A stretch of 64,000 nt of DNA, taken from Roseivirga spongicola. Its GTDB lineage: Bacteria > Bacteroidota > Bacteroidia > Cytophagales > Cyclobacteriaceae. A program made the translations under genes and the position numbers. How positions within the stretch are numbered: the first letter of the stretch is position 1; every line of letters begins with the position of its first letter. Below are positions 1 through 64,000 of the stretch, in pieces. Where the stretch lies: assembly GCF_001592965.1 (NCBI RefSeq), contig NZ_LRPC01000028.1, forward strand, positions 992,001-1,056,000, read 5' to 3'. A model generated the notes under the pieces. It searched no databases. It saw only the letters and a list, made by a program, of their open reading frames with translations, and was not told the origin of the DNA.

Positions 1-191
1 TTGTAAAAGACTCAATGCCCTTTGGAAAGTATAAGGGAACCAAAATCTGCGATCTACCCATTTTCTACCTTGAATGGTTTGCCAGAGAAGGCTTTCCCAA
101 AGGCAAACTAGGCATGCAATTACAAACGGTTTATGAGATTAAGCTCAATGGTCTAGAAGATATTCTAAGGCAATTGAAGCGAACTATTTAG
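1..191 (+). CDS. DUF3820 family protein, C-terminal part
   Basis: Only the 3' end is in the window. The reading frame (codons from base 3) gives MPFGKYKGT near its left edge, then DLPIFYLEWF, which is the signature of DUF3820 (MPFGKYKG..L.DLP..YL.WF), a small family of unknown biochemical role. The frame stops at 189-191 and overlaps the 3' end of the convergent serine hydrolase gene by 8 bp. Family call is from recognised motif; function is not known. Confidence 0.7.
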   Translation, partial: VKDSMPFGKYKGTKICDLPIFYLEWFAREGFPKGKLGMQLQTVYEIKLNGLEDILRQLKRTI

Positions 192-1326
192 TAGCAGCCA
201 ACACCTTTTGCATCATCTCCCCTATTTTGCTAGGCTCTAACCAACGAGTAACCACCACCATATTGTTAGTTTTATCTACCACAATAAAGTTACCTCCAAA
301 ACCCGCAGCATAGTAGATAGACTCGTCCTCTACGCCTTTCCATTTTCTCGGCCCTCTATTCAGCCACCACATATATCCGTAGCTTTCCATAGCCTCAGAC
401 GGTTGCTGAACAGCATTCACCCAATTCTCAGAAATTAACCGGCGGCCATTCCATTTACCATTATTGAGGAAAAGCAGACCAAATCTGGCCTGATCTAGCG
501 TATTGATGAAAACACCTCCACCTGAGTGACCTCCGCCAGTAACCGACTGCATTTTTATACCATCTATGTTTACCCAAGCTTTATCGCCTCCATACCATCT
601 CCATGTGGTAGAAGCACCAATCGGATCCATAATTCTTTCTTTAAGCACCTGAGGAAGTGGTTTTCTCCAAACGTTTAGAAGCGAATAAGCCAAGACATTC
701 ACTCTTACGTCATTGTATTCCATAACTGTTCCCACTTCCACTGGTTTGGCTGTTCTCCAATCATCAATCCCACCTCTTCTTGGAGGTCTATCGGCCCAGT
801 CGTACAAACCAAAAAGCTGTCCACTCCATGCAGATGATTGATTTAGCAAATGATGCCATTTGATGGTAGAGTTATGAGCCCCATTAAAAGTACCATCCCA
901 AACATAATCACCCACCAAGTCTTCTGTGCTTCTAATCAATCCATCGTCTATGGCCAAACCAGCCATGGTAGAAAGGTAGCTCTTGGTCACACTGAAGGTC
1001 ATATCTACGCGATCTACATCGCCCCATTGAGCCACAATGTATCCATCTTTAATAATTACTCCCGCTGGTCCACCTCTCTTTTTGGTGGGGCCTAATATCT
1101 CATGGAAAGGCTCAGTTCTAAAGCCTTCTAGAATAGCTATTCTCAAATCTTTGGAACCAGAGTATTCATTTGCCTCGGCAAATTTTACTGCTTCAGAAAG
1201 TAAGTCTTGATTCAACCCTAGGCTTGAAGCTTCCTTGACTTGCCAGGTACCTCGAGCTGGAAAGTAACCTTGAGCCTGAATGGATACAGAAGTGACTAAT
1301 AGAAGAGATAGGATAAGTGATTTCAT
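184..1326 (-). CDS. Secreted serine hydrolase, beta-lactamase class C fold
   Basis: A 380-aa protein when started at the ATG at 1326, which places a signal peptide (MKSLILSLLL...IQAQG) at the very N-terminus; a 14-residue upstream extension would bury it. The S-x-x-K nucleophile motif of the penicillin-binding-protein/class C beta-lactamase fold is SVTK at about residues 112-115, a Tyr motif (EYND) lies near 204, and a GGGHSGGG stretch occupies the place of the third motif. Members are usually esterases, D-amino peptidases or amide hydrolases of the cell envelope; substrate cannot be read from the sequence. A hairpin with a T-rich tail lies in its upstream region (1388-1424). Family sure, substrate unknown. 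Confidence 0.85.
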   Translation of the reverse strand: MKSLILSLLLVTSVSIQAQGYFPARGTWQVKEASSLGLNQDLLSEAVKFAEANEYSGSKDLRIAILEGFRTEPFHEILGPTKKRGGPAGVIIKDGYIVAQWGDVDRVDMTFSVTKSYLSTMAGLAIDDGLIRSTEDLVGDYVWDGTFNGAHNSTIKWHHLLNQSSAWSGQLFGLYDWADRPPRRGGIDDWRTAKPVEVGTVMEYNDVRVNVLAYSLLNVWRKPLPQVLKERIMDPIGASTTWRWYGGDKAWVNIDGIKMQSVTGGGHSGGGVFINTLDQARFGLLFLNNGKWNGRRLISENWVNAVQQPSEAMESYGYMWWLNRGPRKWKGVEDESIYYAAGFGGNFIVVDKTNNMVVVTRWLEPSKIGEMMQKVLAATK

Positions 1327-1387
1327 GAGGACTAATTTAATCCGAATCAACCGACAATCAAGGATCAAATCAACAAGCCTTATATAA

Positions 1388-1424
1388 GTGGAAAAAGAAA
1401 GGAGGCCATGACACCTCCTTCCAC
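1388..1424 (-). terminator. Terminator-like hairpin upstream of the serine hydrolase
   Basis: On the minus strand, AAGGAGG and CCTCCTT form a 7-bp stem around an 8-nt loop, followed by TCTTTTT. It lies between a good -7 element (CAAAACTA on plus, 1471-1478) and the serine hydrolase start at 1326. It could be a premature terminator in the 5' leader, or end a short RNA. Confidence 0.4.
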
Positions 1425-1963
1425 CTAATCGAAAACATGAACAACTCTGTTATTCACGCTTATTCTGGTGCAAAACTAACAACGTATTGTTAATTGTAAA
1501 GTATTGTTAACATATAAAATGAGCTTAATCAGTAAAAAAGAAGCACTTAGCGCATTTCATAACTCAATTCTGTCTAAAAAATTAGGGCAGCCTGCAGAAG
1601 CAGACTACCCAGACTCAACCAACTAATCAGACACTGGCCGCTTGCCGTTACCCAAACGACCTGTGAAAACTCTTTATCAACTATGTGATGTATATACGAA
1701 GCTGAGCAGGCACTTAGATTTAATGGTCTTGAATTATTTTCTTCCCCACAAGTTCCCAAAGAAAACTGACCGACAACCCTACTCCTCAAAAGAATAAACC
1801 GAACTCAACGGAAAAAACACTCATTTATTCTTAGTAAACACATAAAAACCGCCTATTATTTCAACTATAACTAATACCACCATTTTATATTTTGAATTCC
1901 AGGTATTTATCCGTAATTTCTAAGTCTAGATTAACTGAAGTAGAACTTTTAAAGACGAGCGAT
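1425..1963. other. Intergenic region between divergent genes
   Basis: About 540 bp with no convincing gene. A minus-strand frame of 71 codons at 1574-1789 has no recognisable motif. A -7 box for minus-strand transcription (TAGTTTTG, 1471-1478) is visible; the matching -33 element is poor. Nothing else recognised. Confidence 0.5.
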
Positions 1964-2422
1964 ATGAATTTCACAGGAGCAAAAGCACCAGAGCCAGCCA
2001 AGAATATTAAAGACTACAGGCCAGTTACCGACTACATGACAAAAGAGGTAATTACGTTTCATCCACTTCAGAGCATTGCCGATGCCATGGATGTATTCCT
2101 TGAAAAAAGAATATCTGGCGCTCCGGTAATGGACGATGATGGTAAAATTATTGGAATACTATCGGAGATAGACTGCTTAAAGATTATGGTAGATGAGGCA
2201 TACCACAACCTCCCTCATGGTAAAATTACTGTATTGCAATACATGAGTAACAACGTGGCAACAGTATCTGTAACTGCCGATGTGTTGGATGTAGCCTCCA
2301 AATTTCTACACACCCATTATAGAAGGTTCCCGGTAATTGATCACTCGGGTAAACTCGTAGGGCAAATTAGTAGAAGAGACATCCTTCAGGCCACTAGAGA
2401 CTTAAAAACGTCTACCTGGTAA
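1964..2422 (+). CDS. CBS-domain pair protein
   Basis: A 152-aa cytosolic protein with two CBS domains in tandem, about residues 20-77 and 91-147, and little else. Each carries the typical M(T/S)..V.T(F/V) start (DYMTKEVITFHP and QYMSNNVATVSV) and a G.(I/L)(I/V)G.(L/I)S..D end. Such stand-alone Bateman modules bind adenine nucleotides and usually regulate partner proteins. The ATG at 1964 is preferred; a TTG at 1892 would add 24 residues outside the domains. The next gene lies convergently only 2 bp away. Partner unknown. Confidence 0.85.
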   Translation: MNFTGAKAPEPAKNIKDYRPVTDYMTKEVITFHPLQSIADAMDVFLEKRISGAPVMDDDGKIIGILSEIDCLKIMVDEAYHNLPHGKITVLQYMSNNVATVSVTADVLDVASKFLHTHYRRFPVIDHSGKLVGQISRRDILQATRDLKTSTW

Positions 2423-2424
2423 TC

Positions 2425-2709
2425 TTACCAAACATCTTTCCATTGAGGATGCTTCAGCAATGTTGACTTCACAAAAGGGCAAAGCGGAAGCATCTTGATA
2501 TTTTTAGACCTTACATAATCCACAGCAAACTCCACTAGCTTTAATCCTACACCTTTTCCTCTCAAGCCGTCACTAATTTCTGTATGATCTATGATTATAC
2601 GCTGATCTCCCGCCTTGGAAAAAGTCATTTCCGCAACTATTTCTTCATTCTCTTCTATATAAAAACTTCCTTTGTTTTCGTGTTCTTTCACTTGTATCTT
2701 CCAATCCAT
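2425..2709 (-). CDS. GNAT-like N-acetyltransferase, NATD1/YidJ type
   Basis: A 94-aa protein with the compact acetyltransferase domain Acetyltransf_CG. The acetyl-CoA binding loop is seen as LRGKGVGLKLVEFAVDYVR (about residues 47-65), preceded by the conserved IDHTEIS strand, and the C-terminal CPFV motif is present. The length is normal for this minimal family. Substrate is not known. Starts divergently 17 bp from the next secreted protein gene. Confidence 0.85.
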   Translation of the reverse strand: MDWKIQVKEHENKGSFYIEENEEIVAEMTFSKAGDQRIIIDHTEISDGLRGKGVGLKLVEFAVDYVRSKNIKMLPLCPFVKSTLLKHPQWKDVW

Positions 2710-2726
2710 ACGCTCCCAACTTTTGT

Positions 2727-3335
2727 ATGAAGTCTAAAGTTTATTTTTTCCGAATCTTAGTTATAGGCTTTTTCGTTCAGCTCATTTCATTCAATTATGC
2801 TGAAGGACAACGCTTAACCTACGAAGGCTTTTTGAAAGGTGAAAAAGTAGGAGAACTAGTTGCTGAGCGCGAAGTGAATGATGAAAATGTGAAAATCATT
2901 ATTCAAACTAAATTAGATGCTCAGCTAATAGTCAAAATAAAGCTGGAATTATATTCTGAGTCTACCTATATAAATCAAAGTCTATTTCAGGCCTCATCTA
3001 CTGCCAAAGTAAATGGGCAGCTAAAGTCTGATGTGCAAACAGTAAAATATGGCAACGAATATCAGGTTGAAGTTGATGGCAAGAAAAGAACGCTGGCGCA
3101 TTCAGAGCTTCTGGGTGCCGACCTATTTTACTTTGAAGAACCCAAGGGCATAAAACATGCTTATGCTCTTTCTTCAGGAGAAATGATTGAAATTACTGAA
3201 ACTGCTAACCAGACTTATTATTTCAAACGAAATGGTAAAAAAGAGTTCCATAAATACTCAGAGGGTGTTTTAGATGAATTAGAGATAAACCACAAGCTCT
3301 TCACCATTACCTTTAAACTGAAAAAGGAACTCTAA
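2727..3335 (+). CDS. Secreted protein of DUF6134 type
   Basis: A 202-aa protein with an N-terminal signal peptide (hydrophobic segment to about residue 25, ending YAEGQ). The rest is predicted beta-rich and looks like DUF6134, a Bacteroidota family with a lipocalin-like or barrel appearance, marked by the start TYEGFLKGEKVGEL. No catalytic residues can be named. It ends 9 bp before the stop of the convergent gene at 3345. The family is recognised by eye only. Confidence 0.55.
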   Translation: MKSKVYFFRILVIGFFVQLISFNYAEGQRLTYEGFLKGEKVGELVAEREVNDENVKIIIQTKLDAQLIVKIKLELYSESTYINQSLFQASSTAKVNGQLKSDVQTVKYGNEYQVEVDGKKRTLAHSELLGADLFYFEEPKGIKHAYALSSGEMIEITETANQTYYFKRNGKKEFHKYSEGVLDELEINHKLFTITFKLKKEL

Positions 3336-3344
3336 AAGATTCTT

Positions 3345-3770
3345 TTAAGAGAAGAAACTCTTCATAGGGAACACTAAAGTAAGTGAAGAGCAATCTGATA
3401 ATAGATAACCATTGAAAAGCTTCATCATAGAAGACAGGCATATCAACTCTTCATTTAATTCAGACATATTTCCCATACCGGTTAGTCTCAATACTCCTTT
3501 ACTAGCAAAAGTCGAAAAAGTGAAATCTACTTTTTCTGGCTCATCGGTTAACCCAATAAAGTTAGTCATGGTATCAATAAACAGTCTTTTATCTAGAATG
3601 ATAAGACACAAACTGCTCATCTTCTTTAAGGTAAGCTGAACATCAAGGCTTTGACCCAGCTCCTGAACAAGTGCTGCAGGATCTTCCGGAACTAAACCGC
3701 TATTCTTGTTTGAATTTGAATTAGAACGATGGTTGTCCATCGATTGAGAAAGTAGTGCAAGGTGGCTCAT
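3345..3770 (-). CDS. Hypothetical protein with Ser/Asn-rich N-terminus
   Basis: A 141-aa protein with no signal peptide and no recognised domain. Residues 12-23 are a Ser/Asn/Lys-rich stretch. The remainder mixes helix and strand and faintly recalls the four-helix/ATP-lid region of a histidine kinase lacking its catalytic boxes, but that is not enough for a call. It stands alone between convergent and upstream non-coding regions. Coding status is supported by length and clean codon use. Confidence 0.5.
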   Translation of the reverse strand: MSHLALLSQSMDNHRSNSNSNKNSGLVPEDPAALVQELGQSLDVQLTLKKMSSLCLIILDKRLFIDTMTNFIGLTDEPEKVDFTFSTFASKGVLRLTGMGNMSELNEELICLSSMMKLFNGYLLSDCSSLTLVFPMKSFFS

Positions 3771-4069
3771 GGTTTTGTTGTTTATGATTCAAACTTCACC
3801 ATAAACAGCCCGTAAATTGATCGCAAAAGACCTAAGCTCAAAGTTTAGGTAAATCACCTAACCCCTCACCTACAACAACTTAAGCTCTTTAAACCACATA
3901 AAACCGACTTTAAAAGCTCTTCATAAAGAATTTGAAAACCACTGTCCATTTATAATTAGTAATTCAATAGACAGCATGAGGTCCTTTTGCCTGCCTGAAA
4001 AAAAATTCATTTTTAACTATCTGGTCTACAGGCAGAAATAAAAAAGTGTAAATATTTTCACTGGAGGAG
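3771..4069. other. Intergenic region before tRNA-Asp
   Basis: About 300 bp without a gene. It is A+T-rich and shows no clear repeat or hairpin beyond short matches. Confidence 0.4.
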
Positions 4070-4100
4070 TTTGCAAATCAAAATGAAGCCACTACTTTTG
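4070..4100 (+). promoter_or_regulatory. Bacteroidota-type promoter of tRNA-Asp
   Basis: TTTG at 4070-4073 is separated by exactly 19 nt from TACTTTTG at 4093-4100. This is a full match to the TTTG-N19-TAnnTTTG consensus of primary-sigma promoters in Bacteroidota. Transcription would start near 4106, about 33 nt before the mature tRNA. Confidence 0.85.
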
Positions 4101-4138
4101 CATCACCTTAAACGAAAGGGACAAACAAAAAACATTTT

Positions 4139-4212
4139 GGAGCGGTAGTTCAGCTGGTTAGAATGCCTGCCTGTCACGCAGGAGGTCGCGGGTTCGAGTC
4201 CCGTCCGTTCCG
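4139..4212 (+). tRNA. tRNA-Asp (anticodon GTC)
   Basis: A 74-nt cloverleaf. The acceptor stem GGAGCGG pairs with CCGTTCC, the anticodon arm CCTGC-CTGTCAC-GCAGG gives GTC, and the T arm has the TTCGAGT loop. The discriminator base is G, typical of tRNA-Asp. CCA is not encoded. It has its own consensus promoter and a strong terminator. Confidence 0.96.
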
Positions 4213-4218
4213 CATAAA

Positions 4219-4245
4219 AGCTCAGTCATAGACTGGGCTTTTTTT
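4219..4245 (+). terminator. Rho-independent terminator of tRNA-Asp
   Basis: AGCTCAGTC and GACTGGGCT form a 9-bp stem (one G-U pair) with a 3-nt loop, followed by a run of T to 4245. Confidence 0.9.
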
Positions 4246-4263
4246 ATGCCCAAAAATCCTAAA

Positions 4264-4329
4264 GGCGGTAAGAACGCCTGTCCCGAGTTGCTCGGGAAGG
4301 TTGTAGGGTTCGAGCCCCTCCTATATCGC
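4264..4329 (+). pseudogene. tRNA-Asp-like copy with altered anticodon arm
   Basis: This stretch follows the tRNA-Asp gene closely and resembles it in order: GGCGGTA (acceptor/D side), a missing D loop, GAACGCCTG against GAATGCCTG, and then GGTTGTAGGGTTCGAGCCCC against the variable and T arm GGTCGCGGGTTCGAGTCCCG. The anticodon stem-loop is replaced by the perfect palindrome TCCCGAGTTGCTCGGGA. It cannot act as a normal tRNA. It could be a decayed duplicate or a tRNA mimic belonging to the nearby GIY-YIG remnant. Confidence 0.65.
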
Positions 4330-4443
4330 TAAAAGCCTCATGGCAATCTAAGTTTATTGTTTCTAGCTACTCTTTCTTCATTACACACTCAAAGCAAACT
4401 CTCTTAAGAATATATTATCTTAACACGAACGCCACGGACACAC

Positions 4444-4512
4444 ATGCACTATACTTATATTCTTCAAAGCAAAAAGGATTGCTCTTTCTACGTAGGATAC
4501 TCTGAGTCTTAA
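4444..4512 (+). pseudogene. GIY-YIG endonuclease, N-terminal remnant
   Basis: Twenty-two codons from the ATG at 4444 read MHYTYILQSKKD, then SFYVGYSES and a stop. This matches the start of small UvrC-like GIY-YIG nucleases (M.Y.Y(V/I)LQS..DG..Y(V/I)GYT.D). The catalytic Tyr and the GY motif are present, but the Arg, Glu and later helices are missing. A continuing frame after a shift is not convincing. It is best read as a broken gene downstream of the tRNA-like copy. Confidence 0.65.
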
Positions 4513-4572
4513 CCTAAAAAACGATTACCGCAGAGACTGGGTATGATTCCAAAAACCACCTCTAAAAGAATT

Positions 4573-4920
4573 CTAGCTCTCAACCCTAGTAAAAGCAAAC
4601 CAAGCACCTCCAATAGCTATAGATAACACATCGTACCAATCGGGAGTAAACGCTGCTGACAGCAGCGGAAAAAGCACCTCAGAAATAAAGGAGAGCATAA
4701 AAACCCAAGCTACTATTTCAAGCATTTGAATTCTCTCCCCTTCCACCCACCAACTACGTTGCCATTGGTAAATCACCAAGAATATAGCAGAGAAACAAAA
4801 CGGGTCCAGGTAATTATCGAGAAAATGGATCTTTAGCTGAAATAGGTGTTGGAGAGCTTGATGCAATCCGAACAGAATTGCTGGAACAAGAAAACTATAG
4901 TGCAGAAAATACCTGATCAA
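4573..4920 (-). CDS. Small conserved membrane protein
   Basis: A 115-aa protein with about four hydrophobic segments. The central DNYLDPFC...FLVIYQWQR motif and the C-terminal DWYDVLSIAIGGAWF are familiar from a Bacteroidota membrane family that is often labelled magnesium citrate secondary transporter; that label is weakly supported for a protein this short. It overlaps the upstream membrane gene by 4 bp (ATGA-type coupling), so the two are co-translated. Function unknown. Confidence 0.65.
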   Translation of the reverse strand: MIRYFLHYSFLVPAILFGLHQALQHLFQLKIHFLDNYLDPFCFSAIFLVIYQWQRSWWVEGERIQMLEIVAWVFMLSFISEVLFPLLSAAFTPDWYDVLSIAIGGAWFAFTRVES

Positions 4921-5129
4921 AGTGCAATAGCTAGGGCAAGAATAAAAAGCAGCAGAATAACCGGACTAGCCACAATAATAAAAACAACGCCTCCAACTGC
5001 TTTCAACAATTTCAAGAGAATTGTTCCAAAGCCATCACCTTTCCTAATAGTTATGGCACTTACCCACGACTTAAATAGGCCTTTTCCTTTATTGGTAATT
5101 GCTTTTTGTTGGTCTTTAACTGATGACAT
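4917..5129 (-). CDS. Small single-span membrane protein
   Basis: A 70-aa protein with a basic, soluble first half and one long hydrophobic segment at about residues 43-69. No family recognised. Its stop overlaps the start of the next membrane gene by 4 bp, which supports that it is real and co-expressed. Nothing can be said about its role. Confidence 0.6.
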   Translation of the reverse strand: MSSVKDQQKAITNKGKGLFKSWVSAITIRKGDGFGTILLKLLKAVGGVVFIIVASPVILLLFILALAIAL

Positions 5130-5236
5130 ATTGAATTTAAAGCGGCAAGTTTAGAGAAGCACTACCCAAAAGACAAACAGAAAACCAAATGGTTCCTAAA
5201 AAGTCAAAGTTTATCACTCTAGTGTAGTTCTATAAT

Positions 5237-5785
5237 TTACCTATTAACCCCTGTGAGCACATTCACATTAGGATTCATAGGGTTTCCAGCCATTCGTCTT
5301 AAAAGCACTATTTGACCTGTATGATAAACAGCATCTGCTATAGGGCCGTTGATCATATACCAGAGAGGCATCCCCCTAAAACTCAAGGTCTCCATATCCT
5401 TATCTGACAATTCGCGAAGCTTTAAGGAGGTAGCATAGAGAACTTTTAGCGTTTCGGCTCGCAACTCCTCAAAATCTTCTCCTGGTTCCTCAACTTCAGC
5501 CCCTTTATCTACACTTTGAAGCACTAACAGACACAGGTCATAGATATGCTTTGTGGTTTGCTGAATATCCCGACCTTCACCTTCCGGACCAAAACTTAAA
5601 TCTTCGGCCTTAAGCCCCTCTGAAGCCCAGTAGAACCTATAACCTAGCCCATCTACCATTCTGGCTATAACATTAGCTGCAGAATAATTCTCAGGCGCTT
5701 TTAAAAGCGACTTATATGGAAGTTCTTGGGCATGCAAACCACCAAAAGTGAGCATAAGAATCAATAGCAAAACAGTCCTTTTCAT
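5237..5785 (-). CDS. Secreted DinB-like protein
   Basis: A 182-aa protein with a signal peptide ending near LHAQE. The body has the DinB/YfiT four-helix character: a His in TTKHIYDL and the closing YHTGQIVLLRR, which supplies the last of the three metal-binding His seen in the family. DinB-like proteins are metal-dependent enzymes, often thiol transferases. The export signal is less common for this fold. Substrate unknown. Stands alone. Confidence 0.7.
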   Translation of the reverse strand: MKRTVLLLILMLTFGGLHAQELPYKSLLKAPENYSAANVIARMVDGLGYRFYWASEGLKAEDLSFGPEGEGRDIQQTTKHIYDLCLLVLQSVDKGAEVEEPGEDFEELRAETLKVLYATSLKLRELSDKDMETLSFRGMPLWYMINGPIADAVYHTGQIVLLRRMAGNPMNPNVNVLTGVNR

Positions 5786-5845
5786 ATCGTTTTTTGTGAT
5801 TGATTTAAAGGTAGGATTTTAATAGAAAACCTACTCCTTTACATA

Positions 5846-5876
5846 GAAAAAGCCCTTCTGATGACTCAGAAAGGCT
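5846..5876 (-). terminator. Terminator of the sigma/DUF4252/ABC operon
   Basis: On the minus strand an 11-bp stem (AGCCTTTCTGA against TCAGAAGGGCT, one mismatch) with a 4-nt loop is followed by TTTTTC. It lies 23 bp after the stop of the ABC permease. Confidence 0.75.
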
Positions 5877-5898
5877 CTTTGCAGATTGAACATAAGTA

Positions 5899-6711
5899 TT
5901 ATAAATCTCTTTTTTCTACCAGCTTTATTGTACCCCAATAGATCAGTAGCATAAAGCCTATAACAGCGCCCAATTCGGGTAAGCTAACGTAGTCTTGCAC
6001 CTCTTGAAACAAATATTTAGGGAAAGGAATATGTATAAGCTGATTTACTGCTTTAACAGGCAACAGGTAACCAATCCAGTCATAACCCAGATAAGTCATT
6101 CTTCCCCATATCACATTTTCCACCACAAGCGTCCAAAAAATGAGTACTCCCATGGCAATGATAGACTTCTTGATCAATGCCCCAACAAAGAGAGTGAAAA
6201 TCAGGAATGTAAATAACTGCAGAGCAAAAGCTAGTATAAAGTAAGCATCTTCAAATACTAGACTGAAAGTGATCTCAGAACTGTAAATGAAGCCCGTTAT
6301 TAACCCTAAAACGAACAGAAAAGCAGCTGAAACTAAACTTAAAAAGCCAGCCATCACGATTTTACTCATAATGAATTCGCGCTTACTTAAGCCGTCAATA
6401 ACATTTTGTCTGATGGTTCTGTAAGAAAATTCATTCGTAACAGAGAATATCAAGCTGAAACCTAGTAATAGCTTAAAGAATATGGCAACGCTGGTGATAT
6501 TCTGCCAGATGTCTGGAAATTCATAGAATGGAATAATTGTAGGGTCTACACCATCCAAATCGAAGTCTTCAAACTTACTTTTCAGGTATTGAAAAAACGG
6601 CATCACTCCTACACAGATAATAGCTAAAGCAATTAGGTACATACTAGCTAAAATCTTGAAAGACTTACTAGGCCTCACTTTTCTAAGCTCTATTCTTAAT
6701 AATCGCATCAT
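5899..6711 (-). CDS. ABC-2 type transporter permease
   Basis: A 270-aa inner-membrane protein with about six hydrophobic segments. It has the ABC-2 permease layout: a short cytosolic start (MMRLLRIELRKVRPSKSF), a first span, an external loop and the FSYRTIRQNVIDGLSKREFI coupling stretch at about residues 95-114. It overlaps the ATPase gene by 4 bp, so the two form one exporter. The substrate is not known; the operon context (ECF sigma, anti-sigma, DUF4252) suggests an envelope-related role. Confidence 0.88.
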   Translation of the reverse strand: MMRLLRIELRKVRPSKSFKILASMYLIALAIICVGVMPFFQYLKSKFEDFDLDGVDPTIIPFYEFPDIWQNITSVAIFFKLLLGFSLIFSVTNEFSYRTIRQNVIDGLSKREFIMSKIVMAGFLSLVSAAFLFVLGLITGFIYSSEITFSLVFEDAYFILAFALQLFTFLIFTLFVGALIKKSIIAMGVLIFWTLVVENVIWGRMTYLGYDWIGYLLPVKAVNQLIHIPFPKYLFQEVQDYVSLPELGAVIGFMLLIYWGTIKLVEKRDL

Positions 6712-7613
6712 GATTGACCTCCTTCCTGACCTTTAAGTATTTCAAGGAATTGCTTCTCTAAGGTTTTGGTTTTCACTACCAAGTGCTTAGCGGTAATTCC
6801 ATTATCGAATAAATATTTATTGACATCTGCTGCTCCGTAATTGTCTTCCATGGTGAGAATGTATTTGTCTAATTCTCGTTTAAGCTGCTTATGCATTTGA
6901 GCAGACTCTAGAACTTGTTCTAAATTCTCAGCATCTGCTTTTACCTCTACACTCAGGCTGCCTTTACCAACATCTTCTACCAAGCCATTATGGATTAGCC
7001 TTCCTCTCTGTAGAACACAGAAGTGCGTACAAACCTTTTGCACTTCATCTAGTAGGTGACTCGCAATAATGATGGTTTTACCACTATTCGCAATTTCAAT
7101 GATCAACTCTCTGATTTCGGCAATTCCTTGCGGATCTAAACCGTTTGTAGGCTCATCGAGAATCATCACTTCCGGGTCGCAAAGTAAGGCTGACGCAATG
7201 GAAAGCCTCTGTTTCATTCCTAATGAATAGGTCTTGAATTTAGAGTCTTTACGTTCTCCAAGACTTACCTGCTCAAGCACTTCATCAACTCTTGAGTATG
7301 GAACACCTTTTATATCACAGACAATCATGAGGTTTTCCACACCAGTAAGGTATGGGTAAAATATTGGGTGCTCTAGAATGGCACCAATTCGCTTTCTTGT
7401 GGCCGAACTACTCTTTTGACCAAACCACTCAAATAAACCCGAGGTAGGGTTAATTACGTCTAGAACCATTCCCAAAGTAGTGGTTTTTCCACTCCCATTA
7501 GGCCCTAAAATGCCAAACACGCTTCCTCGTTTAATATCGAGGCTAAGCCCATCTAGCGCTTTAATCTTTCCATAGTGTTTGGAAAGATTTTTAATTGATA
7601 ATACTGTATCCAA
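6708..7613 (-). CDS. ABC transporter ATP-binding protein
   Basis: A 301-aa ATPase. Walker A is GPNGSGKTT (about residues 37-45), the signature is YSLGMKQRLS, Walker B is VMILDEPTNGLDP, and the switch His is in IIASHLLDEV. The C-terminal 80 residues form the regulatory extension common in ABC-2 exporters. It partners the overlapping permease. The upstream gene is a DUF4252 protein 22 bp away, in one operon with a sigma factor. Confidence 0.92.
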   Translation of the reverse strand: MDTVLSIKNLSKHYGKIKALDGLSLDIKRGSVFGILGPNGSGKTTTLGMVLDVINPTSGLFEWFGQKSSSATRKRIGAILEHPIFYPYLTGVENLMIVCDIKGVPYSRVDEVLEQVSLGERKDSKFKTYSLGMKQRLSIASALLCDPEVMILDEPTNGLDPQGIAEIRELIIEIANSGKTIIIASHLLDEVQKVCTHFCVLQRGRLIHNGLVEDVGKGSLSVEVKADAENLEQVLESAQMHKQLKRELDKYILTMEDNYGAADVNKYLFDNGITAKHLVVKTKTLEKQFLEILKGQEGGQS

Positions 7614-7635
7614 ACCGTGTTGTTTTAAGTTGACC

Positions 7636-8169
7636 TTATCTAAATGTTTCTACCAGACTCATTCCACCCGCACTACCTACAAACTGAGATAACTCAAGAA
7701 TTTTGTTGACATCTGGATACCCTTCAATATCCAAAATGCTATAACCTGTACTACTCTGTATGAAAACAACAAACCCTTCAGGTTTATCGCCTTTCTCTTT
7801 CATCATCACAGTCATATTATTGCCTTCCATACGAGCCGTAATTAAGTCTTCATAGCCTTCTGCATGAATATCTTCTGAGAGTTGGGTAAAGAGTTGTGAT
7901 TCTGGTATTTCGGAGCCCTCGTAATTGAAAAACTTGATCTTCTCAATACCATTTATCATTTCCGAAATCTGAGGCATTTCATCTAAGTCCGATGAAAATT
8001 CTTGCTGCAAACCCATCTGAAGGCGTGCATACATTTTGAGGGTACTTTTGTAAAAGAACATCTTAAGACTGGGCTGATGTTCTTTGCGGAAGCGTTCTAC
8101 ACTCCGACTTTGACCATTAACTGAGTATGCTAGCGAACAAAAGATCACTAGTACTAAAAGCTTCTTCAT
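7636..8169 (-). CDS. DUF4252 protein, secreted
   Basis: A 177-aa protein with a signal peptide (MKKLLVLVIFCSLAYSVNGQ). It resembles its upstream neighbour in layout: a start peptide, an ISEMINGIEKIKFFNYEG-like central strand, and a C-terminal half reading MMKEKGDKPEGFVVFIQ and LDIEGYPDVNKILELS. DUF4252 has no known biochemical role; in Bacteroidota it is usually found in ECF sigma/anti-sigma operons, as here. A hairpin with a T run separates it from the first DUF4252 gene, so its expression may be lower. Confidence 0.82.
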   Translation of the reverse strand: MKKLLVLVIFCSLAYSVNGQSRSVERFRKEHQPSLKMFFYKSTLKMYARLQMGLQQEFSSDLDEMPQISEMINGIEKIKFFNYEGSEIPESQLFTQLSEDIHAEGYEDLITARMEGNNMTVMMKEKGDKPEGFVVFIQSSTGYSILDIEGYPDVNKILELSQFVGSAGGMSLVETFR

Positions 8170-8201
8170 ACATCCAAATTTTGAGCTTTTGACTAATTAT
8201 G

Positions 8202-8241
8202 TAAAAAAGTAAACTGAGGCCATCGTTTACCTCAGTTCACT
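8202..8241 (-). terminator. Intra-operon hairpin between the two DUF4252 genes
   Basis: Minus-strand arms AGTGAACTGAGG and CCTCAGTTTACT (12 bp, one mismatch) enclose a 10-nt loop and are followed by a TTTTTTAC tail. It can end or weaken transcription between the first DUF4252 gene and the rest of the operon. Confidence 0.6.
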
Positions 8242-8257
8242 TTAAATTAAGCAATTC

Positions 8258-8791
8258 TTAATTGCCTCCTTGCTGATCGAGGAACTCTAGTTCCTCAAAG
8301 CCTTGCATCCCTATTTTCTTAGAAAGCTTGTAGAGAGCATTTAAATCAATTCCGTCACCAACAATGCTGAGTAGACCAAACTCGCTATCTCCTCCCATTA
8401 CCATGAAGAGTTCGTTGATTTTATTGTTTTTCTCTTTAATCAGGAACCTAATGTCTTTATCGTCATCTCTTACAGACATTAATTCTTCAAAGCCTTTACC
8501 TTCTACCAACTTGATGGCCTCTGTATACATTTTTCTTCCATCTGCACCTTTCTCTTTTCCTAGCACCTGTACACGCTTAATTTTACCTAAAGACTCTTCA
8601 ATCATCTTTTGCTCATCAGCATCCCCGTACTCGATTTTACTTATCATCTGGAACATCTTTCCACTAAAGTTGATGTGAGTAAAAGATTCGTCTGAGGCGT
8701 ACTTACTGAAGTACTTAGATATTGCATCATCCTGAGCATTTGCACCTAAGGCAAACACCGCCATCACCATTGTTAATACTAACTTTTTCAT
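8258..8791 (-). CDS. DUF4252 protein, secreted
   Basis: The ATG at 8791 gives 177 aa and a clean signal peptide (MKKLVLTMVMAVFALGANAQ); an ATG 10 codons upstream would bury it and overlap the anti-sigma gene. The body carries KIKRVQVLGKEKG, an acidic DDDKDIRFLIKEKNN stretch and LLSIVGDGIDLNALYKLS, in the same order as the second DUF4252 protein. The pair probably arose by duplication. Likely periplasmic or outer-membrane associated; role unknown. It follows the anti-sigma gene directly. Confidence 0.85.
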   Translation of the reverse strand: MKKLVLTMVMAVFALGANAQDDAISKYFSKYASDESFTHINFSGKMFQMISKIEYGDADEQKMIEESLGKIKRVQVLGKEKGADGRKMYTEAIKLVEGKGFEELMSVRDDDKDIRFLIKEKNNKINELFMVMGGDSEFGLLSIVGDGIDLNALYKLSKKIGMQGFEELEFLDQQGGN

Positions 8792-8804
8792 ATTCGATTT
8801 TTGA

Positions 8805-9356
8805 CTAATTATTTTCAACATTCATTTCACTAAGCATATTCAACCCCTCTGAAGCCTCTCCTAACTTGGCAAAGTCTTGAAGTTCATCGGTTCCTTTGCT
8901 TAAATTGGTTAACTCGTTCAGGGTGTTCTGCCCTTTATTCATATACCTGGAAACCATGAGTAACTGCTTTTTCAATTCGGCATACGCCAACTCAGGGTCT
9001 TCAAATGTATCTTCTACTTGGTATTGCTGTTGTTGCTGGAAGTAGATAGCTCCACTTATGAACAACACCACTACCGCGGCTGCAATACTTGCATACTGTC
9101 TGAAATAGTCTTTCAGACTAATCACTTTGGCTCCTTTTTGCTCTTCTAGCTGATCTATCTGAGCGAATAATTCTGCATCGAAAGATTCGTCTAGTTCAGC
9201 ATTTTTCTTTTCATCAAAGTGTGCGAAAAGAGTCTTCTCCTCTTCTAGCTGAGCATCTTCTGAAGAAGCCAAAAGCTGTTTCAACTCTTGTTCTTCTTGC
9301 AGGCTGGTTTCAGTCTCCCAGTACTTCTTTAATAATTCTGATGTCTTAGAGTCCAT
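8805..9356 (-). CDS. Membrane anti-sigma-like protein
   Basis: A protein of about 183 aa. The acidic N-terminus (residues 1-75, with ETETSLQEEQELKQLL) lies in the cytosol. One membrane span follows at about residues 82-100 (YASIAAAVVVLFISGAIYF), then a Gln-rich stretch (QQQQQYQ) and a short outer part. There is no zinc-binding His-Cys-Cys set. Its start overlaps the end of the ECF sigma gene, the usual layout for a cognate anti-sigma factor. The assignment rests on context and topology. Confidence 0.75.
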   Translation of the reverse strand: MDSKTSELLKKYWETETSLQEEQELKQLLASSEDAQLEEEKTLFAHFDEKKNAELDESFDAELFAQIDQLEEQKGAKVISLKDYFRQYASIAAAVVVLFISGAIYFQQQQQYQVEDTFEDPELAYAELKKQLLMVSRYMNKGQNTLNELTNLSKGTDELQDFAKLGEASEGLNMLSEMNVENN

Positions 9357-9864
9357 AAGCATCTACTTTCATTAAGCTCTCTTTCAGTTTTCTTCTTGCT
9401 CTGAATAGATTAGTCTTCACCAGATTAATATCTATTCCGAGCATATCTGCAATCTCTTTGTAGGCGTAGCCCTCAATATCTCTAAGGTGCATTACCTCCC
9501 TTTGCCTATCTGGCAAGTCTTCTATGAGATCCATTATTCTTTTCATTAAATCACCTCGTTCGGTGACTACAAACGGAGTATCCCGTTCCTTTCTCGTATC
9601 CAACTCCACTTCAAACAAGTCTGTCTTCTTTACGTGCTTGCTCCTTAATTTATCGAGCGACTTGTTTCTGGTTACTTGCATGCACCAAGCTTCAAGGTTC
9701 TGAATTTGATTAAGCTCATCTCTTTTCTCCCAAACCTTTATCAGGCTTTCCTGAACAACATCTTTAGCCAATTCTTCATCCTTCACAATGTGAAGCGAGA
9801 AGCGGAAAAGCTTGTTCTTCAGGGGTAGAACCTCTTCTTTGAAGCGCGATACATCCATAATCAA
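9346..9864 (-). CDS. ECF-type RNA polymerase sigma factor
   Basis: A 172-aa sigma-70 family protein. Region 2 covers about residues 10-75 (ELAKDVVQESLIKVWEKRDE, then the core-binding WCMQVTRNKSLDKLR). Region 4 covers about 115-165 (LPDRQREVMHLRDIEGYAYKEIADML with a helix-turn-helix). It is first in the operon, followed by an anti-sigma-like protein, two DUF4252 proteins and an ABC exporter, which are probably its regulon. A second Met two codons in is an equally possible start. Confidence 0.92.
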   Translation of the reverse strand: MIMDVSRFKEEVLPLKNKLFRFSLHIVKDEELAKDVVQESLIKVWEKRDELNQIQNLEAWCMQVTRNKSLDKLRSKHVKKTDLFEVELDTRKERDTPFVVTERGDLMKRIMDLIEDLPDRQREVMHLRDIEGYAYKEIADMLGIDINLVKTNLFRARRKLKESLMKVDAYGL

Positions 9865-10308
9865 AAAGTAGACGGCAACGTGTTAAACTAAGTTAACAGG
9901 AAGGACAAAATATTTGCAGAAATTCAGTTTACACCCCTGAAAATCAAAGAATAAAAAATAAAAAATAAAAAAATAAAACAAACCACTATAGGCTCAAAGC
10001 ACCATATTTTTAGAAGCAACTGAAAGTCGCTTTGAATAGCCAACTTTGAAAATGTACGTCACGAAAGTTTCGGGATTAGATTTACGATTGACGTCAATCA
10101 AAATTTGCACATCGTAAATTCCAAGATGCTTTTTAGAATCTAAAGCGAGGAAGGTGTCTTAAAAGCGAACCGTCATTCCCGACTCCGATCGGGAATCTTC
10201 CCAAAATGGCTCCAAAGACCTATAGAGATTCCCAGTCAAGCTGGGAATGACGAAAACAGTAGCTTTTAAGACACCCTCAGTTTTAACTCCTTTTGTGACC
10301 AATAAACT
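9865..10308. other. Intergenic region holding a long inverted repeat
   Basis: About 440 bp between the sigma gene and the TPR lipoprotein gene, both on minus. A run of AAAATAAAA-like units lies at about 9949-9980. The 10151-10277 palindromic element fills the right part. No gene seen. Confidence 0.5.
10151..10277. repeat. Nested palindromic element, GTCATTCCC family
   Basis: The outer arms AAGGTGTCTTAAAAGC (10151-10166) and GCTTTTAAGACACCCT (10262-10277) match at 15 of 16 positions. Nested inside are CGTCATTCCC...CGGGAAT and ATTCCCAG...CTGGGAATGACG. The inner ATTCCC-N10-GGGAAT core resembles dispersed palindromes found in many bacteria. It lies 32 bp after the TPR gene stop and may act as its terminator. 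Confidence 0.75.
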
Positions 10309-11331
10309 TTATTGACAGTCTATAGACTTCAAAGAAGCGACTGCACTTAAATCTTCTGGAGAATTAGAAACAACATCACAGGCCTCGCTCTTCATTCCTA
10401 ACGCTTGGAGAGATAGCGCCCAATAAGCATACATGCGAGGAACATTGGCATCAATATCTGCGGCAAGTTCAAAATTGCGGATAGCAGCTTCATAGTCTTC
10501 TTTAAAATAAAAAAGCATACCTCGGTTTCTATAAGCCCAGGCATTATCTGAGGCTCCTATAATTGAAATTCTAATGTCTTTTTCGGCTTCCTCTAGCCTT
10601 GATTGATTCAGATAAATAAAGGCTCTATTACTAAGAAAGTACGGATTATTGTAGTCTAACTTCAACGCTTGATTAACCAAATCTAAAGCCAAATCGAAGT
10701 CAGGCTCAGGCCTATATGACTCAATTAGCGCTAAAGTATTGTAGATATTAGGCTCATCTGCATTGATTTCTTTTGCTTCGTTCAATCGGTTGATTGCAGT
10801 TTCAAAATCACCCATCATGAACATGCTATTGGCAATGTTGATGTAAACCTCCGTACTATCACTTCCCTTTTCTAAGGCCTGATTGAAAGAGGCAATAGAC
10901 TGAGCATGGTCTTTCATTTCATGATAAGCCAAGCCCTTGGTAAAGTAAACGTATGCGGAGTCCGGTAGCTTATACTCTAACTTGGCAAGGTCACCCAAAG
11001 CCTTTTCGTATTGACCATCGGCCAAATACGCATTAGCCCTATTTCTTAGAGCATCGGCATAACCAGTGTCTACCTGAACTAGGATATTTGAATAGTCAAT
11101 GATAGCTTCTGTATATCTTCCATCTTGATAGAGGGCCACTCCTCTATTGTTCAATGCCTCTTTGTAATCGGGTTTTATAGCTAATGCCTCAGAGTAAAAC
11201 CGAACTGCCTGTTCTAACTGACTATTATTTAAGGCTTCATTGCCTTTAATGAAAAATCGGCCTGCCTTATCCTCATCAGAATCACAGGCAAACACTAAAA
11301 GAGTAGTCAGGAGAAGGAAGTATTTTTTCAT
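10309..11331 (-). CDS. Tetratricopeptide-repeat lipoprotein
   Basis: The ATG at 11331 gives a 340-aa protein with a lipoprotein signal (LLLTTLLVFAC, Cys near 16). About eight TPR units follow, each with the W/A-x2-LG/N...Y.EA...A pattern (for example EALNNRGVALYQDGRYTEAI). TPRs mediate protein-protein contacts; as a lipoprotein it probably works at the envelope. The last residues carry a short Cys-containing tail. Stands alone, followed by the 10151-10277 palindrome. Confidence 0.88.
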   Translation of the reverse strand: MKKYFLLLTTLLVFACDSDEDKAGRFFIKGNEALNNSQLEQAVRFYSEALAIKPDYKEALNNRGVALYQDGRYTEAIIDYSNILVQVDTGYADALRNRANAYLADGQYEKALGDLAKLEYKLPDSAYVYFTKGLAYHEMKDHAQSIASFNQALEKGSDSTEVYINIANSMFMMGDFETAINRLNEAKEINADEPNIYNTLALIESYRPEPDFDLALDLVNQALKLDYNNPYFLSNRAFIYLNQSRLEEAEKDIRISIIGASDNAWAYRNRGMLFYFKEDYEAAIRNFELAADIDANVPRMYAYWALSLQALGMKSEACDVVSNSPEDLSAVASLKSIDCQ

Positions 11332-11445
11332 ATCGATATCGCTGCGCAAAGTAAGGCATCAGTAAGAGTATTAGCAACTTAAGTTGTTCTTATTACGAAG
11401 CATTATGGCTTCATTTTTGCTTATTAATCGCTTAAATTCAACATT

Positions 11446-12129
11446 ATGAAAAAGATAATCACGCTTGTACTTACCATTTGCAGTCTTCAAGTTTACAGCC
11501 AAGAAGCTGGTATCCGCATTACAAATCAATCGGACAACTTAGAATCTAAAAACCCGCTATATACCATCAATCTAGATGGCAAGACCATCTCCTTAGGAAA
11601 GTTTGGAACCCTAGAAAATATTGACCCTAATTGGATTTCAGCAATTAACGTATTAAAGGGACAATCGGCTTATTCGCTATATGGCAATAAAGGTAAAGAC
11701 GGAGTAGTGATTATCGATCTAAAGTCTTCCGATGAAAGTAGAGCGTACTTTGAAGAAGAACTGAAAAGGTATAAACATCTGACCGAGGTCAATGAGCTTC
11801 AGGATGCATCTCACACAGAAACACAGGAGAATACTATTACTCCACGCAGCACATCAGTAACCGTAAAAGGACAATTCAATTATTTAGAGAATCCTCCATT
11901 AGTTGTAGTTGAGTTAGGTGATGAGCGCCTTGAGATGCAAACCATCGGCAAGCTTAATATCATTAATACAGAGTTGATTGATGAAATAAACGTTTTAAAA
12001 GATAAAGCTTCATTAGCCCTTTATAAAGCAGAAGATAAGCCAGGTGTAGTATTGATAAAGTTGAAAGACAACAAAAAATCTGCAAAGGAATTCAAGAAAA
12101 TAAAGAAGGCCATTAAAAAGAAGAAGTAA
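11446..12129 (+). CDS. Secreted protein with two TonB-plug-like repeats
   Basis: A 227-aa protein with a signal peptide (MKKIITLVLTICSLQVYSQ). Two similar units follow: residues about 35-100 with INVLKGQSAYSLYGNKGKDG then VVIIDLK, and about 140-215 with INVLKDKASLALYKAEDKPG then VVLIKLK. Both echo the plug of SusC/RagA-type receptors (IE.I.VLKG.SA.ALYG..G..GVI.I.TK), but there is no barrel. It ends with a very Lys-rich tail. Possibly a free-standing periplasmic plug module; role unknown. Confidence 0.7.
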   Translation: MKKIITLVLTICSLQVYSQEAGIRITNQSDNLESKNPLYTINLDGKTISLGKFGTLENIDPNWISAINVLKGQSAYSLYGNKGKDGVVIIDLKSSDESRAYFEEELKRYKHLTEVNELQDASHTETQENTITPRSTSVTVKGQFNYLENPPLVVVELGDERLEMQTIGKLNIINTELIDEINVLKDKASLALYKAEDKPGVVLIKLKDNKKSAKEFKKIKKAIKKKK

Positions 12130-12174
12130 GCCCTAGCCTAAGTTTTACTATTTTAGTCATCTGAACTAATTCCT

Positions 12175-12597
12175 ATGGCTAAGAACGAAAACAAGACTAC
12201 AGAGAACGAGGCTAGTGTTGAAGACTTTCTGAATACTGTTAAGGACGAGAGTAAAAGAGCCGACAGCTTCGAAGTGAAGCAAATGATGGAAAGAATAACT
12301 GGTCACCCAGCAAAAATGTGGGGTTCTTCTATTGTTGGCTTCGATGTTTACCATTATAAATATAACAGTGGCCGTGAGGGAGATATGCTAAAAGTTGGTT
12401 TTTCTCCCAGGTCTACGGCCCTAACTCTTTACATAATGCCTGGCTTCGATAGGTACGAAGAGCTAATGAGCAAGCTAGGGAAGTACAAAACAGGAAAGTC
12501 TTGCCTCTATATTAAAAAGCTGGAAAATGTGGATAAGGCTGTACTGGAGGAGTTAATAACCGAGTCTTATAATTATATGACTGAAAAGTACGGTTAA
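12175..12597 (+). CDS. DUF1801 (YdhG-like) protein
   Basis: A 140-aa cytosolic protein with the DUF1801 pattern: HPAKMWGSSIVGFDVYHYKY, then VGFSPRSTALTLYIMPGF and KTGKSCLYIKKL, about residues 43-115. The family has a compact alpha/beta fold and no firmly known function. It lies 45 bp after the plug-repeat gene on the same strand and could share its transcript. Family sure, role unknown. Confidence 0.85.
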   Translation: MAKNENKTTENEASVEDFLNTVKDESKRADSFEVKQMMERITGHPAKMWGSSIVGFDVYHYKYNSGREGDMLKVGFSPRSTALTLYIMPGFDRYEELMSKLGKYKTGKSCLYIKKLENVDKAVLEELITESYNYMTEKYG

Positions 12598-12696
12598 CCC
12601 TTCCTACCTAATTACCGCTAGGTGAAATACCTATTTTAATCCAAAATCATATCTGTTGGTAGGGTAGTTTTTACCCATCTGGTAATACTCTCGTCT

Positions 12697-13044
12697 ATGA
12701 AAAGATATTTCACCTACCTTCTGGCCATTTTACTTTTTGCAGCGTGCATTTTCAATGAAGACATAGTACCTAGTAACCTGTCCGATAAGTTTTTAGGAGC
12801 TGTAAAGAGAAATATCAAAAAAGACCGTCAAGAGCTGCTAGAGGACATGAAAGAGATAACCAAACAAGGCCTAATTGAGTTTGAAGTCTATGACGAGGCT
12901 GGCAAATTAATCACCATCCTTAAGAACCCAGAAGATTTTGATCAAGCCGTTATTCAATCAATAGACTATAAGAATTTCTCTATCAAATCTGTTTCAAACG
13001 TAGCAGTATTAGGAAACATTCAACTGAGTAACTCACTCAATTAA
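12697..13044 (+). CDS. Small hypothetical lipoprotein
   Basis: A 115-aa protein with a lipobox (LLAILLFAAC, Cys at about 17). The rest is charged, with an alternating helix/strand look (LEDMKEITKQGLIEFEVYD), and has no recognised domain. It overlaps the stop of the convergent UbiB-like gene by 4 bp. Function unknown. Confidence 0.6.
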   Translation: MKRYFTYLLAILLFAACIFNEDIVPSNLSDKFLGAVKRNIKKDRQELLEDMKEITKQGLIEFEVYDEAGKLITILKNPEDFDQAVIQSIDYKNFSIKSVSNVAVLGNIQLSNSLN

Positions 13045-14360
13045 GCCACTACCCTTTCCGCCCATTCTGGCTTAGTGGTTCTTACAACCGCCTTTAATTC
13101 ATTCAAAATATTATAAAGACCGAAATAAGTACGGTTGATGTAAAGACCATCGCGGGCACCTCTAGCTTTTTCAGAAGACCTGAACTTCTTCGACTCAGAA
13201 ATCACTTCTCCCATTTCAAAGATCTGTCTGAAATAACCATCGTCACCAAAATCGAAGACATCTTGATGGAATGGCCTACCCAAAAGCCCCATCAATTCTC
13301 GAACCACACCAGAGAAGTAAATTTTATCTTCTTCGGTATCATCATCATAGATAAAACTCAGCTCTTTAAAACGCTGCTCTAGCTCATCGTCTGCAGATAG
13401 CATGTCTTTTCTGATCAAACTAAAATATGGTTCATAAAACTGATCTGGAATCACCTTTACACAACCAAAGTCTATCACCCCTAGGTTTCCATCATTGTCA
13501 ATAATGAAATTACCCGGATGCGGGTCGGCATGTACCTGTTTCAAATTATGAATCTGAAAATCGTAGAAATCCCACATGGCTTGGCCAACCTTATTTCTAG
13601 TCTCCTGATCTGGATTCGACTTAATAAACTCTTTGAGCACCTTACCATCCATCCAATCCATGGTGATTACTCTATCTGAAGAGTATTGAGGATAATACTT
13701 CGGAAATTTAAGGTTTTCAATATGTGCACAAGCTTCAGATATTTCCATCGATCTCTCAACTTCTAACTGATAATCAGTCTCTTCCAATAGCTTAGTCTCT
13801 ACCTCTTCCATATAATGATCGAGGTCTCGCTCATTAAGATTCATTAACCTTACTGCAAAAGGGCGCACAAGCTTTAAATCAGACTTTACAGAATTGGCCA
13901 CTCCCGGATACTGAATCTTCACAGCATACGTTTTACCGTCTTTCTTGGCTTGGTGCACCTGACCGATAGATGCTGCATTTACAGCCGACTTGGTGAAACT
14001 GTCGAATATCTCGGTTGGGCTTTCTTTAAAATATTGCTGAAAAGTTTTAACCACCAACGGATAAGACAAAGGCGGAGCAGAATACTGCGCCATCGAAAAT
14101 TTATCTTGATAAGCTGCAGGCAAAAGGTTTTTATCCATGCTCATCATCTGAGCTACCTTTAGCGCACTACCTTTTAATTCGCTCAAAGAATTATAAATAT
14201 CGCGGGCGTTATCGGCATGAAGCTCATCTTTGCTCAAAGAAGGATTTACAGCCTTTTTTGCATAGTGCTTCACATAATTACCTCCTACTTTCGCTCCCGT
14301 CTTCACAAATTTGGCCGCACGTTGCACCTTTGAAGTAGGTATTTTCGATTGCTCCTTCAT
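13041..14360 (-). CDS. ABC1/UbiB-family atypical kinase
   Basis: A 439-aa protein of the ABC1/AarF/UbiB family. The family-specific KxGQ-like N-terminal motif is seen as LKVAQMMSMD, with the A-rich loop region AASIGQVHQA near residue 130 and the ATP-binding Lys in YAVKIQYPG. Catalytic HADPHPGNFI and IDFGCVK are present. Members are small-molecule ATPases or kinases linked with quinone or lipid metabolism. It forms an operon with the TetR-like gene 9 bp upstream, a common pairing in Bacteroidota. Confidence 0.9.
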   Translation of the reverse strand: MKEQSKIPTSKVQRAAKFVKTGAKVGGNYVKHYAKKAVNPSLSKDELHADNARDIYNSLSELKGSALKVAQMMSMDKNLLPAAYQDKFSMAQYSAPPLSYPLVVKTFQQYFKESPTEIFDSFTKSAVNAASIGQVHQAKKDGKTYAVKIQYPGVANSVKSDLKLVRPFAVRLMNLNERDLDHYMEEVETKLLEETDYQLEVERSMEISEACAHIENLKFPKYYPQYSSDRVITMDWMDGKVLKEFIKSNPDQETRNKVGQAMWDFYDFQIHNLKQVHADPHPGNFIIDNDGNLGVIDFGCVKVIPDQFYEPYFSLIRKDMLSADDELEQRFKELSFIYDDDTEEDKIYFSGVVRELMGLLGRPFHQDVFDFGDDGYFRQIFEMGEVISESKKFRSSEKARGARDGLYINRTYFGLYNILNELKAVVRTTKPEWAERVVA

Positions 14361-14369
14361 CTAAGCTTA

Positions 14370-15035
14370 TTATCGGTTTTGAAATAGAAATTTGCCAAAG
14401 TCAACAATGGCATCTAGTGGGCCTCTACCCATTAAATCGAAAGCCAAATTCACTGACTTTTCAATTGCTGCATCGGTCTTCTCGAAGCCTCTGCTCTCAT
14501 CTTTTATCCAGAAACCAATAACAAATAAGAACTGAAGCCAAAGCGCCTCATCATACTTTTTGCTTATCACTGGTCGCTTTTCAATCTCCTCCGTTTCTTC
14601 ACCTTCAAGCAAAAGCTCATTTACCCAATCTTTAAAGGCTTTTCTCACTTCAATGAGATAATATGGAGTGAGTTCAGGTCTGATTTTCTTCGGAACAGTC
14701 TGCAGAATATAGCTTCGGTGTCCCTTCAGTTTTTCTATGAAAGAATAGAAGAAGGCCAGCATTTTTTCACGCACAGAATACTCGTCATAAACAGAATCAT
14801 TTTTCACCATTTCTAGCGTGTCGTTAAAAATGGAGAGCCATATCTGCTTCTCAATATTTTCAAAAGAATTGAAGCTCTCATAGAAGTCTTCTTCCTTGAT
14901 TTTCAAATCTTTTATAAACTTAAATATGGACTCTGGCTTCTTGCCATGCTCCAACACATAAGAGATATAACCTTCTCTGATTTTCTCCTCTGGCGACTTT
15001 CTAACAGCCTTTTTTGCAGCTTTCTTTTCTTCCAT
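14370..15035 (-). CDS. TetR-like transcriptional regulator
   Basis: The ATG at 15035 gives 221 aa and starts with a Lys/Ala-rich stretch (MEEKKAAKKAVRK) followed by an N-terminal helix-turn-helix region (about 15-65, with KIKEEDFYESFNSFENIEKQIW) typical of TetR proteins. The C-terminal part is all-helical. It is the first gene of a two-gene operon with the UbiB-like kinase and probably regulates it. The DNA-binding recognition helix is divergent, so the call is by overall layout. Confidence 0.72.
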   Translation of the reverse strand: MEEKKAAKKAVRKSPEEKIREGYISYVLEHGKKPESIFKFIKDLKIKEEDFYESFNSFENIEKQIWLSIFNDTLEMVKNDSVYDEYSVREKMLAFFYSFIEKLKGHRSYILQTVPKKIRPELTPYYLIEVRKAFKDWVNELLLEGEETEEIEKRPVISKKYDEALWLQFLFVIGFWIKDESRGFEKTDAAIEKSVNLAFDLMGRGPLDAIVDFGKFLFQNR

Positions 15036-15153
15036 GCCAGCATAACATCTGTTTATAGAAAAAGGTTGGCTCAAGCTTAAGTTTGATTAGATTTTTTCAC
15101 TGTCTGTTACCCAAAAGCTCAATGGACTCGTCAACAGTGTGAATCAACACGCT

Positions 15154-16068
15154 ATGAAACCTTTCATTATTCAAACGCATAACCTCAATTTTTACTTTAA
15201 AGACTTTAAAGCTTTAAGTGAGGTAAATCTTCAAGTACCGCAGGGCAGCATTTTTGGCTTCCTTGGGCCTAATGGAGCTGGGAAAACTACCACAATTAGA
15301 ATTCTGCTCGACCTGTTTCATGCTAAACCAGGAGAAATAGAGCTTTTTGGTACAAACTACAACCAAAGCAGAAATGAAATTTTACAGAGGGTTGGAGCAC
15401 TTATTGAAAATCCTTCCATCTACAAGCACCTTTCTGGAAGACAAAACCTAGAAATAATTAGGCGTATGGTAAGCGCCCCAAAATCTAGAATTGATGAAGT
15501 GCTTGAGATAGTTCGCTTAAGAGATAATGCTGACAAAAAGGCTAAAAACTATTCTTTAGGTATGTGTCAAAGACTTGGCCTTGCAGCTGCTCTACTCACC
15601 GATCCAGATTTACTTATTCTAGATGAGCCAACCAACGGACTAGACCCCAGTGGAATTATTGAAATGAGAGAACTGATCATCAGATTGAATAAAGAGCACG
15701 GAAAAACCATCTTTCTTTCTAGCCATATTCTTTCAGAGATTGAAAAGCTAGCTACCGATGTAGCCATAATTGATGGAGGAAGAATTCTTTATCAGGGGAA
15801 ACTAGATGGTCTGCATGGAGATGCTCAGTCTATGGAATTGAAGATAGAGCTAGATAGCACAGAAGATGCAGCCAATATTATAAGAAGCCTCAACTATACC
15901 ATTTCAGAAGTAAATGGCAGATCAATTAACCTACCAATTGAACGTAAGTCTGACATAGCAAAAATAAACAAGGCACTAGTTGAAGCTGGCGTAGAAGTTT
16001 ACGGACTGCAAAGTTCTGCTGAAACGCTTGAATCAATATTCCTGAACATCACAAAAAAACTCAACTAA
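15154..16068 (+). CDS. ABC transporter ATP-binding protein
   Basis: The ATG at 15154 gives 304 aa (an in-frame GTG lies five codons upstream). Walker A is GPNGAGKTT, signature YSLGMCQRLG, Walker B LLILDEPTNGLDP, switch SSHILSEIE. The C-terminal region is the regulatory extension of ABC-2 exporters. It is joined to the permease gene by a TAATG overlap. Substrate unknown; a bacitracin- or lantibiotic-type exporter is one option. Confidence 0.9.
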   Translation: MKPFIIQTHNLNFYFKDFKALSEVNLQVPQGSIFGFLGPNGAGKTTTIRILLDLFHAKPGEIELFGTNYNQSRNEILQRVGALIENPSIYKHLSGRQNLEIIRRMVSAPKSRIDEVLEIVRLRDNADKKAKNYSLGMCQRLGLAAALLTDPDLLILDEPTNGLDPSGIIEMRELIIRLNKEHGKTIFLSSHILSEIEKLATDVAIIDGGRILYQGKLDGLHGDAQSMELKIELDSTEDAANIIRSLNYTISEVNGRSINLPIERKSDIAKINKALVEAGVEVYGLQSSAETLESIFLNITKKLN

Positions 16069-16847
16069 TGAACTCAGCTTTAGCACTCAAAAAAGGCATT
16101 TCTGCCGAACTATTTAAGTTTCGATCTACCTTCGTTTTTTGGCTGGTCATATTGGCTCCTGCCTTTATTCCAACCATTAACCTGATTGTGTTTTTGCAAA
16201 GGGGTGATGAAATACTGGCTAGAGGCGGGACTGCCTGGGGAAATTTGATGCAGTTTAGTACCGGACCTTCTGGTTTCCTTTTTCCATTCTTTGTGTTCAT
16301 TGTAGCGCTTTTTGTTAATAATATTGAATGGAGTTCTAACACTTGGAAACTCATCTATACCCAACCTCTAAGCAGACTAAACATCTACTTCTCTAAGCTT
16401 ATAGTTTTTGTTCTGATGCTTTTCCTTAGCCTAATTTTGTATGGCTCTTTACTCGTTTTAGTCGGAAAAATTGTACACTCAACTAACCCAGATTTGGGTT
16501 TTGGAAACCCACTGAACCTAACCATTCACTTTGGCAACATAGTAAGGACATTCTTGGCTACTCTGGGCTTTGCAAGCATTCACTTTTACATTAGTCAGAA
16601 AACGAAGAACCTCATTCTACCCTTAGGCATTGGCATTGGTGGACTTATTTCATTTATGATTTTGGTACGGGGGTGGGAATACGCAGCATACCATCCTTAT
16701 GGCTTCCATATCTTAGCCAATGGCTCCAATAATGGAGACACCTCTACATTGTTAGACAACTTGAGACCTATTACATTAAGCCTTGGCCTTTTTGTGATAA
16801 TGACAACTATTGGCGCCATAGATGCCCTAAAAAAACGAATCGTCTAA
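16068..16847 (+). CDS. ABC-2 type permease
   Basis: A 259-aa membrane protein with about six spans. After a short cytosolic start it has WLVILAPAFIPTINLIVF, and the coupling stretch NNIEWSSNTWKLIYTQPLSR (about residues 86-105) is typical of ABC permeases paired with lantibiotic-immunity-type ATPases. Start and stop are joined to the neighbours by TAATG overlaps on both sides, so ATPase, permease and DoxX-like protein are translationally coupled. Confidence 0.87.
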   Translation: MNSALALKKGISAELFKFRSTFVFWLVILAPAFIPTINLIVFLQRGDEILARGGTAWGNLMQFSTGPSGFLFPFFVFIVALFVNNIEWSSNTWKLIYTQPLSRLNIYFSKLIVFVLMLFLSLILYGSLLVLVGKIVHSTNPDLGFGNPLNLTIHFGNIVRTFLATLGFASIHFYISQKTKNLILPLGIGIGGLISFMILVRGWEYAAYHPYGFHILANGSNNGDTSTLLDNLRPITLSLGLFVIMTTIGAIDALKKRIV

Positions 16848-17455
16848 TGAAGAAGCATCATCATACAGTCATTGTCCTAATTAGAATTTTTCTAGGCCTG
16901 ATCTTCTTTGGTGCGGGTATGTCAAAACTCTATTTTGAACATAACTTTCCTGGTGTCATTGGTCCAGTATGGTTAGAAGAAAGATTGGCTGAGCATGGAC
17001 TGGGTTTTTACGCCCGCTTTATAGCCGGAAGCCAGGTTGTAGCAGGCCTAATGCTTCTTACGCAAAGATTTGCTACACTTGGCGCAATACTCACCTTCCC
17101 TATTCTGTTGAATATCTTCATGGTAACCGTGTCGCTTCAATGGCAAGGCACTCCTTATATAAATGCCTTTCTACTGATGTTGAACACATGGCTCCTTGTA
17201 TATGACTACCATAAGTTGAAGTTTATTCTAACAGATAAACCGGCCGAGCTTAAATCTATCTCACTGAAGCGGATAAGCCTAAGCGCAGATTTCATTTGGC
17301 TTGTTGCTGTAACAGGAATTCTCGGTAGCATTCCCCTTTCTTTCGTAAATCTAAATATGGCTTGGGGACTCTGCGTACTTATGGTTTTACTGATTGTTTG
17401 GAATCAGTTGAGAAGAAAGGAAGAAAATTATCGAGGCGAAAGAAACATTCACTGA
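16847..17455 (+). CDS. DoxX-like membrane protein
   Basis: A 202-aa protein with four to six hydrophobic segments. The first span VLIRIFLGLIFFGAGMSKL is the typical start of DoxX/MauE-like membrane proteins, followed by QVVAGLMLLTQRFATLGAIL. It is the third gene of the coupled ABC operon (TAATG junction). DoxX-like proteins are linked with redox or quinone processes in some organisms; no specific activity can be named here. Confidence 0.78.
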   Translation: MKKHHHTVIVLIRIFLGLIFFGAGMSKLYFEHNFPGVIGPVWLEERLAEHGLGFYARFIAGSQVVAGLMLLTQRFATLGAILTFPILLNIFMVTVSLQWQGTPYINAFLLMLNTWLLVYDYHKLKFILTDKPAELKSISLKRISLSADFIWLVAVTGILGSIPLSFVNLNMAWGLCVLMVLLIVWNQLRRKEENYRGERNIH

Positions 17456-17463
17456 TTTTCAAT

Positions 17464-17494
17464 CGTCATTAAAATATCCCGCATGTCGGGATTT
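17464..17494. repeat. Solo half-element, GTCATT/TCCCG family
   Basis: CGTCATT is followed by the hairpin ATCCCG-CATGT-CGGGAT. It looks like one end of the GTCATTCCC palindromic family, 8 bp after the DoxX stop. Confidence 0.45.
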
Positions 17495-17660
17495 AATACA
17501 TCCAAATCGTGCCCTGGCTAAAAGTAGTCGGGGTTTTTTTATGCAAATTGGTAAAGTGGATTCCTGTTTAACTTCAAACGTATCTATCCATTTACCTTCA
17601 ACAACTCAACCATCTTCTGTTTATACCCCATCGGTAACATTCCATCTCAAACAATTCCCC

Positions 17661-17668
17661 TACCTTTG
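17661..17668 (+). promoter_or_regulatory. -7 box TACCTTTG before the VF530 gene
   Basis: TACCTTTG fits the Bacteroidota -7 consensus and ends only 4 nt before the ATG at 17673, so the transcript would be leaderless or nearly so. No good -33 element at 19 nt. Confidence 0.4.
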
Positions 17669-17672
17669 CTGC

Positions 17673-17921
17673 ATGCCAATTGAGTATACTAGAAACGAAA
17701 ACTTAGGAAGTCAGCCCAACAACCCTCTTCACGGAGTTAAGCTGGCAGATATACTCAATCATTTGGTGACAGAGTTAGGGTGGAAGCAAATGGCCAATGA
17801 GGTCAATATCAACTGTTTCAAGAGTAACCCTACCATCAATTCTAGCCTTAAGTTTCTAAGAAAAACTCCATGGGCTAGAGAAAAAGTGGAAAGGCTTTAT
17901 CTACAAATAATTGAAGAATAG
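17673..17921 (+). CDS. VF530 (DUF2132) family DNA-binding protein
   Basis: The ATG at 17673 gives 82 aa with the complete VF530 domain: NPLHGVKLADILNHLVTELGW (about 14-34), then ININCFKSNP-like NINCFKSNPTI and SSLKFLRKTPWAREKVE (about 59-75). The length fits the family. An upstream in-frame extension lacks similarity. A fold similar to DNA-binding proteins is known for the family; the cellular role is unclear. RlmF follows one base after the stop, so they are probably co-transcribed. Confidence 0.9.
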   Translation: MPIEYTRNENLGSQPNNPLHGVKLADILNHLVTELGWKQMANEVNINCFKSNPTINSSLKFLRKTPWAREKVERLYLQIIEE

Positions 17922-17922
17922 C

Positions 17923-18954
17923 ATGAGTGAGCAGCAGCAAGACAAAGGGAAAGGTGCGTTCAGAAAAGCTTGGGACGCACAAAAGAAACAGGCAAAAAAG
18001 CACAACACTAAGCCATCTTCAAAAACGAAACTTCACCCAAGAAACCCTCATAACGGGCCTTATAACCTTGATGAGTTAGTAAAAAGTGTTCCCGAACTAG
18101 AGGAATACATAACACTGAATGTAAAAGGGGAAAAAACGGTAAAATTTGCCGAACCTCAGGCCGTATTGCTGCTCAACAAAGGCTTACTCCTCACCTACTA
18201 CGACCTAGAGTTTTGGGAAATTCCTGAAGGCTTTCTTTGTCCACCAGTACCAGGCCGAGCAGATTACATTCACTACATGTCCGATCTATTGGCTGGAAGC
18301 AACTTTGGCAGAATGCCAAAAGGCGATAAAGTCACATGTTTAGATATTGGTGTAGGTGGCAATTGCATTTACCCGATTATTGGCTCGCATGCTTATGGCT
18401 GGAATTTCATTGGGAGTGACACAGATACAAGAGCTAAGAAATCGGCTACGGACATTGTAGCGAATAACAAAAGGTTGAAAGGCAAAGTAGAAATCAAGCT
18501 TCAACCCAATATGAAGGACATACTCTACGGAATTATTGACCATAGCACCAAGGTAGATATGACCTTCTGCAACCCTCCTTTCCATGCCTCTAGAGCCGAG
18601 GCCAGAGAAAGCTCACTCAGAAAGCAGAGCAACTTGCAGAAGAAAGGAGTAACAGAATCTGTGCTCAATTTCGGAGGAAAAGGTGGCGAACTTTGGTGCG
18701 AAGGTGGCGAAAGGCGCTTTGTGAGCAACCTGATCAAAGAAAGTAAGAAGTTCGAAAAGAATTGCTTCTGGTTCTCTACACTGGTTTCTAAGCAATCTAA
18801 CCTTAAAGCTTTCCAAGATTCACTAGACTATAATAAGGCAACCGATGTTCGGGTTATTTCTATGACTCAGGGCAATAAATCTAGCCGTATTTTGGCATGG
18901 ACGTACCTAGACAACGAAGAAAGAAAAGCATGGAGAGCTGAACGGTGGGGCTAA
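17923..18954 (+). CDS. rlmF: 23S rRNA (adenine(1618)-N(6))-methyltransferase
   Basis: A 343-aa SAM-dependent methyltransferase that makes m6A1618 in 23S rRNA. The start HPRNPHNGPYNLDELV (about 38-53), the SAM loop LDIGVGGNCIYPIIG (140-154) and the catalytic NPPF (217-220) are typical of RlmF, as is the closing KSSRILAWTY. The basic N-terminal tail is normal. The ATG at 17923 follows the VF530 stop directly; a TTG at 17911 would overlap that gene. Confidence 0.95.
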   Translation: MSEQQQDKGKGAFRKAWDAQKKQAKKHNTKPSSKTKLHPRNPHNGPYNLDELVKSVPELEEYITLNVKGEKTVKFAEPQAVLLLNKGLLLTYYDLEFWEIPEGFLCPPVPGRADYIHYMSDLLAGSNFGRMPKGDKVTCLDIGVGGNCIYPIIGSHAYGWNFIGSDTDTRAKKSATDIVANNKRLKGKVEIKLQPNMKDILYGIIDHSTKVDMTFCNPPFHASRAEARESSLRKQSNLQKKGVTESVLNFGGKGGELWCEGGERRFVSNLIKESKKFEKNCFWFSTLVSKQSNLKAFQDSLDYNKATDVRVISMTQGNKSSRILAWTYLDNEERKAWRAERWG

Positions 18955-18999
18955 ACCAAGTTGACTTTGTACCTAGCTAGTTCTATTTTAGAACAACGT

Positions 19000-19563
19000 A
19001 TGAGCACAATATCACAGCCTACCTTTATAGAATTAGAAAATATCCCGAACCCAAGCCTTAAGCAAAAACTAATTACTTCCGTGTTATATGGCGTCATATT
19101 CGCCATTCTCCAAGTAGCCTTGTCCTTAGCAAGTAAGTCTATTGAATACTACCTGCTTTCAGGTCTATTCTTCGGGATTTTCATGGGGTTTGCCAATCCT
19201 TACTTAAGTAGATTATTTCGATCAAAAAAGAGCAATGGAGATGAGAGAGCAGAAGGCATCTATTTCAATGAAACTGAAAAAATCTTGGTTAAGGGAGCTG
19301 TCAACCTTTTCAAAAACAACTTGGGTGCTGGTGGAGAAATGTACCTAACAACAGAAAGGTTAATTTTTACTTCACCAAAATTGAGATTCAATAACGATGT
19401 GCTTGAACTTCCATTATCATCAATTGAAAACGTAGAGTCTAAAAAAGGCAATTGGTTGGTGAATGAAGTCTTTACCGTTCGTATTCCAAACAAGGAGTAT
19501 CAATTTGTCTCATTCAACAAAGACGTATGGGTGACTGAAATTCGGAAACAACTTGGAAGTTGA
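19000..19563 (+). CDS. GRAM-domain membrane protein
   Basis: The ATG at 19000 gives 187 aa. Two hydrophobic segments at about residues 30-70 (LYGVIFAILQVALSLASK and YYLLSGLFFGIFMGFA) are followed by a GRAM/bacterial PH-like domain (about 95-185) with MYLTTERLIF, LPLSSIENVE and a final TVRIPNKEYQFVSF. The domain is probably cytosolic and may bind lipids or proteins. Starts 45 bp after RlmF. Role unknown. Confidence 0.75.
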   Translation: MSTISQPTFIELENIPNPSLKQKLITSVLYGVIFAILQVALSLASKSIEYYLLSGLFFGIFMGFANPYLSRLFRSKKSNGDERAEGIYFNETEKILVKGAVNLFKNNLGAGGEMYLTTERLIFTSPKLRFNNDVLELPLSSIENVESKKGNWLVNEVFTVRIPNKEYQFVSFNKDVWVTEIRKQLGS

Positions 19564-19774
19564 TAAAGCGAAACTCTTACTAAGCAACTTCTAAATACCA
19601 ATGAACCTCTGAAGAATAGAACTCTTTCTGCCATGTCGAAAGACCAATTCATCATTTAGCCTTTAACATTCACAATTCTAGAAAAGTCAACCCAAAGACA
19701 TCTACACATTAACTCATATAAACATCAATGCTTCCAGAGCTCCCAAGCTCGAAACATTTAATTAAATTCGAGAC

Positions 19775-20458
19775 ATGGAAATAAAGGAAATTAACGGCTT
19801 CGAACACATCCCCTATTCACATGTGCATTATGGGCCGGAAGAAATGGTTGAAAGAAGCCAAAAATTCTACGATTGGATGGAAACCCGCAGGTCGGTTCGT
19901 GACTTTTCTGACAAACCTGTACCGAAGGAAGTTATCGAAAACATCCTTAAATCTGCCTCCACAGCCCCATCAGGAGCACACAAACAACCATGGACGTTCT
20001 GTGTGGTAAGCAACCGGGAAATCAAAAAACAGATTCGAGAAGCTGCAGAAAAAGAAGAATACGAAAGTTACACTAAACGAATGAGCGAAGAATGGCTAAA
20101 CGATCTTAAGCCTATGGCAACGGATTGGCATAAGCCTTTTTTGGAAACAGCTCCATACCTTATCATTGTAATGAAAAGGCCTTTTGAATACGATTCTGAG
20201 GGCAAAAAACACCAGAATTACTACGTGAATGAGTCGGTAGGATTAGCAGCCGGAATGCTTATCACGGCTATTCACGATGCTGGTTTGGTTACACTTACAC
20301 ATACACCAAGCCCAATGAATTTCTTGCAGAAAATTCTTGAAAGACCAGACAACGAGAGACCTTTCCTTTTACTTCCTGTGGGTTATGAAGCTGACGAAGT
20401 ATTTGTACCAAACAACCGCAGAAAAAGCCTCGATGAAATGGCTGTTTTCTATGAGTAA
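19775..20458 (+). CDS. Nitroreductase-family flavoprotein
   Basis: A 227-aa FMN-binding oxidoreductase. The FMN site is RRSVRDFSDKPVP (about 38-50) and the STAPSGAHKQPWTF loop (about 64-77), which is typical of the iodotyrosine-deiodinase-like branch of the nitroreductase family. NESVGLAAGMLITAIHDAGL provides the second flavin-contacting helix. The DacB gene overlaps its end by 8 bp. The physiological substrate is not known; reductive dehalogenation is possible but not shown. Confidence 0.9.
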   Translation: MEIKEINGFEHIPYSHVHYGPEEMVERSQKFYDWMETRRSVRDFSDKPVPKEVIENILKSASTAPSGAHKQPWTFCVVSNREIKKQIREAAEKEEYESYTKRMSEEWLNDLKPMATDWHKPFLETAPYLIIVMKRPFEYDSEGKKHQNYYVNESVGLAAGMLITAIHDAGLVTLTHTPSPMNFLQKILERPDNERPFLLLPVGYEADEVFVPNNRRKSLDEMAVFYE

Positions 20459-21785
20459 GCTACTCTGGCTTTTATTGATTTTCGTATTTAGCTTTCAAAG
20501 TCTTCAGGCCCAACGGTACTCTAAACGGCAGATTAGAAAGGATCTAGAAGAGTTACCGGGCTTTGAAAATGCCTTTATTGGCTTTTTACTAGCAGACCCA
20601 AGTAAAAGGAAGCCCATTTTTGAGCAGTATGCAGATAAGCATATGACTCCGGGTTCAACCACCAAGCTCTTCACTATTTATGGAGCAATGAACCATCTGC
20701 CAGAGGTGCTTCCTGCATTGGAATATACTATCAAAGGTGACTCACTTATCTTTTGGAGTACAGGCTATCCCCTCACTTTACATCCAGACCACACGGATTC
20801 TACAGTGATGAACTTCCTGAAAGAAACGGGCAAAAACCTCTATTACTGGCCCCGACCTACAGAAGACTCTCGTTTTGGCCCCGGCTGGGGTTGGGATGAT
20901 TACCCCTACTACTTCGGAGCAGAGAAATCCGTTTTCCCTATCCATGGCAATAGCGTAAAGTTCATTTTGGATAATAAGAACAAAACCTACACCATGTCGC
21001 CTGAATACAGAGGGTTTCGCGTTTCTGTAGATTCACTTTATGCAGAAAGGTCTAGCGTTACTCGCGATGAATTTTGGAATGAGTTCAAGATTCAGTTCGC
21101 CACTAATTACGATGTAGACACTATCACTAGAGCCTTTCATACTTCCGATGCTCTGTTCACTGAATTGCTAAGCAATGCAATTCAAAAGCCTGTTCATACT
21201 TTAGAAATGGAGGCTAGACCAGAGAATCATGAAACCCTCAACGGAGTGGTAGCCGACAGCCTTTATAAATGGACACTCCAAGATTCTGACAACCTCTTCG
21301 CTGAACAGATTATGCTAATGATCAGCGGGCAACAGAGTGATACTTTGGGTACGGAAAAATCAATAGCTTTCTTAAAAACAGAAGATCCCTTATTGCAAAT
21401 ATTCCAATATTCTTCTCCTCTCATTTGGAGAGATGGCTCTGGTCTTTCTAGGTATAACATGTTTACTCCAAGTACGTTTGGAGCAATGCTTTATAACTGG
21501 ACATATCCATACCCAGGAAAACGACTAGCAGAATCGCCTTCTACGGATTTCCTAAACTTCTTTCCTCAAGGAGGAACCTCAGGCACCCTTAAAGACTGGT
21601 ACGGCCCCTATGTTTATGCTAAAACTGGAACCTTGAGTAACAATCATGCTTTGGTTGGATATATCCTGACGGATGAAGGCAAAACACTTCAATTTGTGCT
21701 GATAGCCAATCACTATACAGTACCAACCAGCACCATCCGCAAATCTATGGGCGTGATTCTGGAAAAAATTAAGAAGGGTTACTAG
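20451..21785 (+). CDS. dacB: D-alanyl-D-alanine carboxypeptidase/endopeptidase, PBP4 (S13) family
   Basis: A 444-aa secreted peptidase with signal peptide MSKLLWLLLIFVFSFQSLQAQ. All three motifs are present: STTK (S-x-x-K, about residue 68-71, in MTPGSTTKLFTIYGAM), SGLSRYN (S-x-N region, about 332) and AKTGTLSNN (K-T-G, about 390). PBP4-type enzymes trim and cut peptidoglycan cross-links in the periplasm. It lacks some of the large insert usual in the family. The ATG at 20451 overlaps the nitroreductase stop and is the first one that gives a signal peptide. Confidence 0.88.
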   Translation: MSKLLWLLLIFVFSFQSLQAQRYSKRQIRKDLEELPGFENAFIGFLLADPSKRKPIFEQYADKHMTPGSTTKLFTIYGAMNHLPEVLPALEYTIKGDSLIFWSTGYPLTLHPDHTDSTVMNFLKETGKNLYYWPRPTEDSRFGPGWGWDDYPYYFGAEKSVFPIHGNSVKFILDNKNKTYTMSPEYRGFRVSVDSLYAERSSVTRDEFWNEFKIQFATNYDVDTITRAFHTSDALFTELLSNAIQKPVHTLEMEARPENHETLNGVVADSLYKWTLQDSDNLFAEQIMLMISGQQSDTLGTEKSIAFLKTEDPLLQIFQYSSPLIWRDGSGLSRYNMFTPSTFGAMLYNWTYPYPGKRLAESPSTDFLNFFPQGGTSGTLKDWYGPYVYAKTGTLSNNHALVGYILTDEGKTLQFVLIANHYTVPTSTIRKSMGVILEKIKKGY

Positions 21786-21817
21786 GTGTCCGGGAAAATT
21801 ATAGGCTCTAAGAGTGC

Positions 21818-21872
21818 CGTCCTTGCGAGTCACAAAAAGAACGAAGCGAAATTTTGTGATGCGGCAAACTGA
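21818..21872. repeat. Truncated GTCATTGCGAG-family palindrome
   Basis: CGTCCTTGCGAG, then an internal hairpin (TCACAAAA...TTTTGTGA), then TGCGGCAA. This is the left half of the family; the right half is missing. Confidence 0.6.
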
Positions 21873-21911
21873 TCCCGAGAATTCAAGAGAAACCATCTGC
21901 TACAGCCACTC

Positions 21912-21990
21912 CAGTCGTCAGACCAATGACTGGTAAGATCAGCTGAGGCCGAAACGCAGGAATGCTTGAGAAACAATTGGTCAGACGACT
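21912..21990. repeat. Inverted repeat
   Basis: Arms GTCGTCAGACCAAT and ATTGGTCAGACGAC match at 13 of 14 positions and enclose about 50 nt. Not clearly related to the other palindrome families in the window. Confidence 0.6.
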
Positions 21991-22230
21991 AACTGCTACC
22001 TCTCAGCCTTGCACCTGAGTAAGCCATTGGGAAACTGGGTAATTGGTGCTCGGGAAATAGTGGGTTAGGTAATCGGACTCCGAAGTCTCGGGGCGGAAAA
22101 CAGTTTAAGAGCCTTAGTCACCCACCTTTTCACCTCGACCGTAGCGGAGAGGCCTAAGTGGGAAATTGGTTGATTAGGAAATTAGTAATTGGCGCTTGGT
22201 GTTCGGATCCTCAGCAAAATTCACTTTATA

Positions 22231-22330
22231 CGTCATTGCGAGGAACAAAATGAACACGGTGAATTTTGTAACGCGGCAATCTTTTTGTTCTGGGCAGCAG
22301 ACCACCTAACAGACAGATTGCTTCGTCATA
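22231..22330. repeat. GTCATTGCGAG-family palindrome
   Basis: CGTCATTGCGAGGAAC at the left, ACGCGGCAATCT in the middle and AGATTGCTTCGTCAT at the right. It is a decayed full-length member. Confidence 0.65.
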
Positions 22331-22479
22331 AAATCTTATTAACACAGGTTTTATTTCTCGCAATTACAGACCCGATACTGATTTCCGATTAACTGATAAC
22401 TGATCGTTGCCCCATCTATCCTAAGACCTCCTTTTCAACAAAAGGAAAATACTCGACTGCTAATAAAGGTGTGTGCAAA

Positions 22480-22514
22480 CATTCAACATTCCACATCAAA
22501 CACTCAACATTCAA
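22480..22514. repeat. Heptamer tract (CATTCAA-like, five units)
   Basis: Five consecutive 7-nt units: CATTCAA, CATTCCA, CATCAAA, CACTCAA, CATTCAA. It ends one base before the stop codon of the DUF6268-like gene. Confidence 0.75.
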
Positions 22515-22515
22515 A

Positions 22516-23463
22516 TCACTTCGCCTTATCCCAAAGCTTTTTAGGCGGGACCACCACAAGCGAGAATTTCAAATAGCCAGCATCTTTCAACTTGTATTCC
22601 TGAATAGGGTTATTCAATCTTTCGCCAGGAAGAGAAATGATGTAAGCCACATTATTCACATAAGAAGCTTCAGCAGTAGCCCAAAGCCAATCATGAATTT
22701 CTCTTTCAAATGCCAAACTCATAATGAAATCTGCTCGCTGTAATGTAAGCTGATTCTGTTCTTGAGAAAGCGCATTAGTCACATTAAATCTCCAATTATC
22801 GAACTGCGCCTTCAAAATAAGGTAAGCTTTTTCTGAAGGATGGTAGCGCAAACTAGCATAAGATGGCAGAAATGATTCAATCATCATTTTCGAACTCAAG
22901 GCTCTATTATAGGCCAATGTAGGGTAAACATTAAGCACCCCAAGTGCATAGTTCACAATGAGTCCGTAGCCTAACTCTAACTTCTCAGATTTTCGAACAT
23001 TATAAGCTGCTGAAAGAAGGTACCTGGCAGAATAACGATCTACACTGCTGGTATCGCTAGCTAATTCGGTCACTCCCATAAAGGTGAGCTTGCGTTGATC
23101 ATCTAGCTTGCGCTGAAACAAGAAGTTTACCCCCGTGTTGACTAACTTCTTTTCATTCAGATATCGGTAAATATTGTCGTTGTCTTGAGGAATGAAAATG
23201 GTGTTATACTGCTGCCTGAGGTACTTCAGTTGAAGTCCGAAAAGCGTTTTTTCCTTCAGAACCAAAGGAACACCTAAACGAACAGTAAAAAGCTGATCGC
23301 TCACAAACTTATTTTCTGGTTGCCCATCACTGTAGAGCGTCTGGTAATCGGTAAAACCACGATACCCGACCTCAATAACCTTGGGTCTAAACTCCAAAAG
23401 TTTTTGGGCATGCGCGGTAGAAGCAATAAGCAAAAGAAGTGTTAGCAGTTTCAGTACTCTCAT
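22516..23463 (-). CDS. Outer-membrane beta-barrel protein, DUF6268-like
   Basis: A 315-aa protein with a signal peptide (MRVLKLLTLLLLIASTAHAQ). The body is made of alternating amphipathic strands (for example KLTFMGVTELASD and ARYLLSAAYNVRKSEKLELGYGLIV) and ends in a strand with aromatic residues, as in outer-membrane barrels. The layout matches DUF6268, a Bacteroidota family of unknown role. Monocistronic; a heptamer tract abuts its stop. Confidence 0.65.
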   Translation of the reverse strand: MRVLKLLTLLLLIASTAHAQKLLEFRPKVIEVGYRGFTDYQTLYSDGQPENKFVSDQLFTVRLGVPLVLKEKTLFGLQLKYLRQQYNTIFIPQDNDNIYRYLNEKKLVNTGVNFLFQRKLDDQRKLTFMGVTELASDTSSVDRYSARYLLSAAYNVRKSEKLELGYGLIVNYALGVLNVYPTLAYNRALSSKMMIESFLPSYASLRYHPSEKAYLILKAQFDNWRFNVTNALSQEQNQLTLQRADFIMSLAFEREIHDWLWATAEASYVNNVAYIISLPGERLNNPIQEYKLKDAGYLKFSLVVVPPKKLWDKAK

Positions 23464-23782
23464 AAGTCTAACAGCGAAATCTCAACAGCTCAAAATTTCG
23501 GCATGCAAATAAACAAATTTATTAATAGGAACTACGCTGTAACCCCAGCTCCTTTAAAAGTCTATTTACATTCTATAAATACTGATAATCAGTCAATTGT
23601 TTAAAGTAACGCATTCTATTTTAGGCTACTTTCAATGAGTATATAAGGTAGTTGGAAGCAGCTAACTAGTCTCCATTAAGGCTAATTGACTTGCCAGAAT
23701 AGAATGACGACCATTCTTAAAAAAACCTTCATTGGAGGCTGCTATTATTTTTATCTTAAGGGCTTATTCAACTCAAATACTA
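23464..23782. other. Intergenic region between divergent genes
   Basis: About 320 bp, A+T-rich. A -7-like CAAATTTA for minus transcription lies at 23514-23521. No repeat or gene recognised. Confidence 0.4.
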
Positions 23783-26700
23783 ATGAAAAAGACTCTTTTA
23801 TTATTTAGTCTAATCTTAACCACTGCCGCCTTTGGGCAAACTGAAATTACTTCAGAAAAGCTCTCGGGGTTACGGCTAAGAAATATTGGCCCTGCTGCCA
23901 TGAGTGGCCGAGTGGTAGATTTGGCTGTCAACGAAAACGATCCTTTCACTTATTACATAGCCACGGCCACTGGTGGAGTATGGAAAACCACCAACAATGG
24001 TGTTACTTCAGAACCAGTGTTTGAAAACGAAAACACTCATTCTGTTGGGGCTATTGCATTGCATCAAAAACACACCAATATTCTTTGGGTAGGAACTGGA
24101 GAGCGTGCCAATAGACAAAGTTCTTCTTGGGGAGATGGTATTTACAAGTCTCACGATGAAGGTAAAACTTGGCAACATATGGGCCTTAAAGATTCTCACC
24201 ATATTGGCAGAATTGCCCTTCACCCTACCGACACCAACACGGTTTACGTTGCGGCAATGGGTCACCTTTGGGGACCAAACAATGAAAGAGGTCTTTACAA
24301 AACCACTGATGGTGGTGAGACTTGGGAAAGAATCATTTATGTAAATGATGATACTGGGGTTGTTGATGTAGCGCTAGATCCGCAGAACCCAAATATCGTT
24401 TACGCAGCTACCTACCAGAGAAGAAGAACACCATTCGGTTTCGATGGTGGCGGACCTGGCTCTGGCTTGCACAAGTCTACAGATGGTGGAAAAACCTGGA
24501 AAGAATTAAGAACTGGCCTTCCTGAAGGCAATTACGGTAGAATAGGTATTTCAATCTTCAGAGCAGATCCGAACATCGTTTACGCATCTGTTGAGCAAGG
24601 TTTTCAATACAATGCTTCTACGGCATACAACGAAAGAAGAGCTGGGCTATACCGCTCAAAGGATAAAGGTGAAACTTGGGAGTTCATGAGCGACTGGAAT
24701 CCTCGTCCTATGTACGCCAGTCAGCCTTTAGTAGACCCAAGCGATGCTTCTAGAATCTACATGATGAACCAGTACAGCTATTCGTCTGATTCTGGTAGAA
24801 CTTTCCGTCCGGCAAGACAATCACTACATGGTGATGATAGAATTTTCTGGGTAAACCCTAAAAACTCTCGCCATGTAATGAAAGGCGATGATGGTGGCTT
24901 GGGAATCTCTTATGACAGAGGCGTTACCTGGCTTTACATCACTAACCTACCTGTTTCTCAATACTATAGAGTTGCTGTAGACATGGCTAAGCCGTACAAC
25001 GTTTATGGTGGTTTGCAAGATAACGGTAGCTGGGTTGGCCCAAGTGAAACCTACAGAACCAATGGAATTCTTAACGAGGATTGGAAAAAACTAGGTGGTG
25101 GAGATGGTTTCTTGAACCTACCACATATGACTGACGAAGACATAGTATATACTGAGTCTCAATACTTAGGCCTAACTAAGTTGAATATGAAAAACGGGCA
25201 AAGTCAGTCGATCAGACCAGGAGATCCTACTGGACATATTGGTGCTAGAAGAAATTGGGATGCTTGGGGGCCTGGAACACCAGAGCCAGAGTTAGGTAAC
25301 GCTATGGAACCTGCTAACTGGGATGGTCCATTCTTTTTGAGCTATCACGATCCAAACACTATTTACTCAGGTACAGAGCAACTTTGGAAAAGTACCGATG
25401 GTGGTGCTACTTGGAAAAGCTTAGGCAACCTCACTACTCGCGTTAACAGAAGAGACTTAACTATTATGGGTCAAAAGGCGGATACTTCAACTGCTTCTTT
25501 AGATGATGGTATTCCTTACTGGCCAACACTTACTGCAGTAGCAGAAGATAGATTCATACAAGGCCACTTATACGTGGGTACAGACGATGGGCTTGTTCAG
25601 GTTTCTGAAGATGATGGTAAAACGTGGACAAACGTAACTAGCAAATTGCCAGGCCTTCCTGCAGATTCATGGGTGAACACTTTCGAGGTTTCTTCTCATA
25701 CTGCCGGAACTGCCTATGTAGCCATAAACAACTACAGAAATAACGATTTCAACAATTACGTTTACCGAACAACCAATGGAGGTAAAACTTGGGAGTCTGT
25801 TGCTGGAGATTTACCTGCCGACAGAGTAGCAAGAACACTTAGAGAAGACCCTAAGAACCCTAACGTACTTTATTTAGGTACCGAACTTGGCTTATTTGTG
25901 AGTTTCAACAAAGGAAAAAACTGGGTTGAACTGAAGAACAATATGCCTACCCTACCATTCAATGACTTGGTTATTCACCCGCGAGATAATGATTTAGTAT
26001 TGGCTACACATGGTAGAGGTGTTTGGATTCTAGACAATATCAGTGCACTTCAAGAAATCGGAGATCAATACCACCAGAGGTTCGCTCTATTTAGTATTGC
26101 AGATGCCGAAATGATAGACAGAAACATTAGCGGAGCGCATACTGGAGATATGTACTACAGAGGTGAAAACCCAGCTGTTGGTGCTATGATCGACTATTAT
26201 GTACGTGAAGATGTAGATGCTGATAAGTTAAAACTTACCATCCATGATACAGACGGTAATGAGCTAGCAACATTAAGAACAGATGCCAAAGCTGGTATTC
26301 ACAGAACCTATTGGAACTTCCGTGGCCCAGATTTTAAACCAATGAATCAGAACCCAGACAACAACAGAAGAGGTGGTTTCAGAGGTTTTGGCCTAGGAGG
26401 AACTCCTATCCTTCCTGGCGTATACGTTGCTCGTTTGACATATGAAGACAAAGTAATTGAGCAAACCTTTAAGGTGAAAAACGACCCTCGCTTAGAAGTA
26501 AATATAGACGCTCAAAGAGCCTGGAAAGAGTCTTTGATGGGTGTTGGAGAAGTTTACGAAATGGTAGTAGACGAAATGCTGCCTGCGCAAAAAATGGGAT
26601 GGCACCTAGATAAGCTGAACAAGGAAAAAGTAGAGTATAACGAGGAAGCCGCAGAAGCTATTGAAGACCTTAACAGCAAATACAGCGAGCTAATGAGCCG

Positions 26701-26887
26701 TGTAAGATCTGTTTACTTTGAGGCCAGTGGCTGGATAGGCCCTCTTTCAGGCGACCAAAAGGCACAGTTGGACTTCTTTAAAACTATGTTACCTAAGCTA
26801 AGACAAGAAACCAATCAGGTAATGAAAACAGCGATACCAAAACTTAACAGAGGTTTGAGTAGAGCAAATAGATATACCGCTAACTAA
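23783..26887 (+). CDS. Secreted BNR/sortilin-like beta-propeller protein
   Basis: A 1034-aa protein with signal peptide MKKTLLLFSLILTTAAFGQ (ATG at 23783). Many Asp-box motifs of the type S.D.G.TW occur (SHDEGKTWQ, TTDGGETWE, STDGGKTWK, SKDKGETWE, STDGGATWK, SEDDGKTWT, TTNGGKTWE), spread over about residues 50-760; they define two seven-bladed propellers as in the sortilin/VPS10 superfamily. The C-terminal part (about 780-1034) has a beta-sandwich region and a helical end. Such proteins are often labelled glycosyl hydrolase, but no catalytic residues are evident. It sits 10 bp before the S10 peptidase gene. Confidence 0.88.
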   Translation: MKKTLLLFSLILTTAAFGQTEITSEKLSGLRLRNIGPAAMSGRVVDLAVNENDPFTYYIATATGGVWKTTNNGVTSEPVFENENTHSVGAIALHQKHTNILWVGTGERANRQSSSWGDGIYKSHDEGKTWQHMGLKDSHHIGRIALHPTDTNTVYVAAMGHLWGPNNERGLYKTTDGGETWERIIYVNDDTGVVDVALDPQNPNIVYAATYQRRRTPFGFDGGGPGSGLHKSTDGGKTWKELRTGLPEGNYGRIGISIFRADPNIVYASVEQGFQYNASTAYNERRAGLYRSKDKGETWEFMSDWNPRPMYASQPLVDPSDASRIYMMNQYSYSSDSGRTFRPARQSLHGDDRIFWVNPKNSRHVMKGDDGGLGISYDRGVTWLYITNLPVSQYYRVAVDMAKPYNVYGGLQDNGSWVGPSETYRTNGILNEDWKKLGGGDGFLNLPHMTDEDIVYTESQYLGLTKLNMKNGQSQSIRPGDPTGHIGARRNWDAWGPGTPEPELGNAMEPANWDGPFFLSYHDPNTIYSGTEQLWKSTDGGATWKSLGNLTTRVNRRDLTIMGQKADTSTASLDDGIPYWPTLTAVAEDRFIQGHLYVGTDDGLVQVSEDDGKTWTNVTSKLPGLPADSWVNTFEVSSHTAGTAYVAINNYRNNDFNNYVYRTTNGGKTWESVAGDLPADRVARTLREDPKNPNVLYLGTELGLFVSFNKGKNWVELKNNMPTLPFNDLVIHPRDNDLVLATHGRGVWILDNISALQEIGDQYHQRFALFSIADAEMIDRNISGAHTGDMYYRGENPAVGAMIDYYVREDVDADKLKLTIHDTDGNELATLRTDAKAGIHRTYWNFRGPDFKPMNQNPDNNRRGGFRGFGLGGTPILPGVYVARLTYEDKVIEQTFKVKNDPRLEVNIDAQRAWKESLMGVGEVYEMVVDEMLPAQKMGWHLDKLNKEKVEYNEEAAEAIEDLNSKYSELMSRVRSVYFEASGWIGPLSGDQKAQLDFFKTMLPKLRQETNQVMKTAIPKLNRGLSRANRYTAN

Positions 26888-26897
26888 TTGATGACAA

Positions 26898-28388
26898 ATG
26901 AAGAACACTAAACTATGGACAACAGCAGTATTATTACTGCTTAGCGTTTTTGCTTTTGCACAAAGTGAACGGAGTAGACAAATACCAGTAGAGTCTGCGG
27001 TGGTTACTCAACATGAAGTAACCATAAAAGGGAAGAAAGTGCCCTACAAAGCTACTGCTGGCACTCAACCCGTTTGGGATAATTCTGGTAAGCCAGTGGC
27101 TACGCTTTTCTATACTTTCTATGAAAGATCTGACGTAAACAACAGAGATAAGCGACCGTTGGTCATTAGCTTTAATGGTGGCCCTGGTTCTGCCTCTGTT
27201 TGGATGCACATTGCTTATACAGGACCAAAAATCCTCAAGATTGATGATGAAGGCTACCCAGTTATGCCTTACGGCATCAAAGACAACCCACATTCAATTT
27301 TAGATGTGGCCGATATTGTTTTTGTAAATCCAGTGAATACGGGTTATTCAAGAATTGTTGATCCTGAAGCTGACAGACGTCAGTTTTTTGGAGTGAACCA
27401 AGACATTCGCTACTTAGCTGAGTGGATTAACACTTTCGTTTCTAGAAACAACCGATGGAATTCTCCGAAGTACTTGATTGGCGAAAGTTATGGTACTACC
27501 AGAGTTTCTGGCCTTTCATTAGAGCTTCAGAATAGCCAGTGGATGTTCTTGAATGGAGTAATTTTAGTCTCTCCTACTGAATTGGGAATTGAAAGAGGCG
27601 GACCTGTTGAAATGGCTAACCGATTGCCATATTTCACAGCAGCCGCTTGGTATCACAAACAGTTACCAGCCGACTTACAGAGCAAAGACCTCTTAGATGT
27701 ACTTGAAGAGTCAGAAGCTTATACACAAAATGAGCTTTTGCCAATGCTGGCCAAAGGTTGGTTGGCCACCGATGCTGAAAAGAATGAGGCCATCCGTATG
27801 TTTGCCAGATACTCAGGTTTAGACGAAGAAGTAATCCGTCAGCATAACCTAGATGTACCTGAGAATTTCTTCTGGAAAGATCTTTTGAGACATGAAGGAT
27901 ATACAGTAGGCAGATTGGACTCGAGATACAAAGGAATTGATAGAATGGAAGCTGGAATGAGCCCTGACTATAATTCTGAGCTAGACTCTTGGTTGCACTC
28001 CTTCACCCCTGCTATTAACTATTACTTCCCGAATGTTCTCAATTACAAGACCGATGTGAAGTACAATATGTTCGGTCCTGTAAACCCTTGGGATAGAAGT
28101 GGCGACAGAACTGGTGAAAACTTACGCCAAGCTATGGCCATGAACCCATATTTGCATGTTATGACCCAATCTGGATATTACGATGGTGCTACCACTTACT
28201 ACAATGCTAAGTACAATATGTGGCACATGGATCCAAGTGGTAGGCTAAAAGACAGAATGAGCTTTAAAGGCTACAGAAGTGGCCACATGATGTATCTAAG
28301 AGCTGAAGATTTGGCAAACGCCAATGACGATATCCGTGAGTTTATATTAAATAGCCTTCCGGCTGAAGGAACTCCGGCTAAGTATTAG
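26898..28388 (+). CDS. Secreted S10-family serine carboxypeptidase
   Basis: A 496-aa secreted peptidase with signal peptide MKNTKLWTTAVLLLLSVFAFAQ. The S10 motifs are present: the oxyanion motif FNGGPGSASVW (92-102), nucleophile GESYG with Ser near 197, the Asp in the region YYDGATTY, and the His in SGHMMYL (about 475). It removes C-terminal residues from peptides, probably in the periplasm or outside. The propeller gene lies 10 bp upstream; the two probably act on extracellular protein. Followed by a strong terminator. Confidence 0.92.
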   Translation: MKNTKLWTTAVLLLLSVFAFAQSERSRQIPVESAVVTQHEVTIKGKKVPYKATAGTQPVWDNSGKPVATLFYTFYERSDVNNRDKRPLVISFNGGPGSASVWMHIAYTGPKILKIDDEGYPVMPYGIKDNPHSILDVADIVFVNPVNTGYSRIVDPEADRRQFFGVNQDIRYLAEWINTFVSRNNRWNSPKYLIGESYGTTRVSGLSLELQNSQWMFLNGVILVSPTELGIERGGPVEMANRLPYFTAAAWYHKQLPADLQSKDLLDVLEESEAYTQNELLPMLAKGWLATDAEKNEAIRMFARYSGLDEEVIRQHNLDVPENFFWKDLLRHEGYTVGRLDSRYKGIDRMEAGMSPDYNSELDSWLHSFTPAINYYFPNVLNYKTDVKYNMFGPVNPWDRSGDRTGENLRQAMAMNPYLHVMTQSGYYDGATTYYNAKYNMWHMDPSGRLKDRMSFKGYRSGHMMYLRAEDLANANDDIREFILNSLPAEGTPAKY

Positions 28389-28411
28389 TTGATCGGTTAA
28401 TCGGTTAAATG
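28388..28411. repeat. Octamer tract (GTTAATCG-like, three units)
   Basis: GTTGATCG, GTTAATCG, GTTAAATG, starting at the last base of the S10 stop codon. The same unit types occur at 51961-51984 in the trpC-trpF spacer, in another order. Confidence 0.7.
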
Positions 28412-28420
28412 GAATTCAGG

Positions 28421-28445
28421 AAAGGAGCTTCGGCTCCTTTTTTTA
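28421..28445 (+). terminator. Terminator of the propeller/S10 operon
   Basis: AAAGGAGC-TTCG-GCTCCTTT is an 8-bp stem with a TTCG tetraloop, continued by TTTTT. Confidence 0.92.
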
Positions 28446-28579
28446 TTCATCACCTTTTTAAAAGCCATTTAAACCATAGGCTGAACTCAGAAACCGATTA
28501 AGCTCAATTTTCAACTCTTACTTCTCTAAACCCTTAAATTTCAAATCAAAAAGCAACAAAACTCGAACCTCAATAACCA

Positions 28580-29398
28580 TTGATCAAAGCACTCACTAGC
28601 TCCCTACAACAGAATAAAGAGGAAAAAGAAAAGTACCGTTGGGCAACTGCGGCTACACTTATAGTACTGTTCATCATCGGTTCAGTAATGAATGTTCCCT
28701 TTAGCCGTGAAGTAACCAGACTCAACATTGAAGCAGGTAAAGCTGACTCCACTATGAGTCTAGACCTTCTTTCACACCTTACTCAAGTAGGCATAAGCAG
28801 TCTGATATTGGGAGCTATTCTGGTTTTCATAGGCATTTCAATTTCGTCAAATACTAATCTAGGTGCACCAGTCTTAGCAAGGCTTTTCTCCGGAAAACCG
28901 ATGAGTGAACTCGTTAAGGTTAAAGATGTGCTCTCAAGTATAGCTTTAGCTTCTCTGGTTTCAGTGATTCTATTAGGGCTTTTCGAGCTACAAAAGAGCT
29001 TCTACCCAGTAGACCACCTGATGGATAGACCTGACAAACCATTTTATGTACTAGTCTCATTTTCTGCTGGCATCACGGAAGAGATTATGTTCAGACTAGG
29101 GTTGATGTCGCTGTTGGTTGCTGTTTTTCAGTTCTTCAAAAAAAACACCTCCCCTTCCCCCAAAAGCATCTGGATAGCCATCATAATTTCTTCTATCTTC
29201 TTTGGGCTAATCCATCTTCCATTGTCTAAAAACTTTGTAGAACTAAAAGCCTTTAGCATAGCTGTTACAATGATTGGTAACCTGATAACCGGCATCACCT
29301 TTGGCTATATTTTCTGGCGAAAGGGACTACTTATTGCTATTCTTTCGCACATAGTTTTCGATTTGATTTTCCACGTTGTAGGCTCTCCTTACGCATAG
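28580..29398 (+). CDS. CPBP-family intramembrane metalloprotease
   Basis: A 272-aa membrane protein with about seven spans. The CPBP/Abi catalytic motifs are present: EEIMFR (about 170-175), FGLIHLP (about 211-217) and a later HIVFDLIF (about 253-260). These Glu and His residues form the metal site. CPBP proteases process membrane proteins, for example in bacteriocin immunity or prenylation-like pathways. The start is a TTG at 28580; the next Met lies inside the first span. Monocistronic. Confidence 0.85.
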   Translation: MIKALTSSLQQNKEEKEKYRWATAATLIVLFIIGSVMNVPFSREVTRLNIEAGKADSTMSLDLLSHLTQVGISSLILGAILVFIGISISSNTNLGAPVLARLFSGKPMSELVKVKDVLSSIALASLVSVILLGLFELQKSFYPVDHLMDRPDKPFYVLVSFSAGITEEIMFRLGLMSLLVAVFQFFKKNTSPSPKSIWIAIIISSIFFGLIHLPLSKNFVELKAFSIAVTMIGNLITGITFGYIFWRKGLLIAILSHIVFDLIFHVVGSPYA

Positions 29399-29896
29399 TA
29401 TCCGAGAGAATCACCCAGCACAACCAGCATAACATTACACTCCTTGTATTTGCAACGATTTAGATTTTAAAGCATTCAAAGAACAACAGCATGGCACTCT
29501 AATAACTTACTCAGAAGGGTTAGAAAAGCTGAAGAAAGTACTCAAATTCTTATAGAAAGAAAGAACAGCCAGAGGTTACTCGAAAGATGTCTAGGGCTGG
29601 TAGTTTGGGAGGCCTCGAAGTAACTAAAATCATTAACTAGAAACCTATCTGGCAATAAAAACAACCAGCCCTTTTAAGCAAGGAGAAAGTCATTTATACA
29701 AAAGGTCCAGTGATAATTACTTCTCTTAAATTTAGAACAAGGGAAAAGCTTCTTTAAACTTGATTTATCTTTCTTAAACAGATAAAAGAATGTGTATATT
29801 TTGATCAGACACTAATATCGTATAGACTGGAAATTATCTACTTTATTAGTATTACTAAAAAAACTGCCTCTTACTAATTAAAGCACACACTTTGCC
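29399..29896. other. Intergenic region, possible gene remnant
   Basis: About 500 bp with no intact gene. At about 29450-29550 one frame reads FKAFKEQQHGTLITYSEGL and then a stop, which looks protein-like; continuing sense after a frame change suggests a decayed gene. No family could be named. Confidence 0.35.
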
Positions 29897-30490
29897 ATGA
29901 AATTTACTTTGACCCTCACATTATTTTTTTTAATAGTAACAAGCGTAAATGGTCAAGAGTCTAAAAAGTACATGAAGCTGAAAAGAAAGCTCCAATACCA
30001 AGAAGGGTATATTGTCTCAAAAGATTCGATAAAGGTTGAAGGTCTTATCAAAGACCAAATCATGAATGAAAATAAGAAGTTTTCTAAAGTAACATTCGTG
30101 CAGAAAGATGGTACAAAGGCAAGCTACTTTCCTAACGAGGTAAGAGGTTTTGGGTATTCCATGTATAGATATGTTTCTGACAGCTCATCCTTTTATGAAA
30201 TATTAAGCAAAACAAAAAAGATTGGTATTTATAGAAAGTTAACGAGCACTTTTTGGACGACTCCTTCTCCTTTCGGTACGCCTGACGCCATTCACACATC
30301 CACCCTAGAAAATCTGTATGTAAAGAGAGATAGTGAATCAACTTTTAAACTCGTTAGGAGGAGAAACTTCATAGAGGACTTCTCGGAATACTTCAAGGAC
30401 TGTCCTGAAATAGTAGAAAAGATTACCACAAAAGAATATACGCACAAGGACATTAAAAAAATAGTTAGTCTTTATAATAGGTGTAAATAG
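29897..30490 (+). CDS. Secreted hypothetical protein
   Basis: A 197-aa protein with signal peptide MKFTLTLTLFFLIVTSVNGQ. The body is basic, with strands such as GYIVSKDSIKVEGLI and FSKVTFVQKDGTKASYFPNE, a pattern common in Bacteroidota secreted proteins of unknown role. A DCPEIVEKI stretch and a final Cys close it. A+T content is higher than in the neighbours. No domain named. Confidence 0.6.
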   Translation: MKFTLTLTLFFLIVTSVNGQESKKYMKLKRKLQYQEGYIVSKDSIKVEGLIKDQIMNENKKFSKVTFVQKDGTKASYFPNEVRGFGYSMYRYVSDSSSFYEILSKTKKIGIYRKLTSTFWTTPSPFGTPDAIHTSTLENLYVKRDSESTFKLVRRRNFIEDFSEYFKDCPEIVEKITTKEYTHKDIKKIVSLYNRCK

Positions 30491-30566
30491 AGCTAATAGT
30501 GAACTCCCTAATCTGTGAAGTTTTAAACAAAGAATATCTAATAATCATGTTGTAATTTTTAATGTA

Positions 30567-31043
30567 ATGAGTAACACCAAGCCTAGATTCAGGAATATTT
30601 TTCTAGCCATATTTAGTGCCATAGCGCTAGTACTCATCTTGGATTTTGCCTTGTCAGGCAAGGTGATAAACGCTCAGGTAGCAGGAGTTCAGAGTGAATA
30701 TCAGCAGTATTACAATGCCGCTCAGAATTATCACTACTCCTATATGGTATTTACTGAAGAACATGCCTTCCCCGTTTCGGAAAGCTTTGCCGAAACAGTC
30801 GAAAAAGGAGATTCTGTAGAGTTTTCGGTCTCCATTCTGTTCAATCAAGTAAACTGGTATCGTATGAGTGGTGATAACAATCGATCGGTCTACTCCCTCA
30901 GGTTGATGGCTGGATTGGTAGCTCCATTGCTAGCTTTAATAGTCTTCTTTATAGCCTATCGCTTCAAGCGAAATCTGAGCACATTAATATTTGTACTACA
31001 GGCCATACTACTAGCAGATTTGATTTTGACTATAATTTATTAA
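30567..31043 (+). CDS. Hypothetical membrane protein with three spans
   Basis: A 158-aa protein. One span lies at about residues 10-30 (IFLAIFSAIALVLILDF), an outer domain at about 35-108 (with SYMVFTEEHAFPVSESFAE), and two spans at 112-130 and 138-156. The layout resembles small Bacteroidota membrane proteins of unknown role. Stands between other orphan genes; no link to function. Confidence 0.6.
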   Translation: MSNTKPRFRNIFLAIFSAIALVLILDFALSGKVINAQVAGVQSEYQQYYNAAQNYHYSYMVFTEEHAFPVSESFAETVEKGDSVEFSVSILFNQVNWYRMSGDNNRSVYSLRLMAGLVAPLLALIVFFIAYRFKRNLSTLIFVLQAILLADLILTIIY

Positions 31044-31268
31044 GCCATTACTTTTGAATTGGTCTGTGAACAACATTTTGCTTATCAGGTATTAATTGCT
31101 CACTTACCTCATTCAAAAAAGCTGTAGCCAAGTATTACTTTCCTTACTATGAAAAGTATACCTGACACTTCAATAGTTTTCACATCAATCACTATTCTTT
31201 TTTGTAGAAAATTCAGATTTTGATAACTGAATCAGAAGTTTTATTCCACCTTCATTTAGACTAAAAAG

Positions 31269-32507
31269 ATGCTTAAAAAGCCTTTTCTATTTATTTTCGC
31301 GCTTACGCTCTTAACCCTTAGTTCTTGTCATTTCGGAAGAATGATTCGCTATGGAACTGAAGATATAACCGACCACAAGATCTTTCCTAAAACGGAGATT
31401 CAGTCACCTCCAGAAAAGCATCCGTACAAAATTAAAGACGAAAAAGCCCTTTTCGATGATTATACAGTTCCTCAAACGGATCAAACATTGGAAGATTTTC
31501 TATTGGAAACCAAGACTACGGCCTTCCTAATAATAAGAAACGACTCGATTCTATATGAACAATATTTTAGAGACTACGAACCTAGTGACGTTTCTAACAT
31601 ATTCTCTGTAAGCAAGTCTGTTACTTCACTACTCATAGGTATTGCAATAGATCAGGGCTACATAAATAGTGTAAACGATAAAGTAACCAAATACCTGCCG
31701 GAACTAGCCGAAAAGAATTCTGATTTCAACCAATTAACCATACTCGATTTATTAAACATGAGGTCTGGCTTAGATTTTAGTGAATCTTACAAAAGCCCAT
31801 TTTCAGAGGTAGCTAGACTGTATTACGGTAAAAACCAATTAAAGCAAATTCAAAAGCTTGAGTTTTCTAGCTCTCCAGGAGAAGTTCATGAATACCAGAG
31901 TGTTTCTACTTCCATTTTAGGTATGGTGATTGAAAAGGCTACAGGAAAGGCTTTGGGTAAATATCTCGAAACAACAGTTTGGCAACCTATGGGTATGGAA
32001 TTCGATGCCAGTTGGAGTGTTGACGATAAAAAAAACCAAAGTACTAAAGCCTTTTGCTGTTTGAATACAACCGCTCGTGACTTAGCAAAAATAGGCAGTC
32101 TGTACCTTAAGCACGGAAATTGGAACGGAAAACAGATTGTCTCTGAAAAGTGGGTATCTAGCACAGTTACACCTAATCTAGACAACGATTGTTACCAATA
32201 TCAATGGTATAATACCGAACGAAAAGGCTACAAATATCAAGGAGAGTACTTGAAAGACTCTTTGGCCGTAGTAGCCTTAGCGGAAAATTTGGGCCTTAAA
32301 ACATACGAACCAGTTTATGAGTATGTTCCTTCAGAAGAAAAAGACCTCTGGGGCTTGCACTATTGTTCTAACTATTATTACGGTTTGGGTGTTAATGGGC
32401 AGTACCTATTAGTAGATCCAAGCAAAGATTTGGTGTTTGTTAGGTTGGGTGAAAAGTTTGACGCCAACTATCTCATGCTTATCAATAGTCTGAGAAGTTA
32501 TTTATAA
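31269..32507 (+). CDS. Lipoprotein serine hydrolase, beta-lactamase class C fold
   Basis: A 412-aa protein with a lipobox (LTLLTLSSC, Cys at about 18). Active-site motif SVSK (about 116-119, in IFSVSKSVTSLL) and an EYQSVSTSILG stretch for the Tyr motif (about 216) are present; a GLGVNGQYLLV strand takes the third position. It resembles 6-aminohexanoate-dimer hydrolase/esterase-type members. It is a second member of the same superfamily as the protein at 184-1326, but with a different anchor. Substrate unknown. Confidence 0.87.
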   Translation: MLKKPFLFIFALTLLTLSSCHFGRMIRYGTEDITDHKIFPKTEIQSPPEKHPYKIKDEKALFDDYTVPQTDQTLEDFLLETKTTAFLIIRNDSILYEQYFRDYEPSDVSNIFSVSKSVTSLLIGIAIDQGYINSVNDKVTKYLPELAEKNSDFNQLTILDLLNMRSGLDFSESYKSPFSEVARLYYGKNQLKQIQKLEFSSSPGEVHEYQSVSTSILGMVIEKATGKALGKYLETTVWQPMGMEFDASWSVDDKKNQSTKAFCCLNTTARDLAKIGSLYLKHGNWNGKQIVSEKWVSSTVTPNLDNDCYQYQWYNTERKGYKYQGEYLKDSLAVVALAENLGLKTYEPVYEYVPSEEKDLWGLHYCSNYYYGLGVNGQYLLVDPSKDLVFVRLGEKFDANYLMLINSLRSYL

Positions 32508-32592
32508 GAAAAGAGATCTCCCCAAAGGTAAAATTCAAGCAAGAAATCGAGTAATAGGCAAACCTTAGTCTCTATCTTGTCATTGTTTAGAC

Positions 32593-32620
32593 TAAAAAAG
32601 GCTGTCATTTCTGACAGCCT
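32593..32620 (-). terminator. Terminator of the STAS-like gene
   Basis: On the minus strand AGGCTGTCA and TGACAGCCT form a 9-bp stem with a 4-nt loop, followed by TTTTTTAG. Lies 8 bp after the stop at 32628. Confidence 0.88.
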
Positions 32621-32627
32621 CAATTCA

Positions 32628-32990
32628 TTACTCAGCCAACCACTTCAAAGCCGTTTCATCGTCTATAAACAGGCGTATTTCTCTATAACCTGCGTTCAGA
32701 CAATAATTCTCCCACTGCTTGTATCCGTTTACATCATCTCTCACTATCAACGCACGTTTGTAAACAGAAGACAATCCAAGCTGAGTTAGCTCTTGAGAAA
32801 GGTTACTCATATCTCGTTCATCGGCCTTTAGGTATGCTCCACGCAAGTCAGTTAACACTCTCTTCAACCCATGCTGACTTGCCTTCTTCCCTACTTCCTC
32901 AAAATACCTTTGGGCGATTTCTTTAGTAAGATCTCCTTCAATTCTTCCAGAAATCATATTTAGTTCCTCAACCACTTCAACCTCAAACAT
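32628..32990 (-). CDS. STAS/SpoIIAA-like protein
   Basis: A 120-aa cytosolic protein with an alpha/beta pattern: IEGDLTKEIAQRYFEEVG, then GLKRVLTDLRGAYLKAD and a later RALIVRDDVNGYKQWENY. This layout fits the SpoIIAA-like/STAS-like family found in Bacteroidota. No phosphorylatable Ser in the classic place can be named. It has its own consensus promoter and terminator, so it is monocistronic. Confidence 0.65.
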   Translation of the reverse strand: MFEVEVVEELNMISGRIEGDLTKEIAQRYFEEVGKKASQHGLKRVLTDLRGAYLKADERDMSNLSQELTQLGLSSVYKRALIVRDDVNGYKQWENYCLNAGYREIRLFIDDETALKWLAE

Positions 32991-33016
32991 CCAGCCCCTC
33001 CTTTCAAAAGCGGATG

Positions 33017-33047
33017 CAAAGGTAATGACTAAACTTATAGAAACAAA
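33017..33047 (-). promoter_or_regulatory. Bacteroidota-type promoter of the STAS-like gene
   Basis: On the minus strand TTTG (33044-33047) and TACCTTTG (33017-33024) are separated by exactly 19 nt, a full consensus match. The start site would be about 20 nt before the ATG at 32990. Confidence 0.85.
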
Positions 33048-33183
33048 TCTTACCTACAGAATACCAGATAGTTACACTTAATTCTGCACGCAGCGTTTGC
33101 ATAAAAAATTAAACAGAACTAAGTATAACTGATATAAGTAGAATAAACCGCTATTCTACCCATCTATAAAATAAATCCAAAGT

Positions 33184-34092
33184 TCATGATACGCGACACA
33201 TCATGCAACGCACACTACCCCCTCCAAATTTCTCGATGGTAGGGATTGAGACCGTTTGAATTTTTGAATGAGCAGAGATGGTATTTAACTGATTTTCAGT
33301 GAGACTATCATAAGCCGCTTGCGACATTACTATTACTGATTCACCCTGGTGGTTAAACACTTCTAGCATATTTCCTGCAAAAGAATACATTTGATCCATG
33401 GTGATTTCTACCACTTCATGACCTGTTTCTTCCAAGGTTCTGATTACATCAAACCGTTGATCGGCCTGAATAGATTCAGTACAAATAACAGCATATTTAC
33501 TCGCGATACACATAACCACATTGGTGTGATATACTGCTACGCCTTCCTTATTGAACGACTCAAACAACACTGGTTCGTAGCCATTTATTTCGCAGAGCTT
33601 ATTGAGCACATCTCTATCGGTACGAGAAGACAAGCAGGCATAAGCCAAGTCATGCTCATAATCTATCACCACACTTCCGGTACTTTCCAAAAACATATTG
33701 TTTTCTTCGTACTTCGAAATGTCAATGATTTCATCAACAGCTACTCCTTCATCTACCAACTGATCTAGTAAATCCAGCCTTCTCTCCCACCTTCGGTTTT
33801 CGGCCAACATAGGATACAGGATAACTCTGCCATCGTGAAAGGAAACCCAGTTATTAGGGAACACCGCATTTGGCTTTTTAGGCTCATCAGTATCGTCAAT
33901 TACAACTACATCAACGCCACTAGCTCTCAATGTATCTACTGCTCCATTGAATTCCTCTATGGCCTTGTGCTGAATGTCCAGAATCTGATCTGAACCCTCA
34001 GTATCTTGAAAAGAATTAGTTTTTGCTGTCGATGGGTCGTAACCAAAATGTGCAGGTCGCACCATCATAATTTTTGCGGCAGCTTGCCTCAT
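33184..34092 (-). CDS. ctlX: Citrulline hydrolase-type amidinotransferase-fold protein CtlX
   Basis: A 302-aa protein of the arginine deiminase/amidinotransferase (GME) superfamily, CtlX type. Seen are VRPAHFGYDP near the start, FPNNWVSFH (about 79-87, with the guanidine/ureido-binding region), the YHTNVVMCI His (about 191) and the C-terminal catalytic Cys in GGGSVRCMMCR (about 290-300). The family is linked to citrulline use by genome context; the reaction is not firmly established. It is the last gene of an operon with a TonB-dependent receptor, thioredoxin and a barrel protein. Confidence 0.88.
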   Translation of the reverse strand: MRQAAAKIMMVRPAHFGYDPSTAKTNSFQDTEGSDQILDIQHKAIEEFNGAVDTLRASGVDVVVIDDTDEPKKPNAVFPNNWVSFHDGRVILYPMLAENRRWERRLDLLDQLVDEGVAVDEIIDISKYEENNMFLESTGSVVIDYEHDLAYACLSSRTDRDVLNKLCEINGYEPVLFESFNKEGVAVYHTNVVMCIASKYAVICTESIQADQRFDVIRTLEETGHEVVEITMDQMYSFAGNMLEVFNHQGESVIVMSQAAYDSLTENQLNTISAHSKIQTVSIPTIEKFGGGSVRCMMCRVS

Positions 34093-34098
34093 ATATTT

Positions 34099-34896
34099 CT
34101 ATTTTAAAAACCGTTTACTCAAACCAAAGCCGAAGAGAAGATCGGCAGCATTGCTAGAAAAACCAGTACCTCCGTAAATATCTAATTGCAGACTCGAATT
34201 TACCAAGTAAGTAAAACCTGCATCCATTGAGTGACTGCTATCTCCGATTTCAGGAAAAGCGCCATAAACTTCTAGAAACACCCCCAGTTTACTAGTGGCG
34301 CTGTAACCAAAGTTGAGTGTGTAAAGGCCTGTACTAGTTTTCAGGTCTTGAGATAAACCCAAGCCCAAGTTAGATGAAATTGAAAATTGATCCGAAATAG
34401 ACTTATCGAAAGCCAATCTCACATCGGCTACTGTACCATTAAAAGTTTCTTCAAAAACATCTCCACCAATACTTGCTACTAAACTGATATCTGGCAACTG
34501 GCTTTGACCTCTTAAAAGATTAAATTTTGCACCAAAGAGGGTTGGTACAAAGGCAACCTCTTCAGACTGAAACTGATTACCTGGCCTTATCCTCATTTTT
34601 GAAACTTCTTGCGAAAGCCTTAATTCAATTCTATCTGTGAGTCCATATCTCAATAATGTATTGTTAATTGAGATGTACTGAAAGTTGGTGTTTACAATAC
34701 CTCCTGAGCCATTTGGTATAAACATTTTTTCTTCCACAAGAAAAAAACCTGTTTCAATTTGAAACGCACCAACTGGTACAATCGCTGCAGCAGAAGTTTG
34801 TGTAGGCCTATCTGTGTATATGTTTTGGGCATTTACTGATAGAGCAGAGAATAGCAGCCCAGCTACCATTACGCATAAAACTCTAAGTTGCTTCAT
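34099..34896 (-). CDS. Outer-membrane barrel, MetA-pathway phenol degradation-like family
   Basis: A 265-aa protein with signal peptide (MKQLRVLCVMVAGLLFSALSVNAQ). The start IYTDRPTQTSAAAIVPVGAFQ is the hallmark of the Phenol_MetA_deg (PF13557) barrel family, followed by alternating strands and a closing LLFGFGLSKRFLK. Probably an outer-membrane channel; the substrate is unknown. Spacing of 14 bp to thioredoxin and 6 bp to ctlX supports one operon. Confidence 0.85.
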   Translation of the reverse strand: MKQLRVLCVMVAGLLFSALSVNAQNIYTDRPTQTSAAAIVPVGAFQIETGFFLVEEKMFIPNGSGGIVNTNFQYISINNTLLRYGLTDRIELRLSQEVSKMRIRPGNQFQSEEVAFVPTLFGAKFNLLRGQSQLPDISLVASIGGDVFEETFNGTVADVRLAFDKSISDQFSISSNLGLGLSQDLKTSTGLYTLNFGYSATSKLGVFLEVYGAFPEIGDSSHSMDAGFTYLVNSSLQLDIYGGTGFSSNAADLLFGFGLSKRFLK

Positions 34897-34910
34897 AATG
34901 CCAAATGTAA

Positions 34911-35363
34911 TTAATAGTGCTTACTTAGAAATGCCTTGATATCTTTTCTGGAAAGATATTTCTGTACGAATACCTGCAGATTAAAATGCTTATTGAAAAT
35001 GGCAAAAGTAGGTGTAATTGGCTCCTCATTTTGCTGAGTAAGGAGATAGGCCAATTGATGGTATTTTAGTTCTGAAGTATTGCTATAAAGCTTGCCGTTG
35101 AATTGGTACGACTGTGGATCTTCAATATCTAATAATACAGGCCAAAAGCGTGCTGCAATTTCTTCCTGAATATCTGCCTTACTAAAAGCTTCTCGCTTCA
35201 TCTTCTTGCAGTAGACACACCATTCTGCTTCAAGAAAAACCAACACAGGCCTTTCTTCGACCTTTCTTAGACTATCGAGTTCCCCAAAATTGAACCACCT
35301 GCCTTGGGCCTGAGTATTCAGACACAAGAGCAGGAGCCCAAACATCAGAGAAGTCTTAATCAT
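34911..35363 (-). CDS. Periplasmic thioredoxin-fold protein
   Basis: A 150-aa protein with a signal peptide (MIKTSLMFGLLLLCLNTQAQG). The active site is WCVYCKKMKREAF (C-x-x-C at about residues 49-52), within a thioredoxin_7-type domain as in other secreted Bacteroidota disulfide proteins. Its start overlaps the TonB-dependent receptor stop by 8 bp. It may keep cysteines reduced in the receptor, whose plug carries NCQNC. Confidence 0.85.
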   Translation of the reverse strand: MIKTSLMFGLLLLCLNTQAQGRWFNFGELDSLRKVEERPVLVFLEAEWCVYCKKMKREAFSKADIQEEIAARFWPVLLDIEDPQSYQFNGKLYSNTSELKYHQLAYLLTQQNEEPITPTFAIFNKHFNLQVFVQKYLSRKDIKAFLSKHY

Positions 35364-37704
35364 TATTGCTAATCTTTATGCTGAAGAAGTAAGTTCTAGG
35401 CCTACCCGGTCCGTATATGTAATCGGAGTCTCGCGTTGGCCCTCTTTGAAAGTCGTCTTGATAGCTATTGAGAAAGTTCTGAATGCCAGCACTCGCTTCT
35501 ATATGCAAATATCGACCTATATGAAAATGATGAGATGCTTTAATTGTGGCATCCCAAAACACATCAGAATTCCGTAGAACCAAATTTCCACTTTCTTGTA
35601 AAATCTCGGGAACAATCATGCCACCGGTAACCACATTAGAGAGGCTGAATTGCCAGCCATCAGAGTATTCGTAGGTTAAGTTTCCAAAACCATAAGCATT
35701 TGGCATGCGCATAAATCTTTGACTACTCACCAACTGCCCTTCTCCGCCATTTTCTGGCTCAAACAACACCTGTTCTTCATCAAATCTGGTACTTTGAAAA
35801 GTAGCACCAGTTTGAACAACCCATTGGGCTCCTAGCGCATAGTTGATCTCGGTATTTACTCCTGCCACCACTGCACCTTTGCCATTCCTCACTTCTTCAA
35901 TGATGGAACCGTTAGGTAACTGACTTCCAGTATTCACTAAAACAAACGGATTATTCAGCTCAGTGTAGAAACCTTGAACATTCACCTCTAGCTGCTGCTT
36001 ACCTACAACTTTGGTGTAGGTCCAAGAAGCAGTGAGCGCATCGGAGGTCTCCTTCTCCAAATTTTCAGAAAGCAACACAAATACAGGCTCTCCTCCTGCG
36101 GAAGCTATATGCAAATCTTCATTAAAAGCCTGTGGAGCCCTGAACCCTCTGGCATACCCTCCTCTAAATTGGAGATTACTGTTGATATCATACAAGAAAG
36201 TGAACCTCGGACTGAATACACCAAAATCATTATCAATAGACCTCTGAAAACTCCCTACACGATACTGCCCCTCTACCATCGACCTATCATAACGAGCTCC
36301 TGTGAGGAATTTAATTCGGTCAGAAGCCGTCCATTCCCATTGGGCATAATAACCAACCGACTTCACTGACTGATCTACTAGCCGCAAATAACCCGGTATT
36401 CGATCGTCCGTCTCGTTCGCCTGATACTCTACTCCTGTAGTCCATGAGTGAGGTGTATTAGACGATCGTACCCATTGCAAGCCAGTCACCAAAGACTGAT
36501 CGTCAGTTATTCCATATGCATTTGCTGCCAATAGACTATCTTCTGCAGTGTAAGAACCACCCAAACCACCATAGTAACTATCTCTGTCAGTATTCTGCAA
36601 TGAAATGTAGGCAGATAGCTTATTGTTGTCACCAACAAACTGCTCAATCTCTGCAGAAGTCATTAGAATCTCATGCTCCAACTGTTCTGTAATGTCAGTA
36701 AACTCAGGTCGTAGACTCAACTTATTTCCACCTCTTCTAAACTCATCGATATAATTGAGTCCAACATTTAGCTTTGTGTTCTTACTGAATTTATAAAAAC
36801 TCTTTAGACCGATGGTCGAAGCATCCAACTCAACCAATTCAGTAAAACCATCATCATTAGCATCATAAGCATCGCGATTTCTTTGGGTTGCAAAAGCTGA
36901 AATTCCGAAGTCCAAATTGTTAGAAACATAGGCACCATTTACCGAGTGATTCCAGTCTAATGCTTCGCCTCCAATGACCGAAAAATTACTCCTTGCCTCC
37001 CATGTATTGAGCACTGGTTCTTTGGTTATAATGTTGATAGTTCCGGCAATTGCATTGGATCCATATAGGGCTGAACCACCACTCTTAACCACCTCGACTC
37101 GATCGATCATATATGACGGAATCATCTCCAATCCATACACTCCAATGAGCGAACTAAACACTGGTCTGCTGTTCACTAAAATCTGCGTATAAGGACCTTC
37201 CAATCCATTCAAGCGAACTTGGGTAAATCCACAATTCTGACAGTTCGTTTCCACCCTTACACCAGACTGAAAATTTAACCCTTCGGCCAGTGATTGAGAC
37301 TGTGTTCTGTTAAAGGTTTTTGAACCAATTACATTTACTACTACAGGTGATTCTTTCTTGTCAGTTTCATAGCGATTAGCACTCACAACCACCTCATCTA
37401 AACCAAGTACATCAGGCTCTAAAGTAATGTTGAATTCAAGGCTATTTTCTCCTCCAAAGCTCAAAGATTTCACCACCTTTTTATAGCCAACCAAACGTAT
37501 TTCTAGGGCGAGATTTTCAGCAGCTTTTACCTCTAAAGAGAAGACACCAGTTCTATCTGTTACGCTGGCAATATTTGTTCCTTGTATAAAAACAATGGCG
37601 CCTTCAAGGGCGCCATCAGCATCGTTAACCGTACCATTAATTTTCACCTGTGCCTGAATAGACAATGAGAGAAATGTAAAAAGAGCAAGTAATACTGACC
37701 TCAT
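35356..37704 (-). CDS. TonB-dependent outer-membrane receptor
   Basis: The ATG at 37704 gives 782 aa with a signal peptide. In order: a CarboxypepD-regulatory domain (about 20-100), the plug (about 105-225) with NCQNCGFTQVRLNGLEGPYT, NSRPVFSSLIGVYG and the GGSALYGSNAIAGTINIITK strand, then a 22-stranded barrel with terminal RTYFFSIKISN. Type resembles small-ligand (metal, siderophore or vitamin) receptors rather than SusC. The two Cys in the plug (NCQNC) are notable next to a periplasmic thioredoxin. A -7 element lies at 37723-37730. Ligand unknown. Confidence 0.93.
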   Translation of the reverse strand: MRSVLLALFTFLSLSIQAQVKINGTVNDADGALEGAIVFIQGTNIASVTDRTGVFSLEVKAAENLALEIRLVGYKKVVKSLSFGGENSLEFNITLEPDVLGLDEVVVSANRYETDKKESPVVVNVIGSKTFNRTQSQSLAEGLNFQSGVRVETNCQNCGFTQVRLNGLEGPYTQILVNSRPVFSSLIGVYGLEMIPSYMIDRVEVVKSGGSALYGSNAIAGTINIITKEPVLNTWEARSNFSVIGGEALDWNHSVNGAYVSNNLDFGISAFATQRNRDAYDANDDGFTELVELDASTIGLKSFYKFSKNTKLNVGLNYIDEFRRGGNKLSLRPEFTDITEQLEHEILMTSAEIEQFVGDNNKLSAYISLQNTDRDSYYGGLGGSYTAEDSLLAANAYGITDDQSLVTGLQWVRSSNTPHSWTTGVEYQANETDDRIPGYLRLVDQSVKSVGYYAQWEWTASDRIKFLTGARYDRSMVEGQYRVGSFQRSIDNDFGVFSPRFTFLYDINSNLQFRGGYARGFRAPQAFNEDLHIASAGGEPVFVLLSENLEKETSDALTASWTYTKVVGKQQLEVNVQGFYTELNNPFVLVNTGSQLPNGSIIEEVRNGKGAVVAGVNTEINYALGAQWVVQTGATFQSTRFDEEQVLFEPENGGEGQLVSSQRFMRMPNAYGFGNLTYEYSDGWQFSLSNVVTGGMIVPEILQESGNLVLRNSDVFWDATIKASHHFHIGRYLHIEASAGIQNFLNSYQDDFQRGPTRDSDYIYGPGRPRTYFFSIKISNND

Positions 37705-37841
37705 AACCTTTAAATCTTTCGTCAAATTTAAAGATTATCACCTACTCACAGAAATATTAATTTCTGTTTTTCTCATTTTATTTTTAGACAAGACTAAATT
37801 TAATCTGTTAAATTATTTTAAATCAATATATTACATACCTT

Positions 37842-38456
37842 TTATTTATGTCTTTCTTTCAATACTGAAATGACATCATTTAAGGTGAAACCCTTAGCTT
37901 CCAAGAGCATCATATAGTGAAAAAGCAGATCGGCAGATTCATTTAGGAAGAGGTTATCATCACTATCTTTCGCTTCTATCACCACTTCTACAGCTTCCTC
38001 ACCTACCTTCTGAGCAACCTTATTAATACCTTTAGAAAACAGTCTTGCAACGTAAGATTCTTCTGGAGACTTCTGTCTTCTCTCCTTAATTACTTCTGTT
38101 AAATGACCTAAAAACTGCAGGTTATTTTCATTACTTTCTTCCCAACAAGTATCGTCTCCAAGGTGGCAAGTTGGGCCTTCCGGATTAACCTTTACTAGCA
38201 ATGCATCTTGATCACAATCGGGCGAAATAGACACAAGGTTTAAGAAGTTTTCTGAGGTCTCTCCTTTGGTCCAAAGTCGCTGTTTTGATCTACTGAAAAA
38301 AGTAACCTTTCCAGAGTCTAAAGTTTGCTCTAAAGCAGCTTCATTCATGTAGCCCAACATTAACACTTTGCCCGTATTATTGTCTTGAATTATGGCTGGT
38401 ACAAGACCATCTTCCTTGCTAAAATCTATGGCTTTGATATCTTGGATTTGTCTCAT
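37842..38456 (-). CDS. hisIE: Phosphoribosyl-AMP cyclohydrolase / phosphoribosyl-ATP pyrophosphatase
   Basis: A 204-aa bifunctional enzyme that carries out steps 2 and 3 of histidine biosynthesis. The HisI part (about 1-110) shows [30 protein letters not shown] and the metal-site Cys residues in DQDALLVKV...[11 protein letters not shown]. The HisE part (about 115-204) shows [21 protein letters not shown] and [11 protein letters not shown]. Overlaps hisF by 4 bp. Last gene of the phhA-hisHAFIE operon. Confidence 0.96.
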
Positions 38457-39214
38457 TTTTCTACCCTCACCGGGATGTTATTTTCTTTTAAAAAACTCTT
38501 TAAATCTGGCACTGAAATTTCCTTAAAATGGAAGATGCTTGCAGCCAAAGCAGCGTCTGCATTTCCATCAGTAAAGGTATCCACAAAGTGGTTCATTTGC
38601 CCCGCCCCACCCGATGCTATTACTGGTATAGATAAGGCCTTCGAAATCTCTGAAGTGAGCTCATTTGCGAAGCCCGCTTTGGTTCCATCATGGTCCATTG
38701 AGGTGAGCAAAATCTCTCCTGCCCCACGCTGCTCAACCTCCTTAACCCATGGTATAGTTCTAAGCTCTGTAGGAGTTCTTCCGCCTCTCACATGGACAAT
38801 ATGTTCTCCCTCTACAAAGCGTGTGTCGATAGCCACTACCACACACTGACTCCCAAACTCCAAGGCCAGTTCATTAATTAAATCTGGTCGCTTTACAGCT
38901 GATGAATTGATGGAAATTTTATCGGCTCCAGCATTCAATAAAGCCGACACATCTTCTATGGAGCTTATACCTCCACCCACTGTAAAAGGAATATTGATTT
39001 CTGCGGCTACTCTCCTTACTAGCTCCACTAGTGTTTTTCTCTTTTCAACTGTGGCAGTAATATCAAGAAACACCAACTCATCTGCCCCTTCAGCGGCATA
39101 GGTAGCAGCCAACTCCACTGGGTCACCAGCATCGCGCAAGCCCACAAAGTTGACTCCCTTCACTGTTCTGCCGTCTTTAATATCTAGGCAGGGAATAATT
39201 CGTTTAGTTAACAT
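38453..39214 (-). CDS. hisF: Imidazole glycerol phosphate synthase, cyclase subunit
   Basis: A 253-aa (beta-alpha)8 barrel that makes imidazole glycerol phosphate and AICAR, using ammonia from HisH. The catalytic Asp are in [11 protein letters not shown] (about 10-20) and VVVAIDTRF (about 130). The phosphate sites GGGISS and [11 protein letters not shown] are present. Lies 46 bp after hisA and overlaps hisIE by 4 bp. Confidence 0.97.
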
Positions 39215-39260
39215 GGATTTGATTTACGATGTACGTCTTTTAATTTTCGATATGAGGTAA

Positions 39261-39977
39261 TCATTGAAAACTCGCTAGCTCTTCAAGCGTGATTCTTCCC
39301 TCATAATACGCCTTACCTACAATTGTAGCGTAGACTCCAATGTCTTTGAGTTCTTTCAAATCGGCTAGTTCTGCAACTCCTCCGCTCGCTATCAGCTTTA
39401 AACCTGAAAACTCCTTCAAAATCTTCTGATATAAATCTACTGAAGGCCCTTGTAGCATGCCGTCTTTGCTAACATCGGTGCAAATGCAATAAGTTACTCC
39501 TTGAGCCATATAGCGCTCCAGAAAAGGAAATAAATCTAGTCCAGAGTCTTCTTGCCAGCCGCTTATGGCAATCTTCTCGTTGATTACATCGGCTCCAAGA
39601 ATCACTTTTTCTGCACCGAACTCCTTCAGCCATGAGTAGACCAACTCAGGATTTTTAGCCGCAATGCTACCAGCCGTAATTTGCTGAGCACCAGCATTAA
39701 GCACTGCCTGAAGCGACTCGCTTGACTTTACTCCTCCACCAAAATCTACTTTCAGATTGGTATTCGAGGTGATAGATTGTAAAACGTCTAAATTTTGTGG
39801 TTTTTGAGCCTTAGCTCCATCTAGGTCTACTAGGTGTAAATTGGTAATACCTGCCTCTTCAAAGGTCTTAGCCACTTCAACTGGGCTATCAGAATATTCT
39901 TTTTTCTGATTGTAATCTCCTTTAGTCAGGCGAACCGCCTTTCCGGAAATCAGGTCTATTGCTGGAATTATCTTCAT
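39261..39977 (-). CDS. hisA: Phosphoribosylformimino-AICAR isomerase
   Basis: The ATG at 39977 gives 238 aa, starting MKIIPAIDLISGKAVRL as usual for HisA; upstream in-frame codons belong to the repeat at 39990-40082. It is a (beta-alpha)8 barrel with the catalytic Asp in AIDLISGK and CTDVSKDGML, and phosphate loops DFGGGVKS and IASGGVAEL. It opens the ribose of ProFAR to give PRFAR for HisHF. Separated from hisH by a palindromic repeat. Confidence 0.96.
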   Translation of the reverse strand: MKIIPAIDLISGKAVRLTKGDYNQKKEYSDSPVEVAKTFEEAGITNLHLVDLDGAKAQKPQNLDVLQSITSNTNLKVDFGGGVKSSESLQAVLNAGAQQITAGSIAAKNPELVYSWLKEFGAEKVILGADVINEKIAISGWQEDSGLDLFPFLERYMAQGVTYCICTDVSKDGMLQGPSVDLYQKILKEFSGLKLIASGGVAELADLKELKDIGVYATIVGKAYYEGRITLEELASFQ

Positions 39978-39989
39978 TTTATCGTGTTT

Positions 39990-40082
39990 CGTCATTGCGA
40001 GGGAGTCCCGAATCATCGGGACAACCGCGGCAATCTCCTTATCGAGGAGATGGGACTGCTTCGTTCCTCGCAGTGACGTTCT
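39990..40082. repeat. GTCATTGCGAG-family palindrome between hisH and hisA
   Basis: A 93-nt element from CGTCATTGCGAGGGAG to CCTCGCAGTGACGTT. An inner hairpin GTCCCGAATCATCGGGAC and a CAATCTCC...GGAGATG arm are nested in it. It fills the spacer from 2 nt after the hisH stop to 12 nt before the hisA start. Close relatives are at 51208-51300 and 52812-52920. Confidence 0.9.
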
Positions 40083-40084
40083 AT

Positions 40085-40666
40085 TTACAGTTTCAAAAAA
40101 TTCGAAAGAATCTGCTCCCCTACCTTTCCACTCTTTTCAGGGTGTGCCTGTAAAGCGTAGAAATTATCTTTCTGTAAAGCGGCAGAGAATCGGTTGACAT
40201 ACTCGGTTTCGGCTACTGTGTATTCGCTCAATTCCGCGTAATAACTATGCACATAATACACATAAGGCTCTTCTGGCAAGTCAGCGAACAAAGGAGAATT
40301 CATATTCTCTAAGTTGTTCCAGCCCATTTGAGGAACTTTCAACTTAGGTTCGAATTTTCTTACCTGAACATCGAATATACCAAGGCAATCGGCATCATTC
40401 TCTTCAGAATGCTTACACATTAACTGAAGGCCAAGACAAACACCGAAAACAGGCTGTTTTAGCGATTCTATTACCTGATCTAAACCTTGTTTTCGCAAGA
40501 AATTCATTGCAGTACTGGCTTCCCCAACTCCAGGGAAAATTACTTTATCTGCCGATCTAATAATATCAGGATCGGCAGATAGTATTGGCTCTACTCCAAG
40601 TCTTTGCAAGGCATAGGTTACCGACTGAACATTGCCGGCATTATAGTTTACAATAACTACACTCAT
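40085..40666 (-). CDS. hisH: Imidazole glycerol phosphate synthase, glutaminase subunit
   Basis: A 193-aa class I glutamine amidotransferase. The nucleophile elbow is GVCLGLQ with Cys near 77; the His and Glu of the triad are in the C-terminal AHPEKSG. It forms PGVGEA near residue 45 and YYVHSYY in the second half. It delivers ammonia to HisF. It starts 30 bp after the phhA stop with no terminator between, so the two are co-transcribed. Confidence 0.97.
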   Translation of the reverse strand: MSVVIVNYNAGNVQSVTYALQRLGVEPILSADPDIIRSADKVIFPGVGEASTAMNFLRKQGLDQVIESLKQPVFGVCLGLQLMCKHSEENDADCLGIFDVQVRKFEPKLKVPQMGWNNLENMNSPLFADLPEEPYVYYVHSYYAELSEYTVAETEYVNRFSAALQKDNFYALQAHPEKSGKVGEQILSNFLKL

Positions 40667-40696
40667 ATTTTGACGAACTCGGTTCTAATTAAACAG

Positions 40697-41431
40697 TTAT
40701 GCCAAAGATGCCTTTTCTTTTAACCTCTTTTCAATCTTCTCTTTAATTTCAGGAATAGACTCGTAAAGCTGCTCGTAAGAGTCGATGATGAAGTAGTTCT
40801 CTTGCATTTTATCCTTTCTGTAAGGTGTATCTAAAATGTGGTCTACATCGTACTCGAAATGATTCGGCTCATTTGAAAGCGAGAATTTGGTTTCTCCTGA
40901 AGAAGATAGAATACCTGCACCATAAATTCTGAGTCCCGACTCTTCTCTTATTAGGCCGAATTCAATGGTGTACCAGTAAATTCTTGAAAGCAAATGAATA
41001 GCCCATTCATCTTCGATCCACTCATGGCCAAATTGGCTTATGGCCTGAAGAAAATCGACAAACGCCTGGTTGGTTAACAATGGAATGTGAGCAAACACAT
41101 CATGGAACATATCTGGTTCTTCCAGGTAGTCCAGTTGACTCATTTTACGAACCCATGTAGTTGCTGGAAACTTCTTATTGGCCATTAGTTCGAAGAATAA
41201 TCCATCTTCAACAATTCCAGGCACAGCGTAAATTTCCCATCCGGTAAGCTTCTTCAAAATCTTGTTAGTGTCTTCAAAATTAGGAATAGCCTCACCAGTG
41301 AAGTTAATCTTCTCTAAACCAGTTAAAAACTCTTTTGTGGCCGCTTGTGGCAGTTGGGGAAATTGCCTGTCGAAAAGGATTTTCCAAACCTGCTGATCCT
41401 CTGCTGTGTAATTCTCGTAAATCTGTTTCAT
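40697..41431 (-). CDS. phhA: Phenylalanine 4-monooxygenase
   Basis: The ATG at 41431 gives a 244-aa monodomain phenylalanine hydroxylase, which makes tyrosine from phenylalanine with tetrahydropterin, iron and oxygen. The iron ligands are seen as H110 and H115 (MFHDVFAHIPLL) and E157 (YTIEFGL). PDMFHDVFAH and the pterin-side WVRKMSQLDYLEEPD are typical. No regulatory ACT domain. It is first in an operon with hisHAFIE and lies behind a Tyr/His leader peptide and terminator. Confidence 0.96.
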   Translation of the reverse strand: MKQIYENYTAEDQQVWKILFDRQFPQLPQAATKEFLTGLEKINFTGEAIPNFEDTNKILKKLTGWEIYAVPGIVEDGLFFELMANKKFPATTWVRKMSQLDYLEEPDMFHDVFAHIPLLTNQAFVDFLQAISQFGHEWIEDEWAIHLLSRIYWYTIEFGLIREESGLRIYGAGILSSSGETKFSLSNEPNHFEYDVDHILDTPYRKDKMQENYFIIDSYEQLYESIPEIKEKIEKRLKEKASLA

Positions 41432-41456
41432 ATCGGTTTTTTTAGTTTTTGGCAAT

Positions 41457-41487
41457 AAAAAAACCCGGCTCTTGCGGAACCGGGTTT
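41457..41487 (-). terminator. Attenuator terminator before phhA
   Basis: On the minus strand AAACCCGG and CCGGGTTT form an 8-bp stem with an 11-nt loop, followed by TTTTTTT. It lies 25 bp upstream of the phhA start and 25 bp after the leader-peptide stop. The loop side GTTCCGCA is perfectly complementary to TGCGGAAC inside the leader ORF (41531-41538), giving a candidate antiterminator. Confidence 0.9.
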
Positions 41488-41512
41488 GTATATCTTCAAT
41501 TAGTTAAATCAA

Positions 41513-41587
41513 TTAAAACATATGCCTACCGTTCCGCACTTGCGTAGCATGGTAATAGTGGTAGTAATATGCGTTGTTCATCAACAT
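41513..41587 (-). CDS. phhA-his operon leader peptide, Tyr/His-rich
   Basis: A 24-codon ORF from ATG at 41587 (or an in-frame ATG at 41581). Codons 4-13 read NNAYYYHYYH, so five Tyr and two His codons lie in a run of seven; a third His codon comes near the end (GRHMF, then TAA). It sits directly behind a near-consensus promoter and just before a terminator, the classic layout of ribosome-mediated attenuation. Ribosome stalling at 41549-41569 would leave 41531-41538 free to form the antiterminator. The operon makes tyrosine and histidine, which matches the codons. Confidence 0.88.
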   Translation of the reverse strand: MLMNNAYYYHYYHATQVRNGRHMF

Positions 41588-41592
41588 GGCTA

Positions 41593-41623
41593 CAAAGGTA
41601 AGACCTCTATTTTCAGGCGCAAG
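41593..41623 (-). promoter_or_regulatory. Promoter of the phhA-hisHAFIE operon
   Basis: On the minus strand CTTG (41620-41623, one change from TTTG) and TACCTTTG (41593-41600) are separated by 19 nt. The -7 box ends 5 nt before the first leader ATG, so the leader mRNA is leaderless or nearly so. Confidence 0.8.
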
Positions 41624-41729
41624 TAAAAAATGTTTTTTTGCTCACCGCTAGCCTTGAACCTGACCAAGCACTCAAAAAGACTGACTTTCAAACATTTATT
41701 CGTTATTTGCAGTAATCTCCGACTCAACC

Positions 41730-42305
41730 ATGAAAAGACTATCTGCCGTTTTCGCAGCGATATTATTCGTAGGCTGCAACCAAACCATAGATATTGATCC
41801 TGACACTGGATTCGAAATTTTCACCATCAGCCAAGGAAATCATAGCTCCATTCTTCGGAACGAACCATTTACTGGCACTGGAATTAGAGTAACTGCTATT
41901 TTCGATGAAAGTGCTGAGTACACATTAGACGTAGCGTCAGATCAGGCAGACATCAACAAGCTTGTAGGTTTCTCTGATTGCCATCAAGACCACCAAAGTG
42001 AAAGTGCCAGAATCGGGTGGCGCTGGTATCAGGACCAACTGCAGCTTTTGGCTTACACTTATCGCGAAGGACAACTTAGTTTTGAACTCATGGGCACGGT
42101 TGACTTCAATAAAGAAATAGACCTTGAAATATTGATTGATGGCGACACTTATCAATATTCTGGCACTGGATTGAGCTCAGTTACCATGAAGAGAACTCAG
42201 AATTGTGAAACAGGTGACAATTACTGGCTATGGCCATACTTTGGTGGCGACCAGCCTGCCCCTCATGAAGTAACCATTAAGTTGAAGAGAGAAGTGATTG
42301 AATAA
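41730..42305 (+). CDS. Hypothetical lipoprotein
   Basis: A 191-aa protein with a lipobox (AAILFVGC, Cys at about 16). The body is predicted all-beta, with an acidic surface and two Cys in ISDCHQDHQ-like and QNCETGDNYW stretches (the first reads FSDCHQDHQSE), which could form a disulfide. No family recognised. It faces away from phhA and is followed by a palindromic repeat shared with the convergent vWA gene. Confidence 0.6.
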   Translation: MKRLSAVFAAILFVGCNQTIDIDPDTGFEIFTISQGNHSSILRNEPFTGTGIRVTAIFDESAEYTLDVASDQADINKLVGFSDCHQDHQSESARIGWRWYQDQLQLLAYTYREGQLSFELMGTVDFNKEIDLEILIDGDTYQYSGTGLSSVTMKRTQNCETGDNYWLWPYFGGDQPAPHEVTIKLKREVIE

Positions 42306-42312
42306 ATAATAA

Positions 42313-42382
42313 CCGTCATCCCCGAGTAGGCGGGGATCTCCAAAATGATTGGGAGATTCCCGTCTTCACGAGAATGACGACC
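42313..42382. repeat. GTCATCCCC-family palindrome
   Basis: CCGTCATCCCCGAGTAGGCG with its GGGGATCT arm, then GGGAGATTCCCGTC...GAGAATGACG. It lies between two convergent stop codons (42305 and 42390) and can end transcription from both sides. Confidence 0.75.
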
Positions 42383-42389
42383 AGAGATT

Positions 42390-44270
42390 TTACTCCTCCG
42401 TTTTCTTCATCAACTCAGCCATTTCCATCAGTTTGATCATTTCGGCACGGTAGCCGTTCATGTCAGCTCCTTTACTGTTTCTTGCTAAAGCTAGCGCCTT
42501 TCCATAACTGAAATCATTGCGATAACCTGAATCTCTGAGTAGCATACCGAATGATGCTACCGCAGCAGACCAATGGAAGTCATTGCTTAATTTTTGCGTC
42601 AATTGATTTTTGATCACCGTATCTAGATAAATCGACTTGTCTTCATCAGGCTTCTTATAACGCAGCTTCACAGTTACTAAGTCGGTTGAATTGATGACCT
42701 CTTGCGGCTTCTGATTTGCCTGATACTTTAAATCATCTACCGGTTTGAAGCTGCTATTCACTCCTGCTGGAATCACTTCGTATAGTGCAGTCACAGTATG
42801 GCCAGCACCTAATTCGCCTGCATCCTTTTTATCGTTATTGAAGTCTTCATCGGCCAAAAGTCTGTTTTCATAGCCAACTAGTCGATAGGCCTGTACAGTT
42901 CCAGGATTGAATTCAACCTGTAGTTTCACATCCTTAGCAATGGTGAACAATGTTCCACCAAACTCATTGACCAATACCTTCTTGGCTTCCAAAATATTAT
43001 CGATATAAGCATGGTTTCCATTTCCCTTATCGGCCAGAATCTCCATTTTTGAATCTTGATAATTCCCCATTCCAAAACCTAGAACAGTAAGAAATACACC
43101 ACTCTTTCTCTTCTCTTCGATTAGGTCTTCCATGGCTTTATCGCTTGAAGCCCCGACATTAAAATCTCCATCTGTAGCTAAGACAATTCTATTATTCCCC
43201 ACTTCAATGAAATTCTCTTGTGCAATTTTATAGGCCAGTTTAATGCCAGCTCCTCCTGCAGTTGAACCTCCAGCCTGTAGATTTTCCAGCGCCTTAAGAA
43301 TCTCTCGTTTGTTGTCACCCGAAGTGGAAGGAAGTACCTCTCCTGCCGCCCCTGCATACACCACAATAGAAACGCGATCTTCAGGCCTCAACTCATTCAC
43401 CAACAGCTTTAAAGACTTCTGAAGTAGAGGCAGCTTATTTGGCGCACCCATTGAACCCGATACATCAAGCAAAAACACAATATTCGAAGCAGGAAGCTTA
43501 TCCATTTCAATCTTTTCACCCTGAATACCGATATGCATTAAATAATGATCTTCATTCCATGGTGCGCGCCCTACCTCATGCTGAACATTGAAAGGGTGCT
43601 TTCCTTTTGGCCCTTCATAATCATAATCGAAGTAATTGATCATCTCCTCTACCTTGACCGCATCTTTTGGCGGCAGCTGACCATTGTTAATGAAACGTCT
43701 GATATTACTGTATGAAGCAGCATCAACATCGATAGAGAACGTACTGAAAGGATTTTTGAAAGGTGAGTTAAATCCGTTTTCATCTATTTCAGCATAAGAC
43801 TCAGTATTTGGTTTGTAATTCGGCATATATATAGACTGAATATGATCTTGTTCAAGCACCTTCAGCTCTAAGTCATCTTCAAACATATCATACTGAGCAT
43901 TAAGTGGAGATGCTAAAGCCCTTTTAGACTGACCAGCATACCCCATTACCACAACCTCCTCAAGTGCCATCATATCTGGCTGAAGATTCACATTTACAAC
44001 ATCAGACTTCTTCAATTTCACTTCCTTAGTCACATAACCTAAGTATCTAAAAACGAGTGTACTCTCATTATTTACTTGAATAGAGAATCGGCCATCTTTG
44101 TCTGTAGCCACCCCATTACTTGTACCCTTTTCTATTACAGAAACTGCTGCCAACGGTAGCCCATCATCAGCGCCTCGTACCTGACCAGTGATGGTTCTTG
44201 AAAATTTTTCCTCTACTGGTTTATGGAATCCGACCAATAAAGTCATCATGATTATTAAGACCTGTTTCAT
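42390..44270 (-). CDS. vWA-domain protein with CarboxypepD-regulatory domain
   Basis: A 626-aa exported protein. In order: a signal segment, a CarboxypepD-regulatory/plug-start domain (about 27-110; GADDGLPLAAVSVIEKGT, FRYLGYVTKEV, LEEVVVMGY), a vWF-A N-terminal domain (about 165-255), a vWA domain (about 262-430) with the MIDAS motif DVSGS near 269, and a DUF3520 C-terminal region to the end. This is the YfbK-type layout of Bacteroidota. It is divergent from a sigma factor/anti-sigma-TonB pair that carries a very similar regulatory domain. Role unknown, probably envelope. Confidence 0.9.
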   Translation of the reverse strand: MKQVLIIMMTLLVGFHKPVEEKFSRTITGQVRGADDGLPLAAVSVIEKGTSNGVATDKDGRFSIQVNNESTLVFRYLGYVTKEVKLKKSDVVNVNLQPDMMALEEVVVMGYAGQSKRALASPLNAQYDMFEDDLELKVLEQDHIQSIYMPNYKPNTESYAEIDENGFNSPFKNPFSTFSIDVDAASYSNIRRFINNGQLPPKDAVKVEEMINYFDYDYEGPKGKHPFNVQHEVGRAPWNEDHYLMHIGIQGEKIEMDKLPASNIVFLLDVSGSMGAPNKLPLLQKSLKLLVNELRPEDRVSIVVYAGAAGEVLPSTSGDNKREILKALENLQAGGSTAGGAGIKLAYKIAQENFIEVGNNRIVLATDGDFNVGASSDKAMEDLIEEKRKSGVFLTVLGFGMGNYQDSKMEILADKGNGNHAYIDNILEAKKVLVNEFGGTLFTIAKDVKLQVEFNPGTVQAYRLVGYENRLLADEDFNNDKKDAGELGAGHTVTALYEVIPAGVNSSFKPVDDLKYQANQKPQEVINSTDLVTVKLRYKKPDEDKSIYLDTVIKNQLTQKLSNDFHWSAAVASFGMLLRDSGYRNDFSYGKALALARNSKGADMNGYRAEMIKLMEMAELMKKTEE

Positions 44271-44361
44271 GGTATATCGATTTTAGTTTTACAATCTTTA
44301 AAGACAGGATGCTAGAACTCGATCGATTCCATAAACAGACCTAAAAAAACTTTTACAGCGC

Positions 44362-44940
44362 TTGATTCGAGGGAATTCAAATACAGAACAACTAACTGAC
44401 ATTCAATTGATTGAATCTTATCAATCGACTGGAGAAAAATCTGTATTAGGAATTCTATTCAAGCGTTACATGCCATTGGTTTATGGTACTTGCATGAAAT
44501 ATCTGAAGGATAGAGAGGCCGCTAAAGACATGGCCATGCAAGTTTTTGAAAAGCTAATGAAGGAGCTAAAGGAAAAGGAGGTTCAGAGTTTTAAGAGCTG
44601 GCTTTATGTCCTTACTCGCAATGAGTGCCTAATGCTTCTAAGAAAGAAGAGTCCCGAAATTAATGGAGTTGAGCTTATGGAATATCAGCTTCCTGTGCAT
44701 CATAATGATGGAGCCGAACTCGAAGAAGATTTAGGCAAAATGGAAACCTGTATTGAAGGACTGAATGAGGAACAGAATACCTGCATCAAGCTTTTCTACC
44801 TAAAGAAGAAAACCTATCAGGAAGTCTGTGAAGCCACAGGTTTTGAGTTGAAGAAAGTGAAAAGCTATCTTCAGAATGGAAGAAGGAATTTGAAAATATG
44901 TATAGAAAAACTGCGTGAGCAAGAAGAACAGACATATTGA
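44362..44940 (+). CDS. ECF-type sigma factor
   Basis: A 192-aa sigma-70 family protein starting at TTG (44362). Region 2 (about 20-90) reads RYMPLVYGTCMKYLKDREAAKDMAMQVFEKLMKEL, and the W of SWLYVLTRNECLMLLR is typical. Region 4 (about 125-185) reads EEQNTCIKLFYLKKKTYQEV with a helix-turn-helix. The next gene overlaps by 26 bp and codes for its probable membrane-bound anti-sigma partner. Confidence 0.9.
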   Translation: MIRGNSNTEQLTDIQLIESYQSTGEKSVLGILFKRYMPLVYGTCMKYLKDREAAKDMAMQVFEKLMKELKEKEVQSFKSWLYVLTRNECLMLLRKKSPEINGVELMEYQLPVHHNDGAELEEDLGKMETCIEGLNEEQNTCIKLFYLKKKTYQEVCEATGFELKKVKSYLQNGRRNLKICIEKLREQEEQTY

Positions 44941-46297
44941 ACATTTGACACCTGAGCTTATCAAAGCTTACAGAAATGGTGAACTCACTCGTGAAGAACA
45001 ACATGAGGTGGAACGTCTTATGCTCGAAAACCCACTTTATAATGAGACACTTGAAGGACTAGATGAATTCACCGATGAAATGCTCGATGCCGATCTCAAT
45101 GAACTGGATAATAGACTGGATGAACTCTTAGCCGAAGAAGATCAATCTACCGGCTTTTGGACTATCTGGAGAGGTATTGCAGCGGCAGCACTTATCATCA
45201 TTACCGTAGGTTCATTGTTAATTATTAAGCAAGACAAGCCGCTTCCGAGCAAGCTTCTAACAGAGAACAATGAACCTGTACAAACCGATTCTATCACTAA
45301 AAGCAAGAGCAAAAACACCTTTGCCGACACTACCCAAGAAACAAAGTCTAAGAGTTCTGATGATAAACTTACTGCTAAACCAGAGTCTGCTAAAAGTCAG
45401 TATGATGACTTGGAAGAGACACTCGTTGCTGAAAATGAAATAGAGATCGATTTAAACCTTGAGAAAATTGAACCAGACCTTATTGAGCTCATAAAAGCCG
45501 AAAGTTTAACACAGCACCGATCGGATTCGGTGAGTCTGACAATCCCTATGAATAAGATGGATGCAAGGTTGGAGCAATCTCTCGCCAGAAAAGAGGTTGC
45601 CGAATTATTGCAGGCCAAAATAGCTGCTTCATCCATCGAATCACAGCTTGCCTCTAGCGCAGCTATGGCAGACCCCACCCCAAAAGCCGATATAGCCAAG
45701 GTTTCTGTAACAGGAGTAGTGAAAGGCGCAGACGATGGACTTCCACTCCCTCAGGTAAGTATTCTTAAAAAAGGAACGATAGAAGGAACAAATACTGATA
45801 TCAATGGAAAGTTTGAATTGAAGAATATACCAGCAAACTCAACGATGTCTTTCCGCTATCTTGGCTACATTACACAAGAGGTTTTGGTAGACAGCTCCAA
45901 AACTTTGGAAATCAATCTCGAACCTGACTATACCGCTTTGGGTGAAGTGGTGGTCTCTGGCTATAGCGAAGCCTCTAAGAAAGACCGAACTACCTCTTAT
46001 ACTGCCGCCAAACCAATTGACGGTTACCCTAACTTCAACCGATACTTAAAGGATAACCTTGAGTACCCGGAAGAAGCCAGGGCTGAAAACATCAAAGGAA
46101 GAGTAACTGTTGAATTTACCGTTGAAGCTGATGGATCACTGACCAACTTCGAGATTATTAAAGGCCTCGGCTTTGGCTGCGATGAAGAAGCCATCCGACT
46201 TATCAAAGAGGGACCGCAATGGCAAGCCCGAACACAAGGAGCAAATCAAACACCAGTAAGTTCTCAGGTTAAGGTGAGAATTAGGTTTAGGCCTTAG
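44915..46297 (+). CDS. Membrane anti-sigma-like protein with CarboxypepD and TonB C-terminal domains
   Basis: A 460-aa protein from GTG at 44915. Cytosolic N-terminus (1-84, acidic, LTPELIKAYRNGELTREEQ), one span (about 86-105), an acidic linker (110-260), a CarboxypepD-regulatory domain (about 264-348; GADDGLPLPQVSILKKGT, FRYLGYITQEV, LGEVVVSGY) and a TonB C-terminal domain (about 369-460; YPEEARAENIKGRVTVEF). It overlaps the sigma gene by 26 bp. The layout suggests an anti-sigma factor fused to TonB-type energy-transducer parts. A heptamer-like tract starts at its stop. Confidence 0.85.
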   Translation: MSKKNRHIEHLTPELIKAYRNGELTREEQHEVERLMLENPLYNETLEGLDEFTDEMLDADLNELDNRLDELLAEEDQSTGFWTIWRGIAAAALIIITVGSLLIIKQDKPLPSKLLTENNEPVQTDSITKSKSKNTFADTTQETKSKSSDDKLTAKPESAKSQYDDLEETLVAENEIEIDLNLEKIEPDLIELIKAESLTQHRSDSVSLTIPMNKMDARLEQSLARKEVAELLQAKIAASSIESQLASSAAMADPTPKADIAKVSVTGVVKGADDGLPLPQVSILKKGTIEGTNTDINGKFELKNIPANSTMSFRYLGYITQEVLVDSSKTLEINLEPDYTALGEVVVSGYSEASKKDRTTSYTAAKPIDGYPNFNRYLKDNLEYPEEARAENIKGRVTVEFTVEADGSLTNFEIIKGLGFGCDEEAIRLIKEGPQWQARTQGANQTPVSSQVKVRIRFRP

Positions 46298-46334
46298 ACT
46301 AGACGTTAGACTCTAGATAGTAGATTTTAGACAC
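46294..46334. repeat. Degenerate heptamer tract (TTAGACT-like)
   Basis: TTAGACT, then AGACG, TTAGACT, CTAGATAG, TAGATTT, TAGACAC. It begins on the stop codon of the TonB/anti-sigma gene. Just after it, TCCTGAGCTTGCTGAAGGAT is a fragment of the palindrome family seen at 49779-49846. Confidence 0.6.
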
Positions 46335-46514
46335 ATTTATCCTGAGCTTGCTGAAGGATTGACCAAATAGATTTGGCCTTGCAGTTCTATTCCTGATTCA
46401 TTTACTTCTCTGGCTTTGATGTTGGTCGCTTTTTCATCAGGAGTATTAAAAGAAAATTAAGGCTCATAGCTCTCTTGATCGCTTCTGACTTAACTTTGCC
46501 AAAAACACTTTCTA

Positions 46515-46901
46515 TTGAAAATCAATAAAGTTCATCATATAGCCATCATCTGTAGCAACTACTCAAAGTCGAAACAATTCTACACTGAGATACTTGGTTT
46601 GGAGATTATAAGAGAAGTCTACCGAGAAGAAAGACAATCTTACAAGCTTGATCTGGCACTAAATGGAGAATACATCATTGAATTATTTTCCTTTCCTAAT
46701 CCACCGGAAAGACCATCCCGACCCGAAGCCCAAGGACTTAGACACCTAGCTTTTGAAGTTGAGGATATTGAAGAAGCTGTTGATAGCTTGAAATTAAAAG
46801 GAGTAATCACCGAGCCAATCCGTATGGATGAATACACAGGCAAAAGGTTCACATTCTTCAGTGACCCTGACGACTTACCTCTAGAACTTTACGAGGTATA
46901 G
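46515..46901 (+). CDS. VOC-family protein (glyoxalase-like, YaeR type)
   Basis: A 128-aa protein from TTG at 46515 with two beta-alpha-beta-beta-beta units of the vicinal oxygen chelate fold. Metal-site residues are seen in VHHIAIICSNY (His near 7-8), ELFSF (Glu), LRHLAFEVED (His) and LPLELYEV (Glu). The length fits single-domain YaeR-like members. A -7 element TAACTTTG lies at 46490-46497. Substrate unknown. Confidence 0.87.
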   Translation: MKINKVHHIAIICSNYSKSKQFYTEILGLEIIREVYREERQSYKLDLALNGEYIIELFSFPNPPERPSRPEAQGLRHLAFEVEDIEEAVDSLKLKGVITEPIRMDEYTGKRFTFFSDPDDLPLELYEV

Positions 46902-46949
46902 ACCTCAATCCTAGCAGCTCCAAGGAGAGTAATCCTTCAGTTAAGAGAC

Positions 46950-47090
46950 CGACATTGCGAGGAGAAAGTTTGACCTCCGTCAAACTTGTGACATGGCAAT
47001 CTCCCCAATTAAAAAGCCAGCGCTCCGAATTGACAGATTGCCGCGTTGCAAAATTACACTGCGTTCATTTTGCGCCTCGCAATGACGGTT
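46950..47090. repeat. GTCATTGCGAG-family palindrome
   Basis: CGACATTGCGAGG at the left and GCCTCGCAATGACGG at the right, with GGCAATCTCCCC and ACAGATTGCCGCG inside and a small hairpin AAGTTTGAC...GTCAAACTT. Longest member in the window (about 140 nt), between the VOC and thioesterase genes. Confidence 0.8.
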
Positions 47091-47130
47091 CAAACTGGTT
47101 ATATTTGACTTTCAAACTTCGATAAAGTCC

Positions 47131-47670
47131 ATGTCATTTAAATCCATCTCCGACTCGCAAATCACGCTTACTCAGCTAATGCTTCCATCCCACTCCAACT
47201 TTAGTGGCAAAATTCACGGAGGCTATATTCTCAACCTAATGGACCAGGTGGCTTTTGCTTGCGCATCCAAGCACTCTGGGGAGTATTGTGTAACAGCTTC
47301 AGTTAACCGTGTGGATTTCCTGAACCCTATAGAAGTTGGTGAATTAGTTACACTAAAGGCATCTATCAATTACACAGGACGCACATCTATGGTGGTTGGT
47401 GTTAGGGTTGAATCGGAGAACATCCAAACCGGAGTGCGAAAACACTGCAACTCTTCTTACTTCACCATGGTGGCCAAAGGTGATGACGGGAAGAAAGTTG
47501 AAGTTCCAGGACTAATTCTTAACGATCTTGACGGCATCAGGCGATTTGCCCGAAGCATCACCCGACAGGAGCAATCTAAGAAAAGAGTGAAAAGCTTTAC
47601 CCCTGAAGAGTTTATTGCCGAAGAATATTTAGAGTTGATTAAGGAGCAGAATGCGCAAGTAAATCTTTGA
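47131..47670 (+). CDS. Acyl-CoA thioesterase, hotdog fold (YciA-like)
   Basis: A 179-aa protein of the YciA/BACH-type thioesterase family. The hotdog helix with catalytic Asp is GKIHGGYILNLMDQVAFACA (about 27-46), followed by TASVNRVDFLNPIEVGELV and TGRTSMVVGVRV. It hydrolyses acyl-CoA, specificity unknown. Its end overlaps one arm of an inverted repeat (47665-47739). A -7 element TATATTTG lies at 47100-47107. Confidence 0.9.
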   Translation: MSFKSISDSQITLTQLMLPSHSNFSGKIHGGYILNLMDQVAFACASKHSGEYCVTASVNRVDFLNPIEVGELVTLKASINYTGRTSMVVGVRVESENIQTGVRKHCNSSYFTMVAKGDDGKKVEVPGLILNDLDGIRRFARSITRQEQSKKRVKSFTPEEFIAEEYLELIKEQNAQVNL

Positions 47671-47739
47671 CAAACTTGCACTTTGATGGTAGTCAGGAGT
47701 CGAGGAAACTCAAATGTCACCAACAGAAGTTTGTCAAAG
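47665..47739. repeat. Inverted repeat at the thioesterase stop
   Basis: CTTTGACAAACTT (47665-47677) and AAGTTTGTCAAAG (47727-47739) are perfect 13-bp arms around 49 nt. One arm includes the stop codon; it may serve as an imperfect terminator. Confidence 0.65.
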
Positions 47740-47809
47740 GTGATCTATTGTAAAAATTGAGTATCCTAGATTGACTCAAGGTATAATGGTTGAGCAATAG
47801 ACCTTAGAA

Positions 47810-47845
47810 ATTCCCGCCCCCAAGGTCTCGAGGCGCGGGAGTGAC
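47810..47845. repeat. Degenerate ATTCCCG-family palindrome
   Basis: ATTCCCGCCCCC...GGCGCGGGAGTGAC. A weak member of the GTCATTCCC family between convergent genes. Confidence 0.5.
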
Positions 47846-47893
47846 TTTACTTTTTGAGTCTCAATACGCTCTACTCAATACCCAAAACTACCT

Positions 47894-48907
47894 CTAAAAA
47901 CTCTCCCTTAACTCAAAAGTCTTCTTCATTCTGTCAATCAGCTTGGCTGACTCAGGGAAATTCAAAGTCTGCTGACCGTCTGAATAAGCCTCTTCTGGTT
48001 TTTCATGGGTTTCGTAGATAACACCATCTGCTCCGGCCATAATACTGGCTAAAGCAATTGGCTCCACAAAGTCGCGAAGACCTATACCGTGAGATGGATC
48101 GGCAATAACTGGCAGATGCGTTTTTTCCTTGAGTACAGCAATAGCATTCAAATCCATAGTGTTACGCGTTGCCTTTTCATAGGTTCTGATACCTCTTTCG
48201 CAAAGCAAAAGACGTTCGTTACCAGCTGAAAACACATATTCAGCAGAATACAACAACTCATCGATAGTTCCTGAAATACCGCGCTTAATCATTACTGGCT
48301 TATCAGTGTTTTTGCCGAGCTCATCTAGTAGGTTGAAGTTCTGGGTATTCCTCGCTCCCACCTGATAGATATCGACATACGGGTCCATTTCTTCAATTTG
48401 GGAAACCTGCATCACCTCTGTGACAATTTTGATTCCGGCTTCTTTCGCTAGTTGATACCAAAGCTCCAGTCCCTCGATTCCCATTCCACGGAAGGCATAA
48501 GGAGAACTTCTCGGCTTGAACACCCCTCCACGCATTATGGATACACCATTTTCCTTCAAGTGAGCAATAGTTTTCCTAATCTGGTCTTCGCCTTCAATAG
48601 AACAAGGTCCAGCCATGATTTGGAAACCGCCATCTTCAATGACTATACCGTCACCAAGATCGATTGTGGTAGCATTTACCTTCCACTTTTTCGAAACGAG
48701 TTTGTAGTCATCAGAAACAATGTGGATGTCTTTTATTCCGTCCATAGAACCAATGGAACGGATATCGAAGTTCTTTTTACCTATACCAATTAGGTACTCT
48801 CCCATCTGGGTTTTCACTTCGGCTGGTTTGTATTTGAGGCCTTTGATTCGATTAATAATCGCTTCTTTTTGGCTCTCTTTTATGTCTTGTTCGAATTGTA
48901 TAATCAT
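47894..48907 (-). CDS. 3-deoxy-7-phosphoheptulonate (DAHP) synthase, type I-beta
   Basis: The ATG at 48907 gives 337 aa. An N-terminal ferredoxin-like regulatory domain (about 1-70) precedes the barrel. The typical GPCSIE (about 102-107), GGVFKPRSSPYAFRG (about 127-141) and DPSHGIG (about 268-274) mark the AroF/AroG-like I-beta class. It condenses PEP and erythrose 4-phosphate, the first step of aromatic amino-acid synthesis. It is the last gene of the trp operon, so it would share the Trp attenuation. Confidence 0.93.
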   Translation of the reverse strand: MIIQFEQDIKESQKEAIINRIKGLKYKPAEVKTQMGEYLIGIGKKNFDIRSIGSMDGIKDIHIVSDDYKLVSKKWKVNATTIDLGDGIVIEDGGFQIMAGPCSIEGEDQIRKTIAHLKENGVSIMRGGVFKPRSSPYAFRGMGIEGLELWYQLAKEAGIKIVTEVMQVSQIEEMDPYVDIYQVGARNTQNFNLLDELGKNTDKPVMIKRGISGTIDELLYSAEYVFSAGNERLLLCERGIRTYEKATRNTMDLNAIAVLKEKTHLPVIADPSHGIGLRDFVEPIALASIMAGADGVIYETHEKPEEAYSDGQQTLNFPESAKLIDRMKKTFELRESF

Positions 48908-48913
48908 GATATT

Positions 48914-48962
48914 AGTCAATGGTCAATGGTCAATAGTCCATGGCAGCTATCGACCATGGACT
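48914..48962. repeat. Heptamer tract plus palindrome between trpA and the DAHP synthase gene
   Basis: Four 7-nt units AGTCAAT, GGTCAAT, GGTCAAT, AGTCCAT (48914-48941) run into a hairpin with 9-bp perfect arms AGTCCATGG (48935-48943) and CCATGGACT (48954-48962). Fills most of the spacer. Confidence 0.78.
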
Positions 48963-48974
48963 GTAGACTATCGA

Positions 48975-49748
48975 CTAGTTTATTACTTGGTCTATAAATG
49001 TCTTAATGTTGGATTCCATATCCCCTTCCTGCCCCAGTACCTTAATAAAAGCACTACCGATAATTGCTCCATTGGCATTTTCACAGGCTTTGTCGAAGGT
49101 TTCTTTATTGGAAATGCCGAAGCCAATTAAACGTGGATTTTTCAATCCCATTTCATTTACTCTTTTGAAGTACGCTTCCTGAGCTTCTGAAATCCCGGTT
49201 TTGGCACCAGTGGTACTGGCAGATGAAACCATATAGATGAATCCACTAGTATTATTATCTATCTCTCTAATTCGAGCTTCTGAAGTTTGAGGCGTAATAA
49301 GGAAAGTATTTAGCAGGCCATTCTTTTCGAAGACCGGCTTGTACACTTCCAGATACTCATGCATTGGTAAATCGGGTAAAATTAGACCGTCTACTCCACA
49401 CTCAGCACAGTCAGCACAAAACCGCTCTATTCCATACTGCACAATTGGGTTGATGTAACCCATCAATACAATCGGTACACTCACTTCTTGGCGAACGTCT
49501 TTCAATTGCTCCATTAGGAGTTTTAGGGTCATCCCATTGCTCAGCGCTACGTCATTACTAGCCTGAATGGTTGGCCCATCGGCTACAGGATCAGAAAACG
49601 GAATACCGATTTCTATTAGGTCTGCACCAGATGTCTCCAAAGCCTTGAGTATGCTCACCGTATCATCTAGCTTAGGATACCCAGCCGTAAAATATACGTT
49701 CAGTACTCGGCTAGACTTGGTCTGAAAAAGTTTTTCTATTCTGTTCAT
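48975..49748 (-). CDS. trpA: Tryptophan synthase alpha chain
   Basis: The ATG at 49748 gives 257 aa, starting MNRIEKLFQTK as is usual. The catalytic Glu and Asp are in DLIEIGIPFSDPVADGP (Glu near 49, Asp near 60). GFIYMVSSASTTGAK and GFGISNKE form the phosphate sites. It splits indole glycerol phosphate into indole and G3P in the complex with TrpB. Spacer to trpB holds a palindrome, a nested hairpin and a heptamer tract. Confidence 0.97.
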   Translation of the reverse strand: MNRIEKLFQTKSSRVLNVYFTAGYPKLDDTVSILKALETSGADLIEIGIPFSDPVADGPTIQASNDVALSNGMTLKLLMEQLKDVRQEVSVPIVLMGYINPIVQYGIERFCADCAECGVDGLILPDLPMHEYLEVYKPVFEKNGLLNTFLITPQTSEARIREIDNNTSGFIYMVSSASTTGAKTGISEAQEAYFKRVNEMGLKNPRLIGFGISNKETFDKACENANGAIIGSAFIKVLGQEGDMESNIKTFIDQVIN

Positions 49749-49778
49749 TTCTACTTTGCTCACTATCTCTCTTCGATT

Positions 49779-49846
49779 CGTCATGCTGAACTTGTTTCAG
49801 CATCTTCGAATTAGCAGACCCTGAAACAAGTTCAGGGTGACGTTCT
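49779..49846. repeat. GTCATGCTGAAC-family palindrome
   Basis: CGTCATGCTGAACTTGTTTC at the left and CTGAAACAAGTTCAGGGTGA then CG at the right; long complementary arms enclose about 20 nt. Lies in the trpB-trpA spacer. A fragment of the same family is at about 46340. Confidence 0.85.
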
Positions 49847-49880
49847 ATAATTAGTATATTCTAACTCTGTTCATTCATTT

Positions 49881-49957
49881 GTTTTGTGAATATTTTTCAT
49901 CTGGCCTCATCCCCCGCCTTCTCCAAAAAGAGAAGGAGCCAATGGCGTTCACAAAAC
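49881..49957. repeat. Nested inverted repeat in the trpB-trpA spacer
   Basis: Outer perfect arms GTTTTGTGAA (49881-49890) and TTCACAAAAC (49948-49957) enclose an inner hairpin CCTTCTC-CAAAAA-GAGAAGG (49917-49936). Confidence 0.75.
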
Positions 49958-49983
49958 CAAATAAATTCACTCGGCTGTCTCAA

Positions 49984-50018
49984 TACTTTGTACTCAATAC
50001 TCAGTACTCGTTCAATAC
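49984..50018. repeat. Heptamer tract (TACTCAA-like) at the trpB stop
   Basis: TACTTTG, TACTCAA, TACTCAG, TACTCGT and TCAATAC, five 7-nt units. The tract runs through the trpB stop codon (50012-50014) into its last codons. Confidence 0.75.
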
Positions 50019-51193
50019 TTCCCCCATTTAATATATGTTTCCAAGTCTTTATCGCCCCTTCCAGATAGATTGATGACTACAATGTCGTCTGATTTTAGGT
50101 TCATCTGTTTTAGCGCTGCAAAGGCATGAGAGGTCTCAATGGCTGGAATAATTCCTTCCAGTCGGCTGAGTTGAATACCTGCTTTCATGGCTTCTTCATC
50201 GGTCACACTGTAGAATGTTCCTCTACCTGTTTCGAAAAGATGCGCATGCACAGGACCAATTCCAGGATAATCCAGACCGGCAGAAATTGAATAAGGTTCA
50301 ACTACCTGACCATCTTCTGTCTGCATTAGAAGCGTTTTACTTCCGTGTAAAATGCCCGGTTTACCAAGCGTGGTTGTAGCAGCACTTTTACCAGTGGTAT
50401 TACCCAAACCAGCTGCTTCAACGGCTACTAAGGCTACCGCTTCATCGTCATAATAGTTGTAGAAAGCGCCTGCAGCATTGCTACCACCGCCTACACAAGC
50501 GACTACATAATTCGGTAGTTCTGTGCCTTCTTTTTCCTTCAACTGGGTTCTGATTTCTGCACTGATTACTGACTGAAATCTGGCAACCATTTCAGGATAT
50601 GGGTGCGGTCCAACCACAGAACCGATGATGTAGTGTGTGTCGGTTGGGTTGTTGATCCAATGACGCATGGCTTCATTGGTGGCATCTTTGAGTGTTTTGC
50701 TTCCACTGCTTGCAGGACGAACCTCCGCTCCCAGAATACGCATGCGCTCAACATTTGGCTTTTGACGCGCCATATCTACTTCACCCATATATACGATGCA
50801 CTCAACACCCATCAGCGCACAAACCGTTGTCGTAGCAACACCATGTTGACCAGCTCCTGTTTCGGCAATGATCTTCTTCTTGCCCAATCGTTGAGCGAGT
50901 AGAATTTGCCCGATGGTATTATTCACTTTATGAGCACCTGTGTGGCAAAGATCTTCTCGTTTGAGGTAGATTTTCGCGCCATAATGCTCAGAAAGCCTTT
51001 CCGCCAGATAGAGTGGTGTTGGCCTGCCTACATAGTCTTTCAATAACTGATCGAACTGCTTCTTGAAGTCCGGATCTGAAGTTATGGCTTCGTAGTTATC
51101 TCTTAACTCTTCCACATTCGGGTATAGCATTTCAGGGATGTATGCCCCTCCGAAATTACCGTAATACCCTCGTTCGTCTACTTTTATTTTCAT
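50012..51193 (-). CDS. trpB: Tryptophan synthase beta chain
   Basis: A 393-aa PLP enzyme that joins indole and serine. The PLP Lys is K89 in HTGAHKVNN; the phosphate loop is GGGSNAAG (about 229-236), and [12 protein letters not shown] and the C-terminal NLSGRGDKD are typical. Length normal. It is preceded by the palindromic repeat at 51208-51300. Confidence 0.98.
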
Positions 51194-51207
51194 AATCTAT
51201 TTCCTTT

Positions 51208-51300
51208 CGTCATTGCGAGGGAGTCCCGATGATTCGGGACGACCGTGGCAATCTCCTTATCCATTTGAGGAGACTGCTTCGTGCCTCGCAGTGACGTTCT
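51208..51300. repeat. GTCATTGCGAG-family palindrome between trpF and trpB
   Basis: A 93-nt element, CGTCATTGCGAGGGAG to GCCTCGCAGTGACGTTCT, with inner hairpin GTCCCGATGATTCGGGAC. Nearly identical in plan to that between hisH and hisA. Its end runs into the trpF stop codon; its other end lies 14 nt before the trpB start. Confidence 0.9.
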
Positions 51301-51913
51301 ATTTTAAAATCTCCTTGAGCATTTTCACTTGCTCTATATCCTTCAAGCCTGGTTCCAACTCAAACTTAGAGTTCACATCTATCGCATAAGGTTGAACTTT
51401 CAAGCCGGCTATATCTTTCGCATTTTCCAGATCGATTCCTCCACTTAAGAAGTATGGCACGTCATAGGGATAGTCATTTAAAACCTCCCAATTGAATACC
51501 ACACCATTACCTCCTCTTTCCTTCCCTTTTGTATCGAAAAGGAAGAAGTCTACCAGTCCCTTATATGGTTTCAGTTGGTCGAAATCAAACTCCTCACCCA
51601 CTGAAAGCACCTTGATTACCTTGATGCCAATGGCGAAAAGCTCTCCCACATACTCAACCGACTCGTCACCATGCAACTGAACATAATCGAGTTTGTACTG
51701 CCTAACTTTTTCCTTTACCTGTTGAATTGGTGCATTGACGAAAACACCCACTTTTTTTGTGGTTTCAGGAAACCCTAGCAACAGTTCTTTATCCAGATCA
51801 GGTGCAAATCGCTTAGAACGCTCGAAGAAAATAAAACCCATGAAATCAGGCTCCAACTCCAACAGTTGTTGGATGTTTTCGCTTTGCCTCATTCCACATA
51901 CTTTCAGTTTCAT
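51299..51913 (-). CDS. trpF: Phosphoribosylanthranilate isomerase
   Basis: A 204-aa barrel enzyme (ATG at 51913; another ATG three codons upstream). The catalytic Cys is in MKLKVCGM at the start, and the Asp in DYVQLHGDE (about 120) and AIDVNSKFE in the C-terminal part are typical. It converts PRA to CdRP in tryptophan synthesis. Spacer to trpC holds an octamer tract; to trpB, a palindrome. Confidence 0.95.
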   Translation of the reverse strand: MKLKVCGMRQSENIQQLLELEPDFMGFIFFERSKRFAPDLDKELLLGFPETTKKVGVFVNAPIQQVKEKVRQYKLDYVQLHGDESVEYVGELFAIGIKVIKVLSVGEEFDFDQLKPYKGLVDFFLFDTKGKERGGNGVVFNWEVLNDYPYDVPYFLSGGIDLENAKDIAGLKVQPYAIDVNSKFELEPGLKDIEQVKMLKEILK

Positions 51914-51960
51914 TTTGGTCATTCGTTAAACGTTTGATCGTTATTGGTTAATCGTTACTA

Positions 51961-51984
51961 GTTAAATGGTTAATCGGTTAATCG
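51961..51984. repeat. Octamer tract (GTTAATCG-like) between trpC and trpF
   Basis: GTTAAATG, GTTAATCG, GTTAATCG and then GGAAAACAG. Less regular GTTAA-containing units precede it from 51925. The 17-mer GGTTAATCGGAAAACAG recurs exactly at 53918-53934. Confidence 0.75.
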
Positions 51985-52012
51985 GAAAACAGGGGACCTT
52001 GTTGATAGATTT

Positions 52013-52801
52013 CTATTTACCTAGTTTCTCGATAAATTCCGCTGCAGCTCTTTCCGGCCTACCTGTTTTCATAAATGTTTCGCCAATCAAAAAGCCTTGG
52101 AATCCATGCGTTCTAAGATCAGTGATAGTAGCAGGATCACTAATACCACTTTCTGAGATTTTCACGAAATCATTCGGGATCATTGGAGCCAATTGCTTGC
52201 TTATATCAATGGATACTTCGAAGGTTTTCAGGTTCCTGTTATTCACTCCCACTACATCCAGATGTTCATTCAGGTTGTTTTCCAACTCCTCCTGGTTGTG
52301 AACCTCCATTAACACTTCTAGACCAAAGCTCTTAGCAAAAGCAGCCAACTCCTTCAATCTCTTAGGCTCTAGTGCCGCTGCAATGAGCAAAATGGCATCG
52401 GCACCGATAGATTTCGCTTCAACAATCTGATACTCATCGATGATAAAATCTTTTCTAAGTACTGGACAAAAGTTGAATTTTCTGGCGGTGCTCAAGTCTT
52501 CGCTGCTTCCTCCAAAGAATTCAGAGTCTGTTAGAACCGATAAGGCCGAAGCACCAGCCTGCATATATCCAATAGTGGTTCTTTCTACAGGAGCATGAGC
52601 ATTAATTACGCCTTTAGAGGGCGATTGACGCTTGAACTCAGCAATAATGCCCGACTTATCTTCTCTCAGTAAGTACTTTTTCAGAGAAATCGGTTGACCA
52701 TCAAAGTAGATACTTTTCTCCAACAGCTTTTCAGTGTAAAGCGATCTTCTTTCCTCTACTTCCTTGTGCTTATGCGCGATGATTTTTTCTAGTATATCCA
52801 T
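52013..52801 (-). CDS. trpC: Indole-3-glycerol phosphate synthase
   Basis: A 262-aa barrel enzyme that closes the indole ring. Catalytic Lys are in IIAEFKRQSPSKG (about 51-63) and LRKDFIID (about 112-119); VGVNNRNLKTFEV (about 178-190) and SESGI are typical. Stand-alone (not fused to TrpF). A palindrome separates it from trpD. Confidence 0.97.
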   Translation of the reverse strand: MDILEKIIAHKHKEVEERRSLYTEKLLEKSIYFDGQPISLKKYLLREDKSGIIAEFKRQSPSKGVINAHAPVERTTIGYMQAGASALSVLTDSEFFGGSSEDLSTARKFNFCPVLRKDFIIDEYQIVEAKSIGADAILLIAAALEPKRLKELAAFAKSFGLEVLMEVHNQEELENNLNEHLDVVGVNNRNLKTFEVSIDISKQLAPMIPNDFVKISESGISDPATITDLRTHGFQGFLIGETFMKTGRPERAAAEFIEKLGK

Positions 52802-52811
52802 ATTTCCATTT

Positions 52812-52920
52812 CGTCATTGCGGGAAGCAAACTTTGCCTGAGCAAAAGTTTGGGACGAAGCAATCTCCTTGAATCGAGAGACTGCTTCGCCCCGATGCTTC
52901 GGGACTCGCAGTGACGTTCG
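52812..52920. repeat. GTCATTGCGAG-family palindrome between trpD and trpC
   Basis: CGTCATTGCGGGAAGCAAAC to GGGACTCGCAGTGACGTTCG, about 109 nt, with an inner AAACTTTGCC...AGCAAAAGTTT arm pair. It reaches from 2 nt after the trpD stop to 10 nt before the trpC start. Confidence 0.88.
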
Positions 52921-52922
52921 AT

Positions 52923-53909
52923 TTATAATTCTAAAATTTTTCTGAATGTTTTCAATGCTTTTCCGCTTTCGAGCGATTCTCGAGCCATGCCTAGTGCATC
53001 ATCACTAGAAACTCCTTTTCCACACTGAATAGCCATAGCGGCATTGGCAATAACCACTTCATTTTGAGGCTTGGTGCCCTCCCCTTTTAATATTCTTTCA
53101 AATATTTTGGCAGACTCTTCTACCGTGTCCCCACCAAAAATAGCTTCAGGCTGTATAGTTTGAAGCCCAATTTCCTCTGGACTTACAATTTCTTCTTTGT
53201 CGTTGGTGATCTTTTTGAATGCTCCGGTCAGTGATATTTCATCATAACCATCCAAGGCATGTAAAATGACAAAGTGTTTGTCAGTTTTCTGATATAAGTA
53301 ACCATAAAGCCTAGCCAACTCTAAATTGAAAACGCCAACCAACTGCTTTTTCGGAAAAGAGGGGTTCACCATAGGCCCCAACATATTGAAGAAGGTTTTC
53401 ACCCCTAAATCTCTCCGAATTGGTGCCACATTCTTCATGGCTGGGTGAAACAATGGCGCGTGTAAGAAACACAATCCGCATTCATCCAAACTCTTTCTCA
53501 GCTTGCCAATGTCGTTTGTGAACTCATAGCCAAAGTGCGCCATGAGATTCGAAGAACCCGAAACCGATGAGACTCCATTATTACCATGCTTGGCTACATT
53601 CTGCCCGGCCCCAGCCACAATAAATGACGACAAGGTGGAAATATTGAAAGTGTTCTTTCCATCTCCACCTGTTCCACAAAGGTCAATGGCATCGTATTCT
53701 ATGATTTCAACAGGAACGCACAAATCGAGCATAGCATCGCGGAAACCCTCAAGTTCCTCTACAGTAATGCTTCGCATCAGGTAAACAGTTAGAAATGCCG
53801 CCACCTGACTTTGGTTGTATTTACCCTGTGCCAGATTGATGAGTATCTCCTTTGCCGTCTGCTTATCTAGCGACTTGTATTCTATGAGTTGATTTAGTAT
53901 TTCTTTCAT
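52923..53909 (-). CDS. trpD: Anthranilate phosphoribosyltransferase
   Basis: A 328-aa enzyme that adds phosphoribose to anthranilate. The PRPP loop is CGTGGDGKNTFNIST (about 78-92), followed by KHGNNGVSS (about 106-114) and LHAPLFHPAMKNVAPIRRDL. Stand-alone, not fused to TrpG. It lies 28 bp after a four-helix-bundle gene inserted between trpG and trpD. Confidence 0.97.
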   Translation of the reverse strand: MKEILNQLIEYKSLDKQTAKEILINLAQGKYNQSQVAAFLTVYLMRSITVEELEGFRDAMLDLCVPVEIIEYDAIDLCGTGGDGKNTFNISTLSSFIVAGAGQNVAKHGNNGVSSVSGSSNLMAHFGYEFTNDIGKLRKSLDECGLCFLHAPLFHPAMKNVAPIRRDLGVKTFFNMLGPMVNPSFPKKQLVGVFNLELARLYGYLYQKTDKHFVILHALDGYDEISLTGAFKKITNDKEEIVSPEEIGLQTIQPEAIFGGDTVEESAKIFERILKGEGTKPQNEVVIANAAMAIQCGKGVSSDDALGMARESLESGKALKTFRKILEL

Positions 53910-53924
53910 TTTAATTCGGTTAAT

Positions 53925-53941
53925 CGGAAAACAGAAATCAG
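53925..53941. repeat. Left arm of inverted heptamer repeats around the four-helix-bundle gene
   Basis: CGGAAAACAGAAATCAG matches the reverse complement of 54332-54348 at 15 of 17 positions. In the reverse sense it reads CTGATTT, CTGTTTT, CCG. It covers the stop codon of the enclosed gene. Confidence 0.6.
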
Positions 53942-54309
53942 TTGCTTTGCTTAGAGTTGGTCAGGAACCTGATATAACCATTAAGCATTCTGATGCATTC
54001 TTCAATTTTGTTATCGAATTCATTCTCTACTTCTGCACTGATGTATTCTTCGTCCAGAGCCACCGTTAGGTGATCCTGAAGTTCCGTCAAGGAACCTCTC
54101 GAATGCCGGCAAAACTGAATATTCTCTTGATAATGATATCTACCGTATCCTTCAGCAATATTTGCAGTAACAGACCTTGAAGCTCGTATCATTTGATCTA
54201 CCAGTTTGTATTTCTCTTCTGATGGAAAGGTTTTAGTCAGTTTTGAAATTTCATTCCTCAACAATCTTCCCCTTTTCCATATTTCTAAATCCTTAAAATT
54301 CTTGCTCAT
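53938..54309 (-). CDS. Four-helix-bundle protein, 23S rRNA intervening-sequence type
   Basis: A 123-aa all-helical protein with the S23/IVP family pattern: KDLEIWKRGRLLRNEI at the start, FPSEEKYKLVDQMIRASRSV, ANIAEGYGRYHYQENIQFCR and a C-terminal helix with IEECIRMLNGYIRFL. It resembles proteins encoded in 23S rRNA intervening sequences and the Avd accessory protein of diversity-generating retroelements; the family's role is not known. It lies between trpG and trpD, flanked by inverted short repeats, and seems to be an insertion in the trp operon. Confidence 0.9.
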   Translation of the reverse strand: MSKNFKDLEIWKRGRLLRNEISKLTKTFPSEEKYKLVDQMIRASRSVTANIAEGYGRYHYQENIQFCRHSRGSLTELQDHLTVALDEEYISAEVENEFDNKIEECIRMLNGYIRFLTNSKQSN

Positions 54310-54326
54310 GTGTTTACCGTTTAACT

Positions 54327-54348
54327 GTTTTCTGATTTCCGTTTTCTT
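54327..54348. repeat. Heptamer tract at the trpG stop (GTTTTCT-like)
   Basis: GTTTTCT, GATTTCC, GTTTTCT: three 7-nt units ending one base before the trpG stop. The part 54332-54348 is the right arm matching 53925-53941. The same unit GTTTTCT recurs after trpE. Confidence 0.7.
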
Positions 54349-54921
54349 CTAACTATTTACCCAATTCTCTAATAATTTATGTCCGTATTCAGTCATAATA
54401 GACTCCGGATGAAACTGTACGCCTTTCACATCATATTCCTTATGACTGATGGCCATGATTTCTCCGAATTCATCTTCGGCAGTCACCTTAATCTCTTCGC
54501 CCAAATTGGCTTTATCTACATTCCAACTGTGATAATGACAGATGGTATAGTTTTCGGGAATATCCTTAAAGAGTCTATCACCTTTTTCCATTATCTGCAC
54601 CTGGCTCGATACCCCATGTAATACCTGCGGCATATTGTAAAGCTTAGCACCATAAGACTCAGCAATGGCTTGGTGTCCCAAGCAAACGCCCAGTATGCTT
54701 TTCTTACTACCGTATTGTTTGATCAATGGCAGAAGAATGCCTGCTTCCTCTGGTATTCCCGGACCAGGAGATAGTAGTACTTTATCGTACTGATCAACAG
54801 CCTCTAGGGCAATCTGATCATTGCGAAAAACATCCATCTCCGCTCCATACCCAAGCTCCCTCAGGTAATGCACCAGGTTATAGGTGAATGAATCGTAGTT
54901 ATCTAGTATGAGTATTTTCAT
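54349..54921 (-). CDS. trpG: Anthranilate synthase component II
   Basis: A 190-aa class I glutaminase that feeds ammonia to TrpE. The nucleophile is C80 in GVCLGHQAIAES; the oxyanion loop is SPGPGIPEEAG (51-61); the His/Glu pair is in VQFHPESI. Start MKILILDNYDSFTYNLVHYL-like sequence is typical. Encoded directly after trpE. Confidence 0.97.
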   Translation of the reverse strand: MKILILDNYDSFTYNLVHYLRELGYGAEMDVFRNDQIALEAVDQYDKVLLSPGPGIPEEAGILLPLIKQYGSKKSILGVCLGHQAIAESYGAKLYNMPQVLHGVSSQVQIMEKGDRLFKDIPENYTICHYHSWNVDKANLGEEIKVTAEDEFGEIMAISHKEYDVKGVQFHPESIMTEYGHKLLENWVNS

Positions 54922-54978
54922 TATTTGTCTGCTTCAGTGATCAGAAATCCGAAATTGGAAATCAGTAAATAATAGACC

Positions 54979-55007
54979 GTTTTCTGTTTTCTGTTCAACC
55001 GTTTTCT
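54979..55007. repeat. Heptamer tract at the trpE stop (GTTTTCT-like)
   Basis: GTTTTCT, GTTTTCT, then GTTCAACC and GTTTTCT, running into the trpE stop. Fills the trpE-trpG spacer with other related A+T-rich units from about 54935. Confidence 0.65.
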
Positions 55008-56412
55008 ATCTTATCTCCCTAGCCAGCTCAATGGCCTTTCTCAAGGCCGCAAGCTTATTGTTTACTTCTTGTAGTTCTGATTCTCTGTTTGACTTAGCAA
55101 CTACCCCAGCTCCTGCCTGATAGAACAAAGTATTATCCTTGGTAAGGAATGAACGGATCATAATGGCATGGTTGAAATCTCCATTGAAGCCCATAAAACC
55201 GATGGCTCCACCATAGTAACCACGTCTGGTTTTTTCATTCGCACTAATCAATTGCATGGCTCTAACTTTTGGCGCTCCGCTCAATGTACCTGCAGGGAAA
55301 GTGCTAGCTACCATTTGTGTCGACTCCATGTCATCAGAAAGGGTTCCTGTTACTTTAGATACCAAATGGATTACATGTGAGTAGTATTGAATCTCCTTGT
55401 AGGTCTCAACTTCAACATTTGATCCTGCTCTGCTAAGATCATTTCTGGCTAAATCAACAAGCATAACGTGCTCCGAATTTTCTTTAGGGTCGGCATGTAG
55501 CTTTTTAGCTAATTCAGCATCTGCCTCATCGTTTCCTGTTCGCTTAAAAGTCCCTGCAATTGGGTGGATCGTTGCCTTTCGATCTTTAATCACTAACTGA
55601 GCTTCGGGCGATGAACCAAAGATTTTAAAGCTTCCAAAGTCGAAATAGAATAAGTATGGTGAAGGATTCACAGATCTCAACGCACGGTAAACGTTGAATT
55701 CATCCCCTTTAAACCTGCTTTGAAACCTTCTAGAAAGTACAATTTGAAACACATCGCCACGGAAACAATGCTTCATGCCTTCGTCAAGAATCGATAGGAA
55801 TTCATCATCAGTATAATTAGAAACCTCTTCAGACTGAGGGGCAAACTCATAAGACGGATAGTTCTTGTTATTCACCAAAGTCTCGATAGACTGAATACCT
55901 TTTGGTTCGGTACCTTCTGGTGAATGTTCGAACAGATATAACTCATTTTTAAAATGGTCGATAGCGATAACATATCGATAGACATGATAGAGCAAATCTG
56001 GAATTTGGTATTCATCCTCCTTACCCTCTGTCACCGGAATTTGCTCAAAATACTGAACCGCATCGAACCCGATGTAACCAAACAATCCGTTGTTAATGAA
56101 CTTAAACTCACTTGAATCAGACTCGAAAGAAGCAGCAAACTCAGACAGCTTTGCCGCAACTTGTTCCCCTTCTACTTTACCTTCTTCAGCATAGCCCGGC
56201 AAGTTCATTTCGAACTTAGAGTCCTTCACCATTAATTTGGCAATTGGCTCGCAGCAGATGTATGAAAAGCTATTGTCATCTCCGTGATAATCAGAGCTTT
56301 CTAGCAAAATAGCATTCTGATATTTATCGCGAAGTTTCAGATAAATACTCACTGGCGTTACCGTATCGGCCAGCAGCTTTTTGTAGGTAGTATTGAGTTT
56401 AATCTTGTTCAT
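55006..56412 (-). CDS. trpE: Anthranilate synthase component I
   Basis: The ATG at 56412 gives 468 aa (a TTG lies three codons upstream). The chorismate-binding domain has the usual DVFQIVLSRRF, YLFYFDFGSFKIFGSSPE, HPIAGTFKRTGND, and the late TFPAGTLSGAPKVRAM and YYGGAIGFMGFNGD. The N-terminal domain carries the feedback-site LLESSDYHGDD. It makes anthranilate with TrpG. First gene of the operon, behind a Trp leader peptide and terminator. Confidence 0.97.
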   Translation of the reverse strand: MNKIKLNTTYKKLLADTVTPVSIYLKLRDKYQNAILLESSDYHGDDNSFSYICCEPIAKLMVKDSKFEMNLPGYAEEGKVEGEQVAAKLSEFAASFESDSSEFKFINNGLFGYIGFDAVQYFEQIPVTEGKEDEYQIPDLLYHVYRYVIAIDHFKNELYLFEHSPEGTEPKGIQSIETLVNNKNYPSYEFAPQSEEVSNYTDDEFLSILDEGMKHCFRGDVFQIVLSRRFQSRFKGDEFNVYRALRSVNPSPYLFYFDFGSFKIFGSSPEAQLVIKDRKATIHPIAGTFKRTGNDEADAELAKKLHADPKENSEHVMLVDLARNDLSRAGSNVEVETYKEIQYYSHVIHLVSKVTGTLSDDMESTQMVASTFPAGTLSGAPKVRAMQLISANEKTRRGYYGGAIGFMGFNGDFNHAIMIRSFLTKDNTLFYQAGAGVVAKSNRESELQEVNNKLAALRKAIELAREIR

Positions 56413-56534
56413 TCTCTTCAACTTTTCAAGTTTTTAGATTCTTCAGTCGTCCTATCGTCCTCCTCGAGAGACTCTGATGGGATTTTCTGTCCCTCCCTCA
56501 GAGTCCCTTGAAGGAGACTCTGAGGTGTATAAAC

Positions 56535-56561
56535 AAAAAAAGCCCGCATGAACTGCGAGCT
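56535..56561 (-). terminator. Attenuator terminator before trpE
   Basis: On the minus strand AGCTCGCA and TGCGGGCT form an 8-bp stem (one G-U) with a 5-nt loop, followed by TTTTTTTG. It lies 34 bp after the leader-peptide stop and about 120 bp upstream of trpE. Confidence 0.9.
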
Positions 56562-56595
56562 TCTTATATATTTTTAGAAATAGCACTAGTCCACG

Positions 56596-56652
56596 TTACC
56601 GAGATTCAGTTACGTGCCACCACCATGCGTTATTTCTTTTTGTGCTTAACAT
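56596..56652 (-). CDS. trp operon leader peptide
   Basis: An 18-codon ORF from ATG at 56652 that reads MLSTKRNNAWWWHVTESR: three consecutive Trp codons at positions 10-12, directly upstream of a terminator and the trpE gene. This is a classical ribosome-stalling leader. Downstream of the Trp codons, CACGTAAC and GTAACGTG can pair (7 of 8), as expected for the 1:2 stem. It shares NNA-(aromatic)3-H with the phhA-his leader. Confidence 0.93.
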   Translation of the reverse strand: MLSTKRNNAWWWHVTESR

Positions 56653-56660
56653 TATGGTGC

Positions 56661-56691
56661 CAAAGCTAGAAAAGGATTTTTTTAATACAAA
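56661..56691 (-). promoter_or_regulatory. Promoter of the trp operon
   Basis: On the minus strand TTTG (56688-56691) and TAGCTTTG (56661-56668) are separated by exactly 19 nt, a full consensus match. The -7 box ends 8 nt before the leader ATG, so the 5' leader is at most a few nt. Confidence 0.9.
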
Positions 56692-56694
56692 TAG

Positions 56695-56728
56695 AATTTT
56701 GAGCATTTTTAAAAAAATGCTCAAAATT
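56695..56728. promoter_or_regulatory. Perfect 16-bp inverted repeat, candidate operator
   Basis: AATTTTGAGCATTTTT (56695-56710) and AAAAATGCTCAAAATT (56713-56728) are perfect complements with a 2-nt spacer. It lies just upstream of the trp -33 element and upstream of the metal-efflux genes. It could be an operator for a dimeric regulator of either side, or a two-way terminator, though no gene ends here. Confidence 0.7.
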
Positions 56729-56755
56729 TCTTTCCAATCATTCAGAGAATTATAA

Positions 56756-56763
56756 TACCTTTG
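56756..56763 (+). promoter_or_regulatory. -7 box before the His-rich/metal-efflux genes
   Basis: TACCTTTG fits the -7 consensus and ends 6 nt before the ATG at 56770. The -33 region is poor (TTTC at 56731, spacing 21), which would suit a promoter helped by an activator. Confidence 0.45.
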
Positions 56764-56769
56764 AAATTG

Positions 56770-57198
56770 ATGAGAAAAAAGAAAATCATTGGAGCTATAC
56801 TATTGAGCCTTTTTGGGCTTTTTACCACTCTCAATGCTCTTCCCCACACTCATCATGAAAGTCTGAATGATCATGAAGTATCTATAGAAAAGACTTTCCC
56901 AACTCAATTGAATGTTCTTCAGCACAGTCATCAAACTGACCATTGGCTTCATATTTTAAACCACCTTGTTGAACAACATTCTCATTCTACCCATCAACAT
57001 GAAATATCTAAACTAGAACGTCAATCAAAGAGTAAATCCAATAAACTCCCTCTTTTCCTAAACATAAGGAACACAGTCTCTCAAACAATTGATCATACTT
57101 TAACTGTTCCTTGTGGTCAATCTGCTGTTTTAAAGGCTAGACCACCGTACACTTCAAGTACAGCACTACGAGGTCCCCCAGTACGCTTACTCTCTTAA
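56770..57198 (+). CDS. His-rich secreted protein of the metal-efflux cluster
   Basis: A 142-aa protein with a signal peptide (MRKKKIIGAILLSLFGLFTTLNA, ending near 23) and many His in clusters: PHTHHES, LQHSHQTDHWLHILNH and EQHSHSTHQHE over about residues 25-80. A His-rich region like this is likely to bind metal ions. The C-terminal part is basic without known domain. It precedes a CzcA-type pump, which supports a role in metal handling. The ATG at 56770 is preferred to a TTG at 56761. Confidence 0.7.
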   Translation: MRKKKIIGAILLSLFGLFTTLNALPHTHHESLNDHEVSIEKTFPTQLNVLQHSHQTDHWLHILNHLVEQHSHSTHQHEISKLERQSKSKSNKLPLFLNIRNTVSQTIDHTLTVPCGQSAVLKARPPYTSSTALRGPPVRLLS

Positions 57199-57387
57199 AG
57201 CTATTCAATTTCGACTTATTGGTGTTGTCTTTTGCAATTGAGCCTTAAAATAGGCTGCGACTTGTTGCGGAAGATGATGGTTGTTTGGGTACATACGTGC
57301 CTAAATTTTAGTCAAGAAAGAATAGCTGATCTGTGTTTTCAATTCTCTGAAAACAAAGTTTTTAGGTGTTTCATGTAAACAACAATC

Positions 57388-60300
57388 ATGTTAGATAAAA
57401 TTATAAAGTATTCGATTAAGAATAAACTTATTATCGGATTACTTACGCTAGCGTTGATCGGTTGGGGAAGCTATTCATTGACGAAATTGCCAATAGATGC
57501 TGTTCCTGATATTACCGACAATCAAGTTATGGTAATCACGGTATCGCCTACTTTGGCCGCACAAGAAGTAGAGCGTTTAGTTACTTTTCCGGTAGAACAG
57601 ACCATGGTTTCGATTCCGGAGATTAAAGAAATGCGGTCGTTTTCTCGTTTCGGACTTTCTATTGTTACCATCGTTTTTAAAGAAAGTACCGATTTGTATT
57701 GGGCTCGCCAACAGGTGCAAGAACGTTTGAGCCTGGCAGGAAATGAAATTCCAGATGGAGTTGGACAACCTGAAATGGCACCAGTAACTACTGGTCTAGG
57801 TGAGATTTACCAATATGTGGTAAAAGCCAAGCCGGGTTACGAAGATCAATACGATGCAACAGAATTGCGTACTATTCAAGACTGGCTGATTAAAAGGCAG
57901 TTGCTGGGTACAGAAGGCGTTGCTGAAGTAAGTGGTTTTGGCGGTTATGTAAAGCAGTACGAAATCGCTATAGACCCCGATAAAATCAGAAGTTTCAATA
58001 TCAGTATCAACGAGGTTTTCGATGCCTTAAAGGCCAATAATCAAAATACAGGTGGTGCTTACATTGATAAAAATCCCAATGCCTACTTTATTCGCAGTGA
58101 AGGGTTAATCAAGAGCATTGAGGAGATTGAGAAAATCGTAATCCGTTCCAATATTAATGGCAATCCATTATTAGTGAGGGATGTTGCCACCGTTCAATTT
58201 GGCCATGGGGTACGTTATGGTGCCGCCACACAAAACGCACAAGGGGAAACAGTTACAGGTATTGTGATGATGCTAAAAGGGGCCAATTCTTCTGCGGTAA
58301 TCAATAACGTAAAAGAGAAGATCGAGCAAATTAAAACCAACTTGCCAGAAGGTGTTACCATTGAGCCTTTTTTAGATCGTAAAAGTTTGGTAGATAGGGC
58401 GATTGGTACGGTTACCACCAACCTAGTAGAAGGAGCTTTAATCGTCATCTTTATTCTCATACTTTTCTTAGGGAATTTGCGAGGGGGCCTTATCGTAGCA
58501 TCGGTAATTCCCTTAGCTATGCTTTTTGCTATTGGTATGATGCGCCTATTTGGTGTGTCTGGCAATTTGATGAGTCTAGGAGCTATTGATTTTGGTTTAA
58601 TTGTAGATGGAGCCGTAATTATTGTAGAAGCCGTATTGCACGGAATCCATGTGGCCAAAAAGAAATATGCAGGGGTTAAGCGGCTTACTGCTGCTCAAAT
58701 GGACCATGAAGTATTTGAATCTGCCAGTAAAATTAGAACCTCTGCCGCTTTTGGGGAAATCATTATCCTAATTGTTTATCTACCACTTTGGGCGTTGGTT
58801 GGCGTAGAAGGGAAAATGTTCACGCCAATGGCCCAAACGGTATCCTTCGCTATTCTGGGCGCTTTCTTGCTTTCGTTGACTTACGTTCCTATGTTATCGG
58901 CTTTGGCACTGAGCAAAAAGACCACCCACAAGCGAAACTTCTCAGATAAAATGATGGATGGGATTCAGAAAGCTTATCGCCCTATCATCAAGGCTGCTAT
59001 TAGAATGAAAAGCGCAGTGGCTCTATCTGCTGTAGCACTTTTTGTTATTGCCTTATTCGTTTTTAATGGTCTAGGCGGAGAATTTATACCACAACTCGAT
59101 GAAGGTGATTTTGCCGTAGAAACGAGAGTACCAGTGGGAAGCTCCTTGCAACAGTCGATCGAGGTGTCTCAAAAAGCACAAGAAATCATTTTGCGCGAAT
59201 TCCCAGAGGTGAAACAAGTGGTCAATAAAATCGGGTCTGGCGAAATCCCTACCGATCCTATGCCCATAGAAGCTGGGGATATGATGATCATCTTGAAACC
59301 CAAAAACGAGTGGGTAAGTGCCAGCACAAGAGAAGAGTTGGTTAGTAAAATGGAAGAAGCATTAGCGGTTATTCCTAATGCCACTTTTGGTTTTCAGCAA
59401 CCTATTCAAATGCGATTTAACGAGTTGCTTACCGGTGCCAAACAAGATGTGGTACTTAAAATCTATGGCGAAGACCTTAACACCTTGGCAAGTTTGGCCA
59501 AAGAGGTGGGCAGTTTAATCCAATCGGTACCTGGAGCAGAAGATCTGTACATCGAAGAGATTACGGGTTTACCACAAATCCAGATTGAATTGAACAGAGA
59601 TAAAATAGCGATGTATGGCATGAATGTGCAAGACATCAATCAAGCTATTGCCATTGCCTTTGCAGGCCAATCTAGTGGATTGGTTTACGAAGGAGAGAAG
59701 CGATTCGATATGGTGGTTCGGTTAGATAAAACCTACCGAACCGATATTTCAGATGTGCAAAACTTGTTTGTAGAGAATCCTAATGGGGCGCCCATTCCCT
59801 TGCACGAAGTGGCTTCGGTTACGTATGCGCCAGGCCCCGTGCAAATACAACGAGATAATGCCAAACGAAGGGTAACTATTGGTTTTAATGTTCGAACACG
59901 TGATGTTAAAAGTGTAGTTGCTGATATACAGCAAATTGTAAAAACAAAAATGGACATGCCCGCAGGATATTATGTAACCTATGGCGGCCAGTTCGAGAAT
60001 TTACAACGTGCAACGCAACGTTTGGCCATTGTGGTGCCATTGGCTTTGCTGCTGATTTTTGTTTTGTTGTATTTCACTTTTGGCTCTATCAAACAAGGCC
60101 TTCTCATTTTTACAGCAATTCCCTTATCGGCAATTGGGGGTGTCTTTGCATTATTGTTGCGCGACATGCCTTTTAGTATATCGGCTGGTGTGGGTTTCAT
60201 TGCTCTTTTTGGTGTGGCAGTATTAAACGGAATTGTACTCATTGCCGAATTTAACCGATTGGAAAAAGAAGGCGTGACCGACATCTACCAGCGGGTATTG

Positions 60301-61779
60301 AAGGGAACCAAACTACGGTTACGTCCGGTGTTGATGACCGCAGCAGTGGCTTCGTTGGGATTTTTGCCCATGGCAATTTCGACAACCGCAGGTGCGGAAG
60401 TACAACGCCCCTTAGCTACCGTGGTAATTGGAGGTTTGTTAACAGCTACTTTGCTCACCTTAGTGGTTTTGCCAGTACTCTACATTTTGCTGAACGAGAA
60501 TAAACCATGGAGTTTCAAAAAGGTAAAAACTCTACCGATGGTGATTCTTTTAGTAGTATTCTGCTCAGGCTTAAATTCTCAAGCACAATCTCAGGGCCCT
60601 AAACGCCTAAGTTTACAAGAAGCCATCGATTATGCGAAGCAGCGAAACGAGCAAATGCGGCTAGCTAAGTTAGTTGTAGAAGATGCAATAGCTAAGAAAA
60701 ATGGAGTCTGGGCAATTCCAAGGTTAGAAGTCAACTACATGCAAGGTGTAGTGAGTAATCCTACCATAGAAGACAACATGGTGAATGTTATTCAACGGAT
60801 AGAATTCCCAACGGTTTATGTGCAAAAGGTGCGGGTTGCAAAAGCTCAGGTAGTGGAGAGCGAACAAGCAAGTAAACGAGTAGAACAAAACCTAGTTCAA
60901 CAGGTGAAAATGGCCTATTTGCGATACGTGTTTGTTCTTGAGCAAATTAATTTGTTGAAACAACAAGATAGTTTGTATTCTAGTTTGAGCAGCTTCAGTA
61001 AACAACGTTTTGAAACAGGAGAATCAGCACGGTTAGAAATGGTTGCTGCAAAAACGCAAGCTATGCAAGCCAAAAATAAATTGATGCAGATGCAAGCAGA
61101 GTTAAGAATTGCACAAACCGAATTGCAAGTATTATTGCAAACCGAAGAGGCTGTGGTTCCTACAGAAAAGCAGTTGAAAAAGTTGCTTTTGCCTGCAAAC
61201 ATGTTCGACACGCTAGGCTTACAAAACAATCCAGAGTTAGCCTACCTGCAGCAAGCTATAGCAGTGAGCGAGCAAAAGGTGAAGTTAGCGAAACACCAAT
61301 GGTTTCCTGATTTAATGCTGGGTTATAACAGCCAAACGTACAATGGCCAACAAACTATAGACGGGCAAGATTACAATTTTACAAAGAGCGATCGGTTTAG
61401 CTTTTTTCAGGTGGGATTGGCAATTCCGTTATTACCAAGCGGACAAGCATCTAAGGTGAAGTCGGCAAATATTAAGGTTCAAATCGCTAAGTCGAATATG
61501 CAACTCGTTAAAAATCAGTTGAATGGTGAGTTTTTGTCATTGCAAGAACAGTACAGACGATTACAGCAAACGCTTGCTTATTACGAGAGTGAAGCGAATC
61601 CGCAAGCCGATTTAATTATTGCGAACTCAGAAGCAAGTTTTAAAAATGGTGAAACTTCTTATAGTCAGCACTTTATCAATTTAAATCTAGCGCTTTCAAT
61701 ACGTCAAGAATATGTGCAAAGCACTTGGGAGTATAACCAAGTAGTGATAGCCATAGAACGCCTTTTGGGCAATTTCTAA
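57388..61779 (+). CDS. CzcA/CusA-type heavy-metal RND pump fused to a TolC-like domain
   Basis: A 1463-aa fusion. Residues 1 to about 1045 are a full heavy-metal-efflux RND transporter, with 12 spans, two large periplasmic loops and the proton-relay motif DFGLIVDGAVIIVEA (about 395-409). At about 1049-1068 a hydrophobic stretch ending in QAQSQ looks like an internal signal peptide. Residues about 1070-1463 are a TolC/outer-membrane factor with two coiled-coil repeats. Such fusions are known in Bacteroidota. Metal (Co/Zn/Cd or Cu/Ag) cannot be fixed from sequence. The CzcB adaptor follows 19 bp later. Confidence 0.93.
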   Translation: MLDKIIKYSIKNKLIIGLLTLALIGWGSYSLTKLPIDAVPDITDNQVMVITVSPTLAAQEVERLVTFPVEQTMVSIPEIKEMRSFSRFGLSIVTIVFKESTDLYWARQQVQERLSLAGNEIPDGVGQPEMAPVTTGLGEIYQYVVKAKPGYEDQYDATELRTIQDWLIKRQLLGTEGVAEVSGFGGYVKQYEIAIDPDKIRSFNISINEVFDALKANNQNTGGAYIDKNPNAYFIRSEGLIKSIEEIEKIVIRSNINGNPLLVRDVATVQFGHGVRYGAATQNAQGETVTGIVMMLKGANSSAVINNVKEKIEQIKTNLPEGVTIEPFLDRKSLVDRAIGTVTTNLVEGALIVIFILILFLGNLRGGLIVASVIPLAMLFAIGMMRLFGVSGNLMSLGAIDFGLIVDGAVIIVEAVLHGIHVAKKKYAGVKRLTAAQMDHEVFESASKIRTSAAFGEIIILIVYLPLWALVGVEGKMFTPMAQTVSFAILGAFLLSLTYVPMLSALALSKKTTHKRNFSDKMMDGIQKAYRPIIKAAIRMKSAVALSAVALFVIALFVFNGLGGEFIPQLDEGDFAVETRVPVGSSLQQSIEVSQKAQEIILREFPEVKQVVNKIGSGEIPTDPMPIEAGDMMIILKPKNEWVSASTREELVSKMEEALAVIPNATFGFQQPIQMRFNELLTGAKQDVVLKIYGEDLNTLASLAKEVGSLIQSVPGAEDLYIEEITGLPQIQIELNRDKIAMYGMNVQDINQAIAIAFAGQSSGLVYEGEKRFDMVVRLDKTYRTDISDVQNLFVENPNGAPIPLHEVASVTYAPGPVQIQRDNAKRRVTIGFNVRTRDVKSVVADIQQIVKTKMDMPAGYYVTYGGQFENLQRATQRLAIVVPLALLLIFVLLYFTFGSIKQGLLIFTAIPLSAIGGVFALLLRDMPFSISAGVGFIALFGVAVLNGIVLIAEFNRLEKEGVTDIYQRVLKGTKLRLRPVLMTAAVASLGFLPMAISTTAGAEVQRPLATVVIGGLLTATLLTLVVLPVLYILLNENKPWSFKKVKTLPMVILLVVFCSGLNSQAQSQGPKRLSLQEAIDYAKQRNEQMRLAKLVVEDAIAKKNGVWAIPRLEVNYMQGVVSNPTIEDNMVNVIQRIEFPTVYVQKVRVAKAQVVESEQASKRVEQNLVQQVKMAYLRYVFVLEQINLLKQQDSLYSSLSSFSKQRFETGESARLEMVAAKTQAMQAKNKLMQMQAELRIAQTELQVLLQTEEAVVPTEKQLKKLLLPANMFDTLGLQNNPELAYLQQAIAVSEQKVKLAKHQWFPDLMLGYNSQTYNGQQTIDGQDYNFTKSDRFSFFQVGLAIPLLPSGQASKVKSANIKVQIAKSNMQLVKNQLNGEFLSLQEQYRRLQQTLAYYESEANPQADLIIANSEASFKNGETSYSQHFINLNLALSIRQEYVQSTWEYNQVVIAIERLLGNF

Positions 61780-61798
61780 TTCCAAAAACATAGAATGA

Positions 61799-62968
61799 AT
61801 GAAATTTAATCAAAATCATTGGTTGGTAATAGTGGTCTTAACTCTGTTATTATCAGCCTGTAGTAATACATCAGAAACAAATGAGCCCGTTTCTACTGAA
61901 TCAGCTCCTGTAAATAAGAACCAACTCATTTTTACAGAAGCGCAGTATCAGTTGGCTGAAATCGGAACGGGGCAATTACAACTGAAGAGTGTAAGCGAAG
62001 TAATTCGCGTAAATGGTACAGTAGAACCAGAACCTACAGGAACCGCCACTTTATCAGCACCGCTGGGTGGATATTTACTCACGCCAGCTTTATTGCCTGG
62101 GCAAAAAGTTAAAAAAGGCGAGGTTTTGGCAGAATTGCAAAACCCTGAATTTATACAGATACAGCGAGATTATTTAGAAAGTAAAGCTCGCTTAACCTAT
62201 TTAGAATCAGAATATAAACGCCAGCAAGCATTACGAAGTAACGAAGTGAATGCAGTTAAAACCTTTGAACAGGTTAGTGCTGATTACCAAGCAAAAAAGG
62301 CAAAAGTAGAAGGGCTAAGAGCGAGTTTAAACTTGGTAGGAATTAGCGTTGAATCGGTAGATAAAGGAGACATAAGTAGCAAAGCGGTGCTGAGGTCTCC
62401 TATTAACGGTCACATCAAAACGAGTAATTTCAATTTAGGAAACTATGTAAATCCGAAAGATGTAGTGTTCGAAATTGTGAATAGAGAAGCATTGCATCTG
62501 GTGCTCGATGTTTATGAAAAAGAGATTGCTCGAGTGAAAGAAGGGCAAGCCATTCATTTTGGTGCTAATAGCGAACTAAGATTAAACCGAAAAGCAAGTG
62601 TTTTTCTGGTAGGAACCGCAAGTGAAAAAGATAGAGTGGTTCCGGTGCATAGCCATATTGCTAAAAACAACGCAGAAGGATTGTTGCCTGGAATGTATGT
62701 GAAAGCCAGGATAGAAACAGATAGCACTCTTGCTTTAACAGCGCCAGAAGAGGCAATTGTTATGTATCAAGGTAATCCCTTTTTGATTTTACAAGAAATC
62801 AGCAACAATCAATATGTATTTGAATTAGTGCCAGTTGTGTTGGGTAGTCAGCACGATGGAGAAGTAGCGGTTGGTTTTCCTGGGTTTTCTCATCCAGAAG
62901 AAAAGAAATGGGTGTTTAAAAATGCCTATGCCGTGTTATCAGCAAAAATAAATTCAGAAGAAAATTAA
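61799..62968 (+). CDS. RND efflux periplasmic adaptor (CzcB-like lipoprotein)
   Basis: A 389-aa membrane-fusion protein with lipobox VVLTLLLSAC (Cys near 21). The barrel-sandwich half-motifs are LSAPLGGYLLTPALLPGQKVKKG (about 84-106 region) and VLRSPINGHIKTSNFNLGNYV (about 200-220), with a coiled-coil hairpin between. It links the RND pump to the TolC-like part. Usual length, no metal-binding N-terminal extension. Same operon as the pump. Confidence 0.92.
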   Translation: MKFNQNHWLVIVVLTLLLSACSNTSETNEPVSTESAPVNKNQLIFTEAQYQLAEIGTGQLQLKSVSEVIRVNGTVEPEPTGTATLSAPLGGYLLTPALLPGQKVKKGEVLAELQNPEFIQIQRDYLESKARLTYLESEYKRQQALRSNEVNAVKTFEQVSADYQAKKAKVEGLRASLNLVGISVESVDKGDISSKAVLRSPINGHIKTSNFNLGNYVNPKDVVFEIVNREALHLVLDVYEKEIARVKEGQAIHFGANSELRLNRKASVFLVGTASEKDRVVPVHSHIAKNNAEGLLPGMYVKARIETDSTLALTAPEEAIVMYQGNPFLILQEISNNQYVFELVPVVLGSQHDGEVAVGFPGFSHPEEKKWVFKNAYAVLSAKINSEEN

Positions 62969-62984
62969 CTTATCTATAAAAATT

Positions 62985-63167
62985 ATGAAAAAAATAATAA
63001 TTATAACAATAATCAGTATTTCAGCTTTAAGTGCATGTAACAATAAATCTGCAAAAGAAAACAATCCTTCAAAAGAAATAACACCAATTGAAGATAGTAG
63101 CAATATGGGAAGTGAAAGAAAAACAGATAGCCTCAGACAGATTAAAGAACACGGTCATGCACATTAA
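62985..63167 (+). CDS. Small lipoprotein of the metal-efflux operon
   Basis: A 60-aa protein with lipobox ISISALSAC (Cys near 18) and a polar mature part that ends in EHGHAH. The His-containing tail suggests metal contact. It overlaps the start of the HupE gene by 11 bp, which supports that it is real. No family recognised. Confidence 0.6.
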   Translation: MKKIIIITIISISALSACNNKSAKENNPSKEITPIEDSSNMGSERKTDSLRQIKEHGHAH

Positions 63168-63891
63168 TTCACTTAAAAATCAGACGTTGATTAAAGCTGT
63201 TCTTCTTAACAAAAAAACTACCTTATTGGTACTATTAGCATTGCTTTCATTTATTACAAGCAATGCATATGCTCATGGGGTTGATGAAAACACACAGAAC
63301 TTTCTAACAGGAAATAGCGGAGTAGCATTCATTCCGTTTTTATACATCGGTGCTAAGCACATGGTTACTGGCTATGATCATTTACTTTTTTTAGTAGGTG
63401 TAATTTTCTTTTTATATCGGACTAAAGAGATTTTACTCTATGTCAGTATGTTCACAATTGGCCACAGCATCACTCTTTTGGTAGGAGTGATGACCAATAT
63501 GGCCATAAACGCCTACTTAATAGACGCTATAATTGCTATATCCATTATTTACAAAGGTTTTGATAATCTAGGAGGTTTTCAACGGTTTTTTAGCAAACAG
63601 CCTAACACTAAAGCCGCAGTGCTAATTTTTGGTTTGTTTCATGGCTTAGGTCTTGCAAGTAAATTGCAGGAATTTCAATTTGACCGTACAGGTCTGTTAA
63701 CAAATTTAATCGGCTTCAATATTGGTGTAGAGATTGGTCAGTTTCTGGCTCTTGCTTTGGTATTAATCCTAGTGAGCATATGGAGAAAACAAAACAGCTT
63801 TATGCGTTTTGCTACCCTTACTAACACTATTTTAATGTCCGCTGGCTTTCTACTTCTAGGTTTTCAATTAACTGGCTTTTTCATCTCTTAA
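63157..63891 (+). CDS. HupE/UreJ-family membrane protein
   Basis: A 244-aa membrane protein (ATG at 63157). The signal peptide ends in NAYA at about 39, so the mature protein starts with HG. Six spans follow with GYDHLLFLVGVIFFL (about 68-82), MFTIGHSITLLVG, FGLFHGLGLASKL and GFNIGVEIGQ. HupE/UreJ proteins are secondary transporters for Ni or Co. Here the gene is in an efflux operon, so the direction may be different or the substrate another metal. Confidence 0.88.
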   Translation: MHINSLKNQTLIKAVLLNKKTTLLVLLALLSFITSNAYAHGVDENTQNFLTGNSGVAFIPFLYIGAKHMVTGYDHLLFLVGVIFFLYRTKEILLYVSMFTIGHSITLLVGVMTNMAINAYLIDAIIAISIIYKGFDNLGGFQRFFSKQPNTKAAVLIFGLFHGLGLASKLQEFQFDRTGLLTNLIGFNIGVEIGQFLALALVLILVSIWRKQNSFMRFATLTNTILMSAGFLLLGFQLTGFFIS

Positions 63892-63902
63892 TCTTTAAAA
63901 AA

Positions 63903-64000
63903 ATGCAACAACAAATTTTAAATAAAAAACAATTAATTCGTGCAATTATATTATCAGCAGCAATCGGAGCACTAGTTCTAATTGTTGCTGTTATGCCAGC
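63903..64000 (+). CDS. Membrane protein, N-terminal part
   Basis: The frame from ATG at 63903 runs off the window: MQQQILNKKQLIRAIILSAA, then a hydrophobic stretch GALVLIVAVMPA. It resembles the N-terminus of a small Bacteroidota membrane protein often seen next to HupE in metal clusters; that is only a guess. It lies 11 bp after HupE and continues the operon. Confidence 0.55.
   Translation, partial: MQQQILNKKQLIRAIILSAAIGALVLIVAVMP

Follow-up and report, generated by a model that had tools for sequence, protein, structure and literature searches.

A leader peptide with tyrosine and histidine codons precedes the phhA-hisHAFIE operon of Roseivirga spongicola and very likely senses both amino acids

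Results

A probable attenuator lies upstream of phhA-hisHAFIE

We found a candidate attenuator in front of the phhA-hisHAFIE operon of Roseivirga spongicola, and it is very likely that this element controls transcription through the translating ribosome and works as an OR gate for tyrosine and histidine. The window, as we call the whole 64,000-nucleotide stretch of DNA that was analysed, contains a promoter-like motif, a 24-codon ORF and a terminator, followed by phhA, hisH, hisA, hisF and hisIE, all on the minus strand from 41622 to 37842 (Table 1). The original prediction had described a promoter, an ORF encoding NNAYYYHYYH and a terminator in the order of an attenuator; we recovered all three parts in that order, and the terminator, given there as 8 bp, proved to be a hairpin of 11 pairs with a 5-nt loop. 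Each of the five gene products scored above its own NCBIfam cut-off in a profile search. The genome (4.48 Mb, 99.98% complete) contains a single phhA, and the closest named PhhA is that of a Cytophagia MAG (96% identity), with Roseivirga next. By computation, the region upstream of phhA combines a leader ORF with clustered control codons, an intrinsic terminator and an antiterminator that is mutually exclusive with it.

Table 1. Coordinates of the attenuator, the operon and the trp leader in the window
Feature	Coordinates	Strand	Evidence
Promoter-like motif: TTG (41622-41620), 19 nt, TACCTTTG (41600-41593)	41593..41622	-	sequence; Bacteroidetes-type consensus
Leader peptide ORF MLMNNAYYYHYYHATQVRNGRHMF, 24 codons	41513..41587	-	ORF list; similar leaders in relatives
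Control codons Y7 Y8 Y9 H10 Y11 Y12 H13 (run YYYHYYH)	41549..41569	-	sequence
Antiterminator 5′ segment GTGCGGAACGGTA, includes TGCGGAAC	41527..41539	-	predicted duplex with terminator 5′ arm and loop
GTTCCGCA, antiterminator partner in terminator 5′ arm and loop	41473..41480	-	complementarity
Intrinsic terminator: 11-bp hairpin (41487-41461), 5-nt loop, T run to 41457	41457..41487	-	
phhA, phenylalanine 4-monooxygenase	40697..41431	-	PF00351 3.7e-46; TIGR01267 and NF008877 over cut-off
hisH	40085..40666	-	TIGR01855 over cut-off
hisA (listed ORF; a later Met may be the true start)	39261..40016	-	TIGR00007 over cut-off
hisF	38453..39214	-	TIGR00735 over cut-off
hisIE, 4-nt overlap with hisF	37842..38456	-	NF002747 over cut-off
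trp leader MLSTKRNNAWWWHVTESR and terminator before trpE	56652-56596	-	sequence

The arrangement of TTG, a 19-nt spacer and TACCTTTG upstream of the leader ORF is one that we take to be a Bacteroidetes-type promoter motif. A promoter scan based on the E. coli consensus returned no promoter at the leader, and the counts from that scan for the region were at the level of shuffled sequence (promoters, 9 vs. 8.9; terminators, 4 vs. 3.9). Across 79 leaders from the host's family, the -7 motif TAnnTTTG is present in exact form and ends 4-9 nt 5′ of the leader ATG in 43, with a distance of 5 nt in 25. Because the motif ends so close to the ATG, the mRNAs of the family leaders are probably leaderless or nearly so.

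The leader RNA is predicted to fold more stably than shuffled sequences (z = -3.0; 3 of 200 shuffles equal it). No Rfam family reached its gathering cut-off when covariance models were compared with the leader; sub-threshold scores were obtained for Thr_leader (24 bits, cut-off 55, E = 0.025) and Leu_leader (20.2 bits, cut-off 50, E = 0.088), and neither the Rfam His and Trp leader models nor any Rfam T-box riboswitch model matched at E up to 1.

The leader is predicted to pair with its own terminator

The complementarity between leader and terminator reported in the original prediction holds, as TGCGGAAC (41538-41531), which lies in the leader just 3′ of the control codons, is complementary throughout to GTTCCGCA (41480-41473). 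Counted from the first base of H13, the last control codon, the longer segment GTGCGGAACGGTA begins 12 nt further on, and its predicted duplex with the 5′ arm and loop of the terminator has an energy of -16.1 kcal/mol (3% of shuffles as good). A terminator was located for 76 of 80 family leaders. At these 76 loci, the antiterminator pairing had a median z of -2.2 relative to shuffles, with 62% of loci at or below the 5% level and 38% above it. From the first base of the last Tyr or His codon to the start of the pairing, the median distance is 12 nt (his genes behind phhA) or 14 nt (no his genes). Leaders paired more strongly with their own terminator (mean, -13.6 kcal/mol) than with dissimilar terminators taken from elsewhere in the set (mean, -9.9 kcal/mol; Wilcoxon, 2e-13), and at 34 of the 76 loci no more than 5% of the foreign terminators paired as well as the resident one. 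This preference for the resident terminator is what co-variation predicts.

Assuming that the ribosome covers 12 nt beyond the first base of its A-site codon (cf. the accessible text of PMC4833913), we folded the window RNA as it stands before the 3′ arm of the terminator. With the ribosome at Y7, Y9, H10, Y12 or H13, the predicted energy was -20.7 to -21.1 kcal/mol; with the ribosome further on, it was -16.0 kcal/mol at A14, -4.0 at V17, -2.5 at G20 and 0 at the stop codon. By these energies, the antiterminator is still intact with the ribosome at the last control codon and at no tested position beyond it. Full-length folds retained the terminator wherever the ribosome was placed among the tested stalls; any antitermination would therefore have to act kinetically.

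From these features we infer the following mechanism. RNA polymerase would start just 5′ of the leader ATG, with a ribosome following it. When charged tRNA-Tyr and tRNA-His are both ample, the ribosome would reach the stop codon and cover GTGCGGAACGGTA, which would allow the terminator to form and keep phhA-hisHAFIE off. When either tRNA is scarce, the ribosome would stall within YYYHYYH, the segment 3′ of the run would pair with the 5′ arm of the terminator, and the operon would be transcribed. A leader with two kinds of control codon would be the simplest control for a mixed operon in which phhA answers a shortage of tyrosine and hisHAFIE a shortage of histidine.

Leader His codons accompany his genes behind phhA

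A search of the family with PF00351 matched 192 of 295 genomes. We assembled 228 phhA loci (80 named, 147 from other family genomes and the window's own), a set that is weighted toward close relatives and best matches. Of these, 167 were distinct by phhA DNA and 165 were examined, L052 and L079 being excluded as loci that begin within phhA. A locus was classified as his-linked when hisH lies within 700 nt after phhA. The original prediction had called the linkage of phhA to his genes unusual; it is in fact common, with hisH in this position at 99 of the 165 distinct loci. Seven of the 165 were unclassified and stand outside the two-class counts.

The leader scan treated Tyr and His symmetrically and called a leader when a short ORF upstream of phhA had at least 5 Tyr+His per 12 residues. 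It was positive at 59 of 99 loci with hisH behind phhA, at 21 of 59 loci without hisH and at 1 of 7 unclassified loci, against a background of 1.15% among 3220 dinucleotide shuffles and a single hit among 161 opposite strands. When at least 7 Tyr+His per 12 residues were required, the background fell to 0.03% of the 3220 shuffles and to none of the 161 opposite strands.

The scan left 40 of the 99 his-linked loci without a leader at threshold, and promoters are not always recognisable from sequence; both points would suit a reading in which the shared leader is accidental and hisHAFIE is transcribed mainly from another, unseen promoter. We consider this reading very improbable. The gap between phhA and hisH in the window is 30 nt, TAnnTTTG occurs on the operon strand only at 41600 and at 41282 (the latter within phhA) and at no position between the genes, and hisF overlaps hisIE; moreover, an unseen promoter would leave the His codons unexplained. 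Two loci, L063 and L198, are leader-like and fall just below threshold. Inspection by eye of 11 of the 40 sub-threshold loci revealed no shared alternative, and one of the stretches inspected, that of L057, is mostly coding sequence.

Comparison of the leaders themselves strongly supports the proposal that a single leader senses both amino acids, as the His codons track the his genes. We observed at least two His in the 12-residue window in 54 of 59 leaders with his genes vs. 1 of 21 without (Fisher, 3e-13, a value that overstates independence because the rows are related and the contrasts few). The original prediction had asked whether relatives keep His codons only where his genes follow; the His codons are usually there when these genes follow and usually missing when they do not. 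At least one His was present in 59 of 59 leaders with his genes vs. 10 of 21 without, and 6 of these 10 are Marivirga leaders (MNFTHNTYYYYYQ) in which the His precedes the run. When only the Tyr/His run is considered, a His was found in 58 of 59 leaders with his genes vs. 3 of 21 without (L028, L172, L142). L142, which has a TTG start, lacks a terminator and is probably spurious, is included in the Fisher tables and omitted from the run composition and from the 95-row tree described below. In the runs of the other 79 leaders, the ratio of His to Tyr is 154:200 with his genes vs. 2:109 without. With 16 order-wide rows added, chosen by eye among 69 loci, and hisH alone counted as his, the run contains His in 60 of 64 leaders with hisH vs. 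3 of 31 without.

The runs differ accordingly in composition. Roseivirga leaders with his genes include YYYHYYH, YHYHYYH and HHYYYYY, and an Algoriphagus leader with his genes reads TYVHHSYH; leaders without his genes are mostly pure Tyr, such as KYYYYYYYR (Fulvivirga sediminis, L016) and TYYYYYF (L013). The well-supported Marivirga clade contains both states, namely HYYYYYH (L023) and HNHYYYYH (L027) with his genes and YYYYY in eight rows without.

The original prediction had named leaders that keep His codons without his genes as evidence against it. Such leaders were encountered, with His in the run, at the three family loci given above (3 of 21, one of them the probably spurious L142) and at L368, outside the family. 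In L031 the his genes are present and His lies outside the run, and L351, L352 and L379 have a Tyr-only run with hisH alone behind phhA (hisA and hisF not in the stretch examined). Two TTG-start candidates with Tyr/His mixes and no his genes behind them, L336 and L386, were set aside as spurious.

Three observations would fit an attenuator that senses Tyr only: His is retained without his genes in L028, L172 and L368, the his state is clustered on the PhhA tree, and 17 of the genus's 18 trp leaders have a His after the Trp run. In such an attenuator the His codons would serve the pairing or spacing of the RNA, or would have arisen from Tyr codons by drift (TAY to CAY) and persisted through common descent. 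We regard such a Tyr-only leader as unlikely. The number and place of His residues vary among leaders (YYYHYYH, YHYHYYH, HHYYYYY, HYYYYYH, HHSYHH), and the runs use CAT (106) as well as CAC (48), which fits selection on the amino acid. In addition, leaders that lack his genes could undergo this one-base change just as readily, yet His makes up 2 of their 111 Tyr/His residues, and the Anditalea leader L073, which has his genes behind it, has a run of four His with a single Tyr ahead of the run.

Asn, Tyr and His tRNAs share Q34, and the Asn, Tyr and His codons of the NNAYYYHYYH segment in the window leader are all NAY codons, as they would be if the leader sensed the queuosine modification of tRNA. 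We find this extremely improbable, as the Tyr/His runs of 79 leaders contain 1 Asn and 0 Asp, and sensing of queuosine would not account for the way in which His codons follow the his genes.

The link expected of a leader that senses both Tyr and His was also followed on PhhA trees. With 80 family rows, the tree shows a clustered his state that changes five times, with two changes forced by well-supported branches. On a tree of 95 rows, with the 16 order-wide rows added and L142 removed, there are eight changes of his state, three of them supported. The base labels for the 95-row tree set L324, L325 and L347 (short downstream stretch) and L351, L352 and L379 (hisH alone) to "no his", and L330, in which hisH is seen and the stretch is too short to show hisA, to "his". 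In random independent pairs on this tree, His codons were concordant with the his genes in 2.6 of 3 on average and never opposite, in a test that cannot reach 0.05 by sign test with only three well-supported contrasts. As labelling of the hisH-alone rows as "no his" favours the link between codon and gene, the pair test was repeated with other labels: with L351, L352 and L379 counted as "his", 2.1 of 3 were concordant and 0.2 opposite, and without all seven of the rows named the values were 2.4 of 3 and 0, again with too few contrasts for a sign test. Across the family, the leader sequences show a strong tie between His codons and his genes.

The fused operon and the supply of histidine and tyrosine

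In the R. spongicola genome, hisG and hisD are located on another contig, with hisC- and hisB-like ORFs (identified by eye) behind them, and the hisG leader MTVAHFHAHHFHHLS is rich in His and free of Tyr. Judged by its gene content, the fused operon would contain the late his steps only. The original prediction that starvation for either amino acid opens both pathways is therefore to be narrowed: it would stand for phhA and the late his steps, and it does not extend to hisG and hisD, which lie elsewhere behind a Tyr-free leader and would not answer to a lack of tyrosine. A lack of histidine, by contrast, should open the two his blocks together. Since HisG catalyses the first step, opening of the fused operon by Tyr shortage would add little flux toward histidine, so the OR gate would be cheap. 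A His-rich leader precedes hisG in 19 of 19 genomes of the genus. As a separate observation, FHH, with a Phe codon before the last His pair, occurs in 17 of the 19 hisG leaders of the genus (L112, L283-L300).

HisH was found in 20 of 21 searched genomes that lack the phhA-his fusion. Among 19 non-fusion hisH regions, 11 have hisG upstream of hisH on the same strand; HisA and HisF lie behind in all 11 and HisIE in 10 of 11, and a His-rich leader, such as NKYHHHHHHFN, stands before hisG in 10 of 11. In seven regions of the genus Marivirga, hisHAFIE lies elsewhere and no convincing leader was found.

No match to tyrA/prephenate dehydrogenase (PF02153) was found in the 99.98% complete R. spongicola genome, in which prephenate dehydratase is present. 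PF02153 was without a match in 12 of the 19 genomes of the genus, including this one, and matched in 7, and controls matched in 14 of 14. The missing match suggests that PhhA is probably the route to tyrosine in R. spongicola, unless a diverged enzyme was missed. Tyrosine would then hinge on the oxygen-using PhhA in those members of the genus without PF02153.

Codons of trp leaders and operon content

The trp genes of the window, which are preceded by their own leader and terminator (Table 1), contain no his genes. Of the 18 trp leaders in the genus, 17 have a His and 1 has a Tyr directly after WWW. We had considered His in the trp leader as a sign of his linkage and rejected it as uninformative, as both linked and unlinked genomes have it after WWW. 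Given this conserved His, a single His in a leader proves little and may be kept for another reason.

In family genomes, phhA often lies behind aroF and trp genes. We defined phhA as trp-linked when it shares the strand of trpE and is found no more than 9.5 kb downstream of that gene, and counted genomes for which both the trpE and the phhA places were listed. A Tyr touches the Trp run in 30 of 35 trp-linked genomes vs. 1 of 13 unlinked genomes with both genes on one contig, or 4 of 28 when 15 other-contig cases are added to the unlinked genomes and 7 of 34 when six omitted genomes (trp leader present, PF00351 unmatched or phhA place not shown) are added as well, all of these being counts in which places and leader fragments were transcribed by hand and related genomes were counted separately (L253-L270, L404-L460). 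Against the rule, G009, G016 and G004 are without a phhA match, yet a Tyr touches the Trp run (L405, L408, L424). Among the linked exceptions, G142, G048 and G149 have their own Tyr or Tyr/His phhA leader (L197/L016, L090/L031, L163/L004), for G042 no phhA leader of its own was found, and the fifth is G036. G178 and G255 are trp-linked and have both a Tyr in the trp leader and a separate phhA leader.

In G023 (L301, about 1000-11700), trpB- and trpA-like ORFs (identified by eye) and aroF run into hisHAFIE, and it is the one genome encountered with this arrangement. Tandem leaders precede trpE in this genome, the nearer one being MKAFTHNPQHAWWWHWHQEKSG (HAWWWHWHQ) and the one further upstream MLRTTHTNAWWHTDKICN, and its phhA leader (L106) is a pure Tyr run.

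We tentatively propose that Cytophagales leaders are rewritten codon by codon when operons fuse or split, in which case control codons would report gene content. The same proposal, and with it the same reserve, takes in the possibility that phhA brings Tyr and hisHAFIE brings His wherever they land, with Trp and His combined in G023. Few independent events stand behind a rule by which leader codons follow the operon. If true, it would amount to a general OR logic that can evolve to cover as many as three amino acids.

Discussion

We conclude that the element upstream of phhA-hisHAFIE is most likely a classical attenuator with two unrelated inputs, which predicts a two-input OR gate made of codons alone. 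Some leaders have the second set of codons and others lack it, even among members of one genus, which would provide a natural experiment in which an RNA regulator has been retuned after the joining of pathways. Leader peptides may also come to indicate which genes belong to an operon.

Leader-peptide attenuators are reported in Actinobacteria (PMC1262725). The accessible text of PMC2965389 states that, to its authors' knowledge, leader peptides had previously been shown only in Proteobacteria and Actinobacteria, and it adds the hisS/hisZ leader of Firmicutes; words beginning with "Bacteroid-" are absent from that text. Like the leaders described here, the hisS/hisZ leader belongs to amino-acid genes in another phylum, but as described there it concerns His alone. 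The occurrence of his suboperons with "alien" genes in the Bacteroidota superphylum has also been reported, in a paper whose main text mentions no phenylalanine, phhA or leader, the alien-gene table being in its supplement (PMC8305728). Putative attenuators were proposed before tyrA operons, one of them in Bacteroides thetaiotaomicron (PMC1173090); these are likewise aromatic operons, but they concern tyrA rather than phhA, and the word hisHAF is absent from the accessible text. To that one putative Bacteroides case, the present analysis adds a large, comparatively supported set of attenuators in Bacteroidota. The gene named hisHb in the tyrA study is presumably an aminotransferase. Among the literature matches listed, mostly without subscription papers and seen as accessible text, no paper deals with a Tyr/His leader or with joint control of phhA and his genes.

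Classical leader-peptide attenuators are those of the his, trp, thr, ilv and leu operons of enterobacteria, among which the thr leader contains Thr and Ile codons and the ilv leader contains Ile, Val and Leu codons, in each case for amino acids of connected pathways. The phhA-hisHAFIE leader resembles these attenuators in having a short ORF with control codons and an overlap between antiterminator and terminator, such that the position of the ribosome would decide between them. Unlike the thr and ilv leaders, it combines codons for Tyr and His, which are products of unrelated pathways, and its second set of codons varies with the content of the operon.
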